From assembly GCA_900314925.1 (NCBI GenBank), contig OMXC01000015.1:1-64000 (forward strand): 64,000 nucleotides of DNA. Reading direction: 5' to 3'. The DNA comes from an uncultured Bacteroidales bacterium (GTDB lineage Bacteria; Bacteroidota; Bacteroidia; Bacteroidales; P3). The notes under the pieces are model-generated. The model did not search any database. It was given only the letters and a program-made list of their open reading frames with translations, and was not told the origin of the DNA. Below, piece by piece: positions 1-64,000 of the stretch. The position numbers and the translations under genes are program-made. How positions within the stretch are numbered: the stretch's first letter is position 1; each line of letters starts with the position of its first letter.

Positions 1-34
1 TTCATATGCAACACAAAAGTAGTCACTTTACCTG

Positions 35-64
35 AGAGTACCAAATTTTTGGTGCTCTTTTTTC
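35..64 (+). terminator. Rho-independent terminator of an upstream gene
   Basis: An 11-bp stem (AGAGTACCAAA pairing with TTTGGTGCTCT, one G-T pair) is followed by a run of T. It presumably ends a transcript entering from the left edge of the window. Confidence 0.6.
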
Positions 65-180
65 TACTCAGTGTTGCACTTGTAACTGGAATTTAGGGCC
101 GCCGCCTCCCCATGCCCTTCCGCCGCCCCTCCCATGCCCCCTCGCACCCCCTTCGCACCCCCTTCGCACCTCCTACGGCA

Positions 181-285
181 TTTCTTCAGTAGTTTTTCAG
201 TAGTTCTTCAGTAGTATTTCAGTGTTGCACTGAAGAAGTATCGTTGATGTATCGTTGAAGTATCGTTGAAATGCCGTAGGAAATG
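181..285. repeat. Diverged member of the TTCTTCAG intergenic palindrome family
   Basis: Units of TTCTTCAGTAG/TTTTTCAGTAG lead into CAGTGTTGCACTG, followed by units of ATCGTTGAAGT and a closing AATGCCGTAGG. The same architecture appears almost perfectly palindromic at 28538-28604 and 61017-61094. Here the right arm has drifted, so only the centre still pairs well. It lies just upstream of the trkA promoter. Confidence 0.6.
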
Positions 286-330
286 CGTCTGGAAACGGGG
301 GGAAACGGCGGCGGCGGCGGGGAAAAATAT

Positions 331-361
331 TTTGCCGTTTGCGAAAGAGTTAGTATCTTTG
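331..361 (+). promoter_or_regulatory. Bacteroidota-type promoter of trkA
   Basis: TTTG at 331-334, a 19-nt spacer and TATCTTTG at 354-361 match the -33/-7 consensus of the Bacteroidota primary sigma factor. The 5' leader before the ATG at 398 is about 30 nt. Confidence 0.75.
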
Positions 362-397
362 CAATTTTATATTAAGGAGTATTCAAAAGGTAACACC

Positions 398-1738
398 ATG
401 AATATCATAATCGCAGGCGACGGTGAGGTGGGTGTGCACCTCGCCAAGTCGCTGTCGGAACTGGACTACAACATCACCGTCGTCGACCCTCACGCCGAGC
501 TGCTCAGCCGGCTGGAGAGCGAGACGGACCTGCTGACCATCGTCGGCGACGCCACGTCGCCGCAGGTGCTCAAGGACGCCGGCGTGGGCGACTGCGACCT
601 TTTCCTCGCCGTGCTGCACCACGAGAGCGTCAACCTCATGGCCTGCGTGCTGGCCAAGAAGCTCAAGGCCAAGCGCACCGTGGCGCGCATCACCAACGCC
701 GAGCTGCTCAGCCCCAAGCATCGCGAGATGATGCGCGAGCTGGGCGTAGACGAGATGGTGTGCCCCGAGCGCATCGCCGCCAAAGAGATCACCAACCTGC
801 TCAACAACTCGGCGGCCACGGAGTTCTTCAACTTCAGCGGGGGGCTGCTGACGATGTACGTCATACGCCTTGAGGGCGACTCGCCCGTGGTGGACCACGC
901 CGTCAAGGACCTCGTGCATACCCACAGCGACCTGCAGGTCAAGGTGGTGGCGCTGCTGCGCGGGGGCGAGACGATAATACCGCACGGCGACACGGTGTTC
1001 CGCGCCGGCGACATAGCCTACATCATAGGCCGCGCCAACCAGGTGGACGCCATCAACAAGGTGGCCGGCAAGCACTCGGTGAGCATCAAGCGCGTGATGA
1101 TTGCCGGCGGCGGCCGCATAGGACGCTACGCCGCCGACACGCTGCAGGACCGCCTGCGCATCACACTCATAGAGAACGACCGCAAGCGCGCCGAAGAGCT
1201 CAGCGCCGTGCTCGGCGACACGCTCGTCATCCACGGCGACGCCACCAACATAGAGCTGCTCAAGGAGGAGGGCCTCGAACAGGCCGACGCTTTCATCGGG
1301 GTCACCGACAGCAGCGAGACCAACGTCCTGACCTGCCTGCACGCCAAGCGGCTGGGGGTGAAGCGCACCATAGCCCTGGTGGAGAACACAGGCTTCATCA
1401 CCATCTCGCAGGATATAGGCATCGACACCATCATCAACAAGAAACTGATCACGGCCAGCTACATAGCGCGCTTCATCGTCAAGGGCGACGCCGTCAGCAG
1501 CAAGTGGCTCAGCGGCACCAACGCCGAGGTGCTGGAGCTCATCGTCGGCAAATGGTCGCCCGCCACGCGCAAGCCCATCGGGCAGCTCGAGATACCTGAG
1601 GGGGCCACCGTGGGCGGCATCGTGCGCGGCCGCGAGACGCTGCTGCCGAGCCGCGAGCTGCAGCTCAAGCAGGACGACAAGGTGGTCGTCTTCTCGCTGC
1701 CCAAAGCCATGGCCAAGATGGCGCGCCTGTTCGATTAG
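398..1738 (+). CDS. trkA: Trk potassium uptake regulatory subunit TrkA
   Basis: Cytoplasmic NAD(H)-binding gating subunit of the Trk K+ uptake system. The 446 residues form two RCK halves: the first Rossmann motif GDGEVG is at residues 7-12 and the second GGGRIG at about 237-242, each followed by a TrkA-C-like segment. This is the usual TrkA length. The reading frame is open further upstream, but the ATG at 398 is chosen because it follows a good promoter and begins directly with the Rossmann beta strand. Two trkH genes follow 20 nt downstream, so this one regulator probably serves two channel subunits. Confidence 0.95.
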   Translation: MNIIIAGDGEVGVHLAKSLSELDYNITVVDPHAELLSRLESETDLLTIVGDATSPQVLKDAGVGDCDLFLAVLHHESVNLMACVLAKKLKAKRTVARITNAELLSPKHREMMRELGVDEMVCPERIAAKEITNLLNNSAATEFFNFSGGLLTMYVIRLEGDSPVVDHAVKDLVHTHSDLQVKVVALLRGGETIIPHGDTVFRAGDIAYIIGRANQVDAINKVAGKHSVSIKRVMIAGGGRIGRYAADTLQDRLRITLIENDRKRAEELSAVLGDTLVIHGDATNIELLKEEGLEQADAFIGVTDSSETNVLTCLHAKRLGVKRTIALVENTGFITISQDIGIDTIINKKLITASYIARFIVKGDAVSSKWLSGTNAEVLELIVGKWSPATRKPIGQLEIPEGATVGGIVRGRETLLPSRELQLKQDDKVVVFSLPKAMAKMARLFD

Positions 1739-1758
1739 CCGCATACACGACTGAGAGG

Positions 1759-3036
1759 ATGAATACGAGACTGCTCATAACACGCGAGAGTTACCGCTTC
1801 ACTGCGCTGCTGTGGCTCATAGTGCCGCTGCTGGGGGCTGTGCCCTACCTGGCGGCCGGGGTGGTGCCCTCGTTCACCGACGCCCTGTTTGAGTCGGTGA
1901 GCGGCTTCACCACCACGGGCAGCTCGGTGATACTGTCGCCCGAAAGCCTGCCGGCATGGCTGCGCATGTGGCGCGCGCTGACGCAGTGGGTGGGGGGCCT
2001 CGGGCTGGTGCTCTTCATCGTGGCCTTCGTGCCCTCGCTGCGCGCCGGCTCGTCGCAGCTCTACGCCGCCGAGTTCTCGGGCACACAGCAGCGCAAGCTG
2101 CACCCCCACATGTCGCGCAACGTGGCCCGCATGTGGGGCATATACACCTTGATGACGCTCCTCTGCACAGCGGCGCTCTACGCCACCGACAAGCGGAGTG
2201 TCTTCGACAGCGTCTGCCTGGCCATGAGCACCGTGTCGACAGGCGGCTTCATGCCGGCCTCGGGCGGCATGGCGGGCTACGGCACCGGCACCATGATGGT
2301 GCTCACGCTCTTCATGTTCCTCAGCGGCGTCAACGTCGCCATGCTCTACAACCTCTTCACCTTCCACTGGCGCCGCCTGCGGCGCAGCAGCGAGTTCGTG
2401 GTCTACGCCGTCCTCTTCGTGCTGGCGGCGGCGGTATGCACCGTGGCTTTCGCCGCCAAGGGGGCCCCATGGGACACCGCAGCGCGCTACTCGCTGTTCC
2501 ACATAGCCTCTACGGTGTCTACCTGCGGCTTTTACACGGCCACGCCGCCGGAGTGGCCCTTCGTGGCGTCGGTGGTCACCTTCATGCTCATACTCAGCGG
2601 CGCCATGGCGGGCTCCACGGGCGGTGGCCTCAAGCTGCGCCGACTGATGACGCTCTTCATCTACCTGCGCAACTATTTCTCCCGCATGCTGCACCCCAAC
2701 GTGGTCTTCGCCATCAAGATAGACAATCAGGTGGTGCCCGCCGAATATGTGAACAAGATATTCGGCTTCGTCTTCCTGTACATACTCTTCATCATCGGCG
2801 GCGCCTTCGCGCTGACGCTCACCGGCAGCGACATGGCCGACGCCTTCTGCCTCGCCACGGCCAACATCTCCAACCTCGGCCCCACCCCCATCATAGGGAG
2901 CATAGGCGCAGACTTCAGCTACACCCTGCTGCCGTCGGCGGCCAAGTGGGTGCTCATGGTGCTCATGCTCGCCGGCAGGCTTGAGATATTCGCCCTGCTG
3001 GCCATCGTTTCACCCTCTTACTGGAGCAGAAGATGA
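1759..3036 (+). CDS. trkH: Trk/Ktr-type potassium channel subunit, N-terminally short
   Basis: Integral membrane K+ translocating subunit. The four selectivity-filter regions are visible: SGFTTTGSS, STVSTGGF, STVSTCGF and ISNLGPT. The C-terminus ends like TrkH (AGRLEIFALL). At 425 residues it lacks the roughly 60 N-terminal residues (two extra helices) of E. coli-type TrkH and begins about where the first pore motif unit starts, which resembles KtrB. No in-frame ATG, GTG or TTG lies between the trkA stop and this start. It overlaps the next trkH by 4 nt (ATGA), so the two are probably translationally coupled. Confidence 0.9.
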   Translation: MNTRLLITRESYRFTALLWLIVPLLGAVPYLAAGVVPSFTDALFESVSGFTTTGSSVILSPESLPAWLRMWRALTQWVGGLGLVLFIVAFVPSLRAGSSQLYAAEFSGTQQRKLHPHMSRNVARMWGIYTLMTLLCTAALYATDKRSVFDSVCLAMSTVSTGGFMPASGGMAGYGTGTMMVLTLFMFLSGVNVAMLYNLFTFHWRRLRRSSEFVVYAVLFVLAAAVCTVAFAAKGAPWDTAARYSLFHIASTVSTCGFYTATPPEWPFVASVVTFMLILSGAMAGSTGGGLKLRRLMTLFIYLRNYFSRMLHPNVVFAIKIDNQVVPAEYVNKIFGFVFLYILFIIGGAFALTLTGSDMADAFCLATANISNLGPTPIIGSIGADFSYTLLPSAAKWVLMVLMLAGRLEIFALLAIVSPSYWSRR

Positions 3037-4490
3037 AAGGCAGCGACATAAAGGCTCTGTTGCGGTTCATAGGCATCATGCTTGTGGCCGAGGGCGGGCT
3101 GATGTCGCTGTGCCTCGTGCCGGCGCTCCACTTCGCCGACGGCACGGCCGAAGCCATAGGCCTCTGCAGCCTCTTCACCCTCGCGGTGGGGGCGCTGCTG
3201 TGGGTGACCTACGGCCGCTACCGCCGCATCGACGACCGGCGCATGTCGTACCTGCTGGTGGTGCTGCTGTGGCTGGTGCTGGCGCTCTTCGCCGTGCTGC
3301 CGCTGTTGGCCACAGGAGCCTCCACCGACTTCACGGCCGCCGCCTTCGAGGCCATGAGCGGCCTCACGGCGGTGGGCGCCACGGTGTTCCCCGAGGTGGC
3401 CGCGCTGCCGTCGTCGGTACTCCTCTGGCGCAGCATGATGCAGTGGTTCGGCGGCTTCGGCATCGTCCTGTTGGTCTTGGCGCTCTCGCCAAGGCTGGGC
3501 ATCAACAAATACTCGCTCTACACCGCCGAGGCCTCGGGGGCCGACAACACCGGCAAGACGGCCGTGAGCACCGCCGTCACCGTGCGCCGCACCCTCACCA
3601 TTTACCTCGCCCTGACGCTTGTCTTCATCGCCGCGCTCTACATTGCGGGCATGCAGATGTGGGATGCCGTCAACCTCACCTTCACCAACATCTCCTCTGG
3701 AGGCTTCTCCGTGGCCAGCGACAGCATCGCTTCATGCACGCCGGCGCAGCAGTACATACTCGCCGCGGCGATGCTGCTGAGCGGTGTCAACTTCACGCTG
3801 CTCTACCTCTTCTTCACCTTGCGCTGGCGCCAGATAGGGCACAAACTCGACCAGTTCGGCTTCTATATCGGCATCTACGGCGCGGCGGCGCTCTTTGCCG
3901 TGGCCTCGCTGCACTGGCGCATGGACTACCCGTGGGCCGACGCGCTGCGCATAGGTGCCGTGCAGACGGCCAGCGCGCTCACCACCACCGGCAGCGTGGT
4001 GGCCGACACGACGCAGTGGTGGACGCCCCTGTGCTTCGTCCTGCTCACACTCTCCATCTGCGGCGGCATGGCCGGTTCCACTTCCGGCGGTCTCAAGGCT
4101 ATGCGCGTAATCATACTCCTCCGCAACGCCCGCGGCATACTCCGCAACCGCCTTCACCCACACGCTGTGGCCCCGCTGCGCCTCAACGGGCGCCCCGTCA
4201 GCAGCCATATCGTCAACAACGTCATGGTCATCTTCATGGTCTTTGGCGCCACCCTCCTGCTGGGTATCATGGGCCTCATGCTCTGCGGCATCGACGCCAC
4301 ACAGGCCATAGGAGCCTCCGTGGGGTGCCTCACAGGCTTCGGCCCCGGCCTCGGCCCCTCGGGCGGCTTCGGCTCCTATGCCGCCTTCACGCATCCGGCG
4401 ATGTGGCTCTGCACCATGCTCATGCTGCTCGGCCGCCTCGAGTGCATGACAGTCCTTGTCGTCTTCCTGCCGCGCTTCTGGCGCAGGTAA
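3033..4490 (+). CDS. trkH: Trk potassium channel subunit TrkH, full length
   Basis: Second K+ channel subunit of the operon, 485 residues, with the complete N-terminal helices missing from its neighbour. Filter regions read SGLTAVGAT, TNISSGGFS, SALTTTGSV and CLTGFGPG, so the filters differ from those of the first TrkH and the two are not a recent duplication. The C-terminal LLGRLE motif is conserved. TrkH acts as a dimer with a TrkA ring. Two divergent subunits with a 4-nt overlap suggest a heterodimer or two alternative channels, which is inference. Confidence 0.92.
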   Translation: MKGSDIKALLRFIGIMLVAEGGLMSLCLVPALHFADGTAEAIGLCSLFTLAVGALLWVTYGRYRRIDDRRMSYLLVVLLWLVLALFAVLPLLATGASTDFTAAAFEAMSGLTAVGATVFPEVAALPSSVLLWRSMMQWFGGFGIVLLVLALSPRLGINKYSLYTAEASGADNTGKTAVSTAVTVRRTLTIYLALTLVFIAALYIAGMQMWDAVNLTFTNISSGGFSVASDSIASCTPAQQYILAAAMLLSGVNFTLLYLFFTLRWRQIGHKLDQFGFYIGIYGAAALFAVASLHWRMDYPWADALRIGAVQTASALTTTGSVVADTTQWWTPLCFVLLTLSICGGMAGSTSGGLKAMRVIILLRNARGILRNRLHPHAVAPLRLNGRPVSSHIVNNVMVIFMVFGATLLLGIMGLMLCGIDATQAIGASVGCLTGFGPGLGPSGGFGSYAAFTHPAMWLCTMLMLLGRLECMTVLVVFLPRFWRR

Positions 4491-4548
4491 GGAGAATTAT
4501 TTTTCCACATGCGGTAACAAATTCCACCCTTGCGCGTCTACACCAGAA

Positions 4549-7500
4549 ATGAACCTACGGCACATAACAACCCTCCTCCTGATGCTCTTCGTCGGCGCCT
4601 TCACCACCCTGGCAGCGCAGAGCATCGTCATGTGTGAAGACTTTGAGGGCTATACCCCAGGCGCGACACCGCCGGAATGGAACAGCAACACCGATGAGGG
4701 CGTCTTTATCCCGAATGTCTTCGTTCATACTACAGGAAAAGGGCTCATGGCACAATTGACCCCTGGAGGACTCGGCGTCACAATGCAGCTGCCAGAGGGG
4801 ATTCCGCTGCAGCAGCACACGCTATCGTTCACGTTTTGTATTTACAATACCGGCAATTTCAACCTCATTATCGGTTCCATGGCCGACGATACGGCTTATT
4901 CATCATTCCTCACGATGGATACAATCCCTTTCAGGCAAACCTCATCGCAAACATGGAGACAAGCAACTGTGAGCTTATCCGCATTACCCGTGGACCATAC
5001 CGTGATTGCCTTCAGATTGGGCACATCAAGCATAATACACAATTACGTCTTTGCCATTGACGATATAGTCATAGCAGACTTCAACCTCTATGACCTGCAT
5101 ATCGTTGAGCTTGCCGGTACAAGCCTCGCCCTCGACTGGTCGCAAGACGGCGCCCCCGTCACCCCATGGATGTATGTCAGCGATGACGACGGCATTGTGG
5201 ATAGCTTCCCCTGCCACACGCACCCTGTCACCGTCGACAACCTCCGGCGCTGGGAGAGATATACTTTTACCCTGCGCAACATCGGCTTTCCCTGCCAACC
5301 ATATTCCGACAGCGTCAAGGCTTACATACCTGCCGACCACGGCGGCTGCATAGACTACGACAACTTCTTCACCACCGGCATCACGGCCTATTACGGGTCG
5401 TACACAACCCCTTATAGAGATACTGCCTTTGTCGATTACGGCCCGGGCAGCGAAAAATCCAGACATACAATACACTGCAACGCCAACGAGCGCGACCCGC
5501 AAACGGGCAACGCCCTGCTCACCGTGCGGCCCGGCGCCACCTCCTCCGTTCGCCTCGGCAACTGGAGAACAGACGGTGAAGCTGAAAGCATCGTGTACAC
5601 CACCACCGTGGACACCAACAACTACGACCTCATCATCCTCAACTATGCCGCCGTGCTGCAAGACCCCAACCACCTCCCTTTCGCCCAGCCGCACTTCCTC
5701 TTCGAGCTCCTCGACGAGAACTACACCCAGATAGACCCTTCCTGCGGGGCGGCGGACTTCGTGGCAAGCCAGAGCCTCGGCTGGAACCGCTACAACATAA
5801 ACCTTTGGAAAGACTGGACGACGGTGGCGTTCAGCGTCAATGCCTACCACGGACGCACCATCCACGTCCGCCTCACCACCTTCGACTGCAGCCAAGGCGC
5901 CCACTTCGGCTACGCCTACTTCGACATCGAATGCGCCAAGAGCGTCATCCGTGTCAGCAGCTGCTCCGGCACCTCGCAAGTCACCCTGTCGGCCCCCGAC
6001 GGATTCCTCTACCGCTGGTTCCGCCAGTCAGACCCCGCCACCGTCATCTCCACACAGCAGAGCATCACCGTGCCCATCGACGGCAGCATCTACCTCTGCC
6101 AGACCACCTTCATCGACAGGCCCGACTGCAGCTTCACCATCGCAGGCCATGCCGTCGCCGCACACAACGTCGCCGCCATCGACACCACCGTCACCTTCGA
6201 CAGCTGCGCCATGCAGGTGGTCTTCCACAACGCCTCGATGCTTGTCAGCGGCACCGTCGGAGCCTTAGACACCACGGCCTATCCCGGCAACGCCCGCTGG
6301 GACTTCGGCGACGGGCATACCTCGACAGACACCGACGTCGTCGTCACCTACACCCAGCCGGGCACCCACACCGTCATACTGACGTCATACTACGCCGACT
6401 GCGAGGACGCCGACAGCGTGCAGATCGTCGTCCCCGTGCCCGCATCGACCCACCGCGACACCGTCGCATCGGCCTGCGACAGCCTCCGCTGGCGCGGCCG
6501 CACCCTCAGCCGTCAGACCGACGGCAGCCAGCACCTGCAAGCCACCGACACCTTCCACTTCCCCAACCCCTACGGCTGCGACTCCACGCTGACGCTCCAC
6601 CTCGACCTCCACCCGTCGTACCTCATACACGACACCACGCTCTTCTGCTACGGCGACAGCCTGGCCTATGGCGGCATCACCTACGCGGCCGACACCGTCC
6701 TGCCGCTGGCCTACACCACCATCCACGGCTGCGACAGCCTCCGCCCGCTGCTCCTCACCCACCGCAACCCCCTGCCGCCACCGGCCATGACGCTGCGCAA
6801 CGCCGCCGACACCTTCACCACAGGCCACCCCCTCACGGGCTGCGCCGAGATGCCTTTCGCCGCCGTCGACACCTCGCGCGTCAGCGCCTGGCGCTGGGCC
6901 GTCGGCGACAGCCTGCACCGACGCAGCGAAGACCGCAGCGGCGCAGCTGCCGAGTGGTCGCTCGGCGCGGGACGCTGGGCCTTGACGCTGGTGCGCACCG
7001 ACAGCGTCGGCTGCACCGACAGCCTGCACATCGACACCCTGGCCCTCGTCATGCCGACGCCGCGCGCGGCCTTCACCATAGCCCCCAAGCGCATCCCCAC
7101 CCTCGGCGACAAGACCACGGCGCTCAACACCTCGGAGCCCGACACCTGCACATGGCTCTGGCGCAACAGCGCCGACAGCGCCGTCACGCGCGACTGGAGC
7201 TACCGTTGGCCCGAAGTCAGCACCCCCTCCGACGAACTCGTGACCCTCGTGGCCACCCTCCGGCACACCCTGCTGCTCAACGACACGCTGCACACCCTCT
7301 TCTGCACCGACACCGCCGCCGACACCGTCCACATCCTTGTGCCATGGCTCGACTTCCCGAGCCTCGTCACACCCAACGGCGACGGAATCAACGACATCTG
7401 GGGCATCGTGGGCCTGCTTGACGAAGGCTGGTTCCCGCAGAACGAACTCTGGATCTTCAACCAGTGGGGCGTGCTGGTCTACCACGTGCGCGACATCAGC

Positions 7501-7629
7501 TCGCCCGACCAGTTCTGGGACCCCAACGAGCGCCCCTGCCCCGACGGGGCCTACTTCTACCGCTTCGCGGCGCGCAACAAATACGGCATCGTCAGACGCA
7601 ACGGCGTCATCGAAGTCCTCCGGCACTGA
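4549..7629 (+). CDS. Large secreted PKD-domain protein with T9SS type B (gliding-type) C-terminal domain
   Basis: Predicted exported protein of 1026 residues. The N-terminus (MNLRHITTLLLMLFVGAFTTLAAQ, cleavage after AAQ likely) is a signal peptide, which is why the ATG at 4549 is preferred over an upstream start in the same frame. Residues about 570-630 carry a PKD-like fold (WDFGDGHTSTDT). Ig-like, Thr/Asp-rich spacers fill most of the rest. The last 90 residues (VTPNGDGINDIWGI, then NQWGVLVY and CPDGAYFYRF) match the gliding-motility-associated CTD, the type B sorting signal of type IX secretion. Substrate or binding partner is unknown. It begins 58 nt after trkH and may be read through from that operon. 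Confidence 0.88.
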   Translation: MNLRHITTLLLMLFVGAFTTLAAQSIVMCEDFEGYTPGATPPEWNSNTDEGVFIPNVFVHTTGKGLMAQLTPGGLGVTMQLPEGIPLQQHTLSFTFCIYNTGNFNLIIGSMADDTAYSSFLTMDTIPFRQTSSQTWRQATVSLSALPVDHTVIAFRLGTSSIIHNYVFAIDDIVIADFNLYDLHIVELAGTSLALDWSQDGAPVTPWMYVSDDDGIVDSFPCHTHPVTVDNLRRWERYTFTLRNIGFPCQPYSDSVKAYIPADHGGCIDYDNFFTTGITAYYGSYTTPYRDTAFVDYGPGSEKSRHTIHCNANERDPQTGNALLTVRPGATSSVRLGNWRTDGEAESIVYTTTVDTNNYDLIILNYAAVLQDPNHLPFAQPHFLFELLDENYTQIDPSCGAADFVASQSLGWNRYNINLWKDWTTVAFSVNAYHGRTIHVRLTTFDCSQGAHFGYAYFDIECAKSVIRVSSCSGTSQVTLSAPDGFLYRWFRQSDPATVISTQQSITVPIDGSIYLCQTTFIDRPDCSFTIAGHAVAAHNVAAIDTTVTFDSCAMQVVFHNASMLVSGTVGALDTTAYPGNARWDFGDGHTSTDTDVVVTYTQPGTHTVILTSYYADCEDADSVQIVVPVPASTHRDTVASACDSLRWRGRTLSRQTDGSQHLQATDTFHFPNPYGCDSTLTLHLDLHPSYLIHDTTLFCYGDSLAYGGITYAADTVLPLAYTTIHGCDSLRPLLLTHRNPLPPPAMTLRNAADTFTTGHPLTGCAEMPFAAVDTSRVSAWRWAVGDSLHRRSEDRSGAAAEWSLGAGRWALTLVRTDSVGCTDSLHIDTLALVMPTPRAAFTIAPKRIPTLGDKTTALNTSEPDTCTWLWRNSADSAVTRDWSYRWPEVSTPSDELVTLVATLRHTLLLNDTLHTLFCTDTAADTVHILVPWLDFPSLVTPNGDGINDIWGIVGLLDEGWFPQNELWIFNQWGVLVYHVRDISSPDQFWDPNERPCPDGAYFYRFAARNKYGIVRRNGVIEVLRH

Positions 7630-7867
7630 AAAAAGCCGTTTTTAACACTTTCGCAACCCACTGATTTTCAGTACCCGAAACAGAGCCCCTTCGGACCCCC
7701 TTCGGACCCTCCTCGGCCCCCCTTCGGCCGCGACACGGAAAATCAACAAGTTACGGCAATAGAAAAGCCGTACAAAAGCCGTAGGAACGCCGTAGGGACT
7801 CCGAGGGGGAGACACAGCGATGCCGGCGGCGGAAAGCGGCCTGTGGACGGCGGGGAGCAAAAAAAAA
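7630..7867. other. Gene-free GC-rich intergenic stretch with short repeats
   Basis: Contains repeated CCCTTCGGAC words at about 7685-7730 and repeated GCCGTA words at about 7754-7800. The same CCTTCGG and GCCGTAGGGACTCCG words accompany the TTCTTCAG palindromes elsewhere in the window, but no palindrome is present here. Short open frames across it look like compositional artefacts. Confidence 0.5.
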
Positions 7868-7897
7868 TTGCGCGAATCGTTTTTTTCAGTATCTTTG
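7868..7897 (+). promoter_or_regulatory. Promoter of the TM1266-like gene and hydG
   Basis: TTG at 7868-7870, a 19-nt spacer and TATCTTTG at 7890-7897, in an AT-rich patch 40 nt upstream of the start codon. Confidence 0.7.
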
Positions 7898-7937
7898 CAC
7901 CGATAACCGATTGTCTAATCCAAAAGCCTAACACCTG

Positions 7938-8186
7938 ATGGAGAAGCGAATAGGAACAATAACCATACTCATACGCGACCGCGAAGTGTCGCAATCAGTC
8001 AACCAATTGTTGTCAGAACATGCCGACATCATACTGTGTCGGCAGGGTTTGCCGCTGCACAACCGCCCGGTGGCAGTCATATCGCTCATCGTCGAGGGGA
8101 CGGTGAACAGCATCAACGCCCTCACGGTCCGCCTCGGCCGCCTGCCGGGAGTGGAGTGCAAGGCAGTAGTCACCAAGAACGATTAA
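7938..8186 (+). CDS. TM1266-family putative iron-only hydrogenase system regulator
   Basis: An 82-residue ACT/NikR-C-like protein (MEKRIGTITILIRDRE... GTVNSINALTVRLGRLPGVECKAVV). The family is typically encoded beside [FeFe]-hydrogenase maturases and is thought to regulate the hydrogenase system. Its biochemical role is not established. It sits 18 nt upstream of hydG under one promoter, the usual association. There is no DNA-binding helix-turn-helix, so it probably acts as a ligand- or metal-binding module. Confidence 0.88.
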   Translation: MEKRIGTITILIRDREVSQSVNQLLSEHADIILCRQGLPLHNRPVAVISLIVEGTVNSINALTVRLGRLPGVECKAVVTKND

Positions 8187-8204
8187 TCCTAAAAATACAG
8201 AACC

Positions 8205-9635
8205 ATGAGAAACCAGAATTTTATCGACCGCGACAAGCTCTACGGGATGCTGCAGGACAACGCCCCGACGGAGAGCCAACTGAACGACATCCTCAACAAG
8301 GCCCGCAAGCTCAAAGGCCTTAATCTTGAAGATGTGGCCAAACTGCTGAGCGTGGAGGACGAGGCCGGCATACAGAAGATCCTCGACACCGCCGAATACT
8401 GCAAAGACGAGATCTACGGCCGCCGCCTTGTGCTCTTCGCTCCCATATACACAGGCAACGCCTGCGTCAACAACTGCGTCTACTGCGGTTTCCGCCGCGA
8501 CAACAAAGCCCTCAAGCGTAAGGTGCTCACCATGGATGAGATAGAACAGGAAACGCTGCATCTGCTCCGCATGGGCCACAAGAGGGCCCTGCTCATCTGC
8601 GGCGAAAGCCCCCGCAACAACACCGACTACATGGTCGAGGCCATCCGCCGCACCTACGCCGCCCGCGACGAGAAAGGCAGCACCATACGCCGTATCAACG
8701 TGGAGCTCGCCCCCATGAGCGTCGAAGACTATGCCAAACTCAAAGCCGAGAAGATAGGCACCTACGTGTGCTTCCAGGAGACTTACGACCCCGTGGCCTA
8801 TGCCAAGTACCACCCCGCAGGAACGCCAAAGGCCGACTACCTCTACCGTCTCACCTGCATGGACCGTGCCCAGGAAGGCGGCATCAACGATGTGGGTATA
8901 GGTGCGCTGTTCGGACTGACGGACTACCGCTTCGAGATCCTCGCCATCATGGAGCATGCGCGCCATTTGGAAGAGGACTATGGCTGTGGCCCCCACACGG
9001 TGAGCTTCCCCCGCATAGAACCGGCAGAAGGCACACCCTTCAGCCAGCGTGAAAACATACCGCACCCTGTGAGCGACAAGGACTTCATGAAGATTATCGC
9101 CATCATCCGCATAGCCATGCCCTACACCGGCATAATCATCAGTACCCGTGAACGGCCCGAGCTGCGCGACCAGCTCGTGCGCTACGGCGTCAGCCAGATA
9201 TCTGCGGCCAGCGAGACCAACCCCGGCGGCTACGACGAGGAGGGCGACAAGACTGCCGCCAAACCCTACGAGAAGACAGGCAATACCGGTGCGCAGTTCA
9301 CGCTCGGCGACCACCGCTCGCTCGACGAGGTCATCAGTATGATGATCGACGGCGGCTACATACCGTCATTCTGTACCGGCTGCTACCGCAAAGGGCGCGT
9401 GGGAGCCGACTTCATGGACCTCGCCAAGCCGGGTCTCATCAAGGAATACTGCAAACCCAACGCCATGTTCACCTTCCGCGAGTACCTGGAGGACTATGCC
9501 AGCCCTGCCACCAAGGAGAAAGGTCTGCGCCTGCTGAAGGAACTCACCCAGACTTTCCCGAAAGAAGAACTTAAGAAACGCGTGGAAGGCAACCTCTGCA
9601 AGATAGGCGACGGCGAGCGCGACCTGTACTTCTAA
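8205..9635 (+). CDS. hydG: [FeFe]-hydrogenase maturase HydG (radical SAM tyrosine lyase)
   Basis: Radical SAM enzyme that cleaves tyrosine to supply CO and cyanide for the hydrogenase H-cluster. The 476 residues match the family length. The SAM cluster motif CX3CX2C is at C87, C91 and C94, and the HydG-specific C-terminal CX2CX22C cluster is intact (C390, C393, C416). HydE and HydF are not in the window and must be encoded elsewhere. The structural hydrogenase genes lie 7 kb downstream on the other strand. Confidence 0.97.
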   Translation: MRNQNFIDRDKLYGMLQDNAPTESQLNDILNKARKLKGLNLEDVAKLLSVEDEAGIQKILDTAEYCKDEIYGRRLVLFAPIYTGNACVNNCVYCGFRRDNKALKRKVLTMDEIEQETLHLLRMGHKRALLICGESPRNNTDYMVEAIRRTYAARDEKGSTIRRINVELAPMSVEDYAKLKAEKIGTYVCFQETYDPVAYAKYHPAGTPKADYLYRLTCMDRAQEGGINDVGIGALFGLTDYRFEILAIMEHARHLEEDYGCGPHTVSFPRIEPAEGTPFSQRENIPHPVSDKDFMKIIAIIRIAMPYTGIIISTRERPELRDQLVRYGVSQISAASETNPGGYDEEGDKTAAKPYEKTGNTGAQFTLGDHRSLDEVISMMIDGGYIPSFCTGCYRKGRVGADFMDLAKPGLIKEYCKPNAMFTFREYLEDYASPATKEKGLRLLKELTQTFPKEELKKRVEGNLCKIGDGERDLYF

Positions 9636-9783
9636 AGCGCGCTACCGGCAACCGGCAGAAAACGAGGAGACAAGGGAAGACAGGGGGTAGATGGCGGACA
9701 ATGCCGGAACATCTGCCCCCAATCTTCCGCCATCAGCAACGAGCTCCCGTCTTTTCCACTTGCCAATGCCTCCTCACGACACA

Positions 9784-9820
9784 AAAAAAATGGAGTCTGA
9801 CGCGTCAGATTCCATTTTTT
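9784..9820 (+). terminator. Terminator after hydG
   Basis: Stem AATGGAGTCTGACG pairs with CGTCAGATTCCATT (one G-T pair), flanked by an A-run and a T-run, so it may also work on the opposite strand. Confidence 0.85.
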
Positions 9821-9824
9821 TATG

Positions 9825-9832
9825 TATCTTTG
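9825..9832 (+). promoter_or_regulatory. -7 element of the promoter for the 1174-residue surface protein
   Basis: TATCTTTG lies immediately after the terminator T-run. No clear TTTG is found at the expected -33 position. Confidence 0.55.
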
Positions 9833-9909
9833 TCGCGGACAATGATTGCATGCCACGCATGCAACATTCTACAATTGTGTATAATATATAATTATAAAAC
9901 GTATAAAAA

Positions 9910-12900
9910 ATGAAAAAAAGATTATGTCTTGCATTGGGCATCGTGCTGATGGCACTACTGCCCGGAGGAAAGGCACTGGGTCAGAACAAGACTGTTCAGA
10001 TCACGGTGAAGACACTTGACCACAGAGCGCTTGAGTCTGCGTACATCTACGCGGCCGCTCCCGGAACGAGCTATTTCATTGACACAGCCCACCTGTCGAC
10101 GAGCTACACAGGGACAGCGCTGCCGATAGACAGCGTGGATGTCCGTGACTCCCTTGCCGTCGGCGAGGACCCCGCCACCGGCGACCCCATTATCTACCGC
10201 AGCAATATCGACAGCGCCACGTATGCCTACTCGTTCATCGTGGCCCGCGACGTCAACGGCGGCTACTACGCCTATGGCAACACCACGGGAATAGCCAACG
10301 GCATCATAGCCGGAACGCAGCTCTTTGAGGGCACCGGCGACAGCCTGACCGTCACTCTCGGCAGCAGCGAGAGCATGGTGATGAGCGGCGAGAAGGCCGT
10401 GATTGCCGACATGATGCGCCTGTATCTCTACACCAGCATTGCCAACGCCATAGCCGACAGCCGCGCAGCGCAGATTGTGTTCCTCGACACCGTGCGCCTG
10501 GATTCGTCCATCAACATCAACCGCAGCATCAGCATCAACCAGACTGGGCGCCCCCTCATAAGCCAGACCACCACATCGGGCTATCTCTTCAGCATCGGTG
10601 GCAACAACACGGTGCTGTGGAGCAACGGCAAAATCTATGCCGATGCCGGCAACCACTTCCGCGTCGCCGACAACGCCACCCTCAATATCAACGGACTCTA
10701 CGACTCTGCCGCCACGTCGGTGGTGGCCGTCAGCGGCAATGGCACCCTGACAGCGGCCAACAGCATCTTCCATAACGAAGGCGCTGCCGCCGTCGTCACA
10801 CTGAGCGACAACAGCCATGCCACCCTCTCGCAGATGACCATCGAAGGCGGCGCCTTCGGAGTGACGATACCGCAGGCCTCGATGGCCCGGCTTGACATCG
10901 ACGCGCAGAGCGTGACCACCGGCATGCCGGGCTACGCACGCCCCGTGAACGCCGACTGCTACGTGAAGGATGCGGCAAACGCCGACAACAGAATCTACCT
11001 CCGCGGCCTCAATCGTGCATCTGCACTGATAGACAACCTTGACACCCTCTTCGTGGTCAGCGACCTCGCCGCCGGCGAGGACACCGTGAGCAAAGCCTCC
11101 GTCGTCGACCTCGGTGGTTTCACCGCCACACGCAACATCGCCGCCACAAACACTGACGGCATCGTGACGGTCACCAACGGCACTGTAAATGGAAACATCG
11201 CCTCAAGCGGCGCCTCCATCGCCACACTGGACCTTGCGGATGTCAACTTCAACGGCACCCTGTCAGCAGACATACTGCGCACGACCAGAATACAGAGCGG
11301 TCGCTACAACCCCGCAACCCCCTTCAGCGGCACGAACATAGTTATCAACGGCGGCAAATTCGCTGACACCGTCGGCTACACCAACATGCTTGCCGCACGC
11401 CACCTGTTTATCGACAACACCGAGACCGATGCTGCCGAGTACCCCTATATGGTTGCCGAAGGCTATGGCGTTACGTACATAAACTACGACTGCAAGGGCC
11501 ATGACACCGTCATCGTCTACAACACCCCCGACAACAGAATCACCCCGGTGCTCTCCGAGCCCCGCTATCCCGGCACCGACACCGTCTTCCTGGCCTTCGT
11601 CCGCGAGGACGGCAACCTGCAGACGGCCTGGCAGAACGATGTCGACGTGCTCTCTTCCGACACCACGCTCTATGCCATGTGGCTCATCAACGGCATCACC
11701 TACACCTACAAGACCCGCCACTTCCACATATCGCTCGAAAACGACACCGTCGCCGTTGACAGCGTGAGCAATGTCGCCCCCGAGGGAAGCGCCCTCAGAA
11801 TACGTCCGCGCTACTATCCCGGCCGTGTACCCAACGTCGACATAGTAAACATCAGCTCACTCACACAGGACACAGTCATCGACTTCTACTACAGCCTTGT
11901 GAAATACGAACTGGCATGGGACGCTCAGGGTGGCCAGTTTGCCGACGGCAGCCCCGTGAAGATCGACTCGCTTTACTACGGTGAAACCATCGTCCTCCCG
12001 GAAGAGCCGATAAAGAGAGGCTACACCTTCGCCGAGTGGAATCCCAACGACGTCACGACGATGCCTGATGGCAACCTCACAATAAACGCCACTTACGACC
12101 AGGCCACCTACACCCTTACCTGGACCGGTGCCGACACCACCGTGGTATACAACGCCGCCGCTGTCGAGGCCATCAGCGCTGTGCTCATAGACACAGCCTT
12201 TGGCGACACCATCGCCACCACGCTTTACTACGTCGACACCGTGACCAACAACGAGGTCAATCCTGTTGTCAACGTTGGTGCTTACAGAGTCACCGCCCGC
12301 CTGTCCGACTATCAGGATGTGTATGTGCTGACCGACAGCGTTTCCATGATCACCGTCGAGCCCGCACCGCTTACCTTCAACACCATTGAGGTCGCCACCG
12401 AGAAGCCTTATGACGGCACCACCATCGCCGTTATCACCGGCGACCTGAGCCAGATCCTCAACGGCGTGCTCGCCAACGACGACGTGCAGATTGTGAGCGC
12501 CAGCGCTGCATACGACACGCCCGACACAGGCAGCAACAAGACCATCAACGTGCACATGGTAGTCGGCGGCGCCGATGCAGCCAACTACACTCCGCTGGAG
12601 AAGGACTCCGCCATCGCCAACTGTATTATCTTCATGCCCGTAGAAATCAACACCGATGTGGCCGACAGCGGCATCGCCGTTGACGCCAGCGGCTACTGCG
12701 CCGGTACCGGTGCCATCAACATCATCGTCCGCAGCGGCAGCCCTGACGAGTATGTGCTCTACTTCGAGGACGACAACTTCACCGACATCGACTCCTGGAC
12801 GACAATCAGCAACATCGACAACGATACACTCACTCTTGACATTGTTGTGCCCGAGGGCGTGAACAACGGCATCTATACCGCATGGCTGCGTCTGCGCAAC

Positions 12901-13434
12901 AGCAACCACAGCGCCTATGTGAGCGACAGTGTCCGCATCCAGTTCCGCGTCAATCTGCCCCGCACCTACACCATGCCGCTCTTCGACGACGTCATTGCAT
13001 TGGTCGACACCTGCCACTGCTTCACCAACATCCAGTGGTATCGCGACGGTGTGGCCATACCCGGTGCCAACGGCTACTACTACCAGGAACAAGGCGGTCT
13101 GGCCGGCCATACCTACTACGTCACAGCCCTCATGAACGGACAGGCCACCACCACCTGCGAGCAGGATGACATGAACACGCTCCTCCACAACGACGCCCAG
13201 CAGGCTCAGACCACGGTGTCGGCTTACCCCAACCCCACCACACAAGCTGTCAACGTAACCATTGCCAATAGCAACGCTTCCGTGCACACCGTGCGCGTGA
13301 TGAACGTGATGGGTGTCACCGTGGAGAACACGACCTTCGACGGCGACAGCACAACCATCGACATGAGCAACATGGCCAACGGCAGCTACACTGTCAGCGT
13401 CGACGGCATCGTGGTTCGCGTAATTAAAAAATAA
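9910..13434 (+). CDS. Giant surface protein with InlB-like, MBG/YDG-like repeats and T9SS type A domain
   Basis: Predicted T9SS cargo of 1174 residues. A signal peptide (to about residue 25, ALGQ) starts it. Residues about 180-450 resemble a pectate-lyase-like parallel beta helix (many short N/D/T-rich turns). Residues about 664-735 resemble an InlB B-repeat (GYTFAEWNPND... INATYD). Residues about 736-910 resemble MBG/YDG domains (PYDGTTIAVITGDLSQILNG). The last 70 residues (SAYPNPTTQAVNVTI to YTVSVDGIVVRVIKK) form a type A sorting domain. It probably acts as an adhesin or envelope protein; ligand unknown. The OmpA-like gene follows after 27 nt and may be co-transcribed. Confidence 0.88.
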   Translation: MKKRLCLALGIVLMALLPGGKALGQNKTVQITVKTLDHRALESAYIYAAAPGTSYFIDTAHLSTSYTGTALPIDSVDVRDSLAVGEDPATGDPIIYRSNIDSATYAYSFIVARDVNGGYYAYGNTTGIANGIIAGTQLFEGTGDSLTVTLGSSESMVMSGEKAVIADMMRLYLYTSIANAIADSRAAQIVFLDTVRLDSSININRSISINQTGRPLISQTTTSGYLFSIGGNNTVLWSNGKIYADAGNHFRVADNATLNINGLYDSAATSVVAVSGNGTLTAANSIFHNEGAAAVVTLSDNSHATLSQMTIEGGAFGVTIPQASMARLDIDAQSVTTGMPGYARPVNADCYVKDAANADNRIYLRGLNRASALIDNLDTLFVVSDLAAGEDTVSKASVVDLGGFTATRNIAATNTDGIVTVTNGTVNGNIASSGASIATLDLADVNFNGTLSADILRTTRIQSGRYNPATPFSGTNIVINGGKFADTVGYTNMLAARHLFIDNTETDAAEYPYMVAEGYGVTYINYDCKGHDTVIVYNTPDNRITPVLSEPRYPGTDTVFLAFVREDGNLQTAWQNDVDVLSSDTTLYAMWLINGITYTYKTRHFHISLENDTVAVDSVSNVAPEGSALRIRPRYYPGRVPNVDIVNISSLTQDTVIDFYYSLVKYELAWDAQGGQFADGSPVKIDSLYYGETIVLPEEPIKRGYTFAEWNPNDVTTMPDGNLTINATYDQATYTLTWTGADTTVVYNAAAVEAISAVLIDTAFGDTIATTLYYVDTVTNNEVNPVVNVGAYRVTARLSDYQDVYVLTDSVSMITVEPAPLTFNTIEVATEKPYDGTTIAVITGDLSQILNGVLANDDVQIVSASAAYDTPDTGSNKTINVHMVVGGADAANYTPLEKDSAIANCIIFMPVEINTDVADSGIAVDASGYCAGTGAINIIVRSGSPDEYVLYFEDDNFTDIDSWTTISNIDNDTLTLDIVVPEGVNNGIYTAWLRLRNSNHSAYVSDSVRIQFRVNLPRTYTMPLFDDVIALVDTCHCFTNIQWYRDGVAIPGANGYYYQEQGGLAGHTYYVTALMNGQATTTCEQDDMNTLLHNDAQQAQTTVSAYPNPTTQAVNVTIANSNASVHTVRVMNVMGVTVENTTFDGDSTTIDMSNMANGSYTVSVDGIVVRVIKK

Positions 13435-13461
13435 TGTTAACCGGTAAAGATTAAACATACA

Positions 13462-15786
13462 ATGAAACGTACATTTGTTATTATAAGTTTGCTGGCCTTC
13501 GGTTTAGGGCTGCATGCACAGCAGAACCAGCACAGCAATTACATCGGTTTTGACCTCGGTGGTGGACTCAACACCATCACATACAAAACTGTTGACGGCA
13601 AGTATTCCTTAGGTCTGGGATTCCAAAGCAGCCTGCGCTACGCGCACTTCTTCGGCAAGCATTTCGGTATAGGCTTCGGTGCCCAGTACACCCGCAACAA
13701 TGCCTTTGTGCTGTACGACTTCACCGAGGTGTCGACAGGTCTCACACATGACGACAACACCAACCTGACCTACGACCTCCGCACGTCGTATAACGGCTGG
13801 CGCGAGCGTCAGACCCTCTCCTATCTCAGCATCCCCATCGAGCTGTACTGGCGCGCCAAGCTTAGCGACAAATGGGCATTCATCTTCGGCCTCGGAGCTT
13901 CAGTCGACCTGCCCCTCAGCGGCAAGTATCGCGCCAACGAGGGTTCCTACGAGAACGCCGGCCAGTTCTATGTCAACGGCCTGCCCCTGTCATACACCGT
14001 ACAAGACCTTCCCAACCACGGCTTCCGCACCTACGACGCCGACTTTGAGGAGAATGTAAAGCTCAAGAAAATCGGTGTCAGCGTAATTGCCGACCTCGGC
14101 TTCAACTATGCCCTTTGCAACAACTGGGGTCTTTATATTGGCCTCTATGGCGGTTACAGCGTAACCAACCTCCTCGACAGCACCAGCACCAAGCCGGTGC
14201 TCAGCATCAACACCGAAGATGCCTCCAAGATCGACTACAACGGTACGCTTGCCTCCAACCAGATTGACTTCCTGCGCCTCCTCAACGCTGGCGTAAAGAT
14301 CGGCATCAACCTCGGCTGGGATTGCCACACTTCCGCCCGTGCCGCCAAGGGTGACAGCGACGACGACAACGCCGACATCACCTACTATGACAACAGCAAC
14401 AGCAATAGCAACGCCACCGACAAGCAGCGCAAGCAAGACGGCGAGAAACCCGCCAAGATTGAGGATAACGCCAGCGAAGAGCAGACTCCTGCCGCCGACA
14501 GCTACCTGGGCACTGGCAACAACGCTTTCGGCAACAACGACTATGACGCTGAAGAAGCCGCAGCCCGCGAGGCTCGCTGCAACGCACGCCGCATGAACAA
14601 TCCCGACATGGCACAGGCCAACACCGACATTGACAGCGATATCGCCGAAGCCGAGCAGATGGCAGAGGCTTCTGGCAATGCTGCCGCCAAGGAGGCCGTT
14701 GCCGATGCCAAGGCGAAAGCCGCCGACGCCAAGAATGCCTACAAGAACGGTCAGTACTGCAAGGCCTACGACCTCTTCAACGAAGCCTATGGCGACATTG
14801 CCAACAGCTATGCTGACGACGCTGCAACCTATGCCGAGAACACGAACACGCCCGAGGCCCAGAAGGCTGCTACCGACGCCGACCTCTATGCCGATGCCGC
14901 CCACAAGGATGGCCTCGACTGCGCCATGGCCGCATCGCGCAATGCCCGCATCAATGCTGAGATAGCACGCGATGCCGATGGCACGCAGCGCAAGGATGCC
15001 GCCTACAACGATCCCACCTATGCCGACAACCTGGCTGGCGAAGCCCTCGCCATGGCCGAGGATGCCAACAGCAAGTCTGCCAAGACCGACGCCAAGGATG
15101 CCTCGGGCAAGGCCTACCGCGGCAAGCTCGCCGACAGTTATGCGGCTTCCGCCAAGAGCTTTGCTGGCAGCGCCGCCGCCTACGCCGCCAAGAGCAACAA
15201 TCCTGACGCCAAGGCCGCTGCCGATGAGGCCAAGCGCTATGCCGCCGATGCCGCTGAGGCTGCCCGCATGGGCGATGTCGCCGGTGCCTACCGCGCTGCA
15301 CGTGCTGCACAGCAGGCCGCCGAGCGCGCCCGTCGTCTTGCCAACGGTGGCGATGGCAAACCCGCCAACGACGACAACAATGGCAATGCGAACCAGAAGC
15401 CTGCCAACAACAGCCCCGCAGACCGCGCACAGCTCCAGAAATACCTTGACCAGATCAACGCCACAGTCCACTTTGACTTCAGCAGCACCGAGCCCAAGTT
15501 CGACAACAAGACCGACCTTGCCATCCGTGCCCTCTGCGCTGCCATGAAAGCTGACAGCCGTGTCAAAGTGCTCATCACCGGCCATACCGACAACGTAGGT
15601 AGCGCCGAGAGCAACATGAACTACGGCAAAAAGCGCGCTGAAGCCCTCAAGCAGCTCATGGTCAAACTTGGCGCTCCCGCTTCGAGCATCGCCACCGCCT
15701 CCCGCGGCCAGGAAGAGCCTGTCGTCGACAACGACACCGACGAGCACCGCCACCAGAACCGCCGTGCCGTCATCACGTTGAGATAA
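13462..15786 (+). CDS. OmpA-family outer membrane protein with N-terminal beta barrel and long Ala-rich region
   Basis: Signal peptide (MKRTFVIISLLAFGLGLHAQ), then an outer-membrane beta-barrel domain to about residue 290, an acidic linker, a region of about 320 residues rich in Ala, Asp and Lys (residues 330-650, with repeats around AADAKNAYKNGQYCKAYDLF and AAAYAAKSNNPDAKAAADEA), and an OmpA peptidoglycan-binding domain from about residue 665 (VHFDFSSTEP... ITGHTDNVGSAESN... RRAVITLR). It anchors the outer membrane to peptidoglycan. The Ala-rich part is likely helical and could span the periplasm, an unusual insertion for this family. Confidence 0.92.
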   Translation: MKRTFVIISLLAFGLGLHAQQNQHSNYIGFDLGGGLNTITYKTVDGKYSLGLGFQSSLRYAHFFGKHFGIGFGAQYTRNNAFVLYDFTEVSTGLTHDDNTNLTYDLRTSYNGWRERQTLSYLSIPIELYWRAKLSDKWAFIFGLGASVDLPLSGKYRANEGSYENAGQFYVNGLPLSYTVQDLPNHGFRTYDADFEENVKLKKIGVSVIADLGFNYALCNNWGLYIGLYGGYSVTNLLDSTSTKPVLSINTEDASKIDYNGTLASNQIDFLRLLNAGVKIGINLGWDCHTSARAAKGDSDDDNADITYYDNSNSNSNATDKQRKQDGEKPAKIEDNASEEQTPAADSYLGTGNNAFGNNDYDAEEAAAREARCNARRMNNPDMAQANTDIDSDIAEAEQMAEASGNAAAKEAVADAKAKAADAKNAYKNGQYCKAYDLFNEAYGDIANSYADDAATYAENTNTPEAQKAATDADLYADAAHKDGLDCAMAASRNARINAEIARDADGTQRKDAAYNDPTYADNLAGEALAMAEDANSKSAKTDAKDASGKAYRGKLADSYAASAKSFAGSAAAYAAKSNNPDAKAAADEAKRYAADAAEAARMGDVAGAYRAARAAQQAAERARRLANGGDGKPANDDNNGNANQKPANNSPADRAQLQKYLDQINATVHFDFSSTEPKFDNKTDLAIRALCAAMKADSRVKVLITGHTDNVGSAESNMNYGKKRAEALKQLMVKLGAPASSIATASRGQEEPVVDNDTDEHRHQNRRAVITLR

Positions 15787-15811
15787 AGACACCTTTATCG
15801 GGACATATCTT

Positions 15812-15850
15812 GCGTCCGGCCAGCCATTATGGGTTGGCCGGACGCTTTTT
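15812..15850 (+). terminator. Strong terminator after the OmpA-like gene
   Basis: A 14-bp stem (GCGTCCGGCCAGCC pairing with GGTTGGCCGGACGC) with an 8-nt loop is followed by TTTTT. Confidence 0.92.
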
Positions 15851-15892
15851 ATACAATCGCAAAACAGCTTCGCCGCGGACCACGACAGCACC

Positions 15893-16312
15893 ATGCAGCT
15901 GACTGCCTCAGGCAATCATGGGACCGTGAAGATCGCCCAGGTAGAATCTGAGAACCAGATAGGGGAATACGGAAAACCCGTGAAGAACACCTTCATCATC
16001 CTTGAAGACTCCGTCCCCGCTGGCAAAAGCATAACCCTGCAACGTGGCGGCCTGTCCTATACTGGCGGAAAGCCAGAGTTTATCCATAACAATACCATCG
16101 GCAGCGACGATATGGTCGAGCTCCGCGTGCTCGGAACCGATACCTACACCCTCTATTCCATCCGTGACAATATGTTCTACGACCCCTACGATGCCCAGTC
16201 CTTCACCATCCCCGGCGGCCACCGCTTCTCCGTCGTCCTCCCCATCATTACCGAAGAGATGTATCCCAAGTTCACGGAAAACCACAGTATCCGCATTAGG
16301 TTCGAGAAATGA
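15893..16312 (+). CDS. Hypothetical protein, possibly 5'-truncated
   Basis: 139 residues, no recognised family; the sequence reads as a beta-rich domain (SVPAGKSITLQRGGLSY... ELRVLGTDTYTLYSI). It has no signal peptide. The frame remains open upstream of the ATG, running through residues such as NSFAADHDST back into the preceding terminator, so it may be the 3' part of an older exported-protein gene or start at a non-ATG codon. No promoter was found between the terminator and the start. Codon use is like that of neighbours. Confidence 0.5.
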   Translation: MQLTASGNHGTVKIAQVESENQIGEYGKPVKNTFIILEDSVPAGKSITLQRGGLSYTGGKPEFIHNNTIGSDDMVELRVLGTDTYTLYSIRDNMFYDPYDAQSFTIPGGHRFSVVLPIITEEMYPKFTENHSIRIRFEK

Positions 16313-16330
16313 GGAAAAATGACAATACTA

Positions 16331-16362
16331 AAAGAGGGCACCCGGTTGGGTGCCCTCTTTGC
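16331..16362. terminator. Bidirectional terminator between convergent genes
   Basis: AAAGAGGGCACCC and GGGTGCCCTCTTT form a perfect 13-bp stem around a GGTT loop, with A- and T-rich flanks. It separates the plus-strand hypothetical gene from the end of the minus-strand hydrogenase operon. Confidence 0.9.
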
Positions 16363-16380
16363 TGTTAAGTCAACGATGAC

Positions 16381-16857
16381 TTATTTGTACTCGGCGATGA
16401 TGCCGGGGACCTTGTCTGGGGTGAGGCGGCCGTAGACCTTCTCGCCGATCATGGCCACGGGGGCCAGACCGCAAGCACCCACGCAACGGAGGGTGTTGAG
16501 ACTGAACTTGCCGTCGGCGGTGCACTTGCCCACCTGGACGTTCAGCTCGCGCTGGAAGGCATCCAGCACCTTCTCGGCGCCGCGCACGTAGCAAGCCGTG
16601 CCGAGGCAGACATCGATGGGGTGCTCGCCCTTGGGCTCCATGGTGAAGAAGCTGTAGAAGGAGACGATACCATAGACCTTAGCCACGGGGATGTTCAACT
16701 CGTGGGCGACGACTTCCTGGACCTCGGCGGGCAGGTAGCCGAACTTGCCCTGCACCTGGTGCAGCACGTTGATGACCTCGCCGCTATTGTTACCAAAGCT
16801 CTTGCAGATGTCTTTGATAATGTTTATTTTCTCTTCAGAAATTTTTACGTTAGCCAT
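16381..16857 (-). CDS. hydC: NuoE-like [2Fe-2S] subunit of the NADH-linked [FeFe]-hydrogenase (HydC)
   Basis: 158-residue thioredoxin-fold [2Fe-2S] protein of the NuoE/HydC family. The four ligands are present as CLGTAC and CVGAC. In HydABC complexes this subunit relays electrons next to the flavin subunit. It is the last gene of the operon, 99 nt after hydA and separated from it by a palindromic repeat. The bidirectional terminator lies just downstream. Confidence 0.93.
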   Translation of the reverse strand: MANVKISEEKINIIKDICKSFGNNSGEVINVLHQVQGKFGYLPAEVQEVVAHELNIPVAKVYGIVSFYSFFTMEPKGEHPIDVCLGTACYVRGAEKVLDAFQRELNVQVGKCTADGKFSLNTLRCVGACGLAPVAMIGEKVYGRLTPDKVPGIIAEYK

Positions 16858-16864
16858 TTTACTT

Positions 16865-16950
16865 CAGTTTTAAGCTGTGAGTTTTAAGTTTTAAGTAGCT
16901 ACGCAGGTCGTCAACCGTACTTACAGCTTAAAGCTTAAAACTCACAACTG
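16865..16950. repeat. Word-type intergenic palindrome between hydA and hydC
   Basis: The left arm contains AAGCTGTGAGTTTTAAG and the right arm CTTAAAGCTTAAAACTCACA, around a 30-nt centre. Closely related words recur at 29128-29213 and 30364-30454. Confidence 0.8.
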
Positions 16951-16956
16951 ATTATT

Positions 16957-18750
16957 TTATTTCGTTACTTCCAGTTTGTCGCTCTTGTCGAAGTAGTGGG
17001 TGTGGAGCTGCTCGTGGCTGAGGTGGCCGCAGGGTTCACCGTAGTACTCCTTGTAGATGGCGATGATGTCGGGGTTCTCGTGGCTCTTGCGGATGGGCTT
17101 GCCAGCGTCCTCGCGGTAGATGGCGTCCATACGCTTCTTGATGATGTCGCTCTTGCCGTGGTGGTAGGGCTGGCCGGCGCCGCCGATGCAGCCGCCCGGG
17201 CAGGCCATGACCTCAATGAAGTGGTAGCCGTTGGGGTTGCCGTCGCGGACCTCTTCCATGAGCTTGCGGGCATTCGAGAGACCGTAGCAGATGGCGATCT
17301 TCACGGGCAGGCCGTCGAAGTCGACGGTGGCCTCGCGCACGCTGTCGCCGAAGATGCCGCGGCACTCCTCGAAGTCAATCTTCGGGAGGGTCTTGCCGGT
17401 ATGCACCTCGTAAGCGGTACGGAGGGCAGCCTCCATCACGCCGCCAGTGGCGCCGAAGATGACGGCGGCACCAGTCGACTGGCCGAGAGGGCTGTCGAAG
17501 TCCTCTTCAGGCAGGCTGTTGAGGTCGATGTTGCTCTGCTTGAGCATGTGGGCCAGCTCACGGGTGGTGAGGCTGAAGTTGACATCCTGGTCGGTGCCGT
17601 TGCCGAGCTCCGGACGGGCGCACTCGCTCTTCTTGGCCAGGCAGGGCATGATGGACACGCAGACGACATCCTCGCGCTTCACGCCGATCTTCGGGGCGAA
17701 GTAGTTCTTGGTGACGGCGCCGAACATGCCCTGGGGCGACTTGGCGGTCGAGGGATGGCCGAGCAGGTCGGGGAAGTTCTTCTCGTAGAAGGTGACCCAG
17801 GCGGGGCAGCAGCTGGTAAACATAGGCATCTTGACATCCTTGTCGCCAGCGAGGAGCTGCTTGACGCGGCCGAGGAGCTCGGTGCCTTCCTCCATGATGG
17901 TGAGGTCGGCGCTCCAGTCGGTGTCGAAGACATAGTCGAAGCCGAGACGGCGCAGGGCAGCGGCCATCTTGCCGGTGACGATGGTGCCGGGTTCCATGCC
18001 GAACTCTTCGCCGAGGGCGACGCGGACGGCGGGAGCGGTCTGCACGACGACCTTCTTGGTGGGGTCGGCGAGGGCCTTACGCACGTCGTTGATGTTGTCG
18101 ACGAGGGTGAGGGCACCCACGGGGCAGACCTGGACGCACTGGCCGCAGTTGACGCACGAGCTGTCGCCGAGCTTCTGCTCGAAGGCGGGAGCCACCACCG
18201 AAGGGAAGCCGCGGTTGACGCCGCTCAGGGCGCCCACGCTCTGGAACTTGTTGCACATCTCTTCGCAGCGGCGGCAGTAGACGCACTTGTCCATGTCGCG
18301 GTAGACGCTGAGGGTGGTGTCTTTCTCATAGTGGCTCTGCTCGCCCTTGAAGGGGATCTCGCGGATGCCCATGCGGACGGCGAGGCTCTGCAGCTCGCAG
18401 TCGCCGCTCTTCTCGCACTGGAGACAGTCGTTCGGGTGGTCGCTGAGGATCAGCTCGAGGACGGTCTTGCGGGCGTTGAGGGCGCGGGGTGAGGCGGTGA
18501 GCACCTCCATGCCTTCCACGCAGTCGGTGGCGCAGGCGGGAGCCAGGTTGCGGCGGGGCTTGCCGTTGAAGTCCTTGGTCACCTCGACCATGCAGACGCG
18601 GCATCCGCCAGGTTTGTTTTCAAATTTCATTCCGTCGAGCTCGAAGTAGCAGAGCGTCGGGATGTCGATACCGGCCATGCGGGCAGCTTTCAGGATAGTG
18701 GTGCCTTCGGGGACCTGGATCGCTTTATTATCTATCGTTACGTTGATCAT
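16957..18750 (-). CDS. hydA: [FeFe]-hydrogenase catalytic subunit HydA, multi-cluster NADH-linked type
   Basis: 597-residue catalytic subunit that makes or oxidises H2. In order: N-terminal [2Fe-2S] domain (C34, C50, C53), His-Cys3 [4Fe-4S] site (HPNDCLQCEKSGDC, 105-118), two ferredoxin-type clusters (CVYCRRCEEMC at 156-166; CVNCGQCVQVC at 199-209), then the three H-cluster motifs TSCCPAW (312-318), MPCLAKKSE (368-376) and MACPGGCIGGAGQP (515-528). All ligands are intact. With hydB and hydC it matches the electron-bifurcating trimer that couples NADH and reduced ferredoxin to H2. Bifurcation itself is inferred from subunit content. Confidence 0.97.
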   Translation of the reverse strand: MINVTIDNKAIQVPEGTTILKAARMAGIDIPTLCYFELDGMKFENKPGGCRVCMVEVTKDFNGKPRRNLAPACATDCVEGMEVLTASPRALNARKTVLELILSDHPNDCLQCEKSGDCELQSLAVRMGIREIPFKGEQSHYEKDTTLSVYRDMDKCVYCRRCEEMCNKFQSVGALSGVNRGFPSVVAPAFEQKLGDSSCVNCGQCVQVCPVGALTLVDNINDVRKALADPTKKVVVQTAPAVRVALGEEFGMEPGTIVTGKMAAALRRLGFDYVFDTDWSADLTIMEEGTELLGRVKQLLAGDKDVKMPMFTSCCPAWVTFYEKNFPDLLGHPSTAKSPQGMFGAVTKNYFAPKIGVKREDVVCVSIMPCLAKKSECARPELGNGTDQDVNFSLTTRELAHMLKQSNIDLNSLPEEDFDSPLGQSTGAAVIFGATGGVMEAALRTAYEVHTGKTLPKIDFEECRGIFGDSVREATVDFDGLPVKIAICYGLSNARKLMEEVRDGNPNGYHFIEVMACPGGCIGGAGQPYHHGKSDIIKKRMDAIYREDAGKPIRKSHENPDIIAIYKEYYGEPCGHLSHEQLHTHYFDKSDKLEVTK

Positions 18751-18770
18751 TGTTATCTTTTATTAATTAT

Positions 18771-18806
18771 AGGACTTATAGGGCCTATAGGACTTATAAG
18801 ACTTAT
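18771..18806. repeat. Short word-type palindrome between hydB and hydA
   Basis: Repeats of AGGACTTAT flank the palindrome TATAGGGCCTATA in the 58-nt gap between the two hydrogenase genes. Confidence 0.7.
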
Positions 18807-18808
18807 GT

Positions 18809-20623
18809 TTATTTAATCGAGATGGCACCAAACTTACAGTTCTGGTAGCAGGCACCGCACTTGACGCACTTGTCCTGACCGATGACCATCGAAGCCAGCT
18901 TGTGGCCGGGAGCGATGTAGTCGGTGCGGGTGATGGTCTCGGCGGGGCAGTTCTTGGCGCACTTGCCGCAACCGATGCACTTCTCGGGGTCGATGACATA
19001 CTGCATGAGCTTCTTGCAGACGCCGGCGCGGCACTTCTTGTCCACGACGTGCTCCACATACTCATCCCAGAAGTTGTCGAGGGTGGAGAGGACGGGGTTC
19101 GGCGAGGTCTGGCCGAGGCCGCAGAGGGCGCTGTCCTTGATGACGGCGGCCAGGTTGCGCAGGGCGTACAGGTCGTCCATCGTGCCGTTGCCGTTGGTGA
19201 TCTTCTCAAGCAGCTCGCAGAGGCGCTTGTTACCGATGCGGCAGGGGCTGCACTTGCCGCAGCTCTCCTCGCAGGTGAACTCCAGATAGAACTTGGCGAT
19301 AGCAGGCATGCAAGAGGTCTCGTCCATGACGACCATACCGCCGGAGCCCATCATCGAGCCGGCAGCCACGAGGCTGTCGTAGTCGATCTCGGTGTCGAGG
19401 TGCTTGGCAGTGAGGCAGCCGCCGGAGGGACCGCCGGTCTGCACGGCCTTGAACTCGCGGCCGTCCTTGATGCCGCCGCCGATCTCGTAGATGATCTCAC
19501 GCAGGGTGATGCCCATCGGGACCTCGATAAGACCCACGTTGTTGATCTGGCCGGCCAGGGCGAACACCTTCGTTCCGGGGCTCTTCTCGGTACCGATGGT
19601 GCGGAACCAGTCGGCGCCCTTGGTGATGATGACGGGGATGTTGGCCAGGGTCTCGACGTTGTTCACGTTCGAGGGCTTGTCCATATAGCCGCGCACAGCG
19701 GGGAATGGGGGCTTCAGGGTGGGCTCGCCGCGCTTGCCTTCCATGGAGTGGATGAGGGCGGTCTCTTCGCCGCAGACGAAAGCACCGGCACCGTAGCGGA
19801 GCTCGATGTCGAAGTTGAAGCCAGTGCCGAGGATGTCCTCACCGAGGAGGCCGTACTCGCGAGCCTGGTTGATGGCGATCTTCAGACGGTCGATGGCCAG
19901 GGGATACTCGGCACGGATGTACACAAGACCCTTGCTGGCGCCGATGGCGTAGCCACCGATGGCCATAGCCTCGACGATGCTGTTGGGGTCACCCTCGAGG
20001 ATGGAACGATCCATGAAGGCACCGGGGTCGCCCTCATCGGCGTTGCAGATGATGTACTTCTGGTCGGCCTGGTTCTTGGCGCAGAGACCCCACTTCACAC
20101 CGGTGGGGAAGCCGGCGCCACCACGGCCGCGGAGACCGCTCTTGGTGATCACGTCGATAACCTGCTGCGGGGTCATCTCGGTCAAGCACTTGGCCAGGGC
20201 CTCGTAGCCGCCACGGGAGATGCTCTCCTCGATGTTCTCGGGATCCACAAAGCCGCAGTTGCGCAGGGCGATACGGATCTGCTTGCGGTAGAAGTCCATG
20301 TGCTTGGAGTCGCTGACGTGCTCCTTGTTCTCGGGGTTGGTGTAGAGCAGCTCGGGAACCTTACGGCCCTTGATGATGTGCTCGTTGACGATGCGCTCCA
20401 CGTCCTCGGGCTTCACCTGGGTGTAGAACGTGTTGTCGGGCATGATCTTCACGATGGGGCCCTTCTCGCAGAAACCGAAGCAGCCGGTCTTGATGACCTG
20501 CACGTCGTCGGCCAGGCCTTTTTCGGCGAGAATCTTATGGAAATTGTCGATGATCTTGAGGCTGTTGCTGGATTTGCATCCGGTACCGCCGCAGATCAGG
20601 ATATGCATTTTGTATTTTGCCAT
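18809..20623 (-). CDS. hydB: NuoF-like flavin/Fe-S subunit of the [FeFe]-hydrogenase (HydB)
   Basis: 604-residue NADH- and FMN-binding subunit. It has an N-terminal thioredoxin-like [2Fe-2S] domain (GGTGCKSSN, TGCFGFC), an NADH/FMN core with GRGGAGFPTG and NADEGDPGAFMDR, a NuoF [4Fe-4S] site (ESCGKCSPCRIG), and a C-terminal pair of ferredoxin clusters (CIGCGKCAKNC and CVKCGACYQNC). The C-terminal ferredoxin extension marks HydB of HydABC hydrogenases rather than complex I NuoF. It follows the small [2Fe-2S] gene and precedes hydA on the minus strand. Confidence 0.96.
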   Translation of the reverse strand: MAKYKMHILICGGTGCKSSNSLKIIDNFHKILAEKGLADDVQVIKTGCFGFCEKGPIVKIMPDNTFYTQVKPEDVERIVNEHIIKGRKVPELLYTNPENKEHVSDSKHMDFYRKQIRIALRNCGFVDPENIEESISRGGYEALAKCLTEMTPQQVIDVITKSGLRGRGGAGFPTGVKWGLCAKNQADQKYIICNADEGDPGAFMDRSILEGDPNSIVEAMAIGGYAIGASKGLVYIRAEYPLAIDRLKIAINQAREYGLLGEDILGTGFNFDIELRYGAGAFVCGEETALIHSMEGKRGEPTLKPPFPAVRGYMDKPSNVNNVETLANIPVIITKGADWFRTIGTEKSPGTKVFALAGQINNVGLIEVPMGITLREIIYEIGGGIKDGREFKAVQTGGPSGGCLTAKHLDTEIDYDSLVAAGSMMGSGGMVVMDETSCMPAIAKFYLEFTCEESCGKCSPCRIGNKRLCELLEKITNGNGTMDDLYALRNLAAVIKDSALCGLGQTSPNPVLSTLDNFWDEYVEHVVDKKCRAGVCKKLMQYVIDPEKCIGCGKCAKNCPAETITRTDYIAPGHKLASMVIGQDKCVKCGACYQNCKFGAISIK

Positions 20624-20633
20624 AATCTATTTT

Positions 20634-20728
20634 GTTGATAGGTTGATAAGTTTATATGTTGATACGTTGCCGGGGCTGGGCGAATGGTTCGCCACCCTAT
20701 CAACTTCTCAACATATCAACATATCAAC
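20634..20728. repeat. Word-type palindrome built on GTTGATA upstream of hydB
   Basis: Left arm has GTTGATA repeated three to four times with variants; the right arm has TATCAAC repeated (TATCAACTTCTCAACATATCAAC...). The centre contains CGAATGGTTCG. It fills the gap between the first gene of the operon and hydB. Confidence 0.75.
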
Positions 20729-20733
20729 GGATA

Positions 20734-21129
20734 TTACTTGTCAATCGTTTCGTAGTTCACGGGGATGATGCCCTCGACGAGTTCGCCCTGCTGGACGTAC
20801 TTGGTGAGGATCTCGTCGGCGCGGTTGTTGTCGACGTGGCCGAAGACGATGGGGTCCTTGCCCGGCACGCGCACCTCGAGGGTGGGCTCGGCGTGGCAGT
20901 AGCCCATGCAGCCGGTCTGTGTGAAGACGGCGGGGATGTGGAGCTCATCGGCTTTCTGCATCATGTGTTCCATAACCTGCTTGGCACCGGCGGCGATACC
21001 GCAAGTGGCCATAGCGACCTTGATCTGCACCAGGCTCTCGGGGTGCTCAGCCTTCTCGCGCACGTCGAGGTTGGACTGCAGCTTCTCGCGCATGGCTTTC
21101 AGGTCAGCCAAAGATTTTACTTTTGTCAT
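20734..21129 (-). CDS. Small thioredoxin-like [2Fe-2S] protein, first gene of the hydrogenase operon
   Basis: 131-residue (2Fe-2S) ferredoxin-domain protein with ligands ATCGIAAGA and TGCMGYC, similar in fold to the N-terminal domain of HydB. Such proteins commonly accompany HydABC clusters (sometimes called HydD); the role is presumably electron transfer. It is the promoter-proximal gene, so it is probably made with the hydrogenase. Confidence 0.85.
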   Translation of the reverse strand: MTKVKSLADLKAMREKLQSNLDVREKAEHPESLVQIKVAMATCGIAAGAKQVMEHMMQKADELHIPAVFTQTGCMGYCHAEPTLEVRVPGKDPIVFGHVDNNRADEILTKYVQQGELVEGIIPVNYETIDK

Positions 21130-21213
21130 AATAGACTTTGTTTAGGATTAATATTATATTATTTAACTAATTATCAACACCATACACAGAACACGGCTCC
21201 ATGTATGACAAGG

Positions 21214-21221
21214 CAAATATA
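21214..21221 (-). promoter_or_regulatory. -7 element of the hydrogenase operon promoter
   Basis: On the minus strand the bases read TATATTTG, in an AT-rich tract 85 nt upstream of the first start codon. A TTTCG at the -33 distance is only a partial match. Confidence 0.6.
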
Positions 21222-21610
21222 CGAAATAATTTTTACACGAAAGCACTTTTAACAAAATTTTATCACCATTTATGGTGAGCCTCCTTCCCTACCCCTTCGG
21301 CACGAGCCCTCTACGAACTCCTGTCCGCCCCGAAACGCCCTTCTCACGCCCCCCCAAAGCCACACTTTCAAGCCCCCGACGACTCACTTTCAAGCCCCCG
21401 AAGCGCCCACCCGGACACCCTTTTCGGGCGGCAAAACCTATTTAACATAACACGAAAAAGCACCCCTGTAAATCAGCCTTTTACCGCACTTCCTCTTATA
21501 TTGGTCTTATATTGCTCTTTAGTTACTCCTTACCAAAACCTTCTTTTGAAAGGGAAATATAGTATAAACCAATGTGTGACAAACTATTATATGCATTGGC
21601 AGAGCCTGTG
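21222..21610. other. Gene-free intergenic stretch
   Basis: No convincing gene. It contains a 17-bp direct repeat (CACTTTCAAGCCCCCGA) at 21363-21379 and 21385-21401, CCCCTTCGG words, and a pair of short TTATATTG words near 21496-21511. Confidence 0.5.
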
Positions 21611-21650
21611 ACAAAAAAGAAGACCTCCCCGGTTGTCCGGGAAGGCCTCC
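21611..21650 (-). terminator. Terminator of the riboswitch-controlled surface protein gene
   Basis: On the minus strand GAGGCCTTCCCGG pairs with CCGGGGAGGTCTTC (minor mismatches) and is followed by TTTTTTGT. It lies 39 nt after the stop codon. Confidence 0.85.
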
Positions 21651-21688
21651 AACGATACGGATAACAATATAAAAACTAACCCGAGGGG

Positions 21689-24600
21689 TTACTTTTTCAC
21701 AATCTTGCTCACGGCGCCGTCGACGCGGAGCATGTACACGCCGTTCTGGAAGGCGGTGAGGTCGAGCACGTTGGTGCCTGCATTGAGGCTGTAGACGGCC
21801 ACGCTGCGGCCCGAGATGTCGAAGAGAGTGGCTTCGGCGGAACGGCGGGTGCTGACGGTGATGCGTCCGGTCGTGGGGTTGGGGTATATATTCTCGACCA
21901 CGACGGTGGCGTCGGCGATGCCGACAGAGGGCGTGAGCTCGTGGATGACGCCGACACCCGTGAGGTCGAAGCCGCTGCTCTCGAAGGGTGTGGGCCACGG
22001 GTCGTTGATGATGTTGCCGTACTGGTCGCGCGTGGCATAGGCAGGGTCAATGCAGCCCACGACGTCGACGATGCGTACATAGACGATGCTGTCGATGTCG
22101 ATACCGGTGCTGTCGCGGAGCTCTTCGAGGTCGAATGGGGTGCCGTAGCCGATGCGGAACTTACCGGCAAGGTTGTTGAGGTTGGTGGGGTCGGTCTGGC
22201 CGGCGTTGCCCAGCTGGGTGGTGTTCTGCGTGAGGCAGGTGGCGGGGAAGCGCACGAAGCGCTGTCCGTCGGTGCTCACCTCGACGAAGGCCAGTTCGAG
22301 GCTGTTGTCGCTAAAACCGTTCTCGAAGACGGCAAAGTCTGGGCCTTCGCCGTTGCGTATGGGGCGTGCGAAGGTGGCCAGGGCCGAGCCGCCGTCGCCG
22401 AGGCTGACGACAGAGTAGACATTGTTCGGCGTTGCCGGGCCGATGGCGTTGCTCTCGGAGCCCGTAGAGGCGAGGCCGAGGCTGGGGTTGGCGATGTTGC
22501 GCGGTCCGCGGGTGACGCTGACGCCTGTGGCCCAGGCCACGAAGGCCGAGCTGTCGGCTTTGATGGCGTTGCAGCCCTCGGTGCCCACGGCGCCGCAGAA
22601 AGCGCCGGGTTGCGGAGGCGTGGGAGGCTCGGGCGTGGAGCCCGTGGTGTCGGGCACGCTGACGGCGTGGATGGCCATAGGCCACACATAGGTGTACTCC
22701 CAGTAGCTGTAGTCGGCAATCCAGGTGCTGTCGACCTTGACGGCGGCATAAGTGTCGGCGAACTTCACGAAGTCGCCGTTGACGACCTTGTGCTGTCCGG
22801 CGCCGAGCATGGAGGCCACGTGGTTGACGCTCATGCTGAAGTAGATGCTGTAGTCGGCGGGATCGTGGGGCGTGAGGCGCAGGGTGTCGGTGATGAGGGA
22901 GTCGGCATAGAGGAAGTCGCTGATATAGGCGGGGGAGCCGACGTAGCTGAGGCGCGGGTCGGCGGTGGCGATGGCGTCTACGATGTTGCCCACCAGCATG
23001 CTGTCCGACTGGAAGCGGTAGCCCCAAGCCAGCGCGGTGTCGGCCCAGTTGACGGCGAAGACCACCTCGTTCTGGCCCTCGCCAACCCAGTAGAGGATGT
23101 CGGCGGCGGCTATTGTGGCGTCTTCAGGAGCGGGTGTCACAGGGGCGGCGGTGGTGTCGAGGGCCACCGTCAGGTTGTCGATGCCGCAGTAGCGGTTGCC
23201 GGGCCCTGTGGTGCTGGCGGTGGTGCTGGTGACCTGCCAGAGGAAGGCAAGACGGGCATCGTCAGGCATCCCTGCGTAGTCGGCGAAGCGGACGGTGTCG
23301 TGGTGCAGCACGCGGTTGTCGGCAAGCATTGTGTCGAGGCCCACGAAGGACGCTGTGTCGGCGATGACATAACCCACAACGAGCTGGGCGCCGTTGCCGC
23401 TGGTGCGGTGGTCGAAGGTGAGGACCGTCTGCGACAGCGGCTGCTCAAAGGAGGGCAGCATGGCGTAACGGCGTGTGCCTGTGGCGTTCATGTCGGCGAT
23501 GTGGCTGCTGTTGGTGCCGGTATATATCTGGCTGGCGATAAGGCAGAAGTAGGCGTCGTTGGCGCTCACGGCACCAAAGCTGTTGGTGCTGGTGGAATAG
23601 GCCACGCCGCCGAAATAGACAGAGTTAGTGGAGTTGGGGGAGTCGACATACTGGGTGGTGCCGTTGCCGACCATTGTCCAGCAGTCGGGCATCCGGGCGC
23701 CGGCCATGTGGGCGCGGATGCTTTGGTTGCTGACATAGCCGGAGAAGTCGTCGCTGTAAGGCAGCGGCAGGGAGTCGCAAACCACGGGGTCGGGTATGAC
23801 CTGCGGCACAGGTACGGGGGTTGGTGTTGTGGGCCAAGCCTCCTGCATATAATAGCCGCTCTGGAAGTCCCAGCCGTGGGCGGAGTTAAGGTCGCCATAC
23901 TTGAAGACATCGCCGTTGTGCAATGTGCTGGATGCACCGGCATCGGCGCTGACGCCGTTGAGGTTGGTCCACCAGAAGTTGTAACCCATGGCGGGGTCGA
24001 CGGGCGAAAGGCCGAGAGTGTCGCCCTCGTCGGTAACAAAGTGCAGGTCGCCACCCATGGAGGGCGAGCCGACAACCTCGAAGCGGGGGTCGGCGGCGGC
24101 GATTGCGTTGACCATAGCCTCGGCCGTCGTGCTGCCGTTGAAGAGGTAGCCCCAAGCGAAGGCTGTGTCGGGCTGTGCATAGTTGACGATGAAGGCGGCG
24201 CTGTCGGTGCCGCTGCCCACCCAGTAGAGGATGTCGCCGAAGGCGATGGTGGCGTCGACGGTGTCGGCCGGCGTGGTGCCGGGATCGGAGTTCGGGTTGG
24301 TGGCGGCGGTGGCGGTGGTGAGGCTGAAATAGCAGCTGCTACTGATTTCCATCACGTCGCCGTCAGCCATAGCCTGAGAGCCATAGGCGCCAGCATAGCC
24401 GCCGTTGATAGTGTAGCACCAGTAGCTGGCTGACGAGCCGGAGACGAGGGTGCCGTCATCGTAGTAGAAGCCGTTCATCCAGCCAGAGCTGATGCCGGGA
24501 TAACTTGTACGCGAGTCGTAGGTGGCTATGGTGTCGAGCATGTTGGCGGCTGTGGCGCTGCCGTTCCAATGCACACCCCAGGCGAGTGCGAAGTTGTTGC

Positions 24601-24799
24601 CGGAGGGGTTGTCGTCCCAGCCGATGATGACGACAGCGGAGTTGCTGCCGGTGCCCACCCAGTACTGGATGTCAGAGGCTGGGAAGGTCACCGACTTGCG
24701 CTGCGGCAACAGATGACCGTCGTTGTTGTTTTGGCCGTTCATAGTCAGCGGCAGCAGCATGGCCAGTGCCAGCACCGCGTTGCGTAATTTTTTGTTCAT
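21689..24799 (-). CDS. Cobalamin-riboswitch-controlled T9SS surface protein with three repeated modules (candidate B12-binding protein)
   Basis: 1036-residue exported protein. A signal peptide precedes three related modules at residues about 33-170, 185-330 and 570-710, each with a lead such as DILYWVGSGTDSAAF, a heart like FALAWGVHWNGSATAANMLD or FAWGYLFNGSTTAEAMVNAI, DPR/DSR, and a tail with an NG turn and DGDV or NGDF. This layout resembles the DUF4430/transcobalamin C-terminal domain (for example YWCYTINGGYAGAYGSQAM then ADGDVMEI), a resemblance I infer by eye. Residues about 345-560 look like a MAM/cleaved-adhesin domain. Residues about 740-960 hold a conserved surface domain (VSLGDGGSALATF, DFAVFENGFSD). 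The last 70 residues (IYPNPTTGRITVS... YMLRVDGAVSKIVKK) are a T9SS type A signal. The riboswitch upstream points to B12 capture. Confidence 0.85.
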   Translation of the reverse strand: MNKKLRNAVLALAMLLPLTMNGQNNNDGHLLPQRKSVTFPASDIQYWVGTGSNSAVVIIGWDDNPSGNNFALAWGVHWNGSATAANMLDTIATYDSRTSYPGISSGWMNGFYYDDGTLVSGSSASYWCYTINGGYAGAYGSQAMADGDVMEISSSCYFSLTTATAATNPNSDPGTTPADTVDATIAFGDILYWVGSGTDSAAFIVNYAQPDTAFAWGYLFNGSTTAEAMVNAIAAADPRFEVVGSPSMGGDLHFVTDEGDTLGLSPVDPAMGYNFWWTNLNGVSADAGASSTLHNGDVFKYGDLNSAHGWDFQSGYYMQEAWPTTPTPVPVPQVIPDPVVCDSLPLPYSDDFSGYVSNQSIRAHMAGARMPDCWTMVGNGTTQYVDSPNSTNSVYFGGVAYSTSTNSFGAVSANDAYFCLIASQIYTGTNSSHIADMNATGTRRYAMLPSFEQPLSQTVLTFDHRTSGNGAQLVVGYVIADTASFVGLDTMLADNRVLHHDTVRFADYAGMPDDARLAFLWQVTSTTASTTGPGNRYCGIDNLTVALDTTAAPVTPAPEDATIAAADILYWVGEGQNEVVFAVNWADTALAWGYRFQSDSMLVGNIVDAIATADPRLSYVGSPAYISDFLYADSLITDTLRLTPHDPADYSIYFSMSVNHVASMLGAGQHKVVNGDFVKFADTYAAVKVDSTWIADYSYWEYTYVWPMAIHAVSVPDTTGSTPEPPTPPQPGAFCGAVGTEGCNAIKADSSAFVAWATGVSVTRGPRNIANPSLGLASTGSESNAIGPATPNNVYSVVSLGDGGSALATFARPIRNGEGPDFAVFENGFSDNSLELAFVEVSTDGQRFVRFPATCLTQNTTQLGNAGQTDPTNLNNLAGKFRIGYGTPFDLEELRDSTGIDIDSIVYVRIVDVVGCIDPAYATRDQYGNIINDPWPTPFESSGFDLTGVGVIHELTPSVGIADATVVVENIYPNPTTGRITVSTRRSAEATLFDISGRSVAVYSLNAGTNVLDLTAFQNGVYMLRVDGAVSKIVKK

Positions 24800-24993
24800 T
24801 CCTTTATAGCGTTATATTATAGTTTATACTTTTTTTCATACCCACATACGTGCCGATGGCCGACGAAACAAACGCCGAAGCAACCGGCAGGCAGAGCCTT
24901 CGGTCATGGGATGGATAGAAAAAGAATGTCTTGCCGTGAAGAACATTAGTTTCGACAAACCGCCTTTGACGCGAAAGCATTGCCAAAAAGGCT

Positions 24994-25108
24994 TCAAGGC
25001 AGGTACTCTGGCTTGTCCCGTTGCTACCGGGACTTACAGTTGCGCGACAGCTCGCGATTTTCACGCGATTCCCCTCTTTGCCTCCGCTGTCAGGCGGAGA
25101 GACCTTGA
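24994..25108 (-). promoter_or_regulatory. Cobalamin riboswitch
   Basis: Read on the minus strand: P1 half TCAAGG, hairpin CTCCGCCTGACAGCGGAG, then AAAGAGGGGAATCGCGTGAAAA-type core, GCTGTCGCGCAACTGTAA, hairpin GTCCCGGTAGCAACGGGAC, AAGCCAGAGTACCTGCC and the closing P1 half CCTTGA. These are the diagnostic conserved blocks of the cobalamin aptamer in the right order. It sits in the 5' leader of the surface protein gene, about 195 nt before the start codon. The expression platform is not obvious; translational control in the long leader is likely. Confidence 0.95.
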
Positions 25109-25176
25109 CACCATTATCAACTCAAAGCACTGACGCAATGGTCGTTGTGCAACATCATCACATATCCATTGCGCTG

Positions 25177-25207
25177 CAAAGATACAAAATAAAATCAATA
25201 CACCAAA
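25177..25207 (-). promoter_or_regulatory. Promoter driving the riboswitch leader
   Basis: On the minus strand TTTG (25204-25207), a 19-nt spacer and TATCTTTG (25177-25184) are an exact Bacteroidota promoter. The leader from here to the start codon is about 370 nt. Confidence 0.85.
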
Positions 25208-25237
25208 CGGAAACGCATTTTTCTCTATGTGCGGTGC

Positions 25238-26224
25238 TCAACGCCTGCGGCGCAGACGGAGCCGCAGCGGCAGGTGGTCGCTGAGGCCGCCCTCGTAGCG
25301 AGGTCCCTGGTTGGTGCGTCGCGGACGCATACCGGGCTTGTTCTTCTCGTCGGTGAGCAGGTGGTCGTAGCGCAGCAGCTTCAGGTCGCCCACCATCCAG
25401 CCTTCGCCGGCCAGCAAGAGCACCTGGTCTATGTAGTCCCACTGCCCCTGGAATTTGTGCGACCCCCATTCGCGCGGCAGGCGCCAAGTGAGGTTGCGTA
25501 TGCCGTCGGCGTTGGTGCTGTCGTCGCCGAAGCCCATGCCCACGGCCATCGGGGCCTCGTCGGCGGTGCTGTTCATGTCGCCCATGGCGATGACGGCCCC
25601 CTCCGGATGCTCGGCGTGCAGCTCGTTCATCAGGCGCCGCAGCGTGTCGGCTATGGCCATGCGGTGCGCCTCTGCCTCGTCCCCACCCCTCTTCGAGGGC
25701 CAGTGGTTGAGCACAAGGCTGACGGTGTCGCCCTGTGCCGTAACCCCTTCCACGACGAGGATATCCCTCGTAAAGAAGCCCTCGGCGCTGTCGCTCACCC
25801 GCACCACGCTGTCTTTAAGCACACGGAAGCGGTCTGTGCGGTATAGCAGCGCGCAGTCGATGCCGCGCCGGTCGGGCGAATTGCGGTGCACATAGCGGTA
25901 GCCCGCCCTCGCAAGCGGCGTGCCCTGGCAGAGCTCGCGCAGCACGTAGCTGTTCTCCACCTCGGCGAGGCCCACGACATCAGGCAGGTCGGCCATAGCC
26001 AGGGTCTTGGCGATGCCCTGCAGCTTGGCCTGCAGCTTGCGCCGCGTCCAGTGCATGTCGCCCTGCGGCGTGAACTCGTCGTCGTTGGTATGCGGGTCGT
26101 CGCGGGTGTCGAAGAGGTTCTCCACGTTCCACCACACGGCGCTGAAAACGCTGTCTTCCTGTGCCATCGTGCTCTCACCAATAAACAAGGCAAGAGCCAT
26201 GGCGCACATCCTGACGTACCTCAT
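25238..26224 (-). CDS. Exported endonuclease/exonuclease/phosphatase-family protein
   Basis: 328 residues with a signal peptide (ALALFIGESTMAQ). Motifs of the EEP fold are present: WWNVENLFD (N-terminal Asn), VVGLAEVEN (metal-binding Glu), DRRGIDCALLYR, LVLNHWPSKRGG (Asn/His), MGDMNSTADE (Asp/Asn) and a final SDHLP (Asp-His). The substrate could be DNA, RNA or a phosphoester; it cannot be told from sequence. It starts 29 nt after the EF-hand gene, so the two probably form an operon. Confidence 0.88.
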   Translation of the reverse strand: MRYVRMCAMALALFIGESTMAQEDSVFSAVWWNVENLFDTRDDPHTNDDEFTPQGDMHWTRRKLQAKLQGIAKTLAMADLPDVVGLAEVENSYVLRELCQGTPLARAGYRYVHRNSPDRRGIDCALLYRTDRFRVLKDSVVRVSDSAEGFFTRDILVVEGVTAQGDTVSLVLNHWPSKRGGDEAEAHRMAIADTLRRLMNELHAEHPEGAVIAMGDMNSTADEAPMAVGMGFGDDSTNADGIRNLTWRLPREWGSHKFQGQWDYIDQVLLLAGEGWMVGDLKLLRYDHLLTDEKNKPGMRPRRTNQGPRYEGGLSDHLPLRLRLRRRR

Positions 26225-26253
26225 AGACTCTTGCCTGTTTGTCCATTGATTGT

Positions 26254-28311
26254 TTATTCGGCCGGGGCTTCTTCGGCCTGAGCCTCCACGGTCACCGTGT
26301 CAGCCGTCGCCTGCACGGCCTCAGCCTCCGGCGCCACGCTGTCCACGACTTCGGCCACAGGCTCCACGGGCTTGGGCTGCCACACCCAGCGGTGCTGCGT
26401 CAGGCGGAAGACGAGCAGGAAGAGCACGGCCAGCACACCGAGCCAGATGAGGCATTTCTGCCACCACGGCATCTTCTTGTCGGCGAAGGGGTCTTTGGCG
26501 ACCACTTTCGGATACTTGGCCATCGAGGTCAGCGTCTTGCCGAAGGTGGTGTTGATCTTCACGTCGCTGTTGATTGCCCAGCCGTTGGCGTTGAGCACGG
26601 GGCCCAGGTTGCGCTTGCGCAGCTTGAGCCATGCCAGCAGCATCGACGGGCCGCTGATGAGGAGCACCACGGCAGCCACGAGGATGATGACATTGTACCA
26701 CTTGGCCACTATGAAACCGCCCAGCATGCCGAGGGCGGCACCTATGGCGCCGAAGGCCAAGCCGATGGCGGCGAAGATACCGGCGAACTTGGCTATGTCG
26801 AACGGCGCTGCAGGCTTCTTCTCCGCGGCGGCGTCTTCGGGCTTGGCGGTGAGGTTGGTGCTGGCGCTGTCGGCCTTCGTGGTCATCTCGTCAAACTGCT
26901 TGCTCTCCTTCTCGCTGGCGCTCTTGGTGATCTTTTCTGTAACCCAGTTGCCGAACTTGCGGTAGGGGCTCCAGAAGGCCTGGCGCACGCTGATAGGGTT
27001 GTCCACGATCTTGGTGATGGTGGCGTCCCAGTCGTTGCCCGCGCGGTCGTAGAAGATGGCGTTTTTGCCCTCGTGCAGGCCGCCGATCTCGCCGTCGGTG
27101 AGGGCCGCCACGATGTCCATCTGCGCGCCGCCGCTCTTGGCCACACAGTGGCAGTAGAGCAGGTAGATGCCGCTCTTGCCGGCCGTGCCGGTGCTGCGTG
27201 GCATGTCCGTCACCTTGACGCAGAGGTCGCAGCAGCGCTGGTCGATGTACAGCTTGCCGGCCTGGAAGACGGCCAGGAACTTGTCGTCGCGGCGGTAGAA
27301 GTCTTTGAAGACGACATAGTTGTGCAGCAGGCGGAAGTAGTCGCGGCAGTAGCGCAGCAGGCGCTCCACCGGCTCGATGGCGGCGGCATGCTCGCCCAGC
27401 TTGGCGGCGATGGCCTCGTTCATGGCCGTCTCGCCGGCGGCCTTCCACGCTGTGTAGGCGTCGATCTTGGCCACCACGGCGTTCCATTCCTCCTCGCTGA
27501 CGCTGTCCTTGCCCTGCAACTCGGGCACGGCGGCCACCACGGCAGCCATCGGGGCCTGCCAGGCGGGGTTGAGGCCCTCGGCCAGCGGCAGCATGCCCTC
27601 TTTGCGCGGGCGCGCAAGGGGGTAGGCGGAGATCTCGCCAACGCTGTCGTTGAGGTTGCCGGCGCTGATGGCGGCAATCTTCTCCACCTGCACGTCGAGG
27701 GCGCCGGCGGCGTCCTCGTCGAACTGCACAAGCTTGCAGCGCATGAACCAGTCGGCAATCTTCTGGCGCACGGCGTTGACGGCGGCCTCGGCGGCGTCGC
27801 TGCCCTCGCCGTAGGGCGGCTCGTAGGGCTCGGTCTCGCCGGCGCTGTATTCGGCCTTGCACTTCTCCTCATACACATCCATATAGGCCTTCACGTCGGC
27901 CAGGCTTATCTCGTCCTTGTTGACGTCGAGCTTGCCGAGAATCATCTTGGCGGCCTCGACGACCTGCTTGCCCTCGTCGGTGTCGTGGCGGATGGCGCCG
28001 AAGGTGATGCTGTCGCGGCCCTCGACCAGGTAGTCCATGTCGGCCAGCACCTTGCAGAGCCACTGCGAGGCTGCGACGACCTCGTGCACACGCAGCTTGC
28101 CGTCGTGGTCGCTATCCAGAAGCGCCAGTGTGCGCTCGTCAAACTCAAGACCTTTCACCGGGCAGCTAAGCACCGTCCACAGCTTCTGGTCAAGCTCGGA
28201 CAGATGCGCAATGTCCTGCCCGTTCTCAATGTTAACACGGGTCACACCGCCAACGGTGCTGAACTTCCAGTCATAACCCTGTTTGGAGATTAGATTTTCT
28301 ATCTTTGCCAT
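26254..28311 (-). CDS. Large EF-hand membrane protein of unknown function
   Basis: 685 residues. An EF-hand loop DSDHDGKLRVHE lies near residues 67-78 and a weaker one (LDVNKDEISLADVKAY) near 128-143. A long helical cytoplasmic-like region follows with cysteines at IDQRCCDLCVKV and YCHCVAKSGG. Hydrophobic segments at about 515-545, 550-575 and 625-645 are likely membrane helices, and the C-terminus is an acidic Ala/Glu/Val tail. I do not recognise a named family or a catalytic motif. It may be a calcium-responsive envelope protein; that is speculative. Confidence 0.8.
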   Translation of the reverse strand: MAKIENLISKQGYDWKFSTVGGVTRVNIENGQDIAHLSELDQKLWTVLSCPVKGLEFDERTLALLDSDHDGKLRVHEVVAASQWLCKVLADMDYLVEGRDSITFGAIRHDTDEGKQVVEAAKMILGKLDVNKDEISLADVKAYMDVYEEKCKAEYSAGETEPYEPPYGEGSDAAEAAVNAVRQKIADWFMRCKLVQFDEDAAGALDVQVEKIAAISAGNLNDSVGEISAYPLARPRKEGMLPLAEGLNPAWQAPMAAVVAAVPELQGKDSVSEEEWNAVVAKIDAYTAWKAAGETAMNEAIAAKLGEHAAAIEPVERLLRYCRDYFRLLHNYVVFKDFYRRDDKFLAVFQAGKLYIDQRCCDLCVKVTDMPRSTGTAGKSGIYLLYCHCVAKSGGAQMDIVAALTDGEIGGLHEGKNAIFYDRAGNDWDATITKIVDNPISVRQAFWSPYRKFGNWVTEKITKSASEKESKQFDEMTTKADSASTNLTAKPEDAAAEKKPAAPFDIAKFAGIFAAIGLAFGAIGAALGMLGGFIVAKWYNVIILVAAVVLLISGPSMLLAWLKLRKRNLGPVLNANGWAINSDVKINTTFGKTLTSMAKYPKVVAKDPFADKKMPWWQKCLIWLGVLAVLFLLVFRLTQHRWVWQPKPVEPVAEVVDSVAPEAEAVQATADTVTVEAQAEEAPAE

Positions 28312-28390
28312 ATCATTATATATTTATTTCAAACATACTTCGGTGAAGCACAACACGTTGCGCGCCTGCGCAGCACATTGTGCCTGTCTG

Positions 28391-28421
28391 CAAATATAGC
28401 AACTTTTTTCACATCTTGCAA
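28391..28421 (-). promoter_or_regulatory. Promoter of the EF-hand gene
   Basis: On the minus strand TTG (28419-28421), about 20 nt, and TATATTTG (28391-28398). Confidence 0.6.
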
Positions 28422-28537
28422 CATTTTTTTTCTTTTCCCCGATTATTTTCTTGCCCTCCCCTCCCCCGGCGAGCATTTCCACCCCCCTGCCGCCACTCCG
28501 CTCCCCCTTCGGCCCCCCTACGGAGTCCCTACGGCCG

Positions 28538-28604
28538 TTCTTCAGTAGTTCTTCAGTAGTTCTTCAGTGCTGCACTGAAGAACTACTGAAGAACTACTGA
28601 AGAA
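28538..28604. repeat. Perfect TTCTTCAG intergenic palindrome
   Basis: Two 33-nt arms (28538-28570 and 28572-28604) are exact reverse complements around a single T; each arm is built of TTCTTCAGTAG-type units. Flanks GGCCG on the left and ATGCCGTA on the right extend the pairing with mismatches. It lies between the divergent EF-hand and RidA genes. There is no T-run, so it is not a standard terminator. Confidence 0.95.
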
Positions 28605-28708
28605 ATGCCGTACCGGCATCGCGCAGCACAACACGGTGTATAACAGCACAATACAGCAGAATAGAAAACTTTTTTATGCAAAAACAATAATATATTGCAA
28701 AAACTTCG

Positions 28709-28716
28709 TATATTTG
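28709..28716 (+). promoter_or_regulatory. -7 element of the RidA gene promoter
   Basis: TATATTTG, 33 nt upstream of the start codon; the -33 element is not clear. Confidence 0.6.
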
Positions 28717-28748
28717 CACTTTGGCAAATAATCTAAAAACGTCATAAC

Positions 28749-29123
28749 ATGAAGAAAATCATTAACACACCCAAAGCCCCTGCAGCCATCGGACCCTACA
28801 GCCAGGCTGTGCAGGCCGGCAACACGCTCTACATCTCGGGCCAGATACCCATCAACCCCGAAACCAAGACCGTGCCCGAGGGCATCACCGCTCAGACCGA
28901 GCAGGTTATGCAGAACATCAAGGCCATCCTCGACGAGGCCGGCTTCAGCTTCCAGGACGTGGTGAAGAGCACCTGCCTGCTGGCCGACATGGAGTATTTC
29001 AAACCCATGAACGAGGTCTACGCCAAGTATTACAGCACCGACTGCCCCGCCCGCGCCGCCTTTGCCGTCAAGGGCCTTCCGATGGGCGTGCTGGTCGAGA
29101 TAGAGACGATAGCAGTGAAATAA
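28749..29123 (+). CDS. ridA: RidA family reactive intermediate deaminase
   Basis: 124 residues, full length. RidA hydrolyses reactive enamine/imine intermediates (2-aminoacrylate and relatives) released by PLP enzymes. Family signatures are visible: APAAIGPYSQAVQAGN at the N-terminus, the ISGQIPINP block, and the C-terminal PARAAFAVKGLPMGVLVEIE with the substrate-binding Arg and catalytic-site Glu. It precedes the acyl-CoA dehydrogenase gene by 100 nt, with a palindromic repeat between them. Confidence 0.95.
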   Translation: MKKIINTPKAPAAIGPYSQAVQAGNTLYISGQIPINPETKTVPEGITAQTEQVMQNIKAILDEAGFSFQDVVKSTCLLADMEYFKPMNEVYAKYYSTDCPARAAFAVKGLPMGVLVEIETIAVK

Positions 29124-29127
29124 CACA

Positions 29128-29213
29128 TAGCTGTAAGCTGTGAGCTGTGAGTTTTAAGCGGGCTGACGCCGTCCGCGCAGTCACTTAAAACTTAAAACTT
29201 AAGACTTAAAACT
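29128..29213. repeat. Word-type palindrome between ridA and the acyl-CoA dehydrogenase gene
   Basis: Left arm AGCTGTAAGCTGTGAGCTG and GTTTTAAG; right arm CTTAAAACTTAAAACTTAAG. Same word class as 16865-16950 and 30364-30454. Confidence 0.8.
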
Positions 29214-29222
29214 AAACGAAAT

Positions 29223-30362
29223 ATGGATTTCAGCTACACCAAACAAGAAGAACTCTTCCTGCAGATGATACGCGAGTTTGCAGAGAAGGAAGTGAAACCC
29301 CTCGCCGCCGAAGTCGACGAGGAGGAGCGTTTCCCCATGGAGACCGTCCAGAAGATGGCCAAGATAGGCCTCATGGGCATCCCCATCCCCACGCAGTACG
29401 GCGGCGCCGGCGGCACCAACATCATGTACGGCATGGCCGTCGAGGAGCTCAGCCGCGTCTGCGCCACCACGGGCGTCATCCTCTCCGCCCACACCAGCCT
29501 CTGCTGCGCCCCCATCCTTGAGGCCGGCACCGAGGAGCAGAAGCAGAAGTACCTGCCCAAGCTCGCCAGCGGCGAGTGGATCGGCGCCTTCGGCCTCACC
29601 GAGCCCAACGCCGGCACCGACGCAGCAGGCCAGCAGACCATCGCCGTCGAGGACGGCGACAGCTGGGTGCTCAACGGCAGCAAGATATTCATCACCAACG
29701 GCAGCTACGCCAACGTGTTCATCATCATCGCCATGACCGACAAGAGCCTCGGCACCAAGGGCATCAGCGCCTTTATCGTCGAGAAGACCGACCCCGGCTT
29801 CAGCATCGGCAAGAAGGAGAAGAAGATGGGTATCCGCGGCAGCGCCACCACCGAGCTCATCTTCGAGGATTGCCGCATACCGAAAGACCGCCAGCTGGGC
29901 CAGCTGGGCAAAGGCTTCGGCCTGGCCATGAAGACCCTCGACGGCGGCCGTATCGGCATCGCCTGCCAGGCCCTCGGCATCGCCCAAGGCGCCATGGACG
30001 AGACCGTCAAGTACACCAAGGAGCGCAAGCAGTTCGGCCGCAGCATCTCGCAGTTCCAGAACACGCAGTTCCAGATGGCCGACCTCGAGACCAAGGTGCA
30101 GGCCGCCCGTCTGCTCTGCCGCTCGGCCCACTACAAGAAAGACCACGGCATACCCTACAGCGCCGACGCCGCCATGGCCAAGCTCTTCAGCGCCGAGACC
30201 GCCATGGAGGTGACCACCAAGGCCGTCCAGTTCCACGGCGGCTACGGCTACACCCGCGAGTACCCTGTGGAGCGCATGATGCGCGACGCCAAGATCACCG
30301 AGATCTACGAAGGCACCAGCGAGGTCCAGCGTATGGTTATCGCCGGAAAACTTTTCAAATAA
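29223..30362 (+). CDS. Short-chain acyl-CoA dehydrogenase (butyryl-CoA dehydrogenase-like)
   Basis: 379-residue FAD enzyme forming or reducing the 2,3 double bond of acyl-CoA. The N-terminal helical, middle beta (GAFGLTEPNAGTDA, ITNGSYANVFI) and C-terminal helical (QFGRSISQFQNTQF, FHGGYGYTREYPVERMMRDA) domains are complete, and the catalytic-base Glu is in the IYEGTSEVQ motif near the end. Adjacent etfB and etfA suggest a Bcd-Etf type complex that may bifurcate electrons from NADH to crotonyl-CoA and ferredoxin. Other butyrate genes (thiolase, crotonase) are not nearby, so substrate chain length is uncertain. Confidence 0.93.
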   Translation: MDFSYTKQEELFLQMIREFAEKEVKPLAAEVDEEERFPMETVQKMAKIGLMGIPIPTQYGGAGGTNIMYGMAVEELSRVCATTGVILSAHTSLCCAPILEAGTEEQKQKYLPKLASGEWIGAFGLTEPNAGTDAAGQQTIAVEDGDSWVLNGSKIFITNGSYANVFIIIAMTDKSLGTKGISAFIVEKTDPGFSIGKKEKKMGIRGSATTELIFEDCRIPKDRQLGQLGKGFGLAMKTLDGGRIGIACQALGIAQGAMDETVKYTKERKQFGRSISQFQNTQFQMADLETKVQAARLLCRSAHYKKDHGIPYSADAAMAKLFSAETAMEVTTKAVQFHGGYGYTREYPVERMMRDAKITEIYEGTSEVQRMVIAGKLFK

Positions 30363-30363
30363 T

Positions 30364-30454
30364 TAGCTGTAAGCTGTGAGCTGTAAGTGGGCTGACGCGG
30401 CCACGACGGCCACCGCCCCACTTAAAACTTAAAGCTTAAAACTTAAAACTTAAA
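30364..30454. repeat. Word-type palindrome between the acyl-CoA dehydrogenase gene and etfB
   Basis: Left arm AGCTGTAAGCTGTGAGCTG; right arm CTTAAAACTTAAAGCTTAAA repeated. The centre contains GCGGCCACGACGGCCACC. Confidence 0.8.
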
Positions 30455-30459
30455 GAAGA

Positions 30460-31245
30460 ATGAACATAGTAGTTTGCATAAAGCAAGTGCCGGACACCAC
30501 CGAGGTGAAGATCAATCCCGTGACCGGTACGCTCATCCGCGAGGGCGTTCCCTCGATCATGAACCCCGACGACAAGGGCGGTCTTGAGTACGCCCTTCAG
30601 CTGAAGGACAAGTACGGTGCCCACGTCACCGTCATCACCATGGGTCTTCCCCAGGCCGAGGCCATCCTGCGCGAGGCCCTCGCCATGGGTGTCGACCGCG
30701 CCATCCTTTTGACCGACCGCAAGCTCGGCGGCGCCGATACGCTGGCCACCAGCAGCGCCCTCGCCGGCGCCTTGCGCACCATGGATGTCGACCTCATCAT
30801 CACCGGCCGCCAGGCCATCGACGGCGACACCGCCCAGGTGGGTCCCCAGATTGCCGAACACCTCGACCTGCCGCAGGTCTCCTACATGGAAGACCTCCAG
30901 TACGACGAGGCCACCAAGACCTTCACCATCAAGAAGCAGCTCGAGGACGGCTACCAGGTGCTCGAGATGCAGGCCCCCTGCGTCGTCACCGCCCTGGCCA
31001 GCAGCGTGCAGCCCCGCTACATGACCGTCAACGGCATCGTCACCGCCTTCGACAAAGAAATCGAAGTCTGGGGTGCCGACCGCATCAACGTCCCCGAGGA
31101 GCACATCGGCAAGGCCGGCTCGCCCACGAGCGTCTTCAAGTCGTTCCCCAAGCAGCTGAAGCCCGCCGGCCAGACCTTCGAGGTCAGCCCCGAGGAAGCT
31201 GTCGAACTGATTGTCAACAAGCTCAAAGAGAAACACATAATTTAA
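30460..31245 (+). CDS. etfB: Electron transfer flavoprotein beta subunit
   Basis: 261 residues, complete. Typical EtfB signatures: MNIVVCIKQVPDTTEV at the start, NPDDKGGLEYAL, and LIITGRQAIDGDTAQVGPQI in the nucleotide-binding part. With EtfA it binds FAD and AMP or a second FAD and passes electrons to or from the acyl-CoA dehydrogenase. Confidence 0.96.
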   Translation: MNIVVCIKQVPDTTEVKINPVTGTLIREGVPSIMNPDDKGGLEYALQLKDKYGAHVTVITMGLPQAEAILREALAMGVDRAILLTDRKLGGADTLATSSALAGALRTMDVDLIITGRQAIDGDTAQVGPQIAEHLDLPQVSYMEDLQYDEATKTFTIKKQLEDGYQVLEMQAPCVVTALASSVQPRYMTVNGIVTAFDKEIEVWGADRINVPEEHIGKAGSPTSVFKSFPKQLKPAGQTFEVSPEEAVELIVNKLKEKHII

Positions 31246-31339
31246 TTTATGAATTATGAATTCTGATTTTTGAGTTCGCGGTAGCGACAACATGACGCAC
31301 CAGCCACTCAGAATTCAGGAATCAAAAATCAGAAATCGA
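31246..31339. repeat. Word-type palindrome between etfB and etfA
   Basis: Left arm GAATTCTGATTTTTGAG; right arm CTCAGAATTCAGGAATCAAA and AAATCAG. Same architecture as the other intergenic palindromes but a different word. Confidence 0.75.
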
Positions 31340-31341
31340 AC

Positions 31342-32352
31342 ATGAACTTAGCAGATTATAAAGACGTATACGTGTTTGCCGAACAGCGCAACGGCAAACT
31401 GCAGAATGTGGCCCTCGAGCTGCTGGGCAAAGCCCGCGAGCTGGCCGACGCCAACCAGGAGAAGGTCGTCGCCATGCTCCTCGGCAAGGACATCAAACCC
31501 CTCGCACAGACCCTCATAGAGCACGGTGCCGACAAGGTCATGGTTGTCGACAACGACCTGCTGAAGGACTACATGACCGAACCCTACACCGAGGCCATCA
31601 CCGCCATCATCGAGAGCGAGAAGCCGAGCATCATGCTCATCGGCGCCACCACCATCGGCCGCGACCTCGGCCCCCGCGTCAGCGCCCGCAACCGCACCGG
31701 CCTCACCGCCGACGCCACCAAGCTTGAGATCAGCGACGACGAAGCCCACGAGTTCCGCATGACCCGTCCGGCCTTCGGCGGCAACCTCATGGCCACCATC
31801 CTCTGCAAGAACAACCGCCCGCAGATGAGCACCGTCCGCCCCGGCGTCATGCAGAAAATGGCCGCCGACAAGAGCCGCAAGGGCGAGGTCGTCGACTTCA
31901 AGGTCAACTTCGACGAGAAGAAGATCGCCCGCGTGAAGCTCGTCAAGACCGTCAAGGAAGAGAAGACCGTCACCGACATCAGCGAGGCCAAGGTCCTCGT
32001 CAGCGGTGGCCGCGGCGTAGGCACCAAGGACGGCTTCGCCAAGCTCGAGGCCCTGGCCAAAGAGCTCGGCGGCGAGGTCAGCAGCAGCCGCGCCATGGTC
32101 GACGCCGGCGTCATGGACGCCAGCCGCCAGGTGGGCCAGACCGGCAAGACCGTGCGCCCCGCCCTCTACATGGCCTGCGGCATCAGCGGCGCCATCCAGC
32201 ACCTCGCCGGCATGGAGGAGAGCGAGCTCATCATCGCCATCAACAAGGACAAGTTTGCCCCCATCTTCCAGGTTGCCGACCTCGGCATCGTGGGCGACCT
32301 CCACAAGATCGTCCCCATGCTCACCGAGCGCCTGAAGACCATGCAGAAATAA
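31342..32352 (+). CDS. etfA: Electron transfer flavoprotein alpha subunit
   Basis: 336 residues, complete. The C-terminal FAD-binding domain shows the EtfA hallmark [12 protein letters not shown], then [34 protein letters not shown] and [19 protein letters not shown]. It forms the flavoprotein with EtfB and is the last gene of the group; a terminator lies 40 nt downstream. Confidence 0.97.
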
Positions 32353-32392
32353 CATGGGACCGCGGACCTACCTGTCCGTCCCAAACAAAACA

Positions 32393-32430
32393 AATAATTG
32401 GCCAGAGTTCTCTCTGGCCAATTATTTTTT
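32393..32430 (+). terminator. Terminator after etfA
   Basis: AATAATTGGCCAGAG and CTCTGGCCAATTATT form a 15-bp stem followed by a T-run. Confidence 0.92.
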
Positions 32431-32458
32431 GCCATGTCAGAAAAAGTTTGTATTTTTG
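32428..32458 (+). promoter_or_regulatory. Promoter of mntA-hepT, overlapping the etfA terminator
   Basis: TTTG at 32428-32431 is formed by the end of the terminator T-run, then a 19-nt spacer and TATTTTTG at 32451-32458. The start codon is only 9 nt further, so the mRNA leader is nearly absent. Confidence 0.8.
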
Positions 32459-32467
32459 CATTTTGAA

Positions 32468-32773
32468 ATGAGCACAAAAGAGATATCTCAAGCCCTCGCC
32501 GAATACTTCGCCACACAACCGGTGACGAAAGCTTGGCTTTTTGGCTCCTATGCACGTGGTGAACAACGTGAGGACAGCGACGTGGATATTCTTGTCGAGT
32601 TTGACCGTAAGAATACAAAAGTTGGATTGCTGAAATATGCAGCCATCATCATCGACCTTGAAAAAATCCTTAACCGCAATGTTGACTTGGTGGAGAACGG
32701 TGCCCTGATGCCCTGGGCGGAGGAAACTGCCAACCACGATAAAAAACTAATCTATGAGAGAGCCAGCGCGTGA
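32468..32773 (+). CDS. mntA: MntA-type minimal nucleotidyltransferase antitoxin
   Basis: 101 residues. The nucleotidyltransferase motif is [15 protein letters not shown] (G26-S27; metal Asp at about 38 and 40). In characterised pairs MntA neutralises HepT by adding AMP to its tyrosine. An upstream in-frame ATG (32354) lies inside the preceding terminator and before the promoter, so the ATG at 32468 is preferred. It overlaps hepT by 20 nt. Confidence 0.9.
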
Positions 32774-33098
32774 CCCAAGTCGTATCGAGCACATCATGCT
32801 TGCTATCGGTAAAATCGAAGAGTATACCGACGGCATCACCTTCGAGCAACTGACGGCCGACAGCATGCGCATGCATGCCACCATATACAATATTCAAATC
32901 ATTGGAGAGGCATCCTATAAACTAACCAAAGAATTCAAGGAAGGCCATCCCGAGGTGCCGTGGACGCTGATGGAGAAGATGCGCCATGTGCTTGTCCATG
33001 ACTATTACAGGATACTCCCCGAAGCACTTTGGGATGTTGTCACTTCTGACATTCCCGCTCTGAAGCAAATGATGGAAAAACTCCAGCAATCTCTTTAA
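32754..33098 (+). CDS. hepT: HepT-like ribonuclease toxin (DUF86)
   Basis: 114-residue all-helical protein with the HEPN active-site motif RX4HXY as RHVLVHDY (R77, H82, Y84), the residues needed for RNase activity and for inactivation by MntA. The toxin motif is intact, so the pair should be functional. It sits a little upstream of the restriction island, consistent with a defence neighbourhood. Confidence 0.9.
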   Translation: MREPARDPSRIEHIMLAIGKIEEYTDGITFEQLTADSMRMHATIYNIQIIGEASYKLTKEFKEGHPEVPWTLMEKMRHVLVHDYYRILPEALWDVVTSDIPALKQMMEKLQQSL

Positions 33099-33127
33099 TT
33101 AATCTAATTGAAAGCAAAAAATCCTTT

Positions 33128-33817
33128 ATGAGACGCACCAGCAAAATCATCGGGGGCATCGCCCTTGTGGCCTTCGGCATCGTGTGGGCCTTGGAGCTCC
33201 TCGACGTCATCAGCATCAGCCTCGAAGGCTGGTGGGCGCTCTTCGTCATCGTGCCCTGCTTTGTCAATATCTTCAGCGACCGTCACAAGGCCGGCGCCAT
33301 CATAGGCTTCGGCATCGGCATCCTGCTGCTCCTCGCGGCACGCGGCATCATCCCCTGGAACGACATCTGGAAGTATATGCTCTGCATCGCCGCCGTCGTG
33401 TGGGGTGTGTCGCTGCTGTTCTTCAACAGCAAGAAGGGCTGCTGCCACAGCCACAACGGCGAGTCGGCAACGCCCGTCGTCCTCGACGGCGGCAAGCAGC
33501 ACAAGATCGACGTGAGCTTCGGCAAGCAGGAATACAGCTACGACGGCCAGCCTTTCGAGGGAGCCGACGTGCACGTCAGCTTCGGCTTCGCGGGCCTCGA
33601 CCTGCGTGATGCCGACCTCCGCGACGGTGCCGTCATCAGCGTCGACTGCAGTTTCGGCGGCATGGAGATACGTGTCCCCAAGGGTGTCTGCGTCAAGAAC
33701 GGCATCGACGCCGCCTTCGCCGGCGTCGACTGCGACTGCTGCACGCAGCCCTCCGACGGATGTAAGACCCTCCACCTCAAAGGACGCTGCAACTTCGGCG
33801 GGATAGAGATCAAGTAG
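33128..33817 (+). CDS. LiaF-like membrane protein
   Basis: 229 residues. Four hydrophobic helices in the first 105 residues (LiaI/LiaF-like TM region), then a soluble beta-helical C-terminal domain with repeated strands (DVSFGKQEYSY, VHVSFGFAGLDLRDADLRDG, IRVPKGVCVKNGID). The C-terminal half matches the LiaF cell-wall-stress regulator type. No two-component genes are adjacent. Cysteine clusters (KKGCC, DCDCC) are unusual and may bind metal. Confidence 0.82.
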   Translation: MRRTSKIIGGIALVAFGIVWALELLDVISISLEGWWALFVIVPCFVNIFSDRHKAGAIIGFGIGILLLLAARGIIPWNDIWKYMLCIAAVVWGVSLLFFNSKKGCCHSHNGESATPVVLDGGKQHKIDVSFGKQEYSYDGQPFEGADVHVSFGFAGLDLRDADLRDGAVISVDCSFGGMEIRVPKGVCVKNGIDAAFAGVDCDCCTQPSDGCKTLHLKGRCNFGGIEIK

Positions 33818-33822
33818 ACGCG

Positions 33823-33950
33823 TCAGTGGGCAGTGGATAGTGGATAGTGGACAGTGGCTAGTGGATAGTGGATAGTGGGCGGTGGCCGTCTTCAGTAGGT
33901 CTACTAGCCGTCTAGTAGCCGTTTAGTAGCCGTTTAGTAGCCGTTTTGGT
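33823..33950. repeat. AGTGGATAGTGG minisatellite and TAGTAGCCGT tandem repeat
   Basis: 33823-33885 consists of AGTGGATAGTGG-type units with A/G and C/T changes. 33886-33950 then repeats TAGTAGCCGT(TT). A copy of the first type lies at 49187-49241. Confidence 0.85.
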
Positions 33951-33952
33951 GG

Positions 33953-34004
33953 GGTTCAAGGTTCAAGGTTCAAGGTTCAAGGTTCAAGATTCATGGTTCA
34001 AGAT
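33953..34004. repeat. Tandem GGTTCAA repeat
   Basis: About seven units of GGTTCAA, the last two degenerate (GATTCAT, GGTTCAA). Confidence 0.85.
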
Positions 34005-34017
34005 TAGTTCACTTCGT

Positions 34018-34287
34018 TCACTCACATTGCTTGGGCTCGGCATAGCAAGCGAGCTTGCTCTGCTCTCGCTTTGCGCAATGGTCATGGTTAATGGTTGTTG
34101 GGGGTGGAGTTGGAGGTAGAGGTCGGAGTGGCCTTTGCGCGAGGGGGGTGGTCTTCATCTGGCGCTGCCACTCGACGAGCTTCTTGAGTTCCTCCTCGTC
34201 GTGGTGACGAAAGTCGCGACAGACGGCCTCGACAAGGAGTGGAAATTGGCCCTTGTCAACCCATTTTTCGGCCACGAGGGTATTCAT
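34018..34287 (-). CDS. Small hypothetical protein, doubtful
   Basis: 89 residues; the first 45 (AEKWVDKGQFPLLVEAVCR, DEEELKKLVEWQRQMK) read like a genuine helical protein while the tail is low-complexity and runs into repeat DNA. It lies at the downstream side (minus strand) of the first copy of the palindromic element. It could be the truncated end of a gene from a mobile element. No family recognised. Confidence 0.4.
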   Translation of the reverse strand: MNTLVAEKWVDKGQFPLLVEAVCRDFRHHDEEELKKLVEWQRQMKTTPLAQRPLRPLPPTPPPTTINHDHCAKREQSKLACYAEPKQCE

Positions 34288-34322
34288 TTTGCCACAAAAA
34301 CCCTCCCAAATGAGGTATTGAT

Positions 34323-34736
34323 GGTGAGTTTCGGGAGTGCGAAGGTGAGTGCTGAGGAGGGTGAAGGGTGCTGGACGGAGGGGTGCGGAGGGTGTTTTAT
34401 GGCCTTTTAGCGGAGGATTTGGATGCTTTTTGTCACACTTCCGAGGGTCGGAATCTTGGGTGCCTTGGGTTTGGTGATGTCGTAATTTATTGTCTGTTTG
34501 CTTTTTAGGTGAAACTTGGCGTGAGTTTTCTATCAGTTATCAGTTCTATCAGTTTTTTTTTAGAGGGGTGTCATTTTCTTGTTTTCACCCTCTTTCTTAT
34601 TTATATATATCTAATTATTAATTAGTTATAAGTATTATAAGAAGGGTTTTTGAAATTGAGGGGTGTCATTTTTTAATTGATAGAACTGATAACTGATAGA
34701 TTTTAATTATTCATTATTTCTCTACGAGGCTCTTGC
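34323..34736 (-). repeat. Palindromic element, copy A
   Basis: One of two copies of a unit of about 410 bp. On the plus strand the first 100 nt (from GGTGAGTTTCGGGAGTGCG to TTTTATGGCCTTTTAG) are nearly identical to copy B. A decayed short coding frame follows on the minus strand (YDITKPKAPKIPTLGSVT, no ATG), then a palindrome at 34530-34699 and the boundary word CTACGAGGCT at 34722-34731. Confidence 0.75.
34530..34699. repeat. 25-nt inverted repeat of copy A (ATCAGTT words)
   Basis: Arms 34530-34554 and 34675-34699 pair at 24 of 25 positions. Each arm holds three ATCAGTT words. The 120-nt spacer has GAGGGGTGTCATTTT twice (34563-34577, 34658-34672), and an AT-rich core with CTAATTATTAATTAG. 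Confidence 0.9.
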
Positions 34737-35033
34737 GACCTTTTGGGTTGAGAATTGTGCGTTCCACCTTCTGTGCGATGGACAGGGCTTGGTGGACAAG
34801 GGGAGGGACGGAGGGATAAGAGTTAAGAGTTAAGAGTGATAATGGGTCAAGGTTTAGGATGGGGACACCTTAATTTCGGCGGGGAGAGTGGTCTGATTGG
34901 CACAAAAGAGGCTCAGGAATGAGGGATTAGGGGTGAGTTTCGAGAGTGCGAAGGTGAGTGCTGAGGAGGGTGAAGGGTGCTGGAAGGAGGGGTGCAGAGG
35001 GTGTTTTATGGCCTTTTAGAGGAGGATTTGGAT

Positions 35034-35099
35034 TCATTCTGTCACGCTTCCGAGGGATGGCATCATGGGTGCATTGGGTTTGATGATGTCGTATTTCAT
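35034..35099 (-). CDS. 21-codon conserved peptide in copy B
   Basis: Encodes a peptide starting MKYDIIKPNAPMMPSLGSVT. Copy A has a matching frame (YDITKPKAPKIPTLGSVTK) with several silent-looking differences but no ATG. The conserved pattern YDI-KP-AP--P-LGSVT suggests it was once translated; its function is unknown. Confidence 0.35.
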   Translation of the reverse strand: MKYDIIKPNAPMMPSLGSVTE

Positions 35100-35148
35100 T
35101 GAATAATTGCTTTTTAGGTAAAAAGTGATTGTTAATTTATGTCTTTTC

Positions 35149-35295
35149 CGTTCCAGTTCCAGTTGTTCCAGTTGTTTTTTGAGGGGTATCAGTTCCCTTT
35201 ATTCTTATATATAATATTAATTATTAATTAGTTATATATTATAAGAAGGGGTTTTGGTACACCATTTTTTAATTGGAACAACTGGAACTGGAACG
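35149..35295. repeat. 25-nt inverted repeat of copy B (TCCAGTT words)
   Basis: Arms 35149-35173 and 35271-35295 pair at 24 of 25 positions with the single mismatch at the same place as in copy A (the T in AATTG). Each arm holds three (T)CCAGTT words in place of the ATCAGTT of copy A. The 97-nt spacer shares the core ATTAATTATTAATTAGTTATA. Confidence 0.9.
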
Positions 35296-35306
35296 CATGG
35301 TTTTGT

Positions 35307-35570
35307 TTAGATAGCTGATAATGATTTCATTCTACGAGGCTTATAGAGTTTGCGGTAGGATTTGAGGGAAGAGAGGATGGCAAGGTGTTCGTTGCGGAGC
35401 ATGCTCACTATGAGGATTTTGCCTAAGCGCTTAGGGAAATGGAACTGGAAGATGATACTGTCCTGGGTTTCCTTGACCTCGCCGTGAGGTGTGAGGAGGA
35501 AGTCAATTACTAATATTTTTATTTTGCCATATAAGAAAAAAAGCGTATCTTTGCAGATTAAAACATGCAT
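35307..35570 (-). CDS. Short hypothetical frame beside the restriction island, doubtful
   Basis: 87 residues (KILVIDFLLTPHGEVKETQD... KRLGKILIVSMLRNEHLAIL). It has protein-like composition but its start overlaps the promoter and start codon of the divergent plus-strand gene, so it is more likely the 3' remnant of a gene cut by arrival of the island than an intact gene. Confidence 0.3.
   Translation of the reverse strand: MHVLICKDTLFFLYGKIKILVIDFLLTPHGEVKETQDSIIFQFHFPKRLGKILIVSMLRNEHLAILSSLKSYRKLYKPRRMKSLSAI
35523..35553 (+). promoter_or_regulatory. Promoter of the restriction-modification operon
   Basis: TTTG at 35523-35526, a 19-nt spacer and TATCTTTG at 35546-35553: an exact consensus match just upstream of the first gene. 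Confidence 0.8.
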
Positions 35571-35888
35571 TTAAAGGATACTAAAAAAACTTGTAACGTT
35601 ACAAAGAATATGGGAATGGCGACATTGATAATCACAAGTGTATCATTGGTGGTGATGATACTGACGCTATATGCGACATATAGAATGCTTCGCTATATGA
35701 AAGATAGTGATATCATAAAGAGCAAAGAAAGCGAGAATAGAAGACGGGAGAAGATATTATCCCGTATAAAATGCAAGGAAGAACAACTGGAAAGACAGAA
35801 CTTATTGGCAAACCTTAGTGGAAGTGGCGCCCAAGCCAAAGTTGATGCACTAAAAGATGAAATCGACGAATTAAGGAGCCAACTATAA
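35565..35888 (+). CDS. Small single-pass membrane protein with coiled coil, first gene of the hsd operon
   Basis: 107 residues; a membrane helix (MATLIITSVSLVVMILTLYA, about residues 18-37) is followed by a charged coiled coil (SENRRREKILSRIKCKEEQL... DALKDEIDELRSQL). No named family recognised. The start may be the ATG at 35565 or a later one just before the helix. It lies 14 nt before hsdM and shares its promoter, which suggests an accessory to the restriction system or its membrane tether; this is inference. Confidence 0.7.
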   Translation: MHLKDTKKTCNVTKNMGMATLIITSVSLVVMILTLYATYRMLRYMKDSDIIKSKESENRRREKILSRIKCKEEQLERQNLLANLSGSGAQAKVDALKDEIDELRSQL

Positions 35889-35902
35889 TCACGTCGTAAA
35901 TT

Positions 35903-37408
35903 ATGCCCCAAAAGAAAAACACAGTAGAGGAAATCGGCAGCAGCAGGGAGCTTTACAACTTCCTGTATGAGGCTTGCAACATACTCCGTGGACCGGTGTC
36001 GCAGGATGCTTTCAAGGAATATATCACGCCGCTGCTCTATTTCAAGCGCATCAGCGATGTGTATGACGAGGAGTCGAAGGCGGCTCTGGAGCTGTCTGGT
36101 GGCGATGAGGAATTTGCTTTGCTTCCCGAGCAGCACCGCTTCGTCATTCCCGAAGGGTGCCATTGGGAGGATGTGCGTCAGCGCACGACAGACATCGGTA
36201 GCGCCATCATCGGCGCTATGCGTCAGATTGAGCTAGCTAACCCCATGACGCTGTATGGCGTGCTCAGCGTCTTCTCCACCGCCAACTGGAGCAACAAGAA
36301 CGTCTTCAGCGACGAGAAGCTGCGCGACCTCATCGAGCATATGAGCAAGCGCCGCTTGGGCAACAACGACTACGCCGCCGACCTGATGGGCGACGCCTAC
36401 GAGATGCTGCTGAAGAAGTTCGCCGACCTCTCGAAAGCCAAAGCAGGCGAGTTCTACACCCCGCGTCCCGTGGTGCGGCTGCTGGTGCGCATCCTCGACC
36501 CCCAACCGGGCGAAACCGTCTATGACCCCGCCTGCGGATCGGGCGGTATGCTGATAGAGGCCGTCCACCACATGAAGAACGACGCACAATGCTGCGGCGC
36601 CATCTTCGGACAGGAGAAGAACGTCACCAACGCCGCTGTTGCCAAGATGAACCTCTTCCTGCACGGCGCCAACGATTTCAACATCATGTGTGGCGACACC
36701 CTGCGCGACCCCAAGATATTGCAGAACGAACACATCGCCCATTTCGACTGTGTGATAGCCAATCCACCATTCTCGTTGGAGAACTGGGGTGCCGAAGCCT
36801 GGAAGACCGACCGCTTCGGGCGCAACCTGTGGGGCACCCCGTCGGACAAGAACGGCGACTACGCTTGGCTTCAGCATATGGTGAGCAGTATGCGCAGCCT
36901 CACGGGCCGTATGGCCGTTGTGCTACCGCAGGGAGTGCTGTTCCGCGGCAACGAAGAGGGCCGTATGCGCGAAAGCCTGGTGAAGAGCGACTGCCTGGAG
37001 GCCGTCGTCACCCTCGGCGACAAACTCTTCTACGGCACAGGCCTCTCGCCCTGCTTTCTCGTGATACGCAGCCAGAAACCCGAAGCCCACAAAGGCAAGG
37101 TGCTGATGATTGACGGCACCAAGATCCTCACCCAGCAGCGCGCGCAGAACATCCTCAGCGACGCCGATGTGGACGAACTCTACCGCCTCTACAGCGCCTA
37201 CGGCGACGAGGAGGACAAGAGCATCGTCGTCACCCTCGACCAGATTGCCGAGAAAGGTTACGACCTCTCGCCCAACAAATATGTGAACTACCACAAGGAA
37301 ACGGTGCGTCCCTATGCCGAAGTGCTGGCTGAGTTCAAGGCCGCCTATCGGCAGATGGTCGCTGCCGAGGAGAACCTCCGTACCATCCTAAACCGTGAAG
37401 CCGTATGA
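35903..37408 (+). CDS. hsdM: Type I restriction-modification DNA methyltransferase subunit (first HsdM)
   Basis: 501-residue N6-adenine methyltransferase. HsdM N-terminal helical domain (residues 10-150), SAM-binding motif DPACGSGGM (208-216) and catalytic NPPF (287-290) are intact. GC-rich like the chromosome. It has no HsdS partner of its own; instead a second methyltransferase gene overlaps its end by 4 nt (ATGA). It may pair with the second HsdM or share its HsdS. Confidence 0.95.
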   Translation: MPQKKNTVEEIGSSRELYNFLYEACNILRGPVSQDAFKEYITPLLYFKRISDVYDEESKAALELSGGDEEFALLPEQHRFVIPEGCHWEDVRQRTTDIGSAIIGAMRQIELANPMTLYGVLSVFSTANWSNKNVFSDEKLRDLIEHMSKRRLGNNDYAADLMGDAYEMLLKKFADLSKAKAGEFYTPRPVVRLLVRILDPQPGETVYDPACGSGGMLIEAVHHMKNDAQCCGAIFGQEKNVTNAAVAKMNLFLHGANDFNIMCGDTLRDPKILQNEHIAHFDCVIANPPFSLENWGAEAWKTDRFGRNLWGTPSDKNGDYAWLQHMVSSMRSLTGRMAVVLPQGVLFRGNEEGRMRESLVKSDCLEAVVTLGDKLFYGTGLSPCFLVIRSQKPEAHKGKVLMIDGTKILTQQRAQNILSDADVDELYRLYSAYGDEEDKSIVVTLDQIAEKGYDLSPNKYVNYHKETVRPYAEVLAEFKAAYRQMVAAEENLRTILNREAV

Positions 37409-40092
37409 CGAAACAGATCACTCTCGACGAACTGGAAAGCTATCTCTGGCAAGCGGCTGTCGACCTGCGCGGCCAGATAGATGCGGCTGCCTACAAAGAC
37501 TATATCTTCCCGCTGGTCTTCTTCAAGCGCATCTGCGATGTGCGCGACGAGGAGTATGCCGGCTACGAGAAAGAAGGTGGCAAAGAATATGCCGATATGA
37601 TGATACAGGAGTCGGCCATCCAGATACCCGCCGACGCCCATTGGCAGGTGGTCTTCAACAAGACCGAGAATATCGGTCAGGCTTTGGTGGATGCCTTCCT
37701 CAGCATCGAGCAGGCCAATCCCGGCAAGAAAATCGACGACCGCGTGGTGGGTGGTTTGGACGGCATCTTTGGCGACAAAGCCATCTGGACGAACAAGAAC
37801 AAGATGCCCGATGCCGTCATCCGCAACCTGCTAAACAGCTTCAACAAGCTCACGCTGAGTTTGGCCGCCTGTCCTGCCGACGAGATGGGCACGGGATATG
37901 AATACCTCATCGGCAAGTTTGCCGACGATGCCGGCCACACGGCGCAGGAATTCTACACCAACCGCACGGTGGTGGAGCTGATGGCCGAGATACTGCAGCT
38001 GAAGCCCCACGAGAGCATCTACGACCCCACCTGCGGCAGCGGCGGTATGTTGATCAAAAGCCTAACCCACTTGAAGGACAAAGGCGAGGAATGGCGCGAT
38101 GTGAAAGTCTTTGGCCAGGAGATCAATGCCGGCACCGCCGCCATTGCCCGTATGAACCTGTATCTGCATGGCATACATGATTTCTCTATTGTGAATGACG
38201 ATACCCTTGAACGTCCGGCATTCACCAATGGAGGCCGGGTGCAACAGTTCGATGTAGTGCTGGCCAATCCGCCATATAGCATCAAAACTTGGAACAGAGA
38301 GATGTTTGCTCATGATAAGTATGGAAGAAACTTCTTAGGTGTTCCACCACAGGCGAGAGCTGACTATGCTTTTATCCAACATATTCTTGCTTCGATGGAT
38401 GAAAAAAATGGTCGTTGTGCTGTTCTCCTTCCTCATGGAGTGCTTAATAGGGATGAAGAGGTAGAAATGCGAAAAAGACATATAGAGTCCGATAATATTG
38501 ATGCAATTATTGGTTTAGGACGTAATTTGTTCTTTAATTCAGGCTTAGAATCCTTCATCCTCTTATGTAGTAACAGGAAACCTAAAGAAAGAAAGGGTAA
38601 AATATTATTTATCGAAGCAGAGAATTATACCCATAAGGAAGGAAAACAAGCCTATCTATGGCCAGAAGATATTGCCAAGATAGTTCATGCATATAACAAT
38701 CTTGATGATGAAGAAGGCTTCTCAAAATGGGTTAGAATTGAAGATGTTGAAGATGGTAACTTGAACATTAAGAGTTATGTAAAATCTGTATCAAACAAAG
38801 AAAAATCTTCTTTTAAAGCAGATGTTACGGAATACGTAGATCAACAACATTTGCTTGCAGACGCATTGAAAGATTTTGAACTTTTGGATTCTGAGATTTT
38901 CAAAATAGACATAAATCCAAACACCTCTTATAATAAAACAAATTGGAAACGGGTGAAACTTGGCGATGTGGCTTATGAGTATTCTTCAAGAGTTGATAAT
39001 CCTTCTGAATCGCAATACGACTACTACATAGGTTCTGATTGCATTGGTCAATATGATTTTAGAATAAACAAGAAAAGCCCAGCAGGTTTAGTTACTTCGG
39101 CACAAAAAGAGTTTAAAAGTGGAGATTATCTTTTGGTAAGAAGGAGTCTCTATGGTAGCGATTTTCGTGAAAGGGCGCCTCGTGCAGACTTCGACGGCTG
39201 CTGCTCTGCTGATATTCTTACAATTAGAGAAAATCCTGAATATATAAGTGATGGCTATTTAATCAATGTTCTTTATAGTAAAGAATTGTGGGATTTTATT
39301 GTTGCAAATTCAGCTGGAGGTTTAACACGTCGTATTAAGTGGAAGCAGATTGCTGACTTTGAATTTGACCTTCCATCCCTTGCAGAGCAAAAAGTTTTGG
39401 CAGAGAAGCTTTGGGCAGCATACGAAGTGAAGCTGTCATATCTGAAAATGATTGAGGCTACACAAGAGATGGTTAAATCGCAATTTATCGAGATGTTTGG
39501 AGATATATCTATAAACTCCAAAGCCTGGCCTGTTGAGAAATTAGCAAATGTAGCAAACATCAAAATTGGTCCCTTTGGTTCCTTGATACATCAACGTGAT
39601 TATCAGGAGGGTGGCCATTGCTTAATAAATCCCTCGCAGATTATAAATAACAAGATAGTTCCAGATAGCAAAGTTGCTGTTACAGAATACAAATACCAAG
39701 AATTGTTGTCTTATACAGTTTCGATTGGAGATATAATTCTTGGTAGAAGAGGCGAAATGGGTAGAGCAGGTATTATAGAGGAGGAAGGAATGCTATGCGG
39801 CACTGGAAGTATGGTAATAAAGCCAAAAGACAAGGGTGATTCTCTATTTCTGCATCTTTTTATAACTTCTCCACACAGCAAGGAATGGCTTGAAAACAAT
39901 TCGGTTGGCACAACTATGACGAACCTTAACACTCAGATTGTCGCGAATATGGAAATACCAATCCTCCCTGCTAATCTAAAGCAGCAGTTTGTCGCCATCA
40001 CTAATCAGGCCGATAAATCAGTATTTGAATTGCGTAAATCGATAGACGCAATAGATAAAGTCATCAAGTCACTCATCAACGAAAACCTGTAA
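37405..40092 (+). CDS. HsdM-HsdS fusion: type I methyltransferase joined to specificity subunit
   Basis: 895 residues. Residues 1-480 are a second, distinct HsdM (DPTCGSGGM at 207-215, NPPY at 288-291, intact). From about 510 the chain continues as HsdS with two target-recognition domains (TRD1 from WKRVKLGDVAYEYSS, about 514-680; TRD2 from WPVEKLANVANIKIGPFGS, about 708-870), each followed by a helical spacer (LAEQKVLAEKLWAAYEVKL and LKQQFVAITNQADKS). The first 880 nt are GC-rich; from about 38285, inside the methyltransferase domain, the DNA becomes AT-rich to the end, a sign of recombination that brought in a new specificity. Confidence 0.93.
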   Translation: MTKQITLDELESYLWQAAVDLRGQIDAAAYKDYIFPLVFFKRICDVRDEEYAGYEKEGGKEYADMMIQESAIQIPADAHWQVVFNKTENIGQALVDAFLSIEQANPGKKIDDRVVGGLDGIFGDKAIWTNKNKMPDAVIRNLLNSFNKLTLSLAACPADEMGTGYEYLIGKFADDAGHTAQEFYTNRTVVELMAEILQLKPHESIYDPTCGSGGMLIKSLTHLKDKGEEWRDVKVFGQEINAGTAAIARMNLYLHGIHDFSIVNDDTLERPAFTNGGRVQQFDVVLANPPYSIKTWNREMFAHDKYGRNFLGVPPQARADYAFIQHILASMDEKNGRCAVLLPHGVLNRDEEVEMRKRHIESDNIDAIIGLGRNLFFNSGLESFILLCSNRKPKERKGKILFIEAENYTHKEGKQAYLWPEDIAKIVHAYNNLDDEEGFSKWVRIEDVEDGNLNIKSYVKSVSNKEKSSFKADVTEYVDQQHLLADALKDFELLDSEIFKIDINPNTSYNKTNWKRVKLGDVAYEYSSRVDNPSESQYDYYIGSDCIGQYDFRINKKSPAGLVTSAQKEFKSGDYLLVRRSLYGSDFRERAPRADFDGCCSADILTIRENPEYISDGYLINVLYSKELWDFIVANSAGGLTRRIKWKQIADFEFDLPSLAEQKVLAEKLWAAYEVKLSYLKMIEATQEMVKSQFIEMFGDISINSKAWPVEKLANVANIKIGPFGSLIHQRDYQEGGHCLINPSQIINNKIVPDSKVAVTEYKYQELLSYTVSIGDIILGRRGEMGRAGIIEEEGMLCGTGSMVIKPKDKGDSLFLHLFITSPHSKEWLENNSVGTTMTNLNTQIVANMEIPILPANLKQQFVAITNQADKSVFELRKSIDAIDKVIKSLINENL

Positions 40093-40096
40093 AGAT

Positions 40097-41779
40097 ATGG
40101 AAAGTTATCACGACATATTAAAACATCTGCTTGCTCATTCGGAAAACGAAGTGGTCGAGTTTAAGTCCGCACGAAATAGTTATGATATAGATGATCTGGG
40201 GAAATATTTCTCGGCATTGAGCAATGAGGCGAATCTTCGTGAGCACGAATATGCATGGATTGTTTTCGGTATAGACAATAAAACTCACGAAATAACAGGT
40301 ACACACTTCAAAGATGGCGAGGATGCACTCAACAGGTTGAAACAAGATATGTCGCAACATACAACCGACAATCTTATATTTCGCGAGATTACTCCTATCA
40401 TTCTCGATAGTAAGCGAGTGTTGATGTTCAAAATACCTGCCACACCTCGCAATATCGTAATGCATTGGAAGGGGATAGCATGGTCCCGAGACGGAGAAAG
40501 CCTGAAACCACTGAACCAAACAAAACGCGATGAGATTCGGAATCAGTCGCCAATACCAGATTGGACAGCACAACTTGTGCCTCACGCCACCATTGCAGAC
40601 CTTGACGAGTTGGCTCTTGCAACAGCCAGAGTAATGTATAAGAAGGTGCATGGATCAAATATCTCGGGAGAGGAAGTGGATGGTTGGAATATGGAAGAAT
40701 TTCTGAGCAACAGCAATATGATGCGTGATGGACAGCTTACGCGAGCTGCGATATTACTTCTTGGTAAACCATTGTCGTTGAATAAAATCCACCCAGCCGT
40801 AGCACAAATCACATGGACACTGCAAGATGAAGAAGAGATAGTGGAGGATTATGAGCACTTCTCAATACCTTTTTTGTTGACGGTAGATAAAGTATTGGCA
40901 AAGATTCGTAACAGAACTATGCGAGAGTTGCCCGGAGGGACACTGTTTCCAGATACTATGAAGCAGTATGATGACTACACAATACGAGAGGCTTTGCATA
41001 ATGCCATAGCACATCAGGACTATACATTACAGCAACGAATTGTATTTGTGGAAAGTCCAAGCTGGTTGTATTATGGCAATGGCGGTACTTTTATACCCGG
41101 TACGATAGAAAATGCTCTCGAGCACAAAGGTCCACAACTGCATTATCGCAACGAGTGTCTATGCAAAGGCATGGTGCATTTCAATATGATTGACACCGTG
41201 GGACGTGGAATTAAGAAGATATACACAGAGCAGCGAAACCGATTTTTCCCGATGCCAGACTATGACATAGATAACGAGAACAAGACGGTCGGTGTAACCA
41301 TATACGGCAAGATGCTTGATGAGAAATATTCGGAACTGCTGAAGAGCGGTAACCAACTCACATTGAAGGAATGCATCTGGCTTGATGCCGTTCAAAAACA
41401 CCGTCCCATCACAAAAGACGCAATAGAACACTTGAAGAGTCGAAAATTAATAGAAGGACGAGGGGCAAACGTAACAATTTCATTAGGTGTGGCAAGACTC
41501 ACTCACCAAGTTGCCCAATACACAAAAAATAAAGGTTTGGCATACGATGCGTTGAAAAAGTTGATTTTGCAATTGGCCCATAATGCTGGAGAAGGTGGCT
41601 TTAAACGCTCAGAGGCATTTGAGGCTTTGGAAAATAGTTTGCCACAGAACAAATCCCACAATGCAAAACTTGTTTATTTGGGACGAGTGCTTGTTAAGAT
41701 GAGTGAAGAAGGTTTATTAATACCGAACGGAAGAAAATGGAATATTACAGCTGAGGGATCAAAGGATTTTCGGTTATAA
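40097..41779 (+). CDS. AlbA_2/Schlafen-type ATP-binding protein with C-terminal winged helix
   Basis: 560 residues. The N-terminal AlbA_2 domain starts with SENEVVEFKSARNSYDIDDL; a GHKL-like ATPase core is seen around residues 285-400 (YTIREALHNAIAHQDYT, GTIENALEHKG, VGRGIKKIYTEQ); the C-terminal 130 residues look like winged helices. Such proteins are frequent between hsdS and hsdR genes and are thought to regulate or assist the system; the activity here is unproven. It starts 4 nt after the fusion gene, in the same AT-rich block. Confidence 0.85.
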   Translation: MESYHDILKHLLAHSENEVVEFKSARNSYDIDDLGKYFSALSNEANLREHEYAWIVFGIDNKTHEITGTHFKDGEDALNRLKQDMSQHTTDNLIFREITPIILDSKRVLMFKIPATPRNIVMHWKGIAWSRDGESLKPLNQTKRDEIRNQSPIPDWTAQLVPHATIADLDELALATARVMYKKVHGSNISGEEVDGWNMEEFLSNSNMMRDGQLTRAAILLLGKPLSLNKIHPAVAQITWTLQDEEEIVEDYEHFSIPFLLTVDKVLAKIRNRTMRELPGGTLFPDTMKQYDDYTIREALHNAIAHQDYTLQQRIVFVESPSWLYYGNGGTFIPGTIENALEHKGPQLHYRNECLCKGMVHFNMIDTVGRGIKKIYTEQRNRFFPMPDYDIDNENKTVGVTIYGKMLDEKYSELLKSGNQLTLKECIWLDAVQKHRPITKDAIEHLKSRKLIEGRGANVTISLGVARLTHQVAQYTKNKGLAYDALKKLILQLAHNAGEGGFKRSEAFEALENSLPQNKSHNAKLVYLGRVLVKMSEEGLLIPNGRKWNITAEGSKDFRL

Positions 41780-41901
41780 TTCGTTTATAAACCAAGTATC
41801 AAATCGAGTATAATAAAACCCAGTAAATTTACAAGGTATTAATATACAGATATTAGCAACACTAATCACTATCAAATTCGTTTATAAATTCGTTTATAAA
41901 T
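41778..41901. repeat. Three copies of AATTCGTTTATAAA before hsdR
   Basis: Copies start at 41778, 41875 and 41888; the first overlaps the stop of the AlbA_2 gene and the last two are in tandem. They border the AT-rich to GC-rich transition between the AlbA_2 gene and hsdR. Confidence 0.85.
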
Positions 41902-41922
41902 TAAAAATAAGGAAAGGCCACT

Positions 41923-44900
41923 ATGGCATACTTCAACGAAGACAACGTAACTGAGCAGATGTGCATAGGCATAGCGCAGAAAGCGGGCTACACCTATTGC
42001 GAGGCCGACACCTTGCGCGAGGATAAGTCTACGGTCATCGTGGACAAGCTGCTGCTGGAGGCCCTGAAGAGAATCAACAAGATCAGCGACGAGGAGGCAC
42101 AGATAGTGGTGCAGAAGGTGAAAGCCCGCATCGCCGGCGGCATGGGCGGCGACATCATAACAGCCAACCAGAACCTGCGCAAGCTCTTCTTCGACGAGAA
42201 CAGTTTTCCTTTTGGCAAGAAGGGCGAATATGTGACGATAAACTTCTTCGACACCAATCCCAAGACGCACAAGCAGAACAACAGCTATGTGGTGACCAAC
42301 CAATGGGAATACCCCAAGAGCTCGTATGCCGGAGGAAAGAGGCTCGATGTGGTGCTGCTCATCAACGGCATCCCGATGGTGATTGTGGAGGCCAAGACGG
42401 CCGTCAACGCCAGCGTCACCTGGGCCGACGGAGCAAAAGACATAGTCGACTACCAGAAGTCGTTGCCCGAGATGTTCGTGCCCAATATCCTCAGCATAGC
42501 CACCGAGGGCAAGGAGCTCTACTACGGCAGCATCGGCGCCCCGCTGACGAAATGGGGTCCTTGGTTCGCCAACGAGCAACGCGAACACGGCGACCTGAAG
42601 AGTGTGCAGAAGAACCTCGCCAGCTTGATAGACCCCCTGCGGCTGCTGGACATCTACCGCTTCTTCTCGGTTTTCACCACCGACAAGAAGTCGTCGAGGA
42701 AAATCAAGGTGGTGTGCCGCTATCAGCAATACTACGGTGGAATGGCCATCGTGAACCGCGTGATGGCCCGCACCAAGACGGGTATAGGCCCCAAGAAAGG
42801 TCTCATATGGCACTTCCAGGGGTCGGGCAAATCGTGGCTGATGGTGTTCGCCTCGCAGATGCTGATGAAGAAACAGGAGCTGAACGCCCCCACGGTGGTC
42901 ATCGTCGACGACCGTCGCGACCTGCGGGCACAGATTACGGGCGACTTCACCCGCGCCGAGATACCCAACCTCGACTTCGCCTACACCAAAGAAGAGCTGA
43001 AGACCTTCTTCCAGCAAGACCAGCGCAAGATTCTCATCACCACCATCTTCCTCTTTGGCGACGTGAGAGAAGCGCTGAACATGCGCGAGAACATCATCCT
43101 ACTGGTCGACGAAGCCCATCGTACACAGGAGGGCGACCTGGGCGAATGTATGCGCGTGGCACTCCCCAACGCCTTCTTCTTCGGATTGACGGGCACGCCC
43201 ATCAACAAGCGCGACCACAATACCTTCAACTGCTTCGGTGCCGAAGAGGATCATGGCGGATACATGTCGAAATACACCTTCCAAGACTCCATCGACGATG
43301 GCGCCACCTTGGAGCTGAACTTCCGCGAAGTCCCCGTGGAGATGCACCTCGACGATGCCAACCTGCAGGCCTCCTTCGACGAGATGGCTCGCGAGAACAA
43401 CCTCACCGACGAGGAGAAAGACCAACTCACCAAAGGTACTAAGGTAGAAGCTTTCTTCACCGCCCCGAAACGCATACACGAGGTGTGTATGCACATCGTG
43501 GAGCACTACCGCAAATACATCCGTCCCACCGGCTTGAAATGCCAGGTGGTGGTGTACAACCGCGCCTGCTGTGTAGCCTACAAGAAAGAACTCGACACGT
43601 TGCTAAAGGACAGCGGCGACGAGACAGCCATCGTGATGCACACCAGCGGCGACAAGAGCAACGAGTATGCCGAATACAAACTTTCCGAATTCGAGCAGGA
43701 AAGACTGCTGGACAAATTCCGCGACCCTCTGTCGCCGTTGAAGTTTGTCATCGTCACCAGCAAACTGCTGACGGGATTCGATGCTCCCATCCTGCAATGC
43801 ATGTACCTCGACAAGCCGATGAAGGACCACACGCTGCTGCAAGCCGTATGCCGCACCAACCGCGTATACGAGGCCAAGAAGAAATGCGGAATGATAGTGG
43901 ATTATGTGGGTGTGTTCGACAACTATGCAAAGGCGCTGAACTTCGACGAAGAGTCGGTAAAGACCGTCATTACCAACATCAACGAAGTGAAAGACAAGAT
44001 TCCCGGATGGCTACAAGACTGTCTGGATTTCTTCCCCGGAGTGGACAGAAGCATTGGAGGCTTCCAAGGGCTGGAGGATGCGCAAGAAAAACTGCGTGAC
44101 GAAAACGTGAAGACACAGTTCGGCGCCAACTTCCAGCGGCTGCATAAAGCGTGGGAGGTGGTGTCGCCCGACAACGACATCTTGCAATACAAGAACGACT
44201 ACATCTGGCTGAGTCAGGTGTACGAGAGCGTGCGTCCCGTGAACCCGTCAGGCAGCCTGATATGGACCATTCTCGGTCCAAAGACCATAGAGCTGATACA
44301 CGAGAACGTGACCTCTATCGACATCGGAGAGAGCATCGAAGACCTTGTGGTGGACAGCAAGATTTTGGACGAGTGCATCAAGGACAACAACAAGCGCAAC
44401 CGCACCATCATCGAGATTCAGAAGATGCTGAAGCTGCGATTGGGCAACCCTAAGCACAACAACTCAAAAGAATTCAAGCGACTGACGGAGAAACTTAAAG
44501 AACTGCAAGAGCGCTTGCGACAGCAACAGATAGACAGCATTCAGTTCCTGAAAGACCTGCTGGCGTTGGCCAAAGAGACTCTGGAAGTGGAACAGAAGTT
44601 GGAACAGCCGCAGGATCGCCGCCAACAAGCTCGCGCCGCGCTGACGGAACTTTTCGAGAGCATCAAGACCCCGCAGACCCCCATCGTGGTGGAGAATGTG
44701 GTCAACGACATCGACTCCAATGTGGTGGATATCGTGCGACGCTTCAACAATGCCTTCAAGACCGTCTCCGGGCAGCAGGAGGTACGCAAGATGCTGCGCA
44801 CAATACTCTGGCTGAAATACAAAATCAAAGACAGCGATGTGTTTGAGAAGGCGTACAAATATGTGGAGATGTACTATTACCCAGGCGGCAACGGCCCAAC

Positions 44901-45009
44901 GATAATTCCGATGCCAACATCAGAGACCTCTTTACATGAGCACAAGACCATACCGTATGCAAATTGCGACGAAAACACTATACTGAAAGCAGCAGAAGAC
45001 ACCAACTGA
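41923..45009 (+). CDS. hsdR: Type I restriction endonuclease subunit HsdR
   Basis: 1028 residues. PD-(D/E)XK nuclease with D142 and E156-A-K158 (RLDVVLL... MVIVEAK), then a superfamily 2 helicase motor with QGSGKS (299-304), DEAH (396-399) and GLTGTP (421-426). The motor core and the nuclease are intact, so the locus should cleave unmodified DNA. The C-terminal third is helical and binds the methyltransferase. GC-rich, unlike the two genes upstream. Confidence 0.96.
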   Translation: MAYFNEDNVTEQMCIGIAQKAGYTYCEADTLREDKSTVIVDKLLLEALKRINKISDEEAQIVVQKVKARIAGGMGGDIITANQNLRKLFFDENSFPFGKKGEYVTINFFDTNPKTHKQNNSYVVTNQWEYPKSSYAGGKRLDVVLLINGIPMVIVEAKTAVNASVTWADGAKDIVDYQKSLPEMFVPNILSIATEGKELYYGSIGAPLTKWGPWFANEQREHGDLKSVQKNLASLIDPLRLLDIYRFFSVFTTDKKSSRKIKVVCRYQQYYGGMAIVNRVMARTKTGIGPKKGLIWHFQGSGKSWLMVFASQMLMKKQELNAPTVVIVDDRRDLRAQITGDFTRAEIPNLDFAYTKEELKTFFQQDQRKILITTIFLFGDVREALNMRENIILLVDEAHRTQEGDLGECMRVALPNAFFFGLTGTPINKRDHNTFNCFGAEEDHGGYMSKYTFQDSIDDGATLELNFREVPVEMHLDDANLQASFDEMARENNLTDEEKDQLTKGTKVEAFFTAPKRIHEVCMHIVEHYRKYIRPTGLKCQVVVYNRACCVAYKKELDTLLKDSGDETAIVMHTSGDKSNEYAEYKLSEFEQERLLDKFRDPLSPLKFVIVTSKLLTGFDAPILQCMYLDKPMKDHTLLQAVCRTNRVYEAKKKCGMIVDYVGVFDNYAKALNFDEESVKTVITNINEVKDKIPGWLQDCLDFFPGVDRSIGGFQGLEDAQEKLRDENVKTQFGANFQRLHKAWEVVSPDNDILQYKNDYIWLSQVYESVRPVNPSGSLIWTILGPKTIELIHENVTSIDIGESIEDLVVDSKILDECIKDNNKRNRTIIEIQKMLKLRLGNPKHNNSKEFKRLTEKLKELQERLRQQQIDSIQFLKDLLALAKETLEVEQKLEQPQDRRQQARAALTELFESIKTPQTPIVVENVVNDIDSNVVDIVRRFNNAFKTVSGQQEVRKMLRTILWLKYKIKDSDVFEKAYKYVEMYYYPGGNGPTIIPMPTSETSLHEHKTIPYANCDENTILKAAEDTN

Positions 45010-45340
45010 AGGCTGTTTTCTCCACTCCGTCAACAGAATATATGAGAAATATGGAACAAGTAAATAAATGCGTGAATGTGTAAATCTTGAACAATTGATT
45101 GCTTAAACTGAGGTCGGCGGTATGGTTAAGGGTTCATGGTTAAGGGTTAAGGGGACAAATAGAATGCGTAAATGCAATATAAATGTGTGAATGCGTGTGC
45201 CGAAGGCTGCGAGCCGGAGGCCATGAGTACCTTGAAAATAGATATAATGCAGCGAATAACACCTTTGAAATTAATTAATGAAGTGAGTCAATGTGTAAAT
45301 GTGTAAGTGAAAATTGAATATTTATTTTAAATAAAACCCG
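45010..45340. other. Gene-free AT-rich stretch with short words
   Basis: Contains repeated GTTAAGGGTT/ATGGTTAAGG words at 45121-45155 and several AAATGCGTGAATGTG-like words. No gene seen. An ordinary spacer with simple repeats, possibly decayed DNA. Confidence 0.5.
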
Positions 45341-45348
45341 TATCTTTG
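45341..45348 (+). promoter_or_regulatory. -7 element of the YhcG-like gene promoter
   Basis: TATCTTTG preceded by ATAAAACCCG; the same AAAACCC-G-TATCT context recurs before the two gene remnants at 46540-46560 and 46896-46916. Confidence 0.65.
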
Positions 45349-45384
45349 CATAGTGTTTTCTATAGATATTTAAGATAAAAAAAC

Positions 45385-46509
45385 ATGAGAGAACCAATAA
45401 CAATTATTGATAAGGATTACACTCAATGGGTGAAGGATCTTGTCATAAGGTATAGAAAATGCCAGATAAAAGCAGCCATACAAGTGAACACAGAACAACT
45501 GCATTTTAATTGGCTTTTAGGACATGATATCGTTGAAATGAAAGTAGAAGAAAGGTGGGGCGAAGGAGTCATTGCACAGTTGAGCAATGACCTAAGGAAA
45601 GCAATGCCACATGTGGAAGGTCTTTCTGTGACAAATCTTCGGTACTGCAGACGATTCTATCTGCTCTACTCCCCTCTTGAATCAATTCAACCCCAACTTG
45701 GGGGCGAAACCACTTCAGATACCAATAATACAATTCACCCCCAAGCTGAGGGCGAATTGCAAGTACCTGATCATCAAAATGGAACCTCCAACATCTTCAA
45801 TATCCCGTGGGGACATCACAAACTCATACTAGACCGAGTCAAAGGAGATGTGAACAAAGCTTTGTTTTTTGTGAATCAAACTGTAGAAAACGGCTGGAGC
45901 AGGGCGATGCTTCTCAACTGGATTGACACGGGATTGTTTGAACGGACAGGGAAAGCCCTGACCAACTTCAAGAACACCATTCCGGATACAACAAGTGACT
46001 TGGCACAGGAATTGACAAAGGATCCCTACAATTTTGCATTTGCAGGTGTAACGAAACAATATAACGAAAGGCAACTGAAAGATGCTTTATTGAGCAATAT
46101 CACCAAATTTCTAATAGAACTCGGGACGGGCTTTGCATACGTCGGAAAAGAATATCGGCTACAGATTGGAGAAACCGAAAAATTCATTGATTTGTTGTTC
46201 TACAACATTAGGTTGCGCTGTTACGTTGTGGTAGAAGTCAAGATTGACAAATTTGACTCTAAAGACATCGGACAATTGGGAACTTATGTGACAGCTGCAA
46301 ATCATCTTCTACGCGAAGACGGAAAAGACAACCCTACAATTGGACTACTGATTTGTAAAAGCAAAGACAACACACTTGCCCAATATGCATTGGAGTCTAG
46401 CAACCAACCAATCGGCATCTCCGAATATGATCTGGAAAAGGTATATCCTGAAAAAATTGAGGGTACAATACCTACAATCAAAGAGATAGAAGAACATATC
46501 GGAGAGTAA
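45385..46509 (+). CDS. YhcG/DUF1016-family PD-(D/E)XK nuclease-like protein
   Basis: 374 residues. N-terminal DUF1016 helical domain (FNWLLGHDIVEMKVEERWGE, LSNDLRKAMPHVEGLSVTNL) and a C-terminal nuclease-like domain with GTGFAYVGKEYRLQIGETEK, IDLLFYNIRLRCYVVVEVK (Asp, then Glu-x-Lys) and DSKDIGQLGTYVTAAN. Family members often sit in restriction islands and are predicted Holliday-junction-like nucleases; function not proven. It has its own promoter. Confidence 0.88.
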   Translation: MREPITIIDKDYTQWVKDLVIRYRKCQIKAAIQVNTEQLHFNWLLGHDIVEMKVEERWGEGVIAQLSNDLRKAMPHVEGLSVTNLRYCRRFYLLYSPLESIQPQLGGETTSDTNNTIHPQAEGELQVPDHQNGTSNIFNIPWGHHKLILDRVKGDVNKALFFVNQTVENGWSRAMLLNWIDTGLFERTGKALTNFKNTIPDTTSDLAQELTKDPYNFAFAGVTKQYNERQLKDALLSNITKFLIELGTGFAYVGKEYRLQIGETEKFIDLLFYNIRLRCYVVVEVKIDKFDSKDIGQLGTYVTAANHLLREDGKDNPTIGLLICKSKDNTLAQYALESSNQPIGISEYDLEKVYPEKIEGTIPTIKEIEEHIGE

Positions 46510-46571
46510 TCGGTTTTCGTTATCGAACATGTAACTGAAACAAACCCCGTATCTCTTTGCAGCAGAAAATA

Positions 46572-46835
46572 ATGGTTATAGGTTATGCGTCGTCCGATGA
46601 ACTTGGACTCGAAAATGTCACCAAAGATGTCACCAAAGAACTATCTGAACGTCAAAATATAATACTTGATTTAATCAAGAAAAACCCATTGGTGACAATC
46701 CCAGAAATGTCACTAAAGATTGGTGTCGTGATAAGAACAGTCAAACGAGACATCGAATACTTACAGTCAAACGGGTTTATCATCCGCGAAGGTGGACGCA
46801 AAGAAGGCCATTGGAAGATATTGAAGAATGAATGA
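46572..46835 (+). pseudogene. Remnant of an AlbA_2-type gene (winged-helix C-terminus)
   Basis: 87 residues equivalent to the C-terminal winged helix of AlbA_2/HATPase regulators (VTKDVTKELSERQNIILDL, then SLKIGVVIRTVKRDIEYLQ). The N-terminal AlbA and ATPase parts are missing. A TTG at 46557 in the same frame sits within the -7-like sequence. Either a decayed gene or a small stand-alone DNA-binding protein. Confidence 0.65.
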
Positions 46836-46944
46836 TTAACTATCTATATATTAAGTGAGGATATGCGAACATGGAATTGCTTTAACATGTAACTAAAATA
46901 AAACCCTGTATCTTTTTGCAGCAGGAAGAATATTATAGATAATT

Positions 46945-47073
46945 ATGAATAACAAAGACATGGCGAAAACCGCAACAACAATTGTGGAGGATATAAAAAA
47001 CATCATCGACAATTGGCGTACTGCCGCATATGCTGCGGTGAAGACCACGATGATTCTTACTTATAACAACTAA
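46945..47073 (+). pseudogene. Remnant of a DUF1016/YhcG-type gene (N-terminus)
   Basis: 42 residues (IVEDIKNIIDNWRTAAYAAV, KTTMILTYNN) correspond to the start of DUF1016 proteins, where a long domain normally follows the TYW-like motif. The frame stops right there and the lipoprotein gene starts 4 nt later. It is preceded by a promoter-like sequence. Confidence 0.65.
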
Positions 47074-47076
47074 ATA

Positions 47077-47742
47077 ATGAGGCGTTCTTTTTTCATATAT
47101 CTTCCAATCATTATCCTTATGGCTATCGGTTGCACAAGGGATGACAGCATAAATTCACCTGACCAATCGACAACAGACGGTACACCCAATGGTATAGCCG
47201 GGGAGAATCTACTTTTGAACAATAGTGTGGAAGAATGGGATTATAATGGTTGTGAACATCCTCTATATTGGCTTATCCCCTCTGGCGACTGCGACAAAGT
47301 GACTCGGAACAATAGGGTTGTATTCAAAGACCGATATTCCGCCAAGATGAATGCGCCAAAATCAGGTGTTACGGCCAGAATTGCCCAACTGATTAAGGTG
47401 ACTCCTGGATGTAAAATCCGGATACGCTTCAACTATTATGTAGAAAAATGGGGATCAAATGGGGCACGAACTTATTGTTATTTCCGGACAGGTCATCAAG
47501 AAGCCACTAGCATTTCCATTGCAGATTTACGTTCGATATATTCAAACGACGAATATTATGTATTCCGAGGAGGGGGATACGGTAAAGCATACCTTCCTCA
47601 TACAGAAAACACATGGTTGGTATTTGACGAAATCATAACGGTTCCACCGACAGCAAATTATTTTGAGTTTGGCATCAACAGTTACTATGGGACAATAATA
47701 TATGTTGACGATTGCTATATTGGTGAAGAAGTAGGAGCTTAG
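47077..47742 (+). CDS. Hypothetical lipoprotein with jelly-roll-like domain
   Basis: 221 residues. Lipobox MAIGC near residue 20 (ILMAIGCTRDDS) predicts lipid anchoring; absence of a Ser/Lys-rich export signal leaves the side of the membrane unclear. The rest (NNSVEEWDYNGCEHPLYW, FNYYVEKWGSNG, NYFEFGINSYYGTIIYVDD) resembles a carbohydrate-binding-module-like beta sandwich. AT-rich, like the island preceding it, so probably acquired with it. Confidence 0.75.
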   Translation: MRRSFFIYLPIIILMAIGCTRDDSINSPDQSTTDGTPNGIAGENLLLNNSVEEWDYNGCEHPLYWLIPSGDCDKVTRNNRVVFKDRYSAKMNAPKSGVTARIAQLIKVTPGCKIRIRFNYYVEKWGSNGARTYCYFRTGHQEATSISIADLRSIYSNDEYYVFRGGGYGKAYLPHTENTWLVFDEIITVPPTANYFEFGINSYYGTIIYVDDCYIGEEVGA

Positions 47743-47822
47743 CAATTTTTGAGATGGCCGACTCACCATAGCCCGTCCGTTCATGTAAAAACAACTGACA
47801 CTTCACCATTAACGACAATGTC

Positions 47823-48380
47823 ATGACCGAATACGAGAAAATGCTCAACAACATGCCGTATGACTATACGGACCCAGAGATACAGACACGCATCAAGCAT
47901 ACCTACGAGGCGATGCGGGCTTTTAACCAGTGCGGTGCATGGGACATGGATGAGTTTCACCGCTGCAAGCATGCCCTGCTACCCAACGCCCACCCGTCGG
48001 CGCTCGTCATACCGCCTTTCCATTGCGACCACGGAGAACGGATCACCCTTGGCGAAGGGGTTGTCATAAACTTCAACGGAGTCTTTCTGGACGGCGGTGG
48101 CATCACCATAGGGAACCACACATTGATAGGTCCCAACTGCCAGCTGCTGACTCCCGACCATCCGCACGATTACGTGGAGCGTCGTAAAACCATCGAGACC
48201 GGGCTGTCCATCCGCATCGGCGACGACTGCTGGCTGGGTGGCGGCGTGACGGTATGTCCGGGAGTGACCATCGGCAACCGGGTGATTGTGGGCGCCGGCA
48301 GTGTAGTGACACACGACATACCGGACGATGTTGTTGTGGCCGGCAATCCTGCAAAAATAATCAAGAACAACGCTGTGTAA
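47823..48380 (+). CDS. Sugar O-acetyltransferase (maltose/galactoside acetyltransferase family)
   Basis: 185-residue left-handed beta-helix acetyltransferase using acetyl-CoA. The N-terminal Mac segment (EKMLNNMPYDYTDPEIQTR) and hexapeptide repeats with the catalytic His region (TLIGPNCQLLTPDHPHDY, then DDCWLGGGVTVCPGVTIGNR, VIVGAGSVVTHDIPDDVVVA) are intact. The acceptor sugar cannot be told. GC-rich DNA returns here, marking the right end of the island. Confidence 0.93.
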   Translation: MTEYEKMLNNMPYDYTDPEIQTRIKHTYEAMRAFNQCGAWDMDEFHRCKHALLPNAHPSALVIPPFHCDHGERITLGEGVVINFNGVFLDGGGITIGNHTLIGPNCQLLTPDHPHDYVERRKTIETGLSIRIGDDCWLGGGVTVCPGVTIGNRVIVGAGSVVTHDIPDDVVVAGNPAKIIKNNAV

Positions 48381-48392
48381 AACGACAAACGA

Positions 48393-48677
48393 ATGGAATA
48401 CATTACCGAAAAGAACAGGATATACGCCGTCGAGGGCGGCGAGGAGGTTGGCGAGGTGACGTTCCCCGAGAGGGACGGCGTCTACGTCATCAACCACACG
48501 TATGTCGACGACCGCCTGCGTGGACAGGGCATCGCCTCGGAGCTGGTGCGGCGCGCCGTGGAGGAGATAGAGCGCCGCGGCGGGCAATACAAGGCCACCT
48601 GCAGCTACGCCCAGCTGTGGCTGGCACGCAACCGCGGCTGCGAGATCGCCAGTCCGCTGAGCTGTCCTATCAACTGA
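48393..48677 (+). CDS. GNAT-family N-acetyltransferase (YjdJ type)
   Basis: 94 residues, a small GNAT fold with the acetyl-CoA loop VDDRLRGQGIASELVRRAVE. Substrate unknown. It begins 12 nt after the acetyltransferase above, so the two may be co-transcribed. Confidence 0.9.
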   Translation: MEYITEKNRIYAVEGGEEVGEVTFPERDGVYVINHTYVDDRLRGQGIASELVRRAVEEIERRGGQYKATCSYAQLWLARNRGCEIASPLSCPIN

Positions 48678-48683
48678 ACGACA

Positions 48684-49202
48684 ATGGCAACGATGCGGAT
48701 TGACGAGGTCAAGGCTATGGCGCGGCGGGCGCATGACGACGCGGGAGTGCTCGAGGGGCTGTTCGAGGCCATGCTTGGCAGCGAACGCGACGAGGCGGTA
48801 CATGCCGCCTGGGCGCTGACACACCTGCCAAAGCAGGACAACGGCAGCATAGCAAAGCATCGCGAGGAATTGGTAGCGCTGGCCACAACGACAGCAGACA
48901 CCTCGCTGCGCCGCATCACGCTCTCGCTGCTCGAGCGCATAGAGTGGACGGTGACCGACCCCGACGATGTGCCGCAATACTATGTGGAGCTGTTGGACTT
49001 CTGCATGGAGCACCTGACGAGAGCAGAAGAAACATACGGCGTGAGGGCGTTATGCATGAAGCTTGCCTACCGGTTGAGCCTCCCCTACCCCGAGTTGCTC
49101 GAAGAACTGCGACAAAGCCTGCTGCTGACAGATGCCACAGAGCTGAGCGCCGGAGTGAGGCATACCCGCAACAAGATACTGGGGAAAGTGGTTAGTGGAT
49201 AG
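48684..49202 (+). CDS. Small HEAT-repeat-like helical protein
   Basis: 172 residues, all helical (DEAVHAAWALTHLP, TSLRRITLSLLERIEW, YPELLEELRQSLLL), suggestive of HEAT/ARM-type repeats; no named function. The last codons (VVSG and the stop) lie inside an AGTGGATAGTGG minisatellite, so the C-terminus has probably been reshaped by the repeat. Confidence 0.65.
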   Translation: MATMRIDEVKAMARRAHDDAGVLEGLFEAMLGSERDEAVHAAWALTHLPKQDNGSIAKHREELVALATTTADTSLRRITLSLLERIEWTVTDPDDVPQYYVELLDFCMEHLTRAEETYGVRALCMKLAYRLSLPYPELLEELRQSLLLTDATELSAGVRHTRNKILGKVVSG

Positions 49203-49241
49203 TGGATAGTGGTCAGTGGATAGTGGACAGTGGTCAGTGGG
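49187..49241. repeat. AGTGGATAGTGG minisatellite overlapping a gene end
   Basis: Units of GTGGATAGTGG and GTGGTCAGTGG. It supplies the stop codon of the preceding gene. Related to 33823-33885. Confidence 0.85.
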
Positions 49242-49382
49242 TCGCCCTATGGGTTCAAAATCTCAAGAAAATCCACTCGAAAAATCTAAAAAAATATCCA
49301 GATAATAGTTGACTGATTTTAAAACTAATTTTTTAATGATTTTGAGCGAAGCGACCATTAGCGGGTAATTGATAATTGAAAA

Positions 49383-50048
49383 TTGAAAGTTGAGACGAAT
49401 ATAAAGGAGCAGCTTTTTGCCTTGCAGGACACGCGGTACCGCGACTTCCACCGCAGCCTTGTGCCGGGAATGCCGGAAGGCTACATCATCGGTGTGCGCA
49501 TGCCCGCCCTGAGGCGGCTGGCCAAAGAGATAGACACCGGGCTGCTGCTCGCCGCCCTGCCCCACCGCTACTACGAGGAGAACCAGCTGCACGCCATCAT
49601 CCTCAGCGGCATGAAAGACTACAGCCGCTGCCTGGCGGAGGTGGAGCGCTTCCTGCCGTATGTCGACAACTGGGCCACCTGCGACGGCCTCCGTCCGCGC
49701 TGTTTTGCCAAGCATACCGGAGACCTGCTGCCGCACATCAAGGACTGGCTCCACGCCGAGCACGAGTACACGGTACGTTTCGGCATAGGCTTACTGGAAG
49801 CCTTCTTCCTTGACGATGCCTTCGAGGAGGGACATCTGCAATGGGTGGCGGCCATACGCCGCGAGGAATACTACATACGCATGATGCAGGCCTGGTACTT
49901 CGCCACAGCCCTGGCCAAGCAGTGGGACGCCGCGCTACCTGTCATACCGTCCTTGCCGGAATGGGTGCGGCGCAAGGCGATACAGAAAGCCTGCGATAGC
50001 TTCCGCGTCAGCGACGAACACAAAGCCATTATAAGGACACTAAAATAG
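49383..50048 (+). CDS. AlkD-like DNA alkylation repair protein
   Basis: 221-residue HEAT-repeat glycosylase-like protein. Family features: PGMPEGYIIGVRMPALRRLA, ENQLHAIILSG, LPYVDNWATCDGLRP, EHEYTVRFGIGLLEAFFLD, YYIRMMQAWYFATALAKQW. AlkD releases N3- and N7-alkylated bases. The start is a TTG in repeats of AATTGAAA, so the true start could lie slightly downstream. Confidence 0.88.
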   Translation: MKVETNIKEQLFALQDTRYRDFHRSLVPGMPEGYIIGVRMPALRRLAKEIDTGLLLAALPHRYYEENQLHAIILSGMKDYSRCLAEVERFLPYVDNWATCDGLRPRCFAKHTGDLLPHIKDWLHAEHEYTVRFGIGLLEAFFLDDAFEEGHLQWVAAIRREEYYIRMMQAWYFATALAKQWDAALPVIPSLPEWVRRKAIQKACDSFRVSDEHKAIIRTLK

Positions 50049-50053
50049 AGACG

Positions 50054-51235
50054 ATGAAACAATACAACTTCGACACACAGATAGAGCGCCGCGGGACGGA
50101 CTGCTTCAAGTGGGACGCCCTGCCCGCCATGTACGGCCGCGACGACCTGCTGCCGATGTGGGTGGCGGACAACGACTGGGCGGCGCCCGACTTCGTGGTG
50201 GAGGCCATGCGCCGGCGCCTGGAGCATCCCGTGCTGGGCTACACGATGCCCTCGGCGGGCTACTGGCAGGCTGTCACCGCCTGGCTCTCGAAGCACTACG
50301 GCATCCACACCGACAAGGACACGCTGCACTTCATACCCGGCATCGTGGCGGGCATCAGCTACGCCCTGCTGGCGCTGACGGAGCCCGGCGACCGCGTGCT
50401 GGTCACCACGCCCGTCTACCCGCCCTTCCTCAACGTGCCCAAGGGCTGCGGCCGCGAGGTGGTGTGCAGCCAGCTGAAGATTGCCGGCGGACGGTTCACG
50501 ATAGATTTCGACGACCTCGAGCGCCAGGCCGAGGGCTGCAAGGTCTTCATCATGAGCAACCCCCACAACCCCGCAGGCACCCTCTGGGGCACGGAGACGC
50601 TTCTCCGCATCGCCGACATCTGCGAGCGCAAAGGGCTCCTCGTCATCAGCGACGAGATACACGCCGACCTCACCCTGCCGGGCGGCCGCCACGTGAGCTA
50701 CAGCACCGTCAGCCCCGCCGCCGCGCGCCACAGCATCACCTTCATGGCTCCCAGCAAGACCTTCAACATCGCCGGTCTCGGCAGCTCCATCTGCCACATC
50801 AGCGACGAGCCCCTAAGGAAACGCTTCTTCGGCTGGCTCGACGCTCTGGGCGTGGCCGGAGGCAACATCTTCGCCTTCACCGCCGCCGAGGCAGCCTTCG
50901 CGCAAGGCGAGGAGTGGCAGCGCCAGATGCTGGAATATCTGAACGTGAACGTTCAGACACTCGACCAATACCTCCAAGAGCGCCTGCCCAAAGTCAAAGC
51001 CGTGCTGCCCGAGGCCTCCTACCTGGCATGGCTCGACTTCTCAGCCTACGGCATCCCCCACAACGTACTGGCCGACCGCTTCATCAACGAGGCCCGCGTG
51101 GTCATGAACGACGGCACAACATTTGGTGGCAAGGAATACGAGGGCTGCTTCCGGCTCAACATCGGCTGCCCCCGCGCCCAGCTCCTCGACGCTCTCGAAC
51201 GGATCGCCGCCACATTAGACGCAACAGACAGATGA
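50054..51235 (+). CDS. MalY/PatB-family PLP aminotransferase (cystathionine beta-lyase type)
   Basis: 393 residues, fold type I PLP enzyme. The Schiff-base Lys is in APSKTFNIAGLG; the family motif ADNDWAAPD is near the start and SNPHNPAGTLW in the middle. Members of this subgroup are C-S lyases splitting cystathionine or cysteine. It overlaps the next gene by 4 nt. Confidence 0.93.
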   Translation: MKQYNFDTQIERRGTDCFKWDALPAMYGRDDLLPMWVADNDWAAPDFVVEAMRRRLEHPVLGYTMPSAGYWQAVTAWLSKHYGIHTDKDTLHFIPGIVAGISYALLALTEPGDRVLVTTPVYPPFLNVPKGCGREVVCSQLKIAGGRFTIDFDDLERQAEGCKVFIMSNPHNPAGTLWGTETLLRIADICERKGLLVISDEIHADLTLPGGRHVSYSTVSPAAARHSITFMAPSKTFNIAGLGSSICHISDEPLRKRFFGWLDALGVAGGNIFAFTAAEAAFAQGEEWQRQMLEYLNVNVQTLDQYLQERLPKVKAVLPEASYLAWLDFSAYGIPHNVLADRFINEARVVMNDGTTFGGKEYEGCFRLNIGCPRAQLLDALERIAATLDATDR

Positions 51236-52563
51236 AACGCCTGGCTCTCGCCATACTGGCCACGGCCATCGGCCTCTGCGCCAACGCCCAGCAGCAGACC
51301 ATCCTGCAAGGGCGCATCACCGACAGCGAACGCCACGAAGCCATGGCGGGCGTGACCGTCTACGCCGAAGACGGCAGCGCATACACCTCGTCCAACGGCG
51401 AAGGGCGCTATGTGCTGAAGCTGAACGCAGAGCAGGCCAGTGGCAACATCGTCTTCTCCATGGTGGGCTACCGCCGCGACACCGTGAGTGTGGCCGCCCT
51501 GCTGCGCAAGCCTGACCGCCGGCTGGCGCCCAATATCGTCAAGCTGCGGGAAGTATCGGTGGAGGAATACAAGAAGATACCCGACCTGGTGCAGGCCGCC
51601 GTGGCGCGCATACCGCGCAACTTCCACTGCGACACCACCATCGGCACCTTCTTCTTCCGCGACTGCCGTCTCCTCAACAACGACATATTCCTCTTCGACG
51701 AGATGGTCTTCGACGCCCTGCGCGTGGGCTACGAAAAACACCACAAGACCAAGAAGCTCAAAAAGGGCAGCGACGGGCGCTACATAGGCAGCAACTACAA
51801 GGCCATCCGCTACGACCGCCTGCTGGTGCTCGACACCGCCTACGTCAACAGCCTCACCGTAGGCCTCGGCGACGCCTACTCCACATACTTCGACGAGGGG
51901 GTAGTACAGGACGACCTCGAGATGCCGTATATCCACGAGATGTTCGCCAAGCCCGGCAACTGGACCTACAGCGCCAAGGAAATCACCGACGCCGAAGGAC
52001 ACTCCTACTACCTCGTCACCATGCGCAGAAAGAAGGAAAAGGAGAATGTGGGCGCCGGCATCAAGGCCAACGTCAGAATGACGGTGCGCCTCACCATAGA
52101 ATACGGCACCCTCGCCATCACAAAGATAGAGACGAATGCCACGGAAGGCATCAACAAATTCCCTCTCATCCTGCGGCCCATCATGCGCAAGGTAGGGCTC
52201 GACTCCGTGAGGGCCGTCACGCACAGCGTGCAGCACTTCGGCGAAGTCGGCGGCCGCCACACCCTCACCTCCTACAACGACCGCAACGAGCTGACGCTCT
52301 ACTGCGCCGCAGGCAGCCGCATGGGGGCTCCCGTGCAGCACCTCGTGCTCATGCAGCAAGGCTACCTCACGCGGCTGCGGTCTGGCAACAGAAGCTTCCT
52401 GCGCCGCAACAACATACAGCCTGCCAAAGCCGTCTCCATCACCGACCGCAACGTCGGCGAGGTGCGCTACGACGACTCCTTCTGGCAGCAATACAACTAT
52501 GTGCCGCTGGAGAGCGACTTGAAGCAGAAGCTGGAACGCCGCCTGAAGAGAGGCAAACAATAA
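51232..52563 (+). CDS. Exported protein with carboxypeptidase-like regulatory domain
   Basis: 443 residues: signal peptide (LALAILATAIGLCANAQ), then a carboxypeptidase-D regulatory-like Ig fold (LQGRITDSERHEAMAGVTVY, GEGRYVLKL) and a large unassigned C-terminal region (residues about 110-443). The frame is open far upstream on this strand but that part is an overlap with the aminotransferase; the ATG at 51232 with a signal peptide is clearly the start. Similar genes are common as envelope proteins in Bacteroidota; the specific role is unknown. Confidence 0.85.
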   Translation: MKRLALAILATAIGLCANAQQQTILQGRITDSERHEAMAGVTVYAEDGSAYTSSNGEGRYVLKLNAEQASGNIVFSMVGYRRDTVSVAALLRKPDRRLAPNIVKLREVSVEEYKKIPDLVQAAVARIPRNFHCDTTIGTFFFRDCRLLNNDIFLFDEMVFDALRVGYEKHHKTKKLKKGSDGRYIGSNYKAIRYDRLLVLDTAYVNSLTVGLGDAYSTYFDEGVVQDDLEMPYIHEMFAKPGNWTYSAKEITDAEGHSYYLVTMRRKKEKENVGAGIKANVRMTVRLTIEYGTLAITKIETNATEGINKFPLILRPIMRKVGLDSVRAVTHSVQHFGEVGGRHTLTSYNDRNELTLYCAAGSRMGAPVQHLVLMQQGYLTRLRSGNRSFLRRNNIQPAKAVSITDRNVGEVRYDDSFWQQYNYVPLESDLKQKLERRLKRGKQ

Positions 52564-52611
52564 CCGCTGCCGCAACCGCGGCGGCCAGAGCCTACGCCTT
52601 TGGACAACAAA

Positions 52612-52640
52612 AAAAGCCCCTGCATATACAGGGGCTTTTC
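52612..52640. terminator. Bidirectional terminator between convergent genes
   Basis: AAAAGCCCCTG and CAGGGGCTTTT form an 11-bp stem around CATATA. Confidence 0.92.
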
Positions 52641-52656
52641 TGTCCTTTGACAATCC

Positions 52657-53640
52657 TTATTTTTCGGGCTGTTTGCCGGCGGGCTTTGCACCGGCCGGTG
52701 TGGCTATGCTGGCACGCATATCCGTGTCGGCCTGTATGTTCTTCATACGGTAGTAATCCATGATCCCGAGGTTGCCGCTACGGAAAGCCTCAGCCATTGC
52801 CAGCGGTACCTCAGCCTCGGCCTCAATGACCTTGGCGCGGGCTTCCTGAGCCTTGGCCTTCATCTCCTGCTCCTGGGCCACGGCCATTGCACGGCGCTCC
52901 TCGGCCTTGGCCTGCGCTATGTTCTTGTCGGCGTTGGCCTGGTCCATCTGCAGCTGGGCGCCGATGTTCTTGCCAACGTCAATGTCAGCGATGTCGATGG
53001 AGAGTATCTCGAAGGCGGTGCCGCTGTCGAGACCCTTGGTAAGCACCAGCTTCGAGATACTGTCGGGGTTCTCGAGCACCTGCTTGTGGCTGGTGGCCGA
53101 ACCGATAGATGTCACGATGCCTTCGCCGACACGGGCAAGTATTGTCTCCTCGCCGGCGCCGCCGACAAGCTGCTTGATGTTGGTACGCACGGTGACGCGG
53201 GCCTTGGCGATAAGCTGGATACCGTCTTTGGCAACGGCTGCCACCGGCGGCGTGTCAATGACCTTGGGGTTGACAGATGTCTGCACAGCCTTGAGCACGT
53301 CGCGGCCGGCGAGGTCGATAGCCGTGGCGGTCTTGAAGTCAAGGTTCATGTTAGCCTTGTCGGCACTGATAAGGGCGTTGACGACACTGCCGACATGGCC
53401 GCCTGCCAGATAGTGGGCCTCAAGGTCGTTCTGCTTCAGCTTCAGACCAGCCTTGCTGGCGGAAATCATGTTGCCTACGATGATTGTTGGCGGCACCTTA
53501 CGGAAGCGCATGAAAATAAGCTGCACGAGCGACACATAGACACCGGACACGAGTGCCTGGAACCATATTCCCACCGGCACAAAATAGAGGAACAGTATGA
53601 GTGCAACGACACATACAGCGATAATAATAACAGTACCCAT
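52657..53640 (-). CDS. floA: Flotillin-like protein FloA
   Basis: 327 residues, membrane-anchored SPFH protein forming functional membrane microdomains. N-terminal hydrophobic hairpin (residues 5-40), a PHB domain ([19 protein letters not shown]) and a helical Ala/Glu-rich coiled coil ([20 protein letters not shown]). It directly follows nfeD, the usual flotillin-NfeD partnership. Last gene of the operon. Confidence 0.95.
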
Positions 53641-53657
53641 AATAATGTGTTTTTAAT

Positions 53658-54143
53658 TTATTGGTTTTCCTTAAAACGGTCGTCGCTGATCTCAACGACG
53701 TCGATGCGATAGCCCTCAATATCCACAACCTCTATCGCGTGGTCAGGGTCAATGAACTTGTTGACGGCATGCACTTCCATCTGCTGTCCGTCAATGAGGG
53801 CCTTGCCTGTAGGCGCCAGCCGCGATATTGTGGTGCCACGGCTGCCCACCTTGACGGCAGGCTCTATCTCGTTGACGCGGCTCGCCACTTCTTCGTTGAG
53901 GCTGAAGCGCTGCCACGTGCGCTTGCGCATGAAGAGAACCAGCGTCAGCGTACACAGCGCTATGGCACACAGCAGCACTATAGTGCCCGTGGTGTCGCCG
54001 AAGAGCGCGTAGGTCTGCCACACGCCGAAGCCGATAAGCAGCACACCGAAAGCCCCGGCAATGCCTCCAGGCAGCACGACAATCTCCATGGCGAGCAGCA
54101 ACACGCCAAGGATCAGCACAATGATGAGAAGTATTGTATTCAT
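53658..54143 (-). CDS. NfeD-family membrane protein
   Basis: 161 residues: two to three hydrophobic helices (residues 5-80) and a C-terminal OB-like domain (SRGTTISRLAPTGKALIDGQ, DIEGYRIDVVEI). Partner of the adjacent flotillin in membrane organisation. Confidence 0.92.
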   Translation of the reverse strand: MNTILLIIVLILGVLLLAMEIVVLPGGIAGAFGVLLIGFGVWQTYALFGDTTGTIVLLCAIALCTLTLVLFMRKRTWQRFSLNEEVASRVNEIEPAVKVGSRGTTISRLAPTGKALIDGQQMEVHAVNKFIDPDHAIEVVDIEGYRIDVVEISDDRFKENQ

Positions 54144-54146
54144 GGT

Positions 54147-54434
54147 CTATTCTTGTATTTCCGTTGTCAGTTGCTTGTCGAGCAGGGCGCTATGCATTGG
54201 CAGCAGGTCGCTGTAGGCGCCGTGCTTCACAGCGCACTTCCCATGACAGTGCACTATGATGGCGCACTGCTCGGCCTGTTCCTCCGTATGGCGGCAGATA
54301 TCCACCAGCGCCTTGATGACATAGTCAAACGAATGCACATCGTCGTTATACAGCACCAACGTGCATCCGCTGTCCTCCAGCGTGTCCACATCCTCGTTCG
54401 TCTCCGGGCTTACGTATGGTTTCTGCTCGTTCAT
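54147..54434 (-). CDS. clpS: ClpS adaptor of the Clp protease
   Basis: 95 residues. Core motif [20 protein letters not shown] and the C-terminal [11 protein letters not shown] are typical. ClpS delivers N-degron proteins to ClpAP. It overlaps ispF by 4 nt and is 3 nt from nfeD. Confidence 0.94.
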
Positions 54435-54901
54435 GATTCTATGAGTGTTACAGCCTGTGCCGATATGCCTTCCATGCGTCCCTCAAACCCAAGGTGCTCC
54501 GTAGTGGTTGCCTTTACTGACACCCGCCCCACCTCTATGCCAAGAGCGTCGGCGATATTCTGTCTCATCTGCGGTATGTGCGGGGCCAGCTTAGGACGTT
54601 GTGCCGCCACCGTGCTGTCGATATTCTCCACGCGGTATCCATGCTCTTTGAGCAACCTCCCCACATGCGCCAACAGCTTCAGGCTGCTGATGCCCTTGTA
54701 TTGGGGATCAGTGTCGGGGAAATGCTTTCCTATGTCGCCAAGAGCCGCAGCGCCAAGCAGCGCGTCACAGATGGCGTGCAGCAACACATCGGCGTCGCTG
54801 TGTCCCACCAACCCGTGCGTATGTGGCACCAACACACCACCCAGCCACAGGGGCAACCCCTCGGCAAGCTGGTGAACATCATATCCTGTGCCTATACGCA
54901 T
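54431..54901 (-). CDS. ispF: 2-C-methyl-D-erythritol 2,4-cyclodiphosphate synthase
   Basis: 156 residues, complete. It makes the cyclodiphosphate of the MEP isoprenoid pathway. Metal-site motifs GTGYDVHQL and [21 protein letters not shown], and [12 protein letters not shown], are intact. It is 3 nt from porV. Confidence 0.97.
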
Positions 54902-54904
54902 GGC

Positions 54905-56107
54905 TCATTTCTTTTCGGGCGACATCTCTATCATCAACCCTATGCGTATGGTGTGCGCCAATGGGTTGGTGGAGATTTTGGTGGTAGGTATAAGGTACGA
55001 AAGGTCGAACTTGAAGATATTGTAGCGCAAGCCAACACCCACGGTGGCATACTGTCGTCCGCCTTTGTTCTCGTGCTCGAAGAAATAACCGGCACGGGCG
55101 GCAAAGGTCTCGGCATACCAATACTCCACGCCGCCGGAGAGCTGGATCTCCTGCATCTCCTCGCTGAAGCCGCCGGGAGCGTCGGCGAAACTCTGGAAGG
55201 CTCCGGCTATGACACCAATATTGTTGTACTCGGCAAGGTTCTTGGCATAGCGAGTCTCGTAGGTGACGCCGTCGCGCGTGTACGGACGCGTAGGCACCAA
55301 CAGCTTGTTGGCATCCACCAGCACGCTGATCTTGTTGTATTCGTCTATGCGGTTGGTGTAGCGGCCACCGATGCGGAGGTTCGACGGCAGGAACTCCTTC
55401 TTGGTGTCGTCGTCCTCATATGAGAGCTTGGCGCCAAGGTTGGAGATATGCAGACCGAGGGCAAAGTCCTGCGTCTTGTCGATCTCACCCTGGTAGTAGA
55501 GACCGATGTCGGCAGCCAGCGAGTTGGCGGCATGCGTCGAGGTGTGCTCGCCGCTGCTGCTGATGACGGCGCCGTTGGTGAGGTCGCTGCGTATGAAGCG
55601 GCCGCTGGCACCCAGCGACAGCTGGTCGGTGATCTTCAGCGCATAGGTCAGATCAAAGGCAAACTCGTTGGGGTGTATGGTCTGCAGCGTCTGGCCGTCC
55701 TCGTCGGTGTTGTCGATGTCGCCGAGCGTAAAATAGGTGAGGCCCGCGGCAGCGGTGCTGTTTTTGTTGATACGGTAGTATCCGCTCAGATAGAACAGGT
55801 TCATGTCGCCGACCTTAAGGTTGCGAAGCCACGGAGTGTACGTGAGCCCCACACCCATATTGCCGTCAACGAAAGCCAGCTTGGCGTTGTTCCAGTGGGC
55901 CGAATAGAGGTCGGGCGCCGAGGCGGCACCCACGTCGCCCATACCGCTGCTCACAGCGTCGGGGGCGATAAGCAATATCGGCATACCGGTGGATATGTAG
56001 TTCTTGTTGTTGACGTTCTGTCCTGTCCAGTTTGTGCTGGTGCCGCTCTGAGCCACTGTCGTGGCAGCAAGCGAGATAAGTACGGCTGCTATTGCCAGTC
56101 TTTTCAT
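54905..56107 (-). CDS. porV: Type IX secretion outer membrane protein PorV
   Basis: 400 residues with signal peptide (LISLAATTVAQSG). PorV is a FadL-like outer-membrane barrel that shuttles T9SS cargo to the attachment complex. Family features: YISTGMPILLIAPDAVSSGM, ASAPDLYSAHWNNAKLAF, SLGASGRFIRSDLTNG, and a C-terminal FDLSYLIPT... HTIRIGLMIEM. It follows porU by 52 nt. Confidence 0.95.
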   Translation of the reverse strand: MKRLAIAAVLISLAATTVAQSGTSTNWTGQNVNNKNYISTGMPILLIAPDAVSSGMGDVGAASAPDLYSAHWNNAKLAFVDGNMGVGLTYTPWLRNLKVGDMNLFYLSGYYRINKNSTAAAGLTYFTLGDIDNTDEDGQTLQTIHPNEFAFDLTYALKITDQLSLGASGRFIRSDLTNGAVISSSGEHTSTHAANSLAADIGLYYQGEIDKTQDFALGLHISNLGAKLSYEDDDTKKEFLPSNLRIGGRYTNRIDEYNKISVLVDANKLLVPTRPYTRDGVTYETRYAKNLAEYNNIGVIAGAFQSFADAPGGFSEEMQEIQLSGGVEYWYAETFAARAGYFFEHENKGGRQYATVGVGLRYNIFKFDLSYLIPTTKISTNPLAHTIRIGLMIEMSPEKK

Positions 56108-56159
56108 GTTTTCTGTCGTTTGTATCTGTTAATAACGAGTGTCGTATGTTTTTATTGTG

Positions 56160-59100
56160 TCAATGCACTATAACTTTTCTTGTCGACTGGTGCGTCTCGC
56201 CGTCGGCGGTGGTGACGAGCATACGCGCCAGATACATGCCGGGGCTTACCTGCGAGAGGTCCCACCGCACGGGGCCCACCACATAGCTGCCCTCGCTGAC
56301 CGTGGGTTTGACGCTGAGCATCAGGCCGCCCTGAGGCGAGTAGACCTGCAGCACCGCCGACGTGATGCTGGCGCTGTTGTTGGTCTCGTAGCGGAACACG
56401 GCGCAGTCCGTCGCGGGGTTAGGCGCCACGGTGAGAGCCTCGAAGCTGGCCGTGTCGGCTCCGCGCACCCTGAACGTTATGGTCGCCGAGTTCGAGAAGC
56501 CCCAGATATTCCACGCCTTGAGGGTCAGCGTGTGCGTGCCTGCCGCTATGCCGCTCAGCGGATAGCGCACGGTGCCGCGTCGCGAGTCTGTGACGTCGGC
56601 GTCGTAGAAGTTATTGAGCACCACCAACGTGCCGGCGTTGTTGTCTATCATCGCCGTGATGTCGTGCCCCAAGCCCGAGCCGAAGGCGTTGATGCCCACC
56701 GAGTCGAAGAGGTAGGCCACGAGCACCGGGTTCTCATCGGTGAGGCCGCCGCTGCGGAAATTCTCGTCGCCGAGGTAAAGCTCTATCTCGGGCCGTGTCT
56801 CGCGGATGACGACCTCCTCGTTGAGGCCGCCGAAATAGAGGCGGCGGTAGCTGCCGGAGGCATGCTCGTAACCGCTCACGGCGTAGTGGCTCAGCTTGCC
56901 GGGGGCATACTGGAAGGCCACGTCGCGCGGCACGGTGAAGGTATACTCGAAGCGCCCACCGCTGACAGGCACGGCGCCGCGGTAGAGCACATCCTTCTGC
57001 TGCACAAAGGACACCTCGGTGCCCGGGTTGTCGTTGGCGAGGGTCTTGCTCTGTTTCTCGCGGTCGTAGACCACAGGGTATACCATGCCGTCGAAGTCCT
57101 CGACGAGCTGTCCCTCGACGTCGCGCACCTCGCCGCGCACCGTCACCTGCGACAGCACCATGGCGGTGTCACAGGTCAGCGAGTCCACGTCGTGGCCGTC
57201 GATATTGGTCACCGTCACCACGTTGCGCGGCACGCTGAGATGCAGCGCCGGGTCGCCCAGCAGGCCTATGCAGGGCGACACCGCGGTGCGGTTCTTGGCC
57301 TTGCGCAGGGCGTCGCCTATCGTGTTGGCGGTATCGAGAGCATAGAGTATGACGTCAGTATTGAAGCGTTCCACATGGCTTATCGGCCTTGTGGCGCTCA
57401 CCACGCCTATGGCGCCGCCCGTGGCGAGCAAGAATGCCTCGGCGCCGCTCTCCTCCTCCACCAGGTCATGGAAACCGTAGGAGCAGGTACTCGTGACCAG
57501 CAGCGGCCAGCGCCCGTCGTTGGCGTAGCCCGCTATGTCGCTCGGCTCTATGTAGCGCTCGGTGCCTATGTAGTGCACCGACCCGTGGCCTATGTAGTTG
57601 AGCAGCAGGCATCCGTTGCCTATCCGCTTGGTGAGGGCGTTCTTCAGCTCGGGGTAGAACGAACCTATGGCGTTGTTCTGCTGATGGTAGGCGTCGGCAT
57701 AGAGGCGGTCGACGTTTATCGCCGGGTATTGTGCGCCTATCTTGTTGGCCGTAATCTCGGAGGAGTGCACGAAGATCGTGTCGCCGGGGCGCGACGGGTC
57801 GGCGTCGTCGGCGAGCAGCGCCACAAAGCTGCGCCAGCTGCCGCGGGCGGCGTCGGTGCCGAGGTCGGAGCGCATCATGTAGCGCTCTATCTTGTCAACC
57901 ATGTGCGCGGCCTCGGCCTCGGTCTTGGCGGGCAGGCGGCCCACGCTGACGTCGAGGCTCTCGCTGGAGGCGCCCGTCTCGTTGCTGTCGAGGTAACCCA
58001 TCACATCGTCGCTGCAATAGGAGACGCCGTCGTTGTCAAACGAGTAAGTCGTCTCGTATGTCGTCACCATCGGCAGGTTGTGACCGGTGAGGTTGCGCGG
58101 GTCGAAGGTGGCTTTGCCGAAGAGGAGCAGGTAGCGCGGCGCCTTTTCGGGGTGCCGGCTGCGCAGGTGGCGCAGCAGCGAGCGTATGGCCATGGGGTCT
58201 TGCTTGCCCGACGAGAACTCGTTGTACACCTGCCGGTCGGTGACCACGAGGGTCTCCAGCCCGTCCATGACGGCATGCAGCGAGGCCAGCCGCTGCGCCT
58301 GGGCCATGAAGCGCGGGTGCGTCACAACGACGAATTCCGCGGCCGCGGCGCCGTGCAGGTCCTGGTGCGCCACTGCCTCGACGGCGTCGGGCGACAGGAA
58401 CGACGAACCGCCGAAGGCCACATACTGGCGCGCCTCGGTGGTCGAGTCGGTCCACCGGCCGGAGCTCAGCGTCATCTCGCGCTCGGCGCCCGGGGTGGTC
58501 ACCTCCCACACCCTAAGGGCGTCGCCGCCTCCGCTATAGCGGAAAGCGGCCGTCGAGCCCAGATGGCTGCCGTTGCGCACCAGCGTCTGGCCGCTGCCAA
58601 AGGCCAAGGGCACAAGGCCCGTCATCTCTATATAGTCGAGGTACCCTTCGCCGGTATTCTCGCCGGGGCGGTATGTCAGTGAGAAGGTGAGGCTCTGCGC
58701 CGTGCCGCTCACGGTCTCAAGCACCGTGGTGTACACGCCGGCGCTGGAGATGTAGTGCGTGCGGTCGTAGCCCGTCGTGCGCACACTGAAGCTGCCCGTC
58801 GCGGCGCTCTTGTTGGCCAGGGCGTAGCGCAGCTTGATGTTTCTCGCCGTGGCCGGCAGCGCGAGGGTGAACGAGCGGGTGGCCGTGGTCACGGAGAACT
58901 TCTCCCCCATCCACACCTGCCCGGTGTTGAAGAGGTTGACGCGGTCGTTGTTGACCACCGCCACTGCGGTGTAGGTGTCCGTCACCGTGTCGGCCTCCAC
59001 CTCCGGGGCCAGTGCCACGCGCCGCGGCTCGGGGGCCGTGGTGGTGAGGAAATAGTAGTTCTCGGAGGCATAGGCATGGCGGCGCATCTCCCAGCGGCGG

Positions 59101-59468
59101 TCGCCGCTGCTGTAGCGCCACACGTCGGTGCCTTCGCCGAAGAAGAGCAGCCAGTCGCCGCTGCCGAAGCGCCCGTCGCCGTCGGCGTCGTGCACCTCGA
59201 TAGCCAACGGCCGCAGGTCGTCCGTGGATGTCACCCTGTTGTTGAGACTCAGCATCTCGCCGCCGGCGCCGTAGAGCCCTATGCGCGCCACGTCGGCCCC
59301 CTGGAGGCCCGGCACATCGGCGACGGTGACGCGGTACATGCCGGCCGTGCGCACCGTCAGCCGCCACCAGTCGCCGCCGGCAAGGACCGACGACCCCTGA
59401 CCAACGGCCGTTGCGGCGAGGCACAGAGCCATGCAGACTATGCCCATCAGTTTTTTCACGCCATACAT
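56160..59468 (-). CDS. porU: Type IX secretion sortase PorU (gingipain-like C25 protease)
   Basis: 1102 residues. Signal peptide, then N-terminal beta domains, then a C25 caspase-like protease with catalytic His at about residue 628 (YIGHGSVHY) and Cys at about residue 662 (TSTCSYGF). It ends with an Ig-like and CTD region (VAPNPATDCAVFRYETN... GMYLARMLVTTADG). PorU removes the C-terminal signal from T9SS cargo and attaches it to A-LPS; its neighbours porV and the three CTD proteins in this window fit that role. Confidence 0.95.
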   Translation of the reverse strand: MYGVKKLMGIVCMALCLAATAVGQGSSVLAGGDWWRLTVRTAGMYRVTVADVPGLQGADVARIGLYGAGGEMLSLNNRVTSTDDLRPLAIEVHDADGDGRFGSGDWLLFFGEGTDVWRYSSGDRRWEMRRHAYASENYYFLTTTAPEPRRVALAPEVEADTVTDTYTAVAVVNNDRVNLFNTGQVWMGEKFSVTTATRSFTLALPATARNIKLRYALANKSAATGSFSVRTTGYDRTHYISSAGVYTTVLETVSGTAQSLTFSLTYRPGENTGEGYLDYIEMTGLVPLAFGSGQTLVRNGSHLGSTAAFRYSGGGDALRVWEVTTPGAEREMTLSSGRWTDSTTEARQYVAFGGSSFLSPDAVEAVAHQDLHGAAAAEFVVVTHPRFMAQAQRLASLHAVMDGLETLVVTDRQVYNEFSSGKQDPMAIRSLLRHLRSRHPEKAPRYLLLFGKATFDPRNLTGHNLPMVTTYETTYSFDNDGVSYCSDDVMGYLDSNETGASSESLDVSVGRLPAKTEAEAAHMVDKIERYMMRSDLGTDAARGSWRSFVALLADDADPSRPGDTIFVHSSEITANKIGAQYPAINVDRLYADAYHQQNNAIGSFYPELKNALTKRIGNGCLLLNYIGHGSVHYIGTERYIEPSDIAGYANDGRWPLLVTSTCSYGFHDLVEEESGAEAFLLATGGAIGVVSATRPISHVERFNTDVILYALDTANTIGDALRKAKNRTAVSPCIGLLGDPALHLSVPRNVVTVTNIDGHDVDSLTCDTAMVLSQVTVRGEVRDVEGQLVEDFDGMVYPVVYDREKQSKTLANDNPGTEVSFVQQKDVLYRGAVPVSGGRFEYTFTVPRDVAFQYAPGKLSHYAVSGYEHASGSYRRLYFGGLNEEVVIRETRPEIELYLGDENFRSGGLTDENPVLVAYLFDSVGINAFGSGLGHDITAMIDNNAGTLVVLNNFYDADVTDSRRGTVRYPLSGIAAGTHTLTLKAWNIWGFSNSATITFRVRGADTASFEALTVAPNPATDCAVFRYETNNSASITSAVLQVYSPQGGLMLSVKPTVSEGSYVVGPVRWDLSQVSPGMYLARMLVTTADGETHQSTRKVIVH

Positions 59469-59492
59469 AACGCCGACTTGAATATTTTATTG

Positions 59493-59500
59493 TATATTTG
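59493..59500 (+). promoter_or_regulatory. -7 element of the MATE gene promoter
   Basis: TATATTTG, 27 nt upstream of the start codon ATG at 59528. The gap to porU is only about 60 nt, so promoters for both directions overlap here. Confidence 0.6.
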
Positions 59501-59527
59501 CATTGCAAATTTTATGCCATCCGAAGC

Positions 59528-60877
59528 ATGAACATCGAACTGTCAGGCCATTACACCTATCGGCGCATAGTAAAATCTGTGCTCCCGAGCATCGCCATGG
59601 TGCTCATCACGTCGGTCTACAGCATCGTCGACGGCTTTTTCATAGCCAACTTCGCCGGCAAGAGCGGCTTCGCCGCCATCAACCTCATGTGGCCCGCGCT
59701 GATGATCATGGGCTCGCTGGGCCTGATGGTGGGCAGCGGCGGCGGCGCCCTGGTGGCCAAGGTCAAGGGCGAAGGCTACACCGAGAAAGCCAACCGCATC
59801 TTCACCATGCTCGTGCGCTTCACCGGGCAGTTAGGCCTCGTGCTGGCCGTCCTGTTTGCGCTGTTCACCCCCGCCATAGCCCGCTGGCTGGGCGCCGACG
59901 AGGGCATGATGCACGAGTGTGTGGTCTACAGCCGCATCTGCATGATAGGCCTGCCGGGCTTCGTGCTGCAGATGGCCTTCCAGTCGTTCTACATGGCTGC
60001 CGAACGGCCACAACTCGGCACCGTGATGTCGGTGGTCAGCGGCGTGGTCAACATCGTCCTCGACGCCCTCCTCGTCTGGCTCCTCGGCTGGGGCGTGGCG
60101 GGCGCCGCCATAGCCACCGCCGTAGCGCAGCTCGTCGGCGGCCTCTTCCCCGTGGTGTACTTCAGCACGCGGCGCCTCAACCGCGGCAGCCTCAAGATGC
60201 TGCGCCACACCCGCGTCATCTGGCCCTACATCGGCAAAGCCTGCTCCAACGGCCTCTCCGAATATGTGGGCAACATAGCCATGAACATCGTCAGCATCTG
60301 CTACAACCTGCAGCTCATGCGACACCTCGGCGAAGACGGCGTGGCAGCCTACGGCGTGGTCATGTACATAGCCTTCGTCTACGCGGCGGTCTTCATAGGC
60401 TACAACATAGCCATCACACCCGTCATAGGCTTCCACTACGGCGCACGCAACCTCGGAGAGCAGCGCTCGCTCTTCCGCAAGTCGCTGGCAGTGATAGGCC
60501 TGACTGGCGTCGCCATGACCATCCTCTCCGAGCTCTTCAGCAGCGGCCTGGCACAGCTCTTCGTGGGCTACGACGCCTCGCTGACTGCGCTGACAACCAA
60601 GGCCATACGCATCTACATGCTGTGCTTCCTCATCTGCGGCTGGAGCATGTTCGTCTCCGCACTCTTCACCGCCATGCAGAACGGCGTGGTCAGCGCCGTG
60701 GCCGCCTTCGCGCGGTCGCTGGTCTTCGAGCTCGCCGCCGTCTGGGTGCTGCCGGCCCTCTTCGGCATCGACGGCATCTGGTGGTCCGTCAACGTCGCCG
60801 AGGCGCTCACCCTCATCCTCTGCGCCTTCCTCGTCTGGCGCTACGCCCCGCAGCTCCTCGACCGCCGCAGAGCGTGA
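59528..60877 (+). CDS. MATE-family multidrug efflux transporter
   Basis: 449 residues from the ATG at 59528 (an in-frame TTG at 59498 lies in the promoter). Twelve helices; two homologous halves each start with a pattern like LPSIAMVLITSVYSIVDGFF and YVGNIAMNIVSICYNLQL. Exports drugs or toxic compounds using an ion gradient. Substrate unknown. Confidence 0.94.
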   Translation: MNIELSGHYTYRRIVKSVLPSIAMVLITSVYSIVDGFFIANFAGKSGFAAINLMWPALMIMGSLGLMVGSGGGALVAKVKGEGYTEKANRIFTMLVRFTGQLGLVLAVLFALFTPAIARWLGADEGMMHECVVYSRICMIGLPGFVLQMAFQSFYMAAERPQLGTVMSVVSGVVNIVLDALLVWLLGWGVAGAAIATAVAQLVGGLFPVVYFSTRRLNRGSLKMLRHTRVIWPYIGKACSNGLSEYVGNIAMNIVSICYNLQLMRHLGEDGVAAYGVVMYIAFVYAAVFIGYNIAITPVIGFHYGARNLGEQRSLFRKSLAVIGLTGVAMTILSELFSSGLAQLFVGYDASLTALTTKAIRIYMLCFLICGWSMFVSALFTAMQNGVVSAVAAFARSLVFELAAVWVLPALFGIDGIWWSVNVAEALTLILCAFLVWRYAPQLLDRRRA

Positions 60878-61016
60878 CAGCGGCCGTCCGGTCCACTCCC
60901 CTTTTCTCCCCCGCCACCCCTTCGGCATACCGCTGCCGGCACAGCGGCCCCACCCCCTTTTCACCCACTTTTCACCCCCGACCCTCCTCGGACCTCCTAC
61001 GGACCCGGTACGGCCG

Positions 61017-61094
61017 TTCTTCAGTAGTTCTTCAGTAGTTCTTCAGTAGTTCTTCAGTGCGGCACTGAAGAACTACTGAAGAACTACTGAAGAA
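61017..61094. repeat. TTCTTCAG intergenic palindrome
   Basis: Left arm with one extra unit (61017-61060), centre G, right arm 61062-61094 as an exact reverse complement of 61028-61060. Preceded by CCTCCTACGG and CGGTACGG words, followed by AATGCCG and CTCCGTAG. It lies between the MATE gene and a tRNA. Confidence 0.95.
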
Positions 61095-61194
61095 ATGCCG
61101 AAGGGACTCCGTAGAGGGGCCGTAGGGGATGGGTGCAAATTTTTTTTCGCCGCCACACAATATTTTTCCATGTTTGCTGTTTTATCTGTGCATT

Positions 61195-61268
61195 GGCCCC
61201 GTAGTTCAGCTGAATAGAACGTCGGATTCCGGTTCCGAAAGTCGTGGGTTTGAATCCCGCCGGGGTCA
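61195..61268 (+). tRNA. tRNA-Arg (anticodon CCG)
   Basis: 74 nt: acceptor stem GGCCCCG/CGGGGTC with one G-T pair, D arm GTTC...GAAC, anticodon stem TCGGA/TCCGA around loop TTCCGGT (anticodon CCG, reads CGG), T arm GTGGG-TTTGAAT-CCCGC, discriminator A. CCA is not encoded. Confidence 0.95.
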
Positions 61269-61329
61269 CTAAGACAAGGTGCGTGCGCAGTGCGGTGAGA
61301 GAGGAAAGACATTAAATCCTACACATTTT

Positions 61330-62238
61330 ATGAAAAAATCAAGCAACCCGTTTATGCAGCTGCTTGTGCTGGTAGCGGTGGCTCTCCTTATGTTCATAGT
61401 CGTCGGGGCGCTTTCGGCAGCCGCCGGCCTGGCCGACGTCCCCCTGATGCAGATTCCGTACCTCTACGCCGTGCAGGCTGTCACCCAGGTGCTCACCATG
61501 GCGGTGCCCACGGTGGTGATCGCGGCCGTATACTTCCGCGGACGGCAGCGGGCGTTCTACCGCATGGACTTCGGCGGCCGCCGGTGGCTGATGGCGCTGG
61601 CGGGCATGGTGGTCATGCTGCTCATCGTGCCCCTGGACGAGGCGCTGACGCGCTGGAACGAGGCCTGGGACCTCGGCGCCCTGGGCGAGAGCCTGCGCGC
61701 CATGCAGGAGACGACCGAAGGGCTGGTGAACGACATGTTCGCGCAGACGAGCGTCGGCGGGCTGCTGGTCAACCTGCTGGTGATCGGCCTGGTGCCGGCG
61801 GTGTGCGAGGAACTGTTCTTCCGCACAGGCATACAGAACCTGCTTGAGCGGTGGTTCACAGGCAACTACGAGGGCGCCGCGCCGCGCCGCGGCAGGGGCT
61901 TCGGCATGCACGCGGCCGTGTGGGTGACGGCGGCGGTGTTCAGCCTCTTCCACGGCGAGATGTTCTCCTTCATGCCGCGCCTGCTGATGGGCGCCGTGCT
62001 CGGCTATCTGTACGTCTACGGCGGCTCGCTGCTGGTGAACATGGCGGCCCACTTCATCAACAACGCCACCCTCGTGGTGCTCTACTGGCTCTACAGCAAC
62101 GGCCTGTCGCCGGTGGACCCGACGGGGGACCTGATGATAGGGTGGCCGGTGACGGTGTGCTGCACGCTGGCGGCGCTGACGCTGTTCTACACCACCTTCA
62201 TCATGAAGCGCGACCCGGGCGCAGGAAAAAACAAATGA
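61330..62238 (+). CDS. CPBP-family intramembrane metalloprotease
   Basis: 302 residues with multiple membrane helices. Active-site motifs are EELFFRTGIQNLL (EExxxR) and FSLFHGEMFSFM (FxxxH), with NMAAHFINNATLV as third motif. An upstream in-frame ATG at 61279 overlaps the region just after the tRNA; the start at 61330 (MKKSSNPFMQ) is preferred. Cellular role unknown. Confidence 0.9.
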   Translation: MKKSSNPFMQLLVLVAVALLMFIVVGALSAAAGLADVPLMQIPYLYAVQAVTQVLTMAVPTVVIAAVYFRGRQRAFYRMDFGGRRWLMALAGMVVMLLIVPLDEALTRWNEAWDLGALGESLRAMQETTEGLVNDMFAQTSVGGLLVNLLVIGLVPAVCEELFFRTGIQNLLERWFTGNYEGAAPRRGRGFGMHAAVWVTAAVFSLFHGEMFSFMPRLLMGAVLGYLYVYGGSLLVNMAAHFINNATLVVLYWLYSNGLSPVDPTGDLMIGWPVTVCCTLAALTLFYTTFIMKRDPGAGKNK

Positions 62239-62420
62239 ATAAAAGGCTTAAAATTAGCCGTTAGACCCCCTCAAAGGGTGCTTTTGCGCCGTCGCCGCGC
62301 CTGTTAACAACAAAAGCGGCAAAATCGGCAGACACCTGACAACAAGATACTTGTCACAAGGACAAATGTTAAAAAAGAGCAAAAAAGAAAAAATTTAGCT
62401 TCGGATTGAAAAAAAAGTAC

Positions 62421-62428
62421 TATTTTTG
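62421..62428 (+). promoter_or_regulatory. -7 element of the HU gene promoter
   Basis: TATTTTTG 57 nt before the HU start codon, in an AT-rich tract. Confidence 0.6.
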
Positions 62429-62484
62429 CAGTCCGATTTGGGTTGAAAAACAAATTATTAATAACACAAAAATCATTACGCAAA

Positions 62485-62769
62485 ATGACAAAGGCAGAAA
62501 TCGTAGCTGAAATAGCTCAGAAAACCGGTATCGAGAAAGTCGCCATCCAGGCCACTGTCGAGGAGTTCATGACCGTGATCAAAGAGAGCCTTTCCGAGGG
62601 CGAGAACGTGTACCTGCGTGGCTTCGGCAGCTTCATCGTGAAGAAACGCGCTGAGAAGACTGGCCGCAACATCAGCAAGAACACCACCATCATCATCCCG
62701 GCTCACAACATCCCCGCTTTCAAGCCCGCCAAGACTTTCATGCAGGATGTGAAAAAGAAAGTGAAATAA
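62485..62769 (+). CDS. HU-family DNA-binding protein
   Basis: 94 residues, histone-like protein that bends DNA. Signature LRGFGSFIVKKRAEKTGRN and a Lys-rich tail (FKPAKTFMQDVKKK). The in-frame ATG at 62443 is upstream within a weak context; the start at 62485 gives the usual HU length. Confidence 0.95.
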   Translation: MTKAEIVAEIAQKTGIEKVAIQATVEEFMTVIKESLSEGENVYLRGFGSFIVKKRAEKTGRNISKNTTIIIPAHNIPAFKPAKTFMQDVKKKVK

Positions 62770-62786
62770 GTTAAAAACCTCAGACA

Positions 62787-62876
62787 ATGCCTAACGGAAA
62801 GAAACATAAACGCCACAAAATGTCTACGCACAAGCGTAAAAAACGCCTGCGCAAGAACAGACACAAGAAGAAATAA
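62787..62876 (+). CDS. AURKAIP1/COX24-domain small basic protein
   Basis: 29 residues, almost all Lys, Arg and His (MPNGKKHKRHK... HKRKKRLRKNRHKKK). This tiny protein is conserved in Bacteroidota and is likely ribosome-associated. Too short for automatic gene finding. It follows HU by 17 nt. Confidence 0.9.
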   Translation: MPNGKKHKRHKMSTHKRKKRLRKNRHKKK

Positions 62877-62952
62877 AGGCTGACGGGCATCGACCCGCAG
62901 CGCCGGAGCCGCCTTGGCGGCACCGGGATTTCTTCAAAAGAACAAGACTAAA

Positions 62953-63000
62953 ACAAATTACACACCACCCGTAAAAGGGCTGGTATGTAGTTTGTTTTTA
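62953..63000 (+). terminator. Hairpin with T-run before the RNase gene
   Basis: ACAAATTACACACCACCC pairs imperfectly with GGGCTGGTATGTAGTTTGT and is followed by TTTTTA. It could end the HU transcript or attenuate the RNase gene. Confidence 0.65.
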
Positions 63001-63031
63001 TGTATATCCAACATATAACAACACTGACACA

Positions 63032-64000
63032 TTGGATAAAGACCTGATAGTATCGCGCACTCCCGAAGGTGTGCAGATAGCCCTGCTCGAGGACAAGCGC
63101 CTCGTGGAGCTGCACCGCGAACAACCCGGCGGCCAGTATGCCGTGGGCGACATATACTTCGGCAAGGTGCGCAAAATAATGCAAGGCCTCAACGCCGCCT
63201 TCATAGACGTGGGCGGCGACAAGGAAGGCTTCATGCACTACCTCGACCTCGGCCCCGACTACAACTCTGTGGACAAATACCTGCGCCTGGCCATGAACGG
63301 CGACAAAGGGGCGCAGACTCTCGCCAACTTCAAGATAGAGCCTACATTGGCCAAAGTCGGCAACTTCGACAACACCCTCAAGGTGGGACAGCCCATCCTT
63401 GTACAGGTGACCAAGGAGCCCATCTCCACCAAAGGGCCCAAGGTGACAGGCGACATAAGCATCGCCGGACACTACCTGGTGCTCACACCGTTCTCCAACA
63501 AGATCTCCATCTCGCAGAAAATCAAAGGCTCGGAGGAGCGCAACCGGCTGCGCCGCCTGATGCAGAGCATACGCCCGCAGAACTTTGGCGTCATAGTGCG
63601 CACCGTGGCCGAAGGGAAGAGCGTGGCCGAACTGGACGCCGACCTGCGCCAGCTCATGGAGAACTGGAAGGAGATGACGGAGAAGCTGAAGCACGTCAGC
63701 GCCCCCTGCAAGGTGCACGCCGAACTCGACACCACGACGGCCCTGCTGCGCGACATACTGAGCGACGATTTCAACTCGGTGCAGGTGGACGACCAGGCGC
63801 TGTACGACGAGGCGCGCCGCTTCGTCAGCGTCATGTCGCCGGGCAAGGAGGACATCGTCAAGCTGTACAAGATGGAGACCCCCATCTTCGAGCAGTTCGG
63901 CGTGCAACGCGACATACGCAAGGCCTTCGGGCGCATAGTGACGATACGCTCGGGCGTGTACCTCTACGTGGAGCACACCGAGGCCATGCACGTCATCGAC
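63032..64000 (+). CDS. rng: Ribonuclease G/E family (Rng), 5' part
   Basis: Open from a TTG at 63032 to the window edge (323 codons, incomplete). S1-domain start VGDIYFGKVRKIMQGLNAAF, IDVGGDKEGFMHYLDLGP, then the RNase H-like subdomain features GHYLVLTPFSNKISISQKI, RIVRTVAEGK-type region (GVIVRTVAEGKSVAEL). It processes rRNA and mRNA 5' ends. No ATG was found in frame near the start; the TTG is in CACATTGGATAAAGAC. Confidence 0.85.
   Translation, partial: MDKDLIVSRTPEGVQIALLEDKRLVELHREQPGGQYAVGDIYFGKVRKIMQGLNAAFIDVGGDKEGFMHYLDLGPDYNSVDKYLRLAMNGDKGAQTLANFKIEPTLAKVGNFDNTLKVGQPILVQVTKEPISTKGPKVTGDISIAGHYLVLTPFSNKISISQKIKGSEERNRLRRLMQSIRPQNFGVIVRTVAEGKSVAELDADLRQLMENWKEMTEKLKHVSAPCKVHAELDTTTALLRDILSDDFNSVQVDDQALYDEARRFVSVMSPGKEDIVKLYKMETPIFEQFGVQRDIRKAFGRIVTIRSGVYLYVEHTEAMHVID

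Follow-up and report, generated by a model that had tools for sequence, protein, structure and literature searches.

Surface proteins that bind vitamin B12 have been described in Bacteroides, and BtuG, BtuH, and BtuJ are all lipoproteins according to the sections of the published accounts that introduce them (PMC6143338, PMC8941943, PMC12751083). The terms T9SS and type IX are not mentioned in four papers covered by a word search (PMC8941943, PMC12751083, PMC10404256, and PMC13398666); and no work connecting T9SS to B12 capture, or DUF4430 to B12 uptake in Bacteroidota, was found among the best-matching titles and abstract openings (supplements aside). The locus analyzed here lies in a window of 64,000 nt (the whole stretch of Bacteroidales DNA that was analyzed), in which a promoter-like element, a cobalamin aptamer, and a gene for a 1036-residue protein follow one another, all on the minus strand. 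The features of the locus, and two T9SS genes elsewhere in the window, are:

25177-25207, minus strand: Bacteroidota-type promoter, TTTG-N19-TATCTTTG (pattern scan)
24981-25122, minus strand: cobalamin riboswitch aptamer (RF00174, 65.6 bits, E 5.8e-14)
24800-24980, minus strand: leader from aptamer to start codon, presumed expression platform
21689-24799, minus strand: surface protein gene, 1036 aa (ORF)
24734-24799, minus strand: signal-peptide-like N-terminus, residues 1-22 (by eye)
24302-24691, minus strand: module 1, residues 37-166, transcobalamin beta-domain-like (predicted fold, repeat alignment)
23828-24253, minus strand: module 2, residues 183-324 (repeat family by sequence)
23144-23782, minus strand: MAM/choice-of-anchor-J-like stretch, residues 340-552 (cut by eye)
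22664-23119, minus strand: module 3, residues 561-712, transcobalamin beta-domain-like (predicted fold)
21929-22600, minus strand: C domain, residues 734-957, BtuH-like fold, no Pfam family (boundaries by eye, predicted fold)
21692-21889, minus strand: T9SS type A sorting tail, residues 971-1036 (PF18962, TIGR04183)
54905-56107, minus strand: PorV, T9SS component (PF19572, E 1.6e-59)
56160-59468, minus strand: Peptidase_C25 gene adjoining porV, PorU-like sortase by family and position (PF01364, E 3.4e-77)

The window also carries a type I restriction system at 35903-46509 (HsdR, a YhcG-type nuclease, and a pair of HsdM-like genes, of which the second matches specificity subunits); two adjoining ORFs in different frames at 1759-4490, each matching TrkH cation transporters; and [FeFe] hydrogenase genes at 8205-9635 and 16957-18750 (the maturase HydG and a hydrogenase large-subunit gene).

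The aptamer that the original prediction had placed at 24994-25108 falls inside the Rfam cobalamin match, which is clear (its score compares with a gathering score of 31.5), and it is spaced 181 nt from the gene; low B12 would be expected to allow expression of the 1036-aa protein. An exact promoter had been claimed as well: the pattern is present, with five matches in 64 kb against 0.25 expected, but its weight was overrated. In the closest of the fetched relatives (L008, from the uncultured Bacteroidales genome RUG377; its coding sequence is 94% identical to the window gene), the TATCTTTG half (-7) is retained and the TTTG box (-33) is not, which rules out the -33 box as a conserved element. 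The leader is 95% identical between the two genomes, and we discarded this conservation as evidence because the coding sequence is equally close. Terminator and translational control were both examined by scanning and folding the leader, and neither was favored: the folds are not clearly better than those of shuffled sequences, and the scan gives a single terminator-like site on the gene strand (24889-24873), compared with 1.2 sites, counting both strands, in shuffles of the region.

The 1036-residue reading frame is where it had been placed, and by direct reading there is no cysteine in its first 40 residues, so that it lacks a lipoprotein signal of the BtuH type. The proposed type A sorting domain was recovered by two models (PF18962 at 39.8 bits, cut-off 27; TIGR04183 at 38.1 bits, cut-off 23), and the PorV and PorU-like matches, both within the window as originally described, supply components of the T9SS itself. 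The MAM-like domain has no Pfam match, and the name stands as a likeness: a relative with the same stretch (P0063) is named “choice-of-anchor J” at its source. A Pfam scan of the whole protein to E 1 returned PF18962 and PF14478 only; the alpha-alpha barrel cobalamin-binding domain that accompanies the beta domain in the transcobalamin family is absent from that scan. BtuJ (DUF4465) and BtuG (DUF5074) were rejected as identities of the protein, the former because PF14717 does not match and the latter because the Pfam scan gave no match. Searching the PDB by sequence with the protein and three profiles gave T9SS tails or weak chance rows only. A sequence search found 556 homologues at E ≤ 0.001; among the 120 of them listed, all have the C domain and at least one module, 85 have the MAM-like stretch as a unit, and the modules number from one to seven (the single-module case being a fragment).

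Three copies of a module had been predicted, and the copies do align, identity to module 3 being 44% for module 2 and 32% for module 1. Transcobalamin-type beta domains are the best structural matches of modules 1 and 3, which on their predicted structures have the beta-domain fold of PF14478/transcobalamin; module 2 is, by sequence similarity, of the same repeat family as the other two. The DUF4430 profile (PF14478) is borderline: it matches the whole protein once, over 29 residues, at 23.8 bits, exactly the cut-off, and falls below the cut-off on module 3 alone. Among module copies compared with PF14478, 14 out of 44 match at E ≤ 1 (best 2.1e-6), and a six-frame search of the window's own genome with PF14478 gave no match. 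The same genome also encodes a 1910-aa protein (G000:C4, L136:2074-7806, minus strand) that combines a single module with five fibronectin III stretches; all four cobalamin riboswitches of the genome are on other contigs, and the module family therefore occurs outside a B12 setting too. In four other genomes (G109:C3, G060:C10, G082:C39, and G085:C81), modules lie less than 0.7 kb behind cobalamin riboswitches, three of them in ORFs longer than 1000 aa; a strong C match is present in only one of the four genomes, G082, where it lies on another contig.

The original prediction overlooked the domain at residues 734-957. It is similar to the domain with which BtuH2 binds B12, and of all parts of the protein we regard it as the strongest candidate for B12 binding. 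In structural comparison, BtuH2 ranks first among the matches of the predicted C domain, which by that comparison has the fold of the BtuH B12-binding domain; by Foldseek alone, both this link and that between the modules and transcobalamin have E values above 0.001, and VIA-align re-examined candidates that Foldseek itself had supplied. Both likenesses emerge only through predicted structure: a PDB sequence search with the C domain did not match BtuH2. Direct comparison of C with BtuH by hhalign gave 92% over 48 of 223 columns; we discarded this sequence link as proof of function since the C-domain profile finds its best weak match in an M14 peptidase and matches M14 peptidases as readily as BtuH. 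In the 38 C domains in which BtuH contact positions were compared, the equivalent of Asn399 is present in all 38 and that of Phe401 is Phe in 29 (the remaining contacts being unmapped), and Gln is not kept at the presumed Gln333 position. Pfam gave weak rows only on 38 C domains, DHQ_synthase appearing in eight (best E 0.005). A search with C alone found at least 7824 proteins (123-392 aa, counting fragments) at E ≤ 0.001. Eight of these were read: five are short and lipoprotein-like, with an early cysteine, and the other three carry a T9SS tail or are named for one. Peptidase M14 proteins with a stretch weakly matched by the C-domain profile were seen at three loci (L102, L103, and L105), in whose fetched DNA no cobalamin riboswitch was found; two out of four M14 proteins with a C-like stretch have a T9SS tail over the cut-off.

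The association of these domains with B12 control extends across relatives. There are 80 named loci with a C domain, of which 71 were scored (the gene runs off the end in nine), and a cobalamin riboswitch is upstream in 50 of these: in 28 out of 33 loci with modules (at L030 it overlaps an over-extended start) versus 22 out of 38 without. Among the 21 loci lacking one, 14 had more than 2 kb of upstream DNA. At 25 loci the riboswitch lies farther off than 0.4 kb; these have 24 intermediate genes, of which 16 encode modules (in another frame at L025), four DUF5074, two DUF4465 with a T9SS tail, and two other T9SS proteins. T9SS-tailed DUF4465 proteins of the BtuJ type, at L057:1913-2920 and L078:1628-2893, lie behind cobalamin riboswitches and adjoin C-domain genes. 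In addition, a member of the same genome family as the window (L104:1003-2917) has a cobalamin riboswitch followed by a 532-aa fusion of a C domain, DUF4465 (the BtuJ family), and a T9SS tail. Since the modules and the C domain are found both fused and as separate genes, the sequences suggest that they act jointly. Strong C matches occur in 42 of the 149 genomes of the order that were surveyed; 33 of the 40 that were re-searched have a same-strand riboswitch within 4 kb upstream, compared with 0.04 expected at random places, and the same holds for 17 out of 20 module rows. BtuH was found in 29 of the 149 genomes, and only two have both C and BtuH (Fisher P 0.005, a value confounded by ancestry and computed without two BtuH matches of E 7e-5 and 1e-4). 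The two domains thus appear near-exclusive, as if one had replaced the other, with shared ancestry still contained in the figures.

The window's own genome (2.4 Mb) has a single C domain, and genome searches found neither a DUF4465 protein nor BtuH in it. Besides the one described here, its cobalamin riboswitches are found at a TonB-dependent receptor gene with a DUF5074 gene (contig C16, L005), an acetyl-CoA hydrolase/transferase gene (C13, L006), and an anaerobic ribonucleotide reductase gene (C21, L007). The receptor is probably BtuB-like, judging by its place, and the DUF5074 protein BtuG-like; the genome has a use for B12, since methylmalonyl-CoA mutase is present. We consider it likely that the 1036-aa protein captures corrinoids at the cell surface. 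When B12 is scarce, the riboswitch would permit expression; the protein would cross the inner membrane via Sec and the outer membrane via the type IX system, with the PorU-like sortase cutting off the tail. The BtuH-like domain, and probably the modules, would then bind extracellular B12, holding several corrinoids per chain, and the cargo would be handed to the BtuB/BtuG-like pair encoded at the other riboswitch locus, which would supply B12-dependent enzymes such as methylmalonyl-CoA mutase. The protein would thus be a T9SS-delivered counterpart of the Bacteroides BtuH lipoproteins, and the predicted folds support the original interpretation of a T9SS-exported multi-module B12 trap.

Alternatively, B12 may be bound by the BtuH-like domain only, with the modules forming a stalk or docking surface, which would keep the binder at a distance from the membrane or attach it to the transporter. 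The variable copy number in the listed relatives would suit a spacer, as would the module in the fibronectin-type protein, and BtuH2 itself has PKD domains ahead of its binding domain (in the relevant part of PMC8941943). We nevertheless think a mere stalk unlikely, since it would not need modules encoded as separate riboswitch-linked genes, as most of the intermediate genes are; and an isolated human beta domain is listed, by its title, as solved with cyanocobalamin (5np4). Rather less probable is a released decoy, which would carry B12 back in the manner of a siderophore or deny it to competitors. T9SS cargo may be released or anchored (as stated in part of PMC10202324), and vesicle-borne BtuJ of B. 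theta is used siderophore-like (according to a section of PMC12751083), but the sequence gives no sign that separates release from anchoring. Least probable of all, we judge, is an adhesin, carbohydrate-binding protein, or other surface protein whose expression merely tracks B12 status, because the top structural matches are BtuH2 for C and transcobalamin-type beta domains for modules 1 and 3, and because the operon partners and one fusion partner come from B12-binding families.

Beyond this likely role in corrinoid capture, a broader proposal, to which we give a little less than an even chance, is that Bacteroidota have a secreted transcobalamin of their own: widespread, riboswitch-controlled, T9SS-exported multi-site corrinoid traps in which transcobalamin-beta-type modules in tandem are combined with a new family of BtuH-like domains. 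These traps would replace BtuH lipoproteins in T9SS-bearing lineages and share ancestry with the B12-gripping domain of the vertebrate carriers. If the protein does bind B12, corrinoid capture would have the type IX system as a second means of delivery; a function would be gained for a domain family that has no Pfam entry and thousands of relatives; the vertebrate transcobalamin beta domain would have bacterial counterparts under direct B12 control; and the finding would bear on competition for B12 in the rumen and gut.

Among the nearest known systems are BtuH2 and the BtuH domain of BtuG1 from Bacteroides thetaiotaomicron. BtuH is a lipoprotein in which the binding domain stands alone or with PKD domains, whereas the window protein has a T9SS tail, no lipobox, and transcobalamin-like modules; its C domain is like BtuH in sequence only over the 48-column stretch and is without the presumed Gln333. 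Modules 1 and 3 are predicted to fold like the beta domain (PF14478/DUF4430) of vertebrate transcobalamin, intrinsic factor, and haptocorrin; unlike these carriers, the window protein is bacterial, has several tandem copies and a T9SS tail, and is without the alpha-alpha barrel. With BtuJ it has B12-riboswitch operons in common, and DUF4465 is sometimes a neighbor gene or fusion partner in relatives, but the window protein itself is without DUF4465. Similarly, a DUF5074 beta-propeller lipoprotein of the BtuG type is encoded by a neighbor gene in four relatives, and beside the TonB-dependent receptor in its own genome, but DUF5074 is not part of the window protein. RUMGNA_00854 of R. gnavus (3u7z), titled a putative metal-binding protein, is unlike it in being a single small domain. 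The window protein thus differs from known surface B12 capture in its export route, in its set of modules, and in a domain family that has as yet no name.
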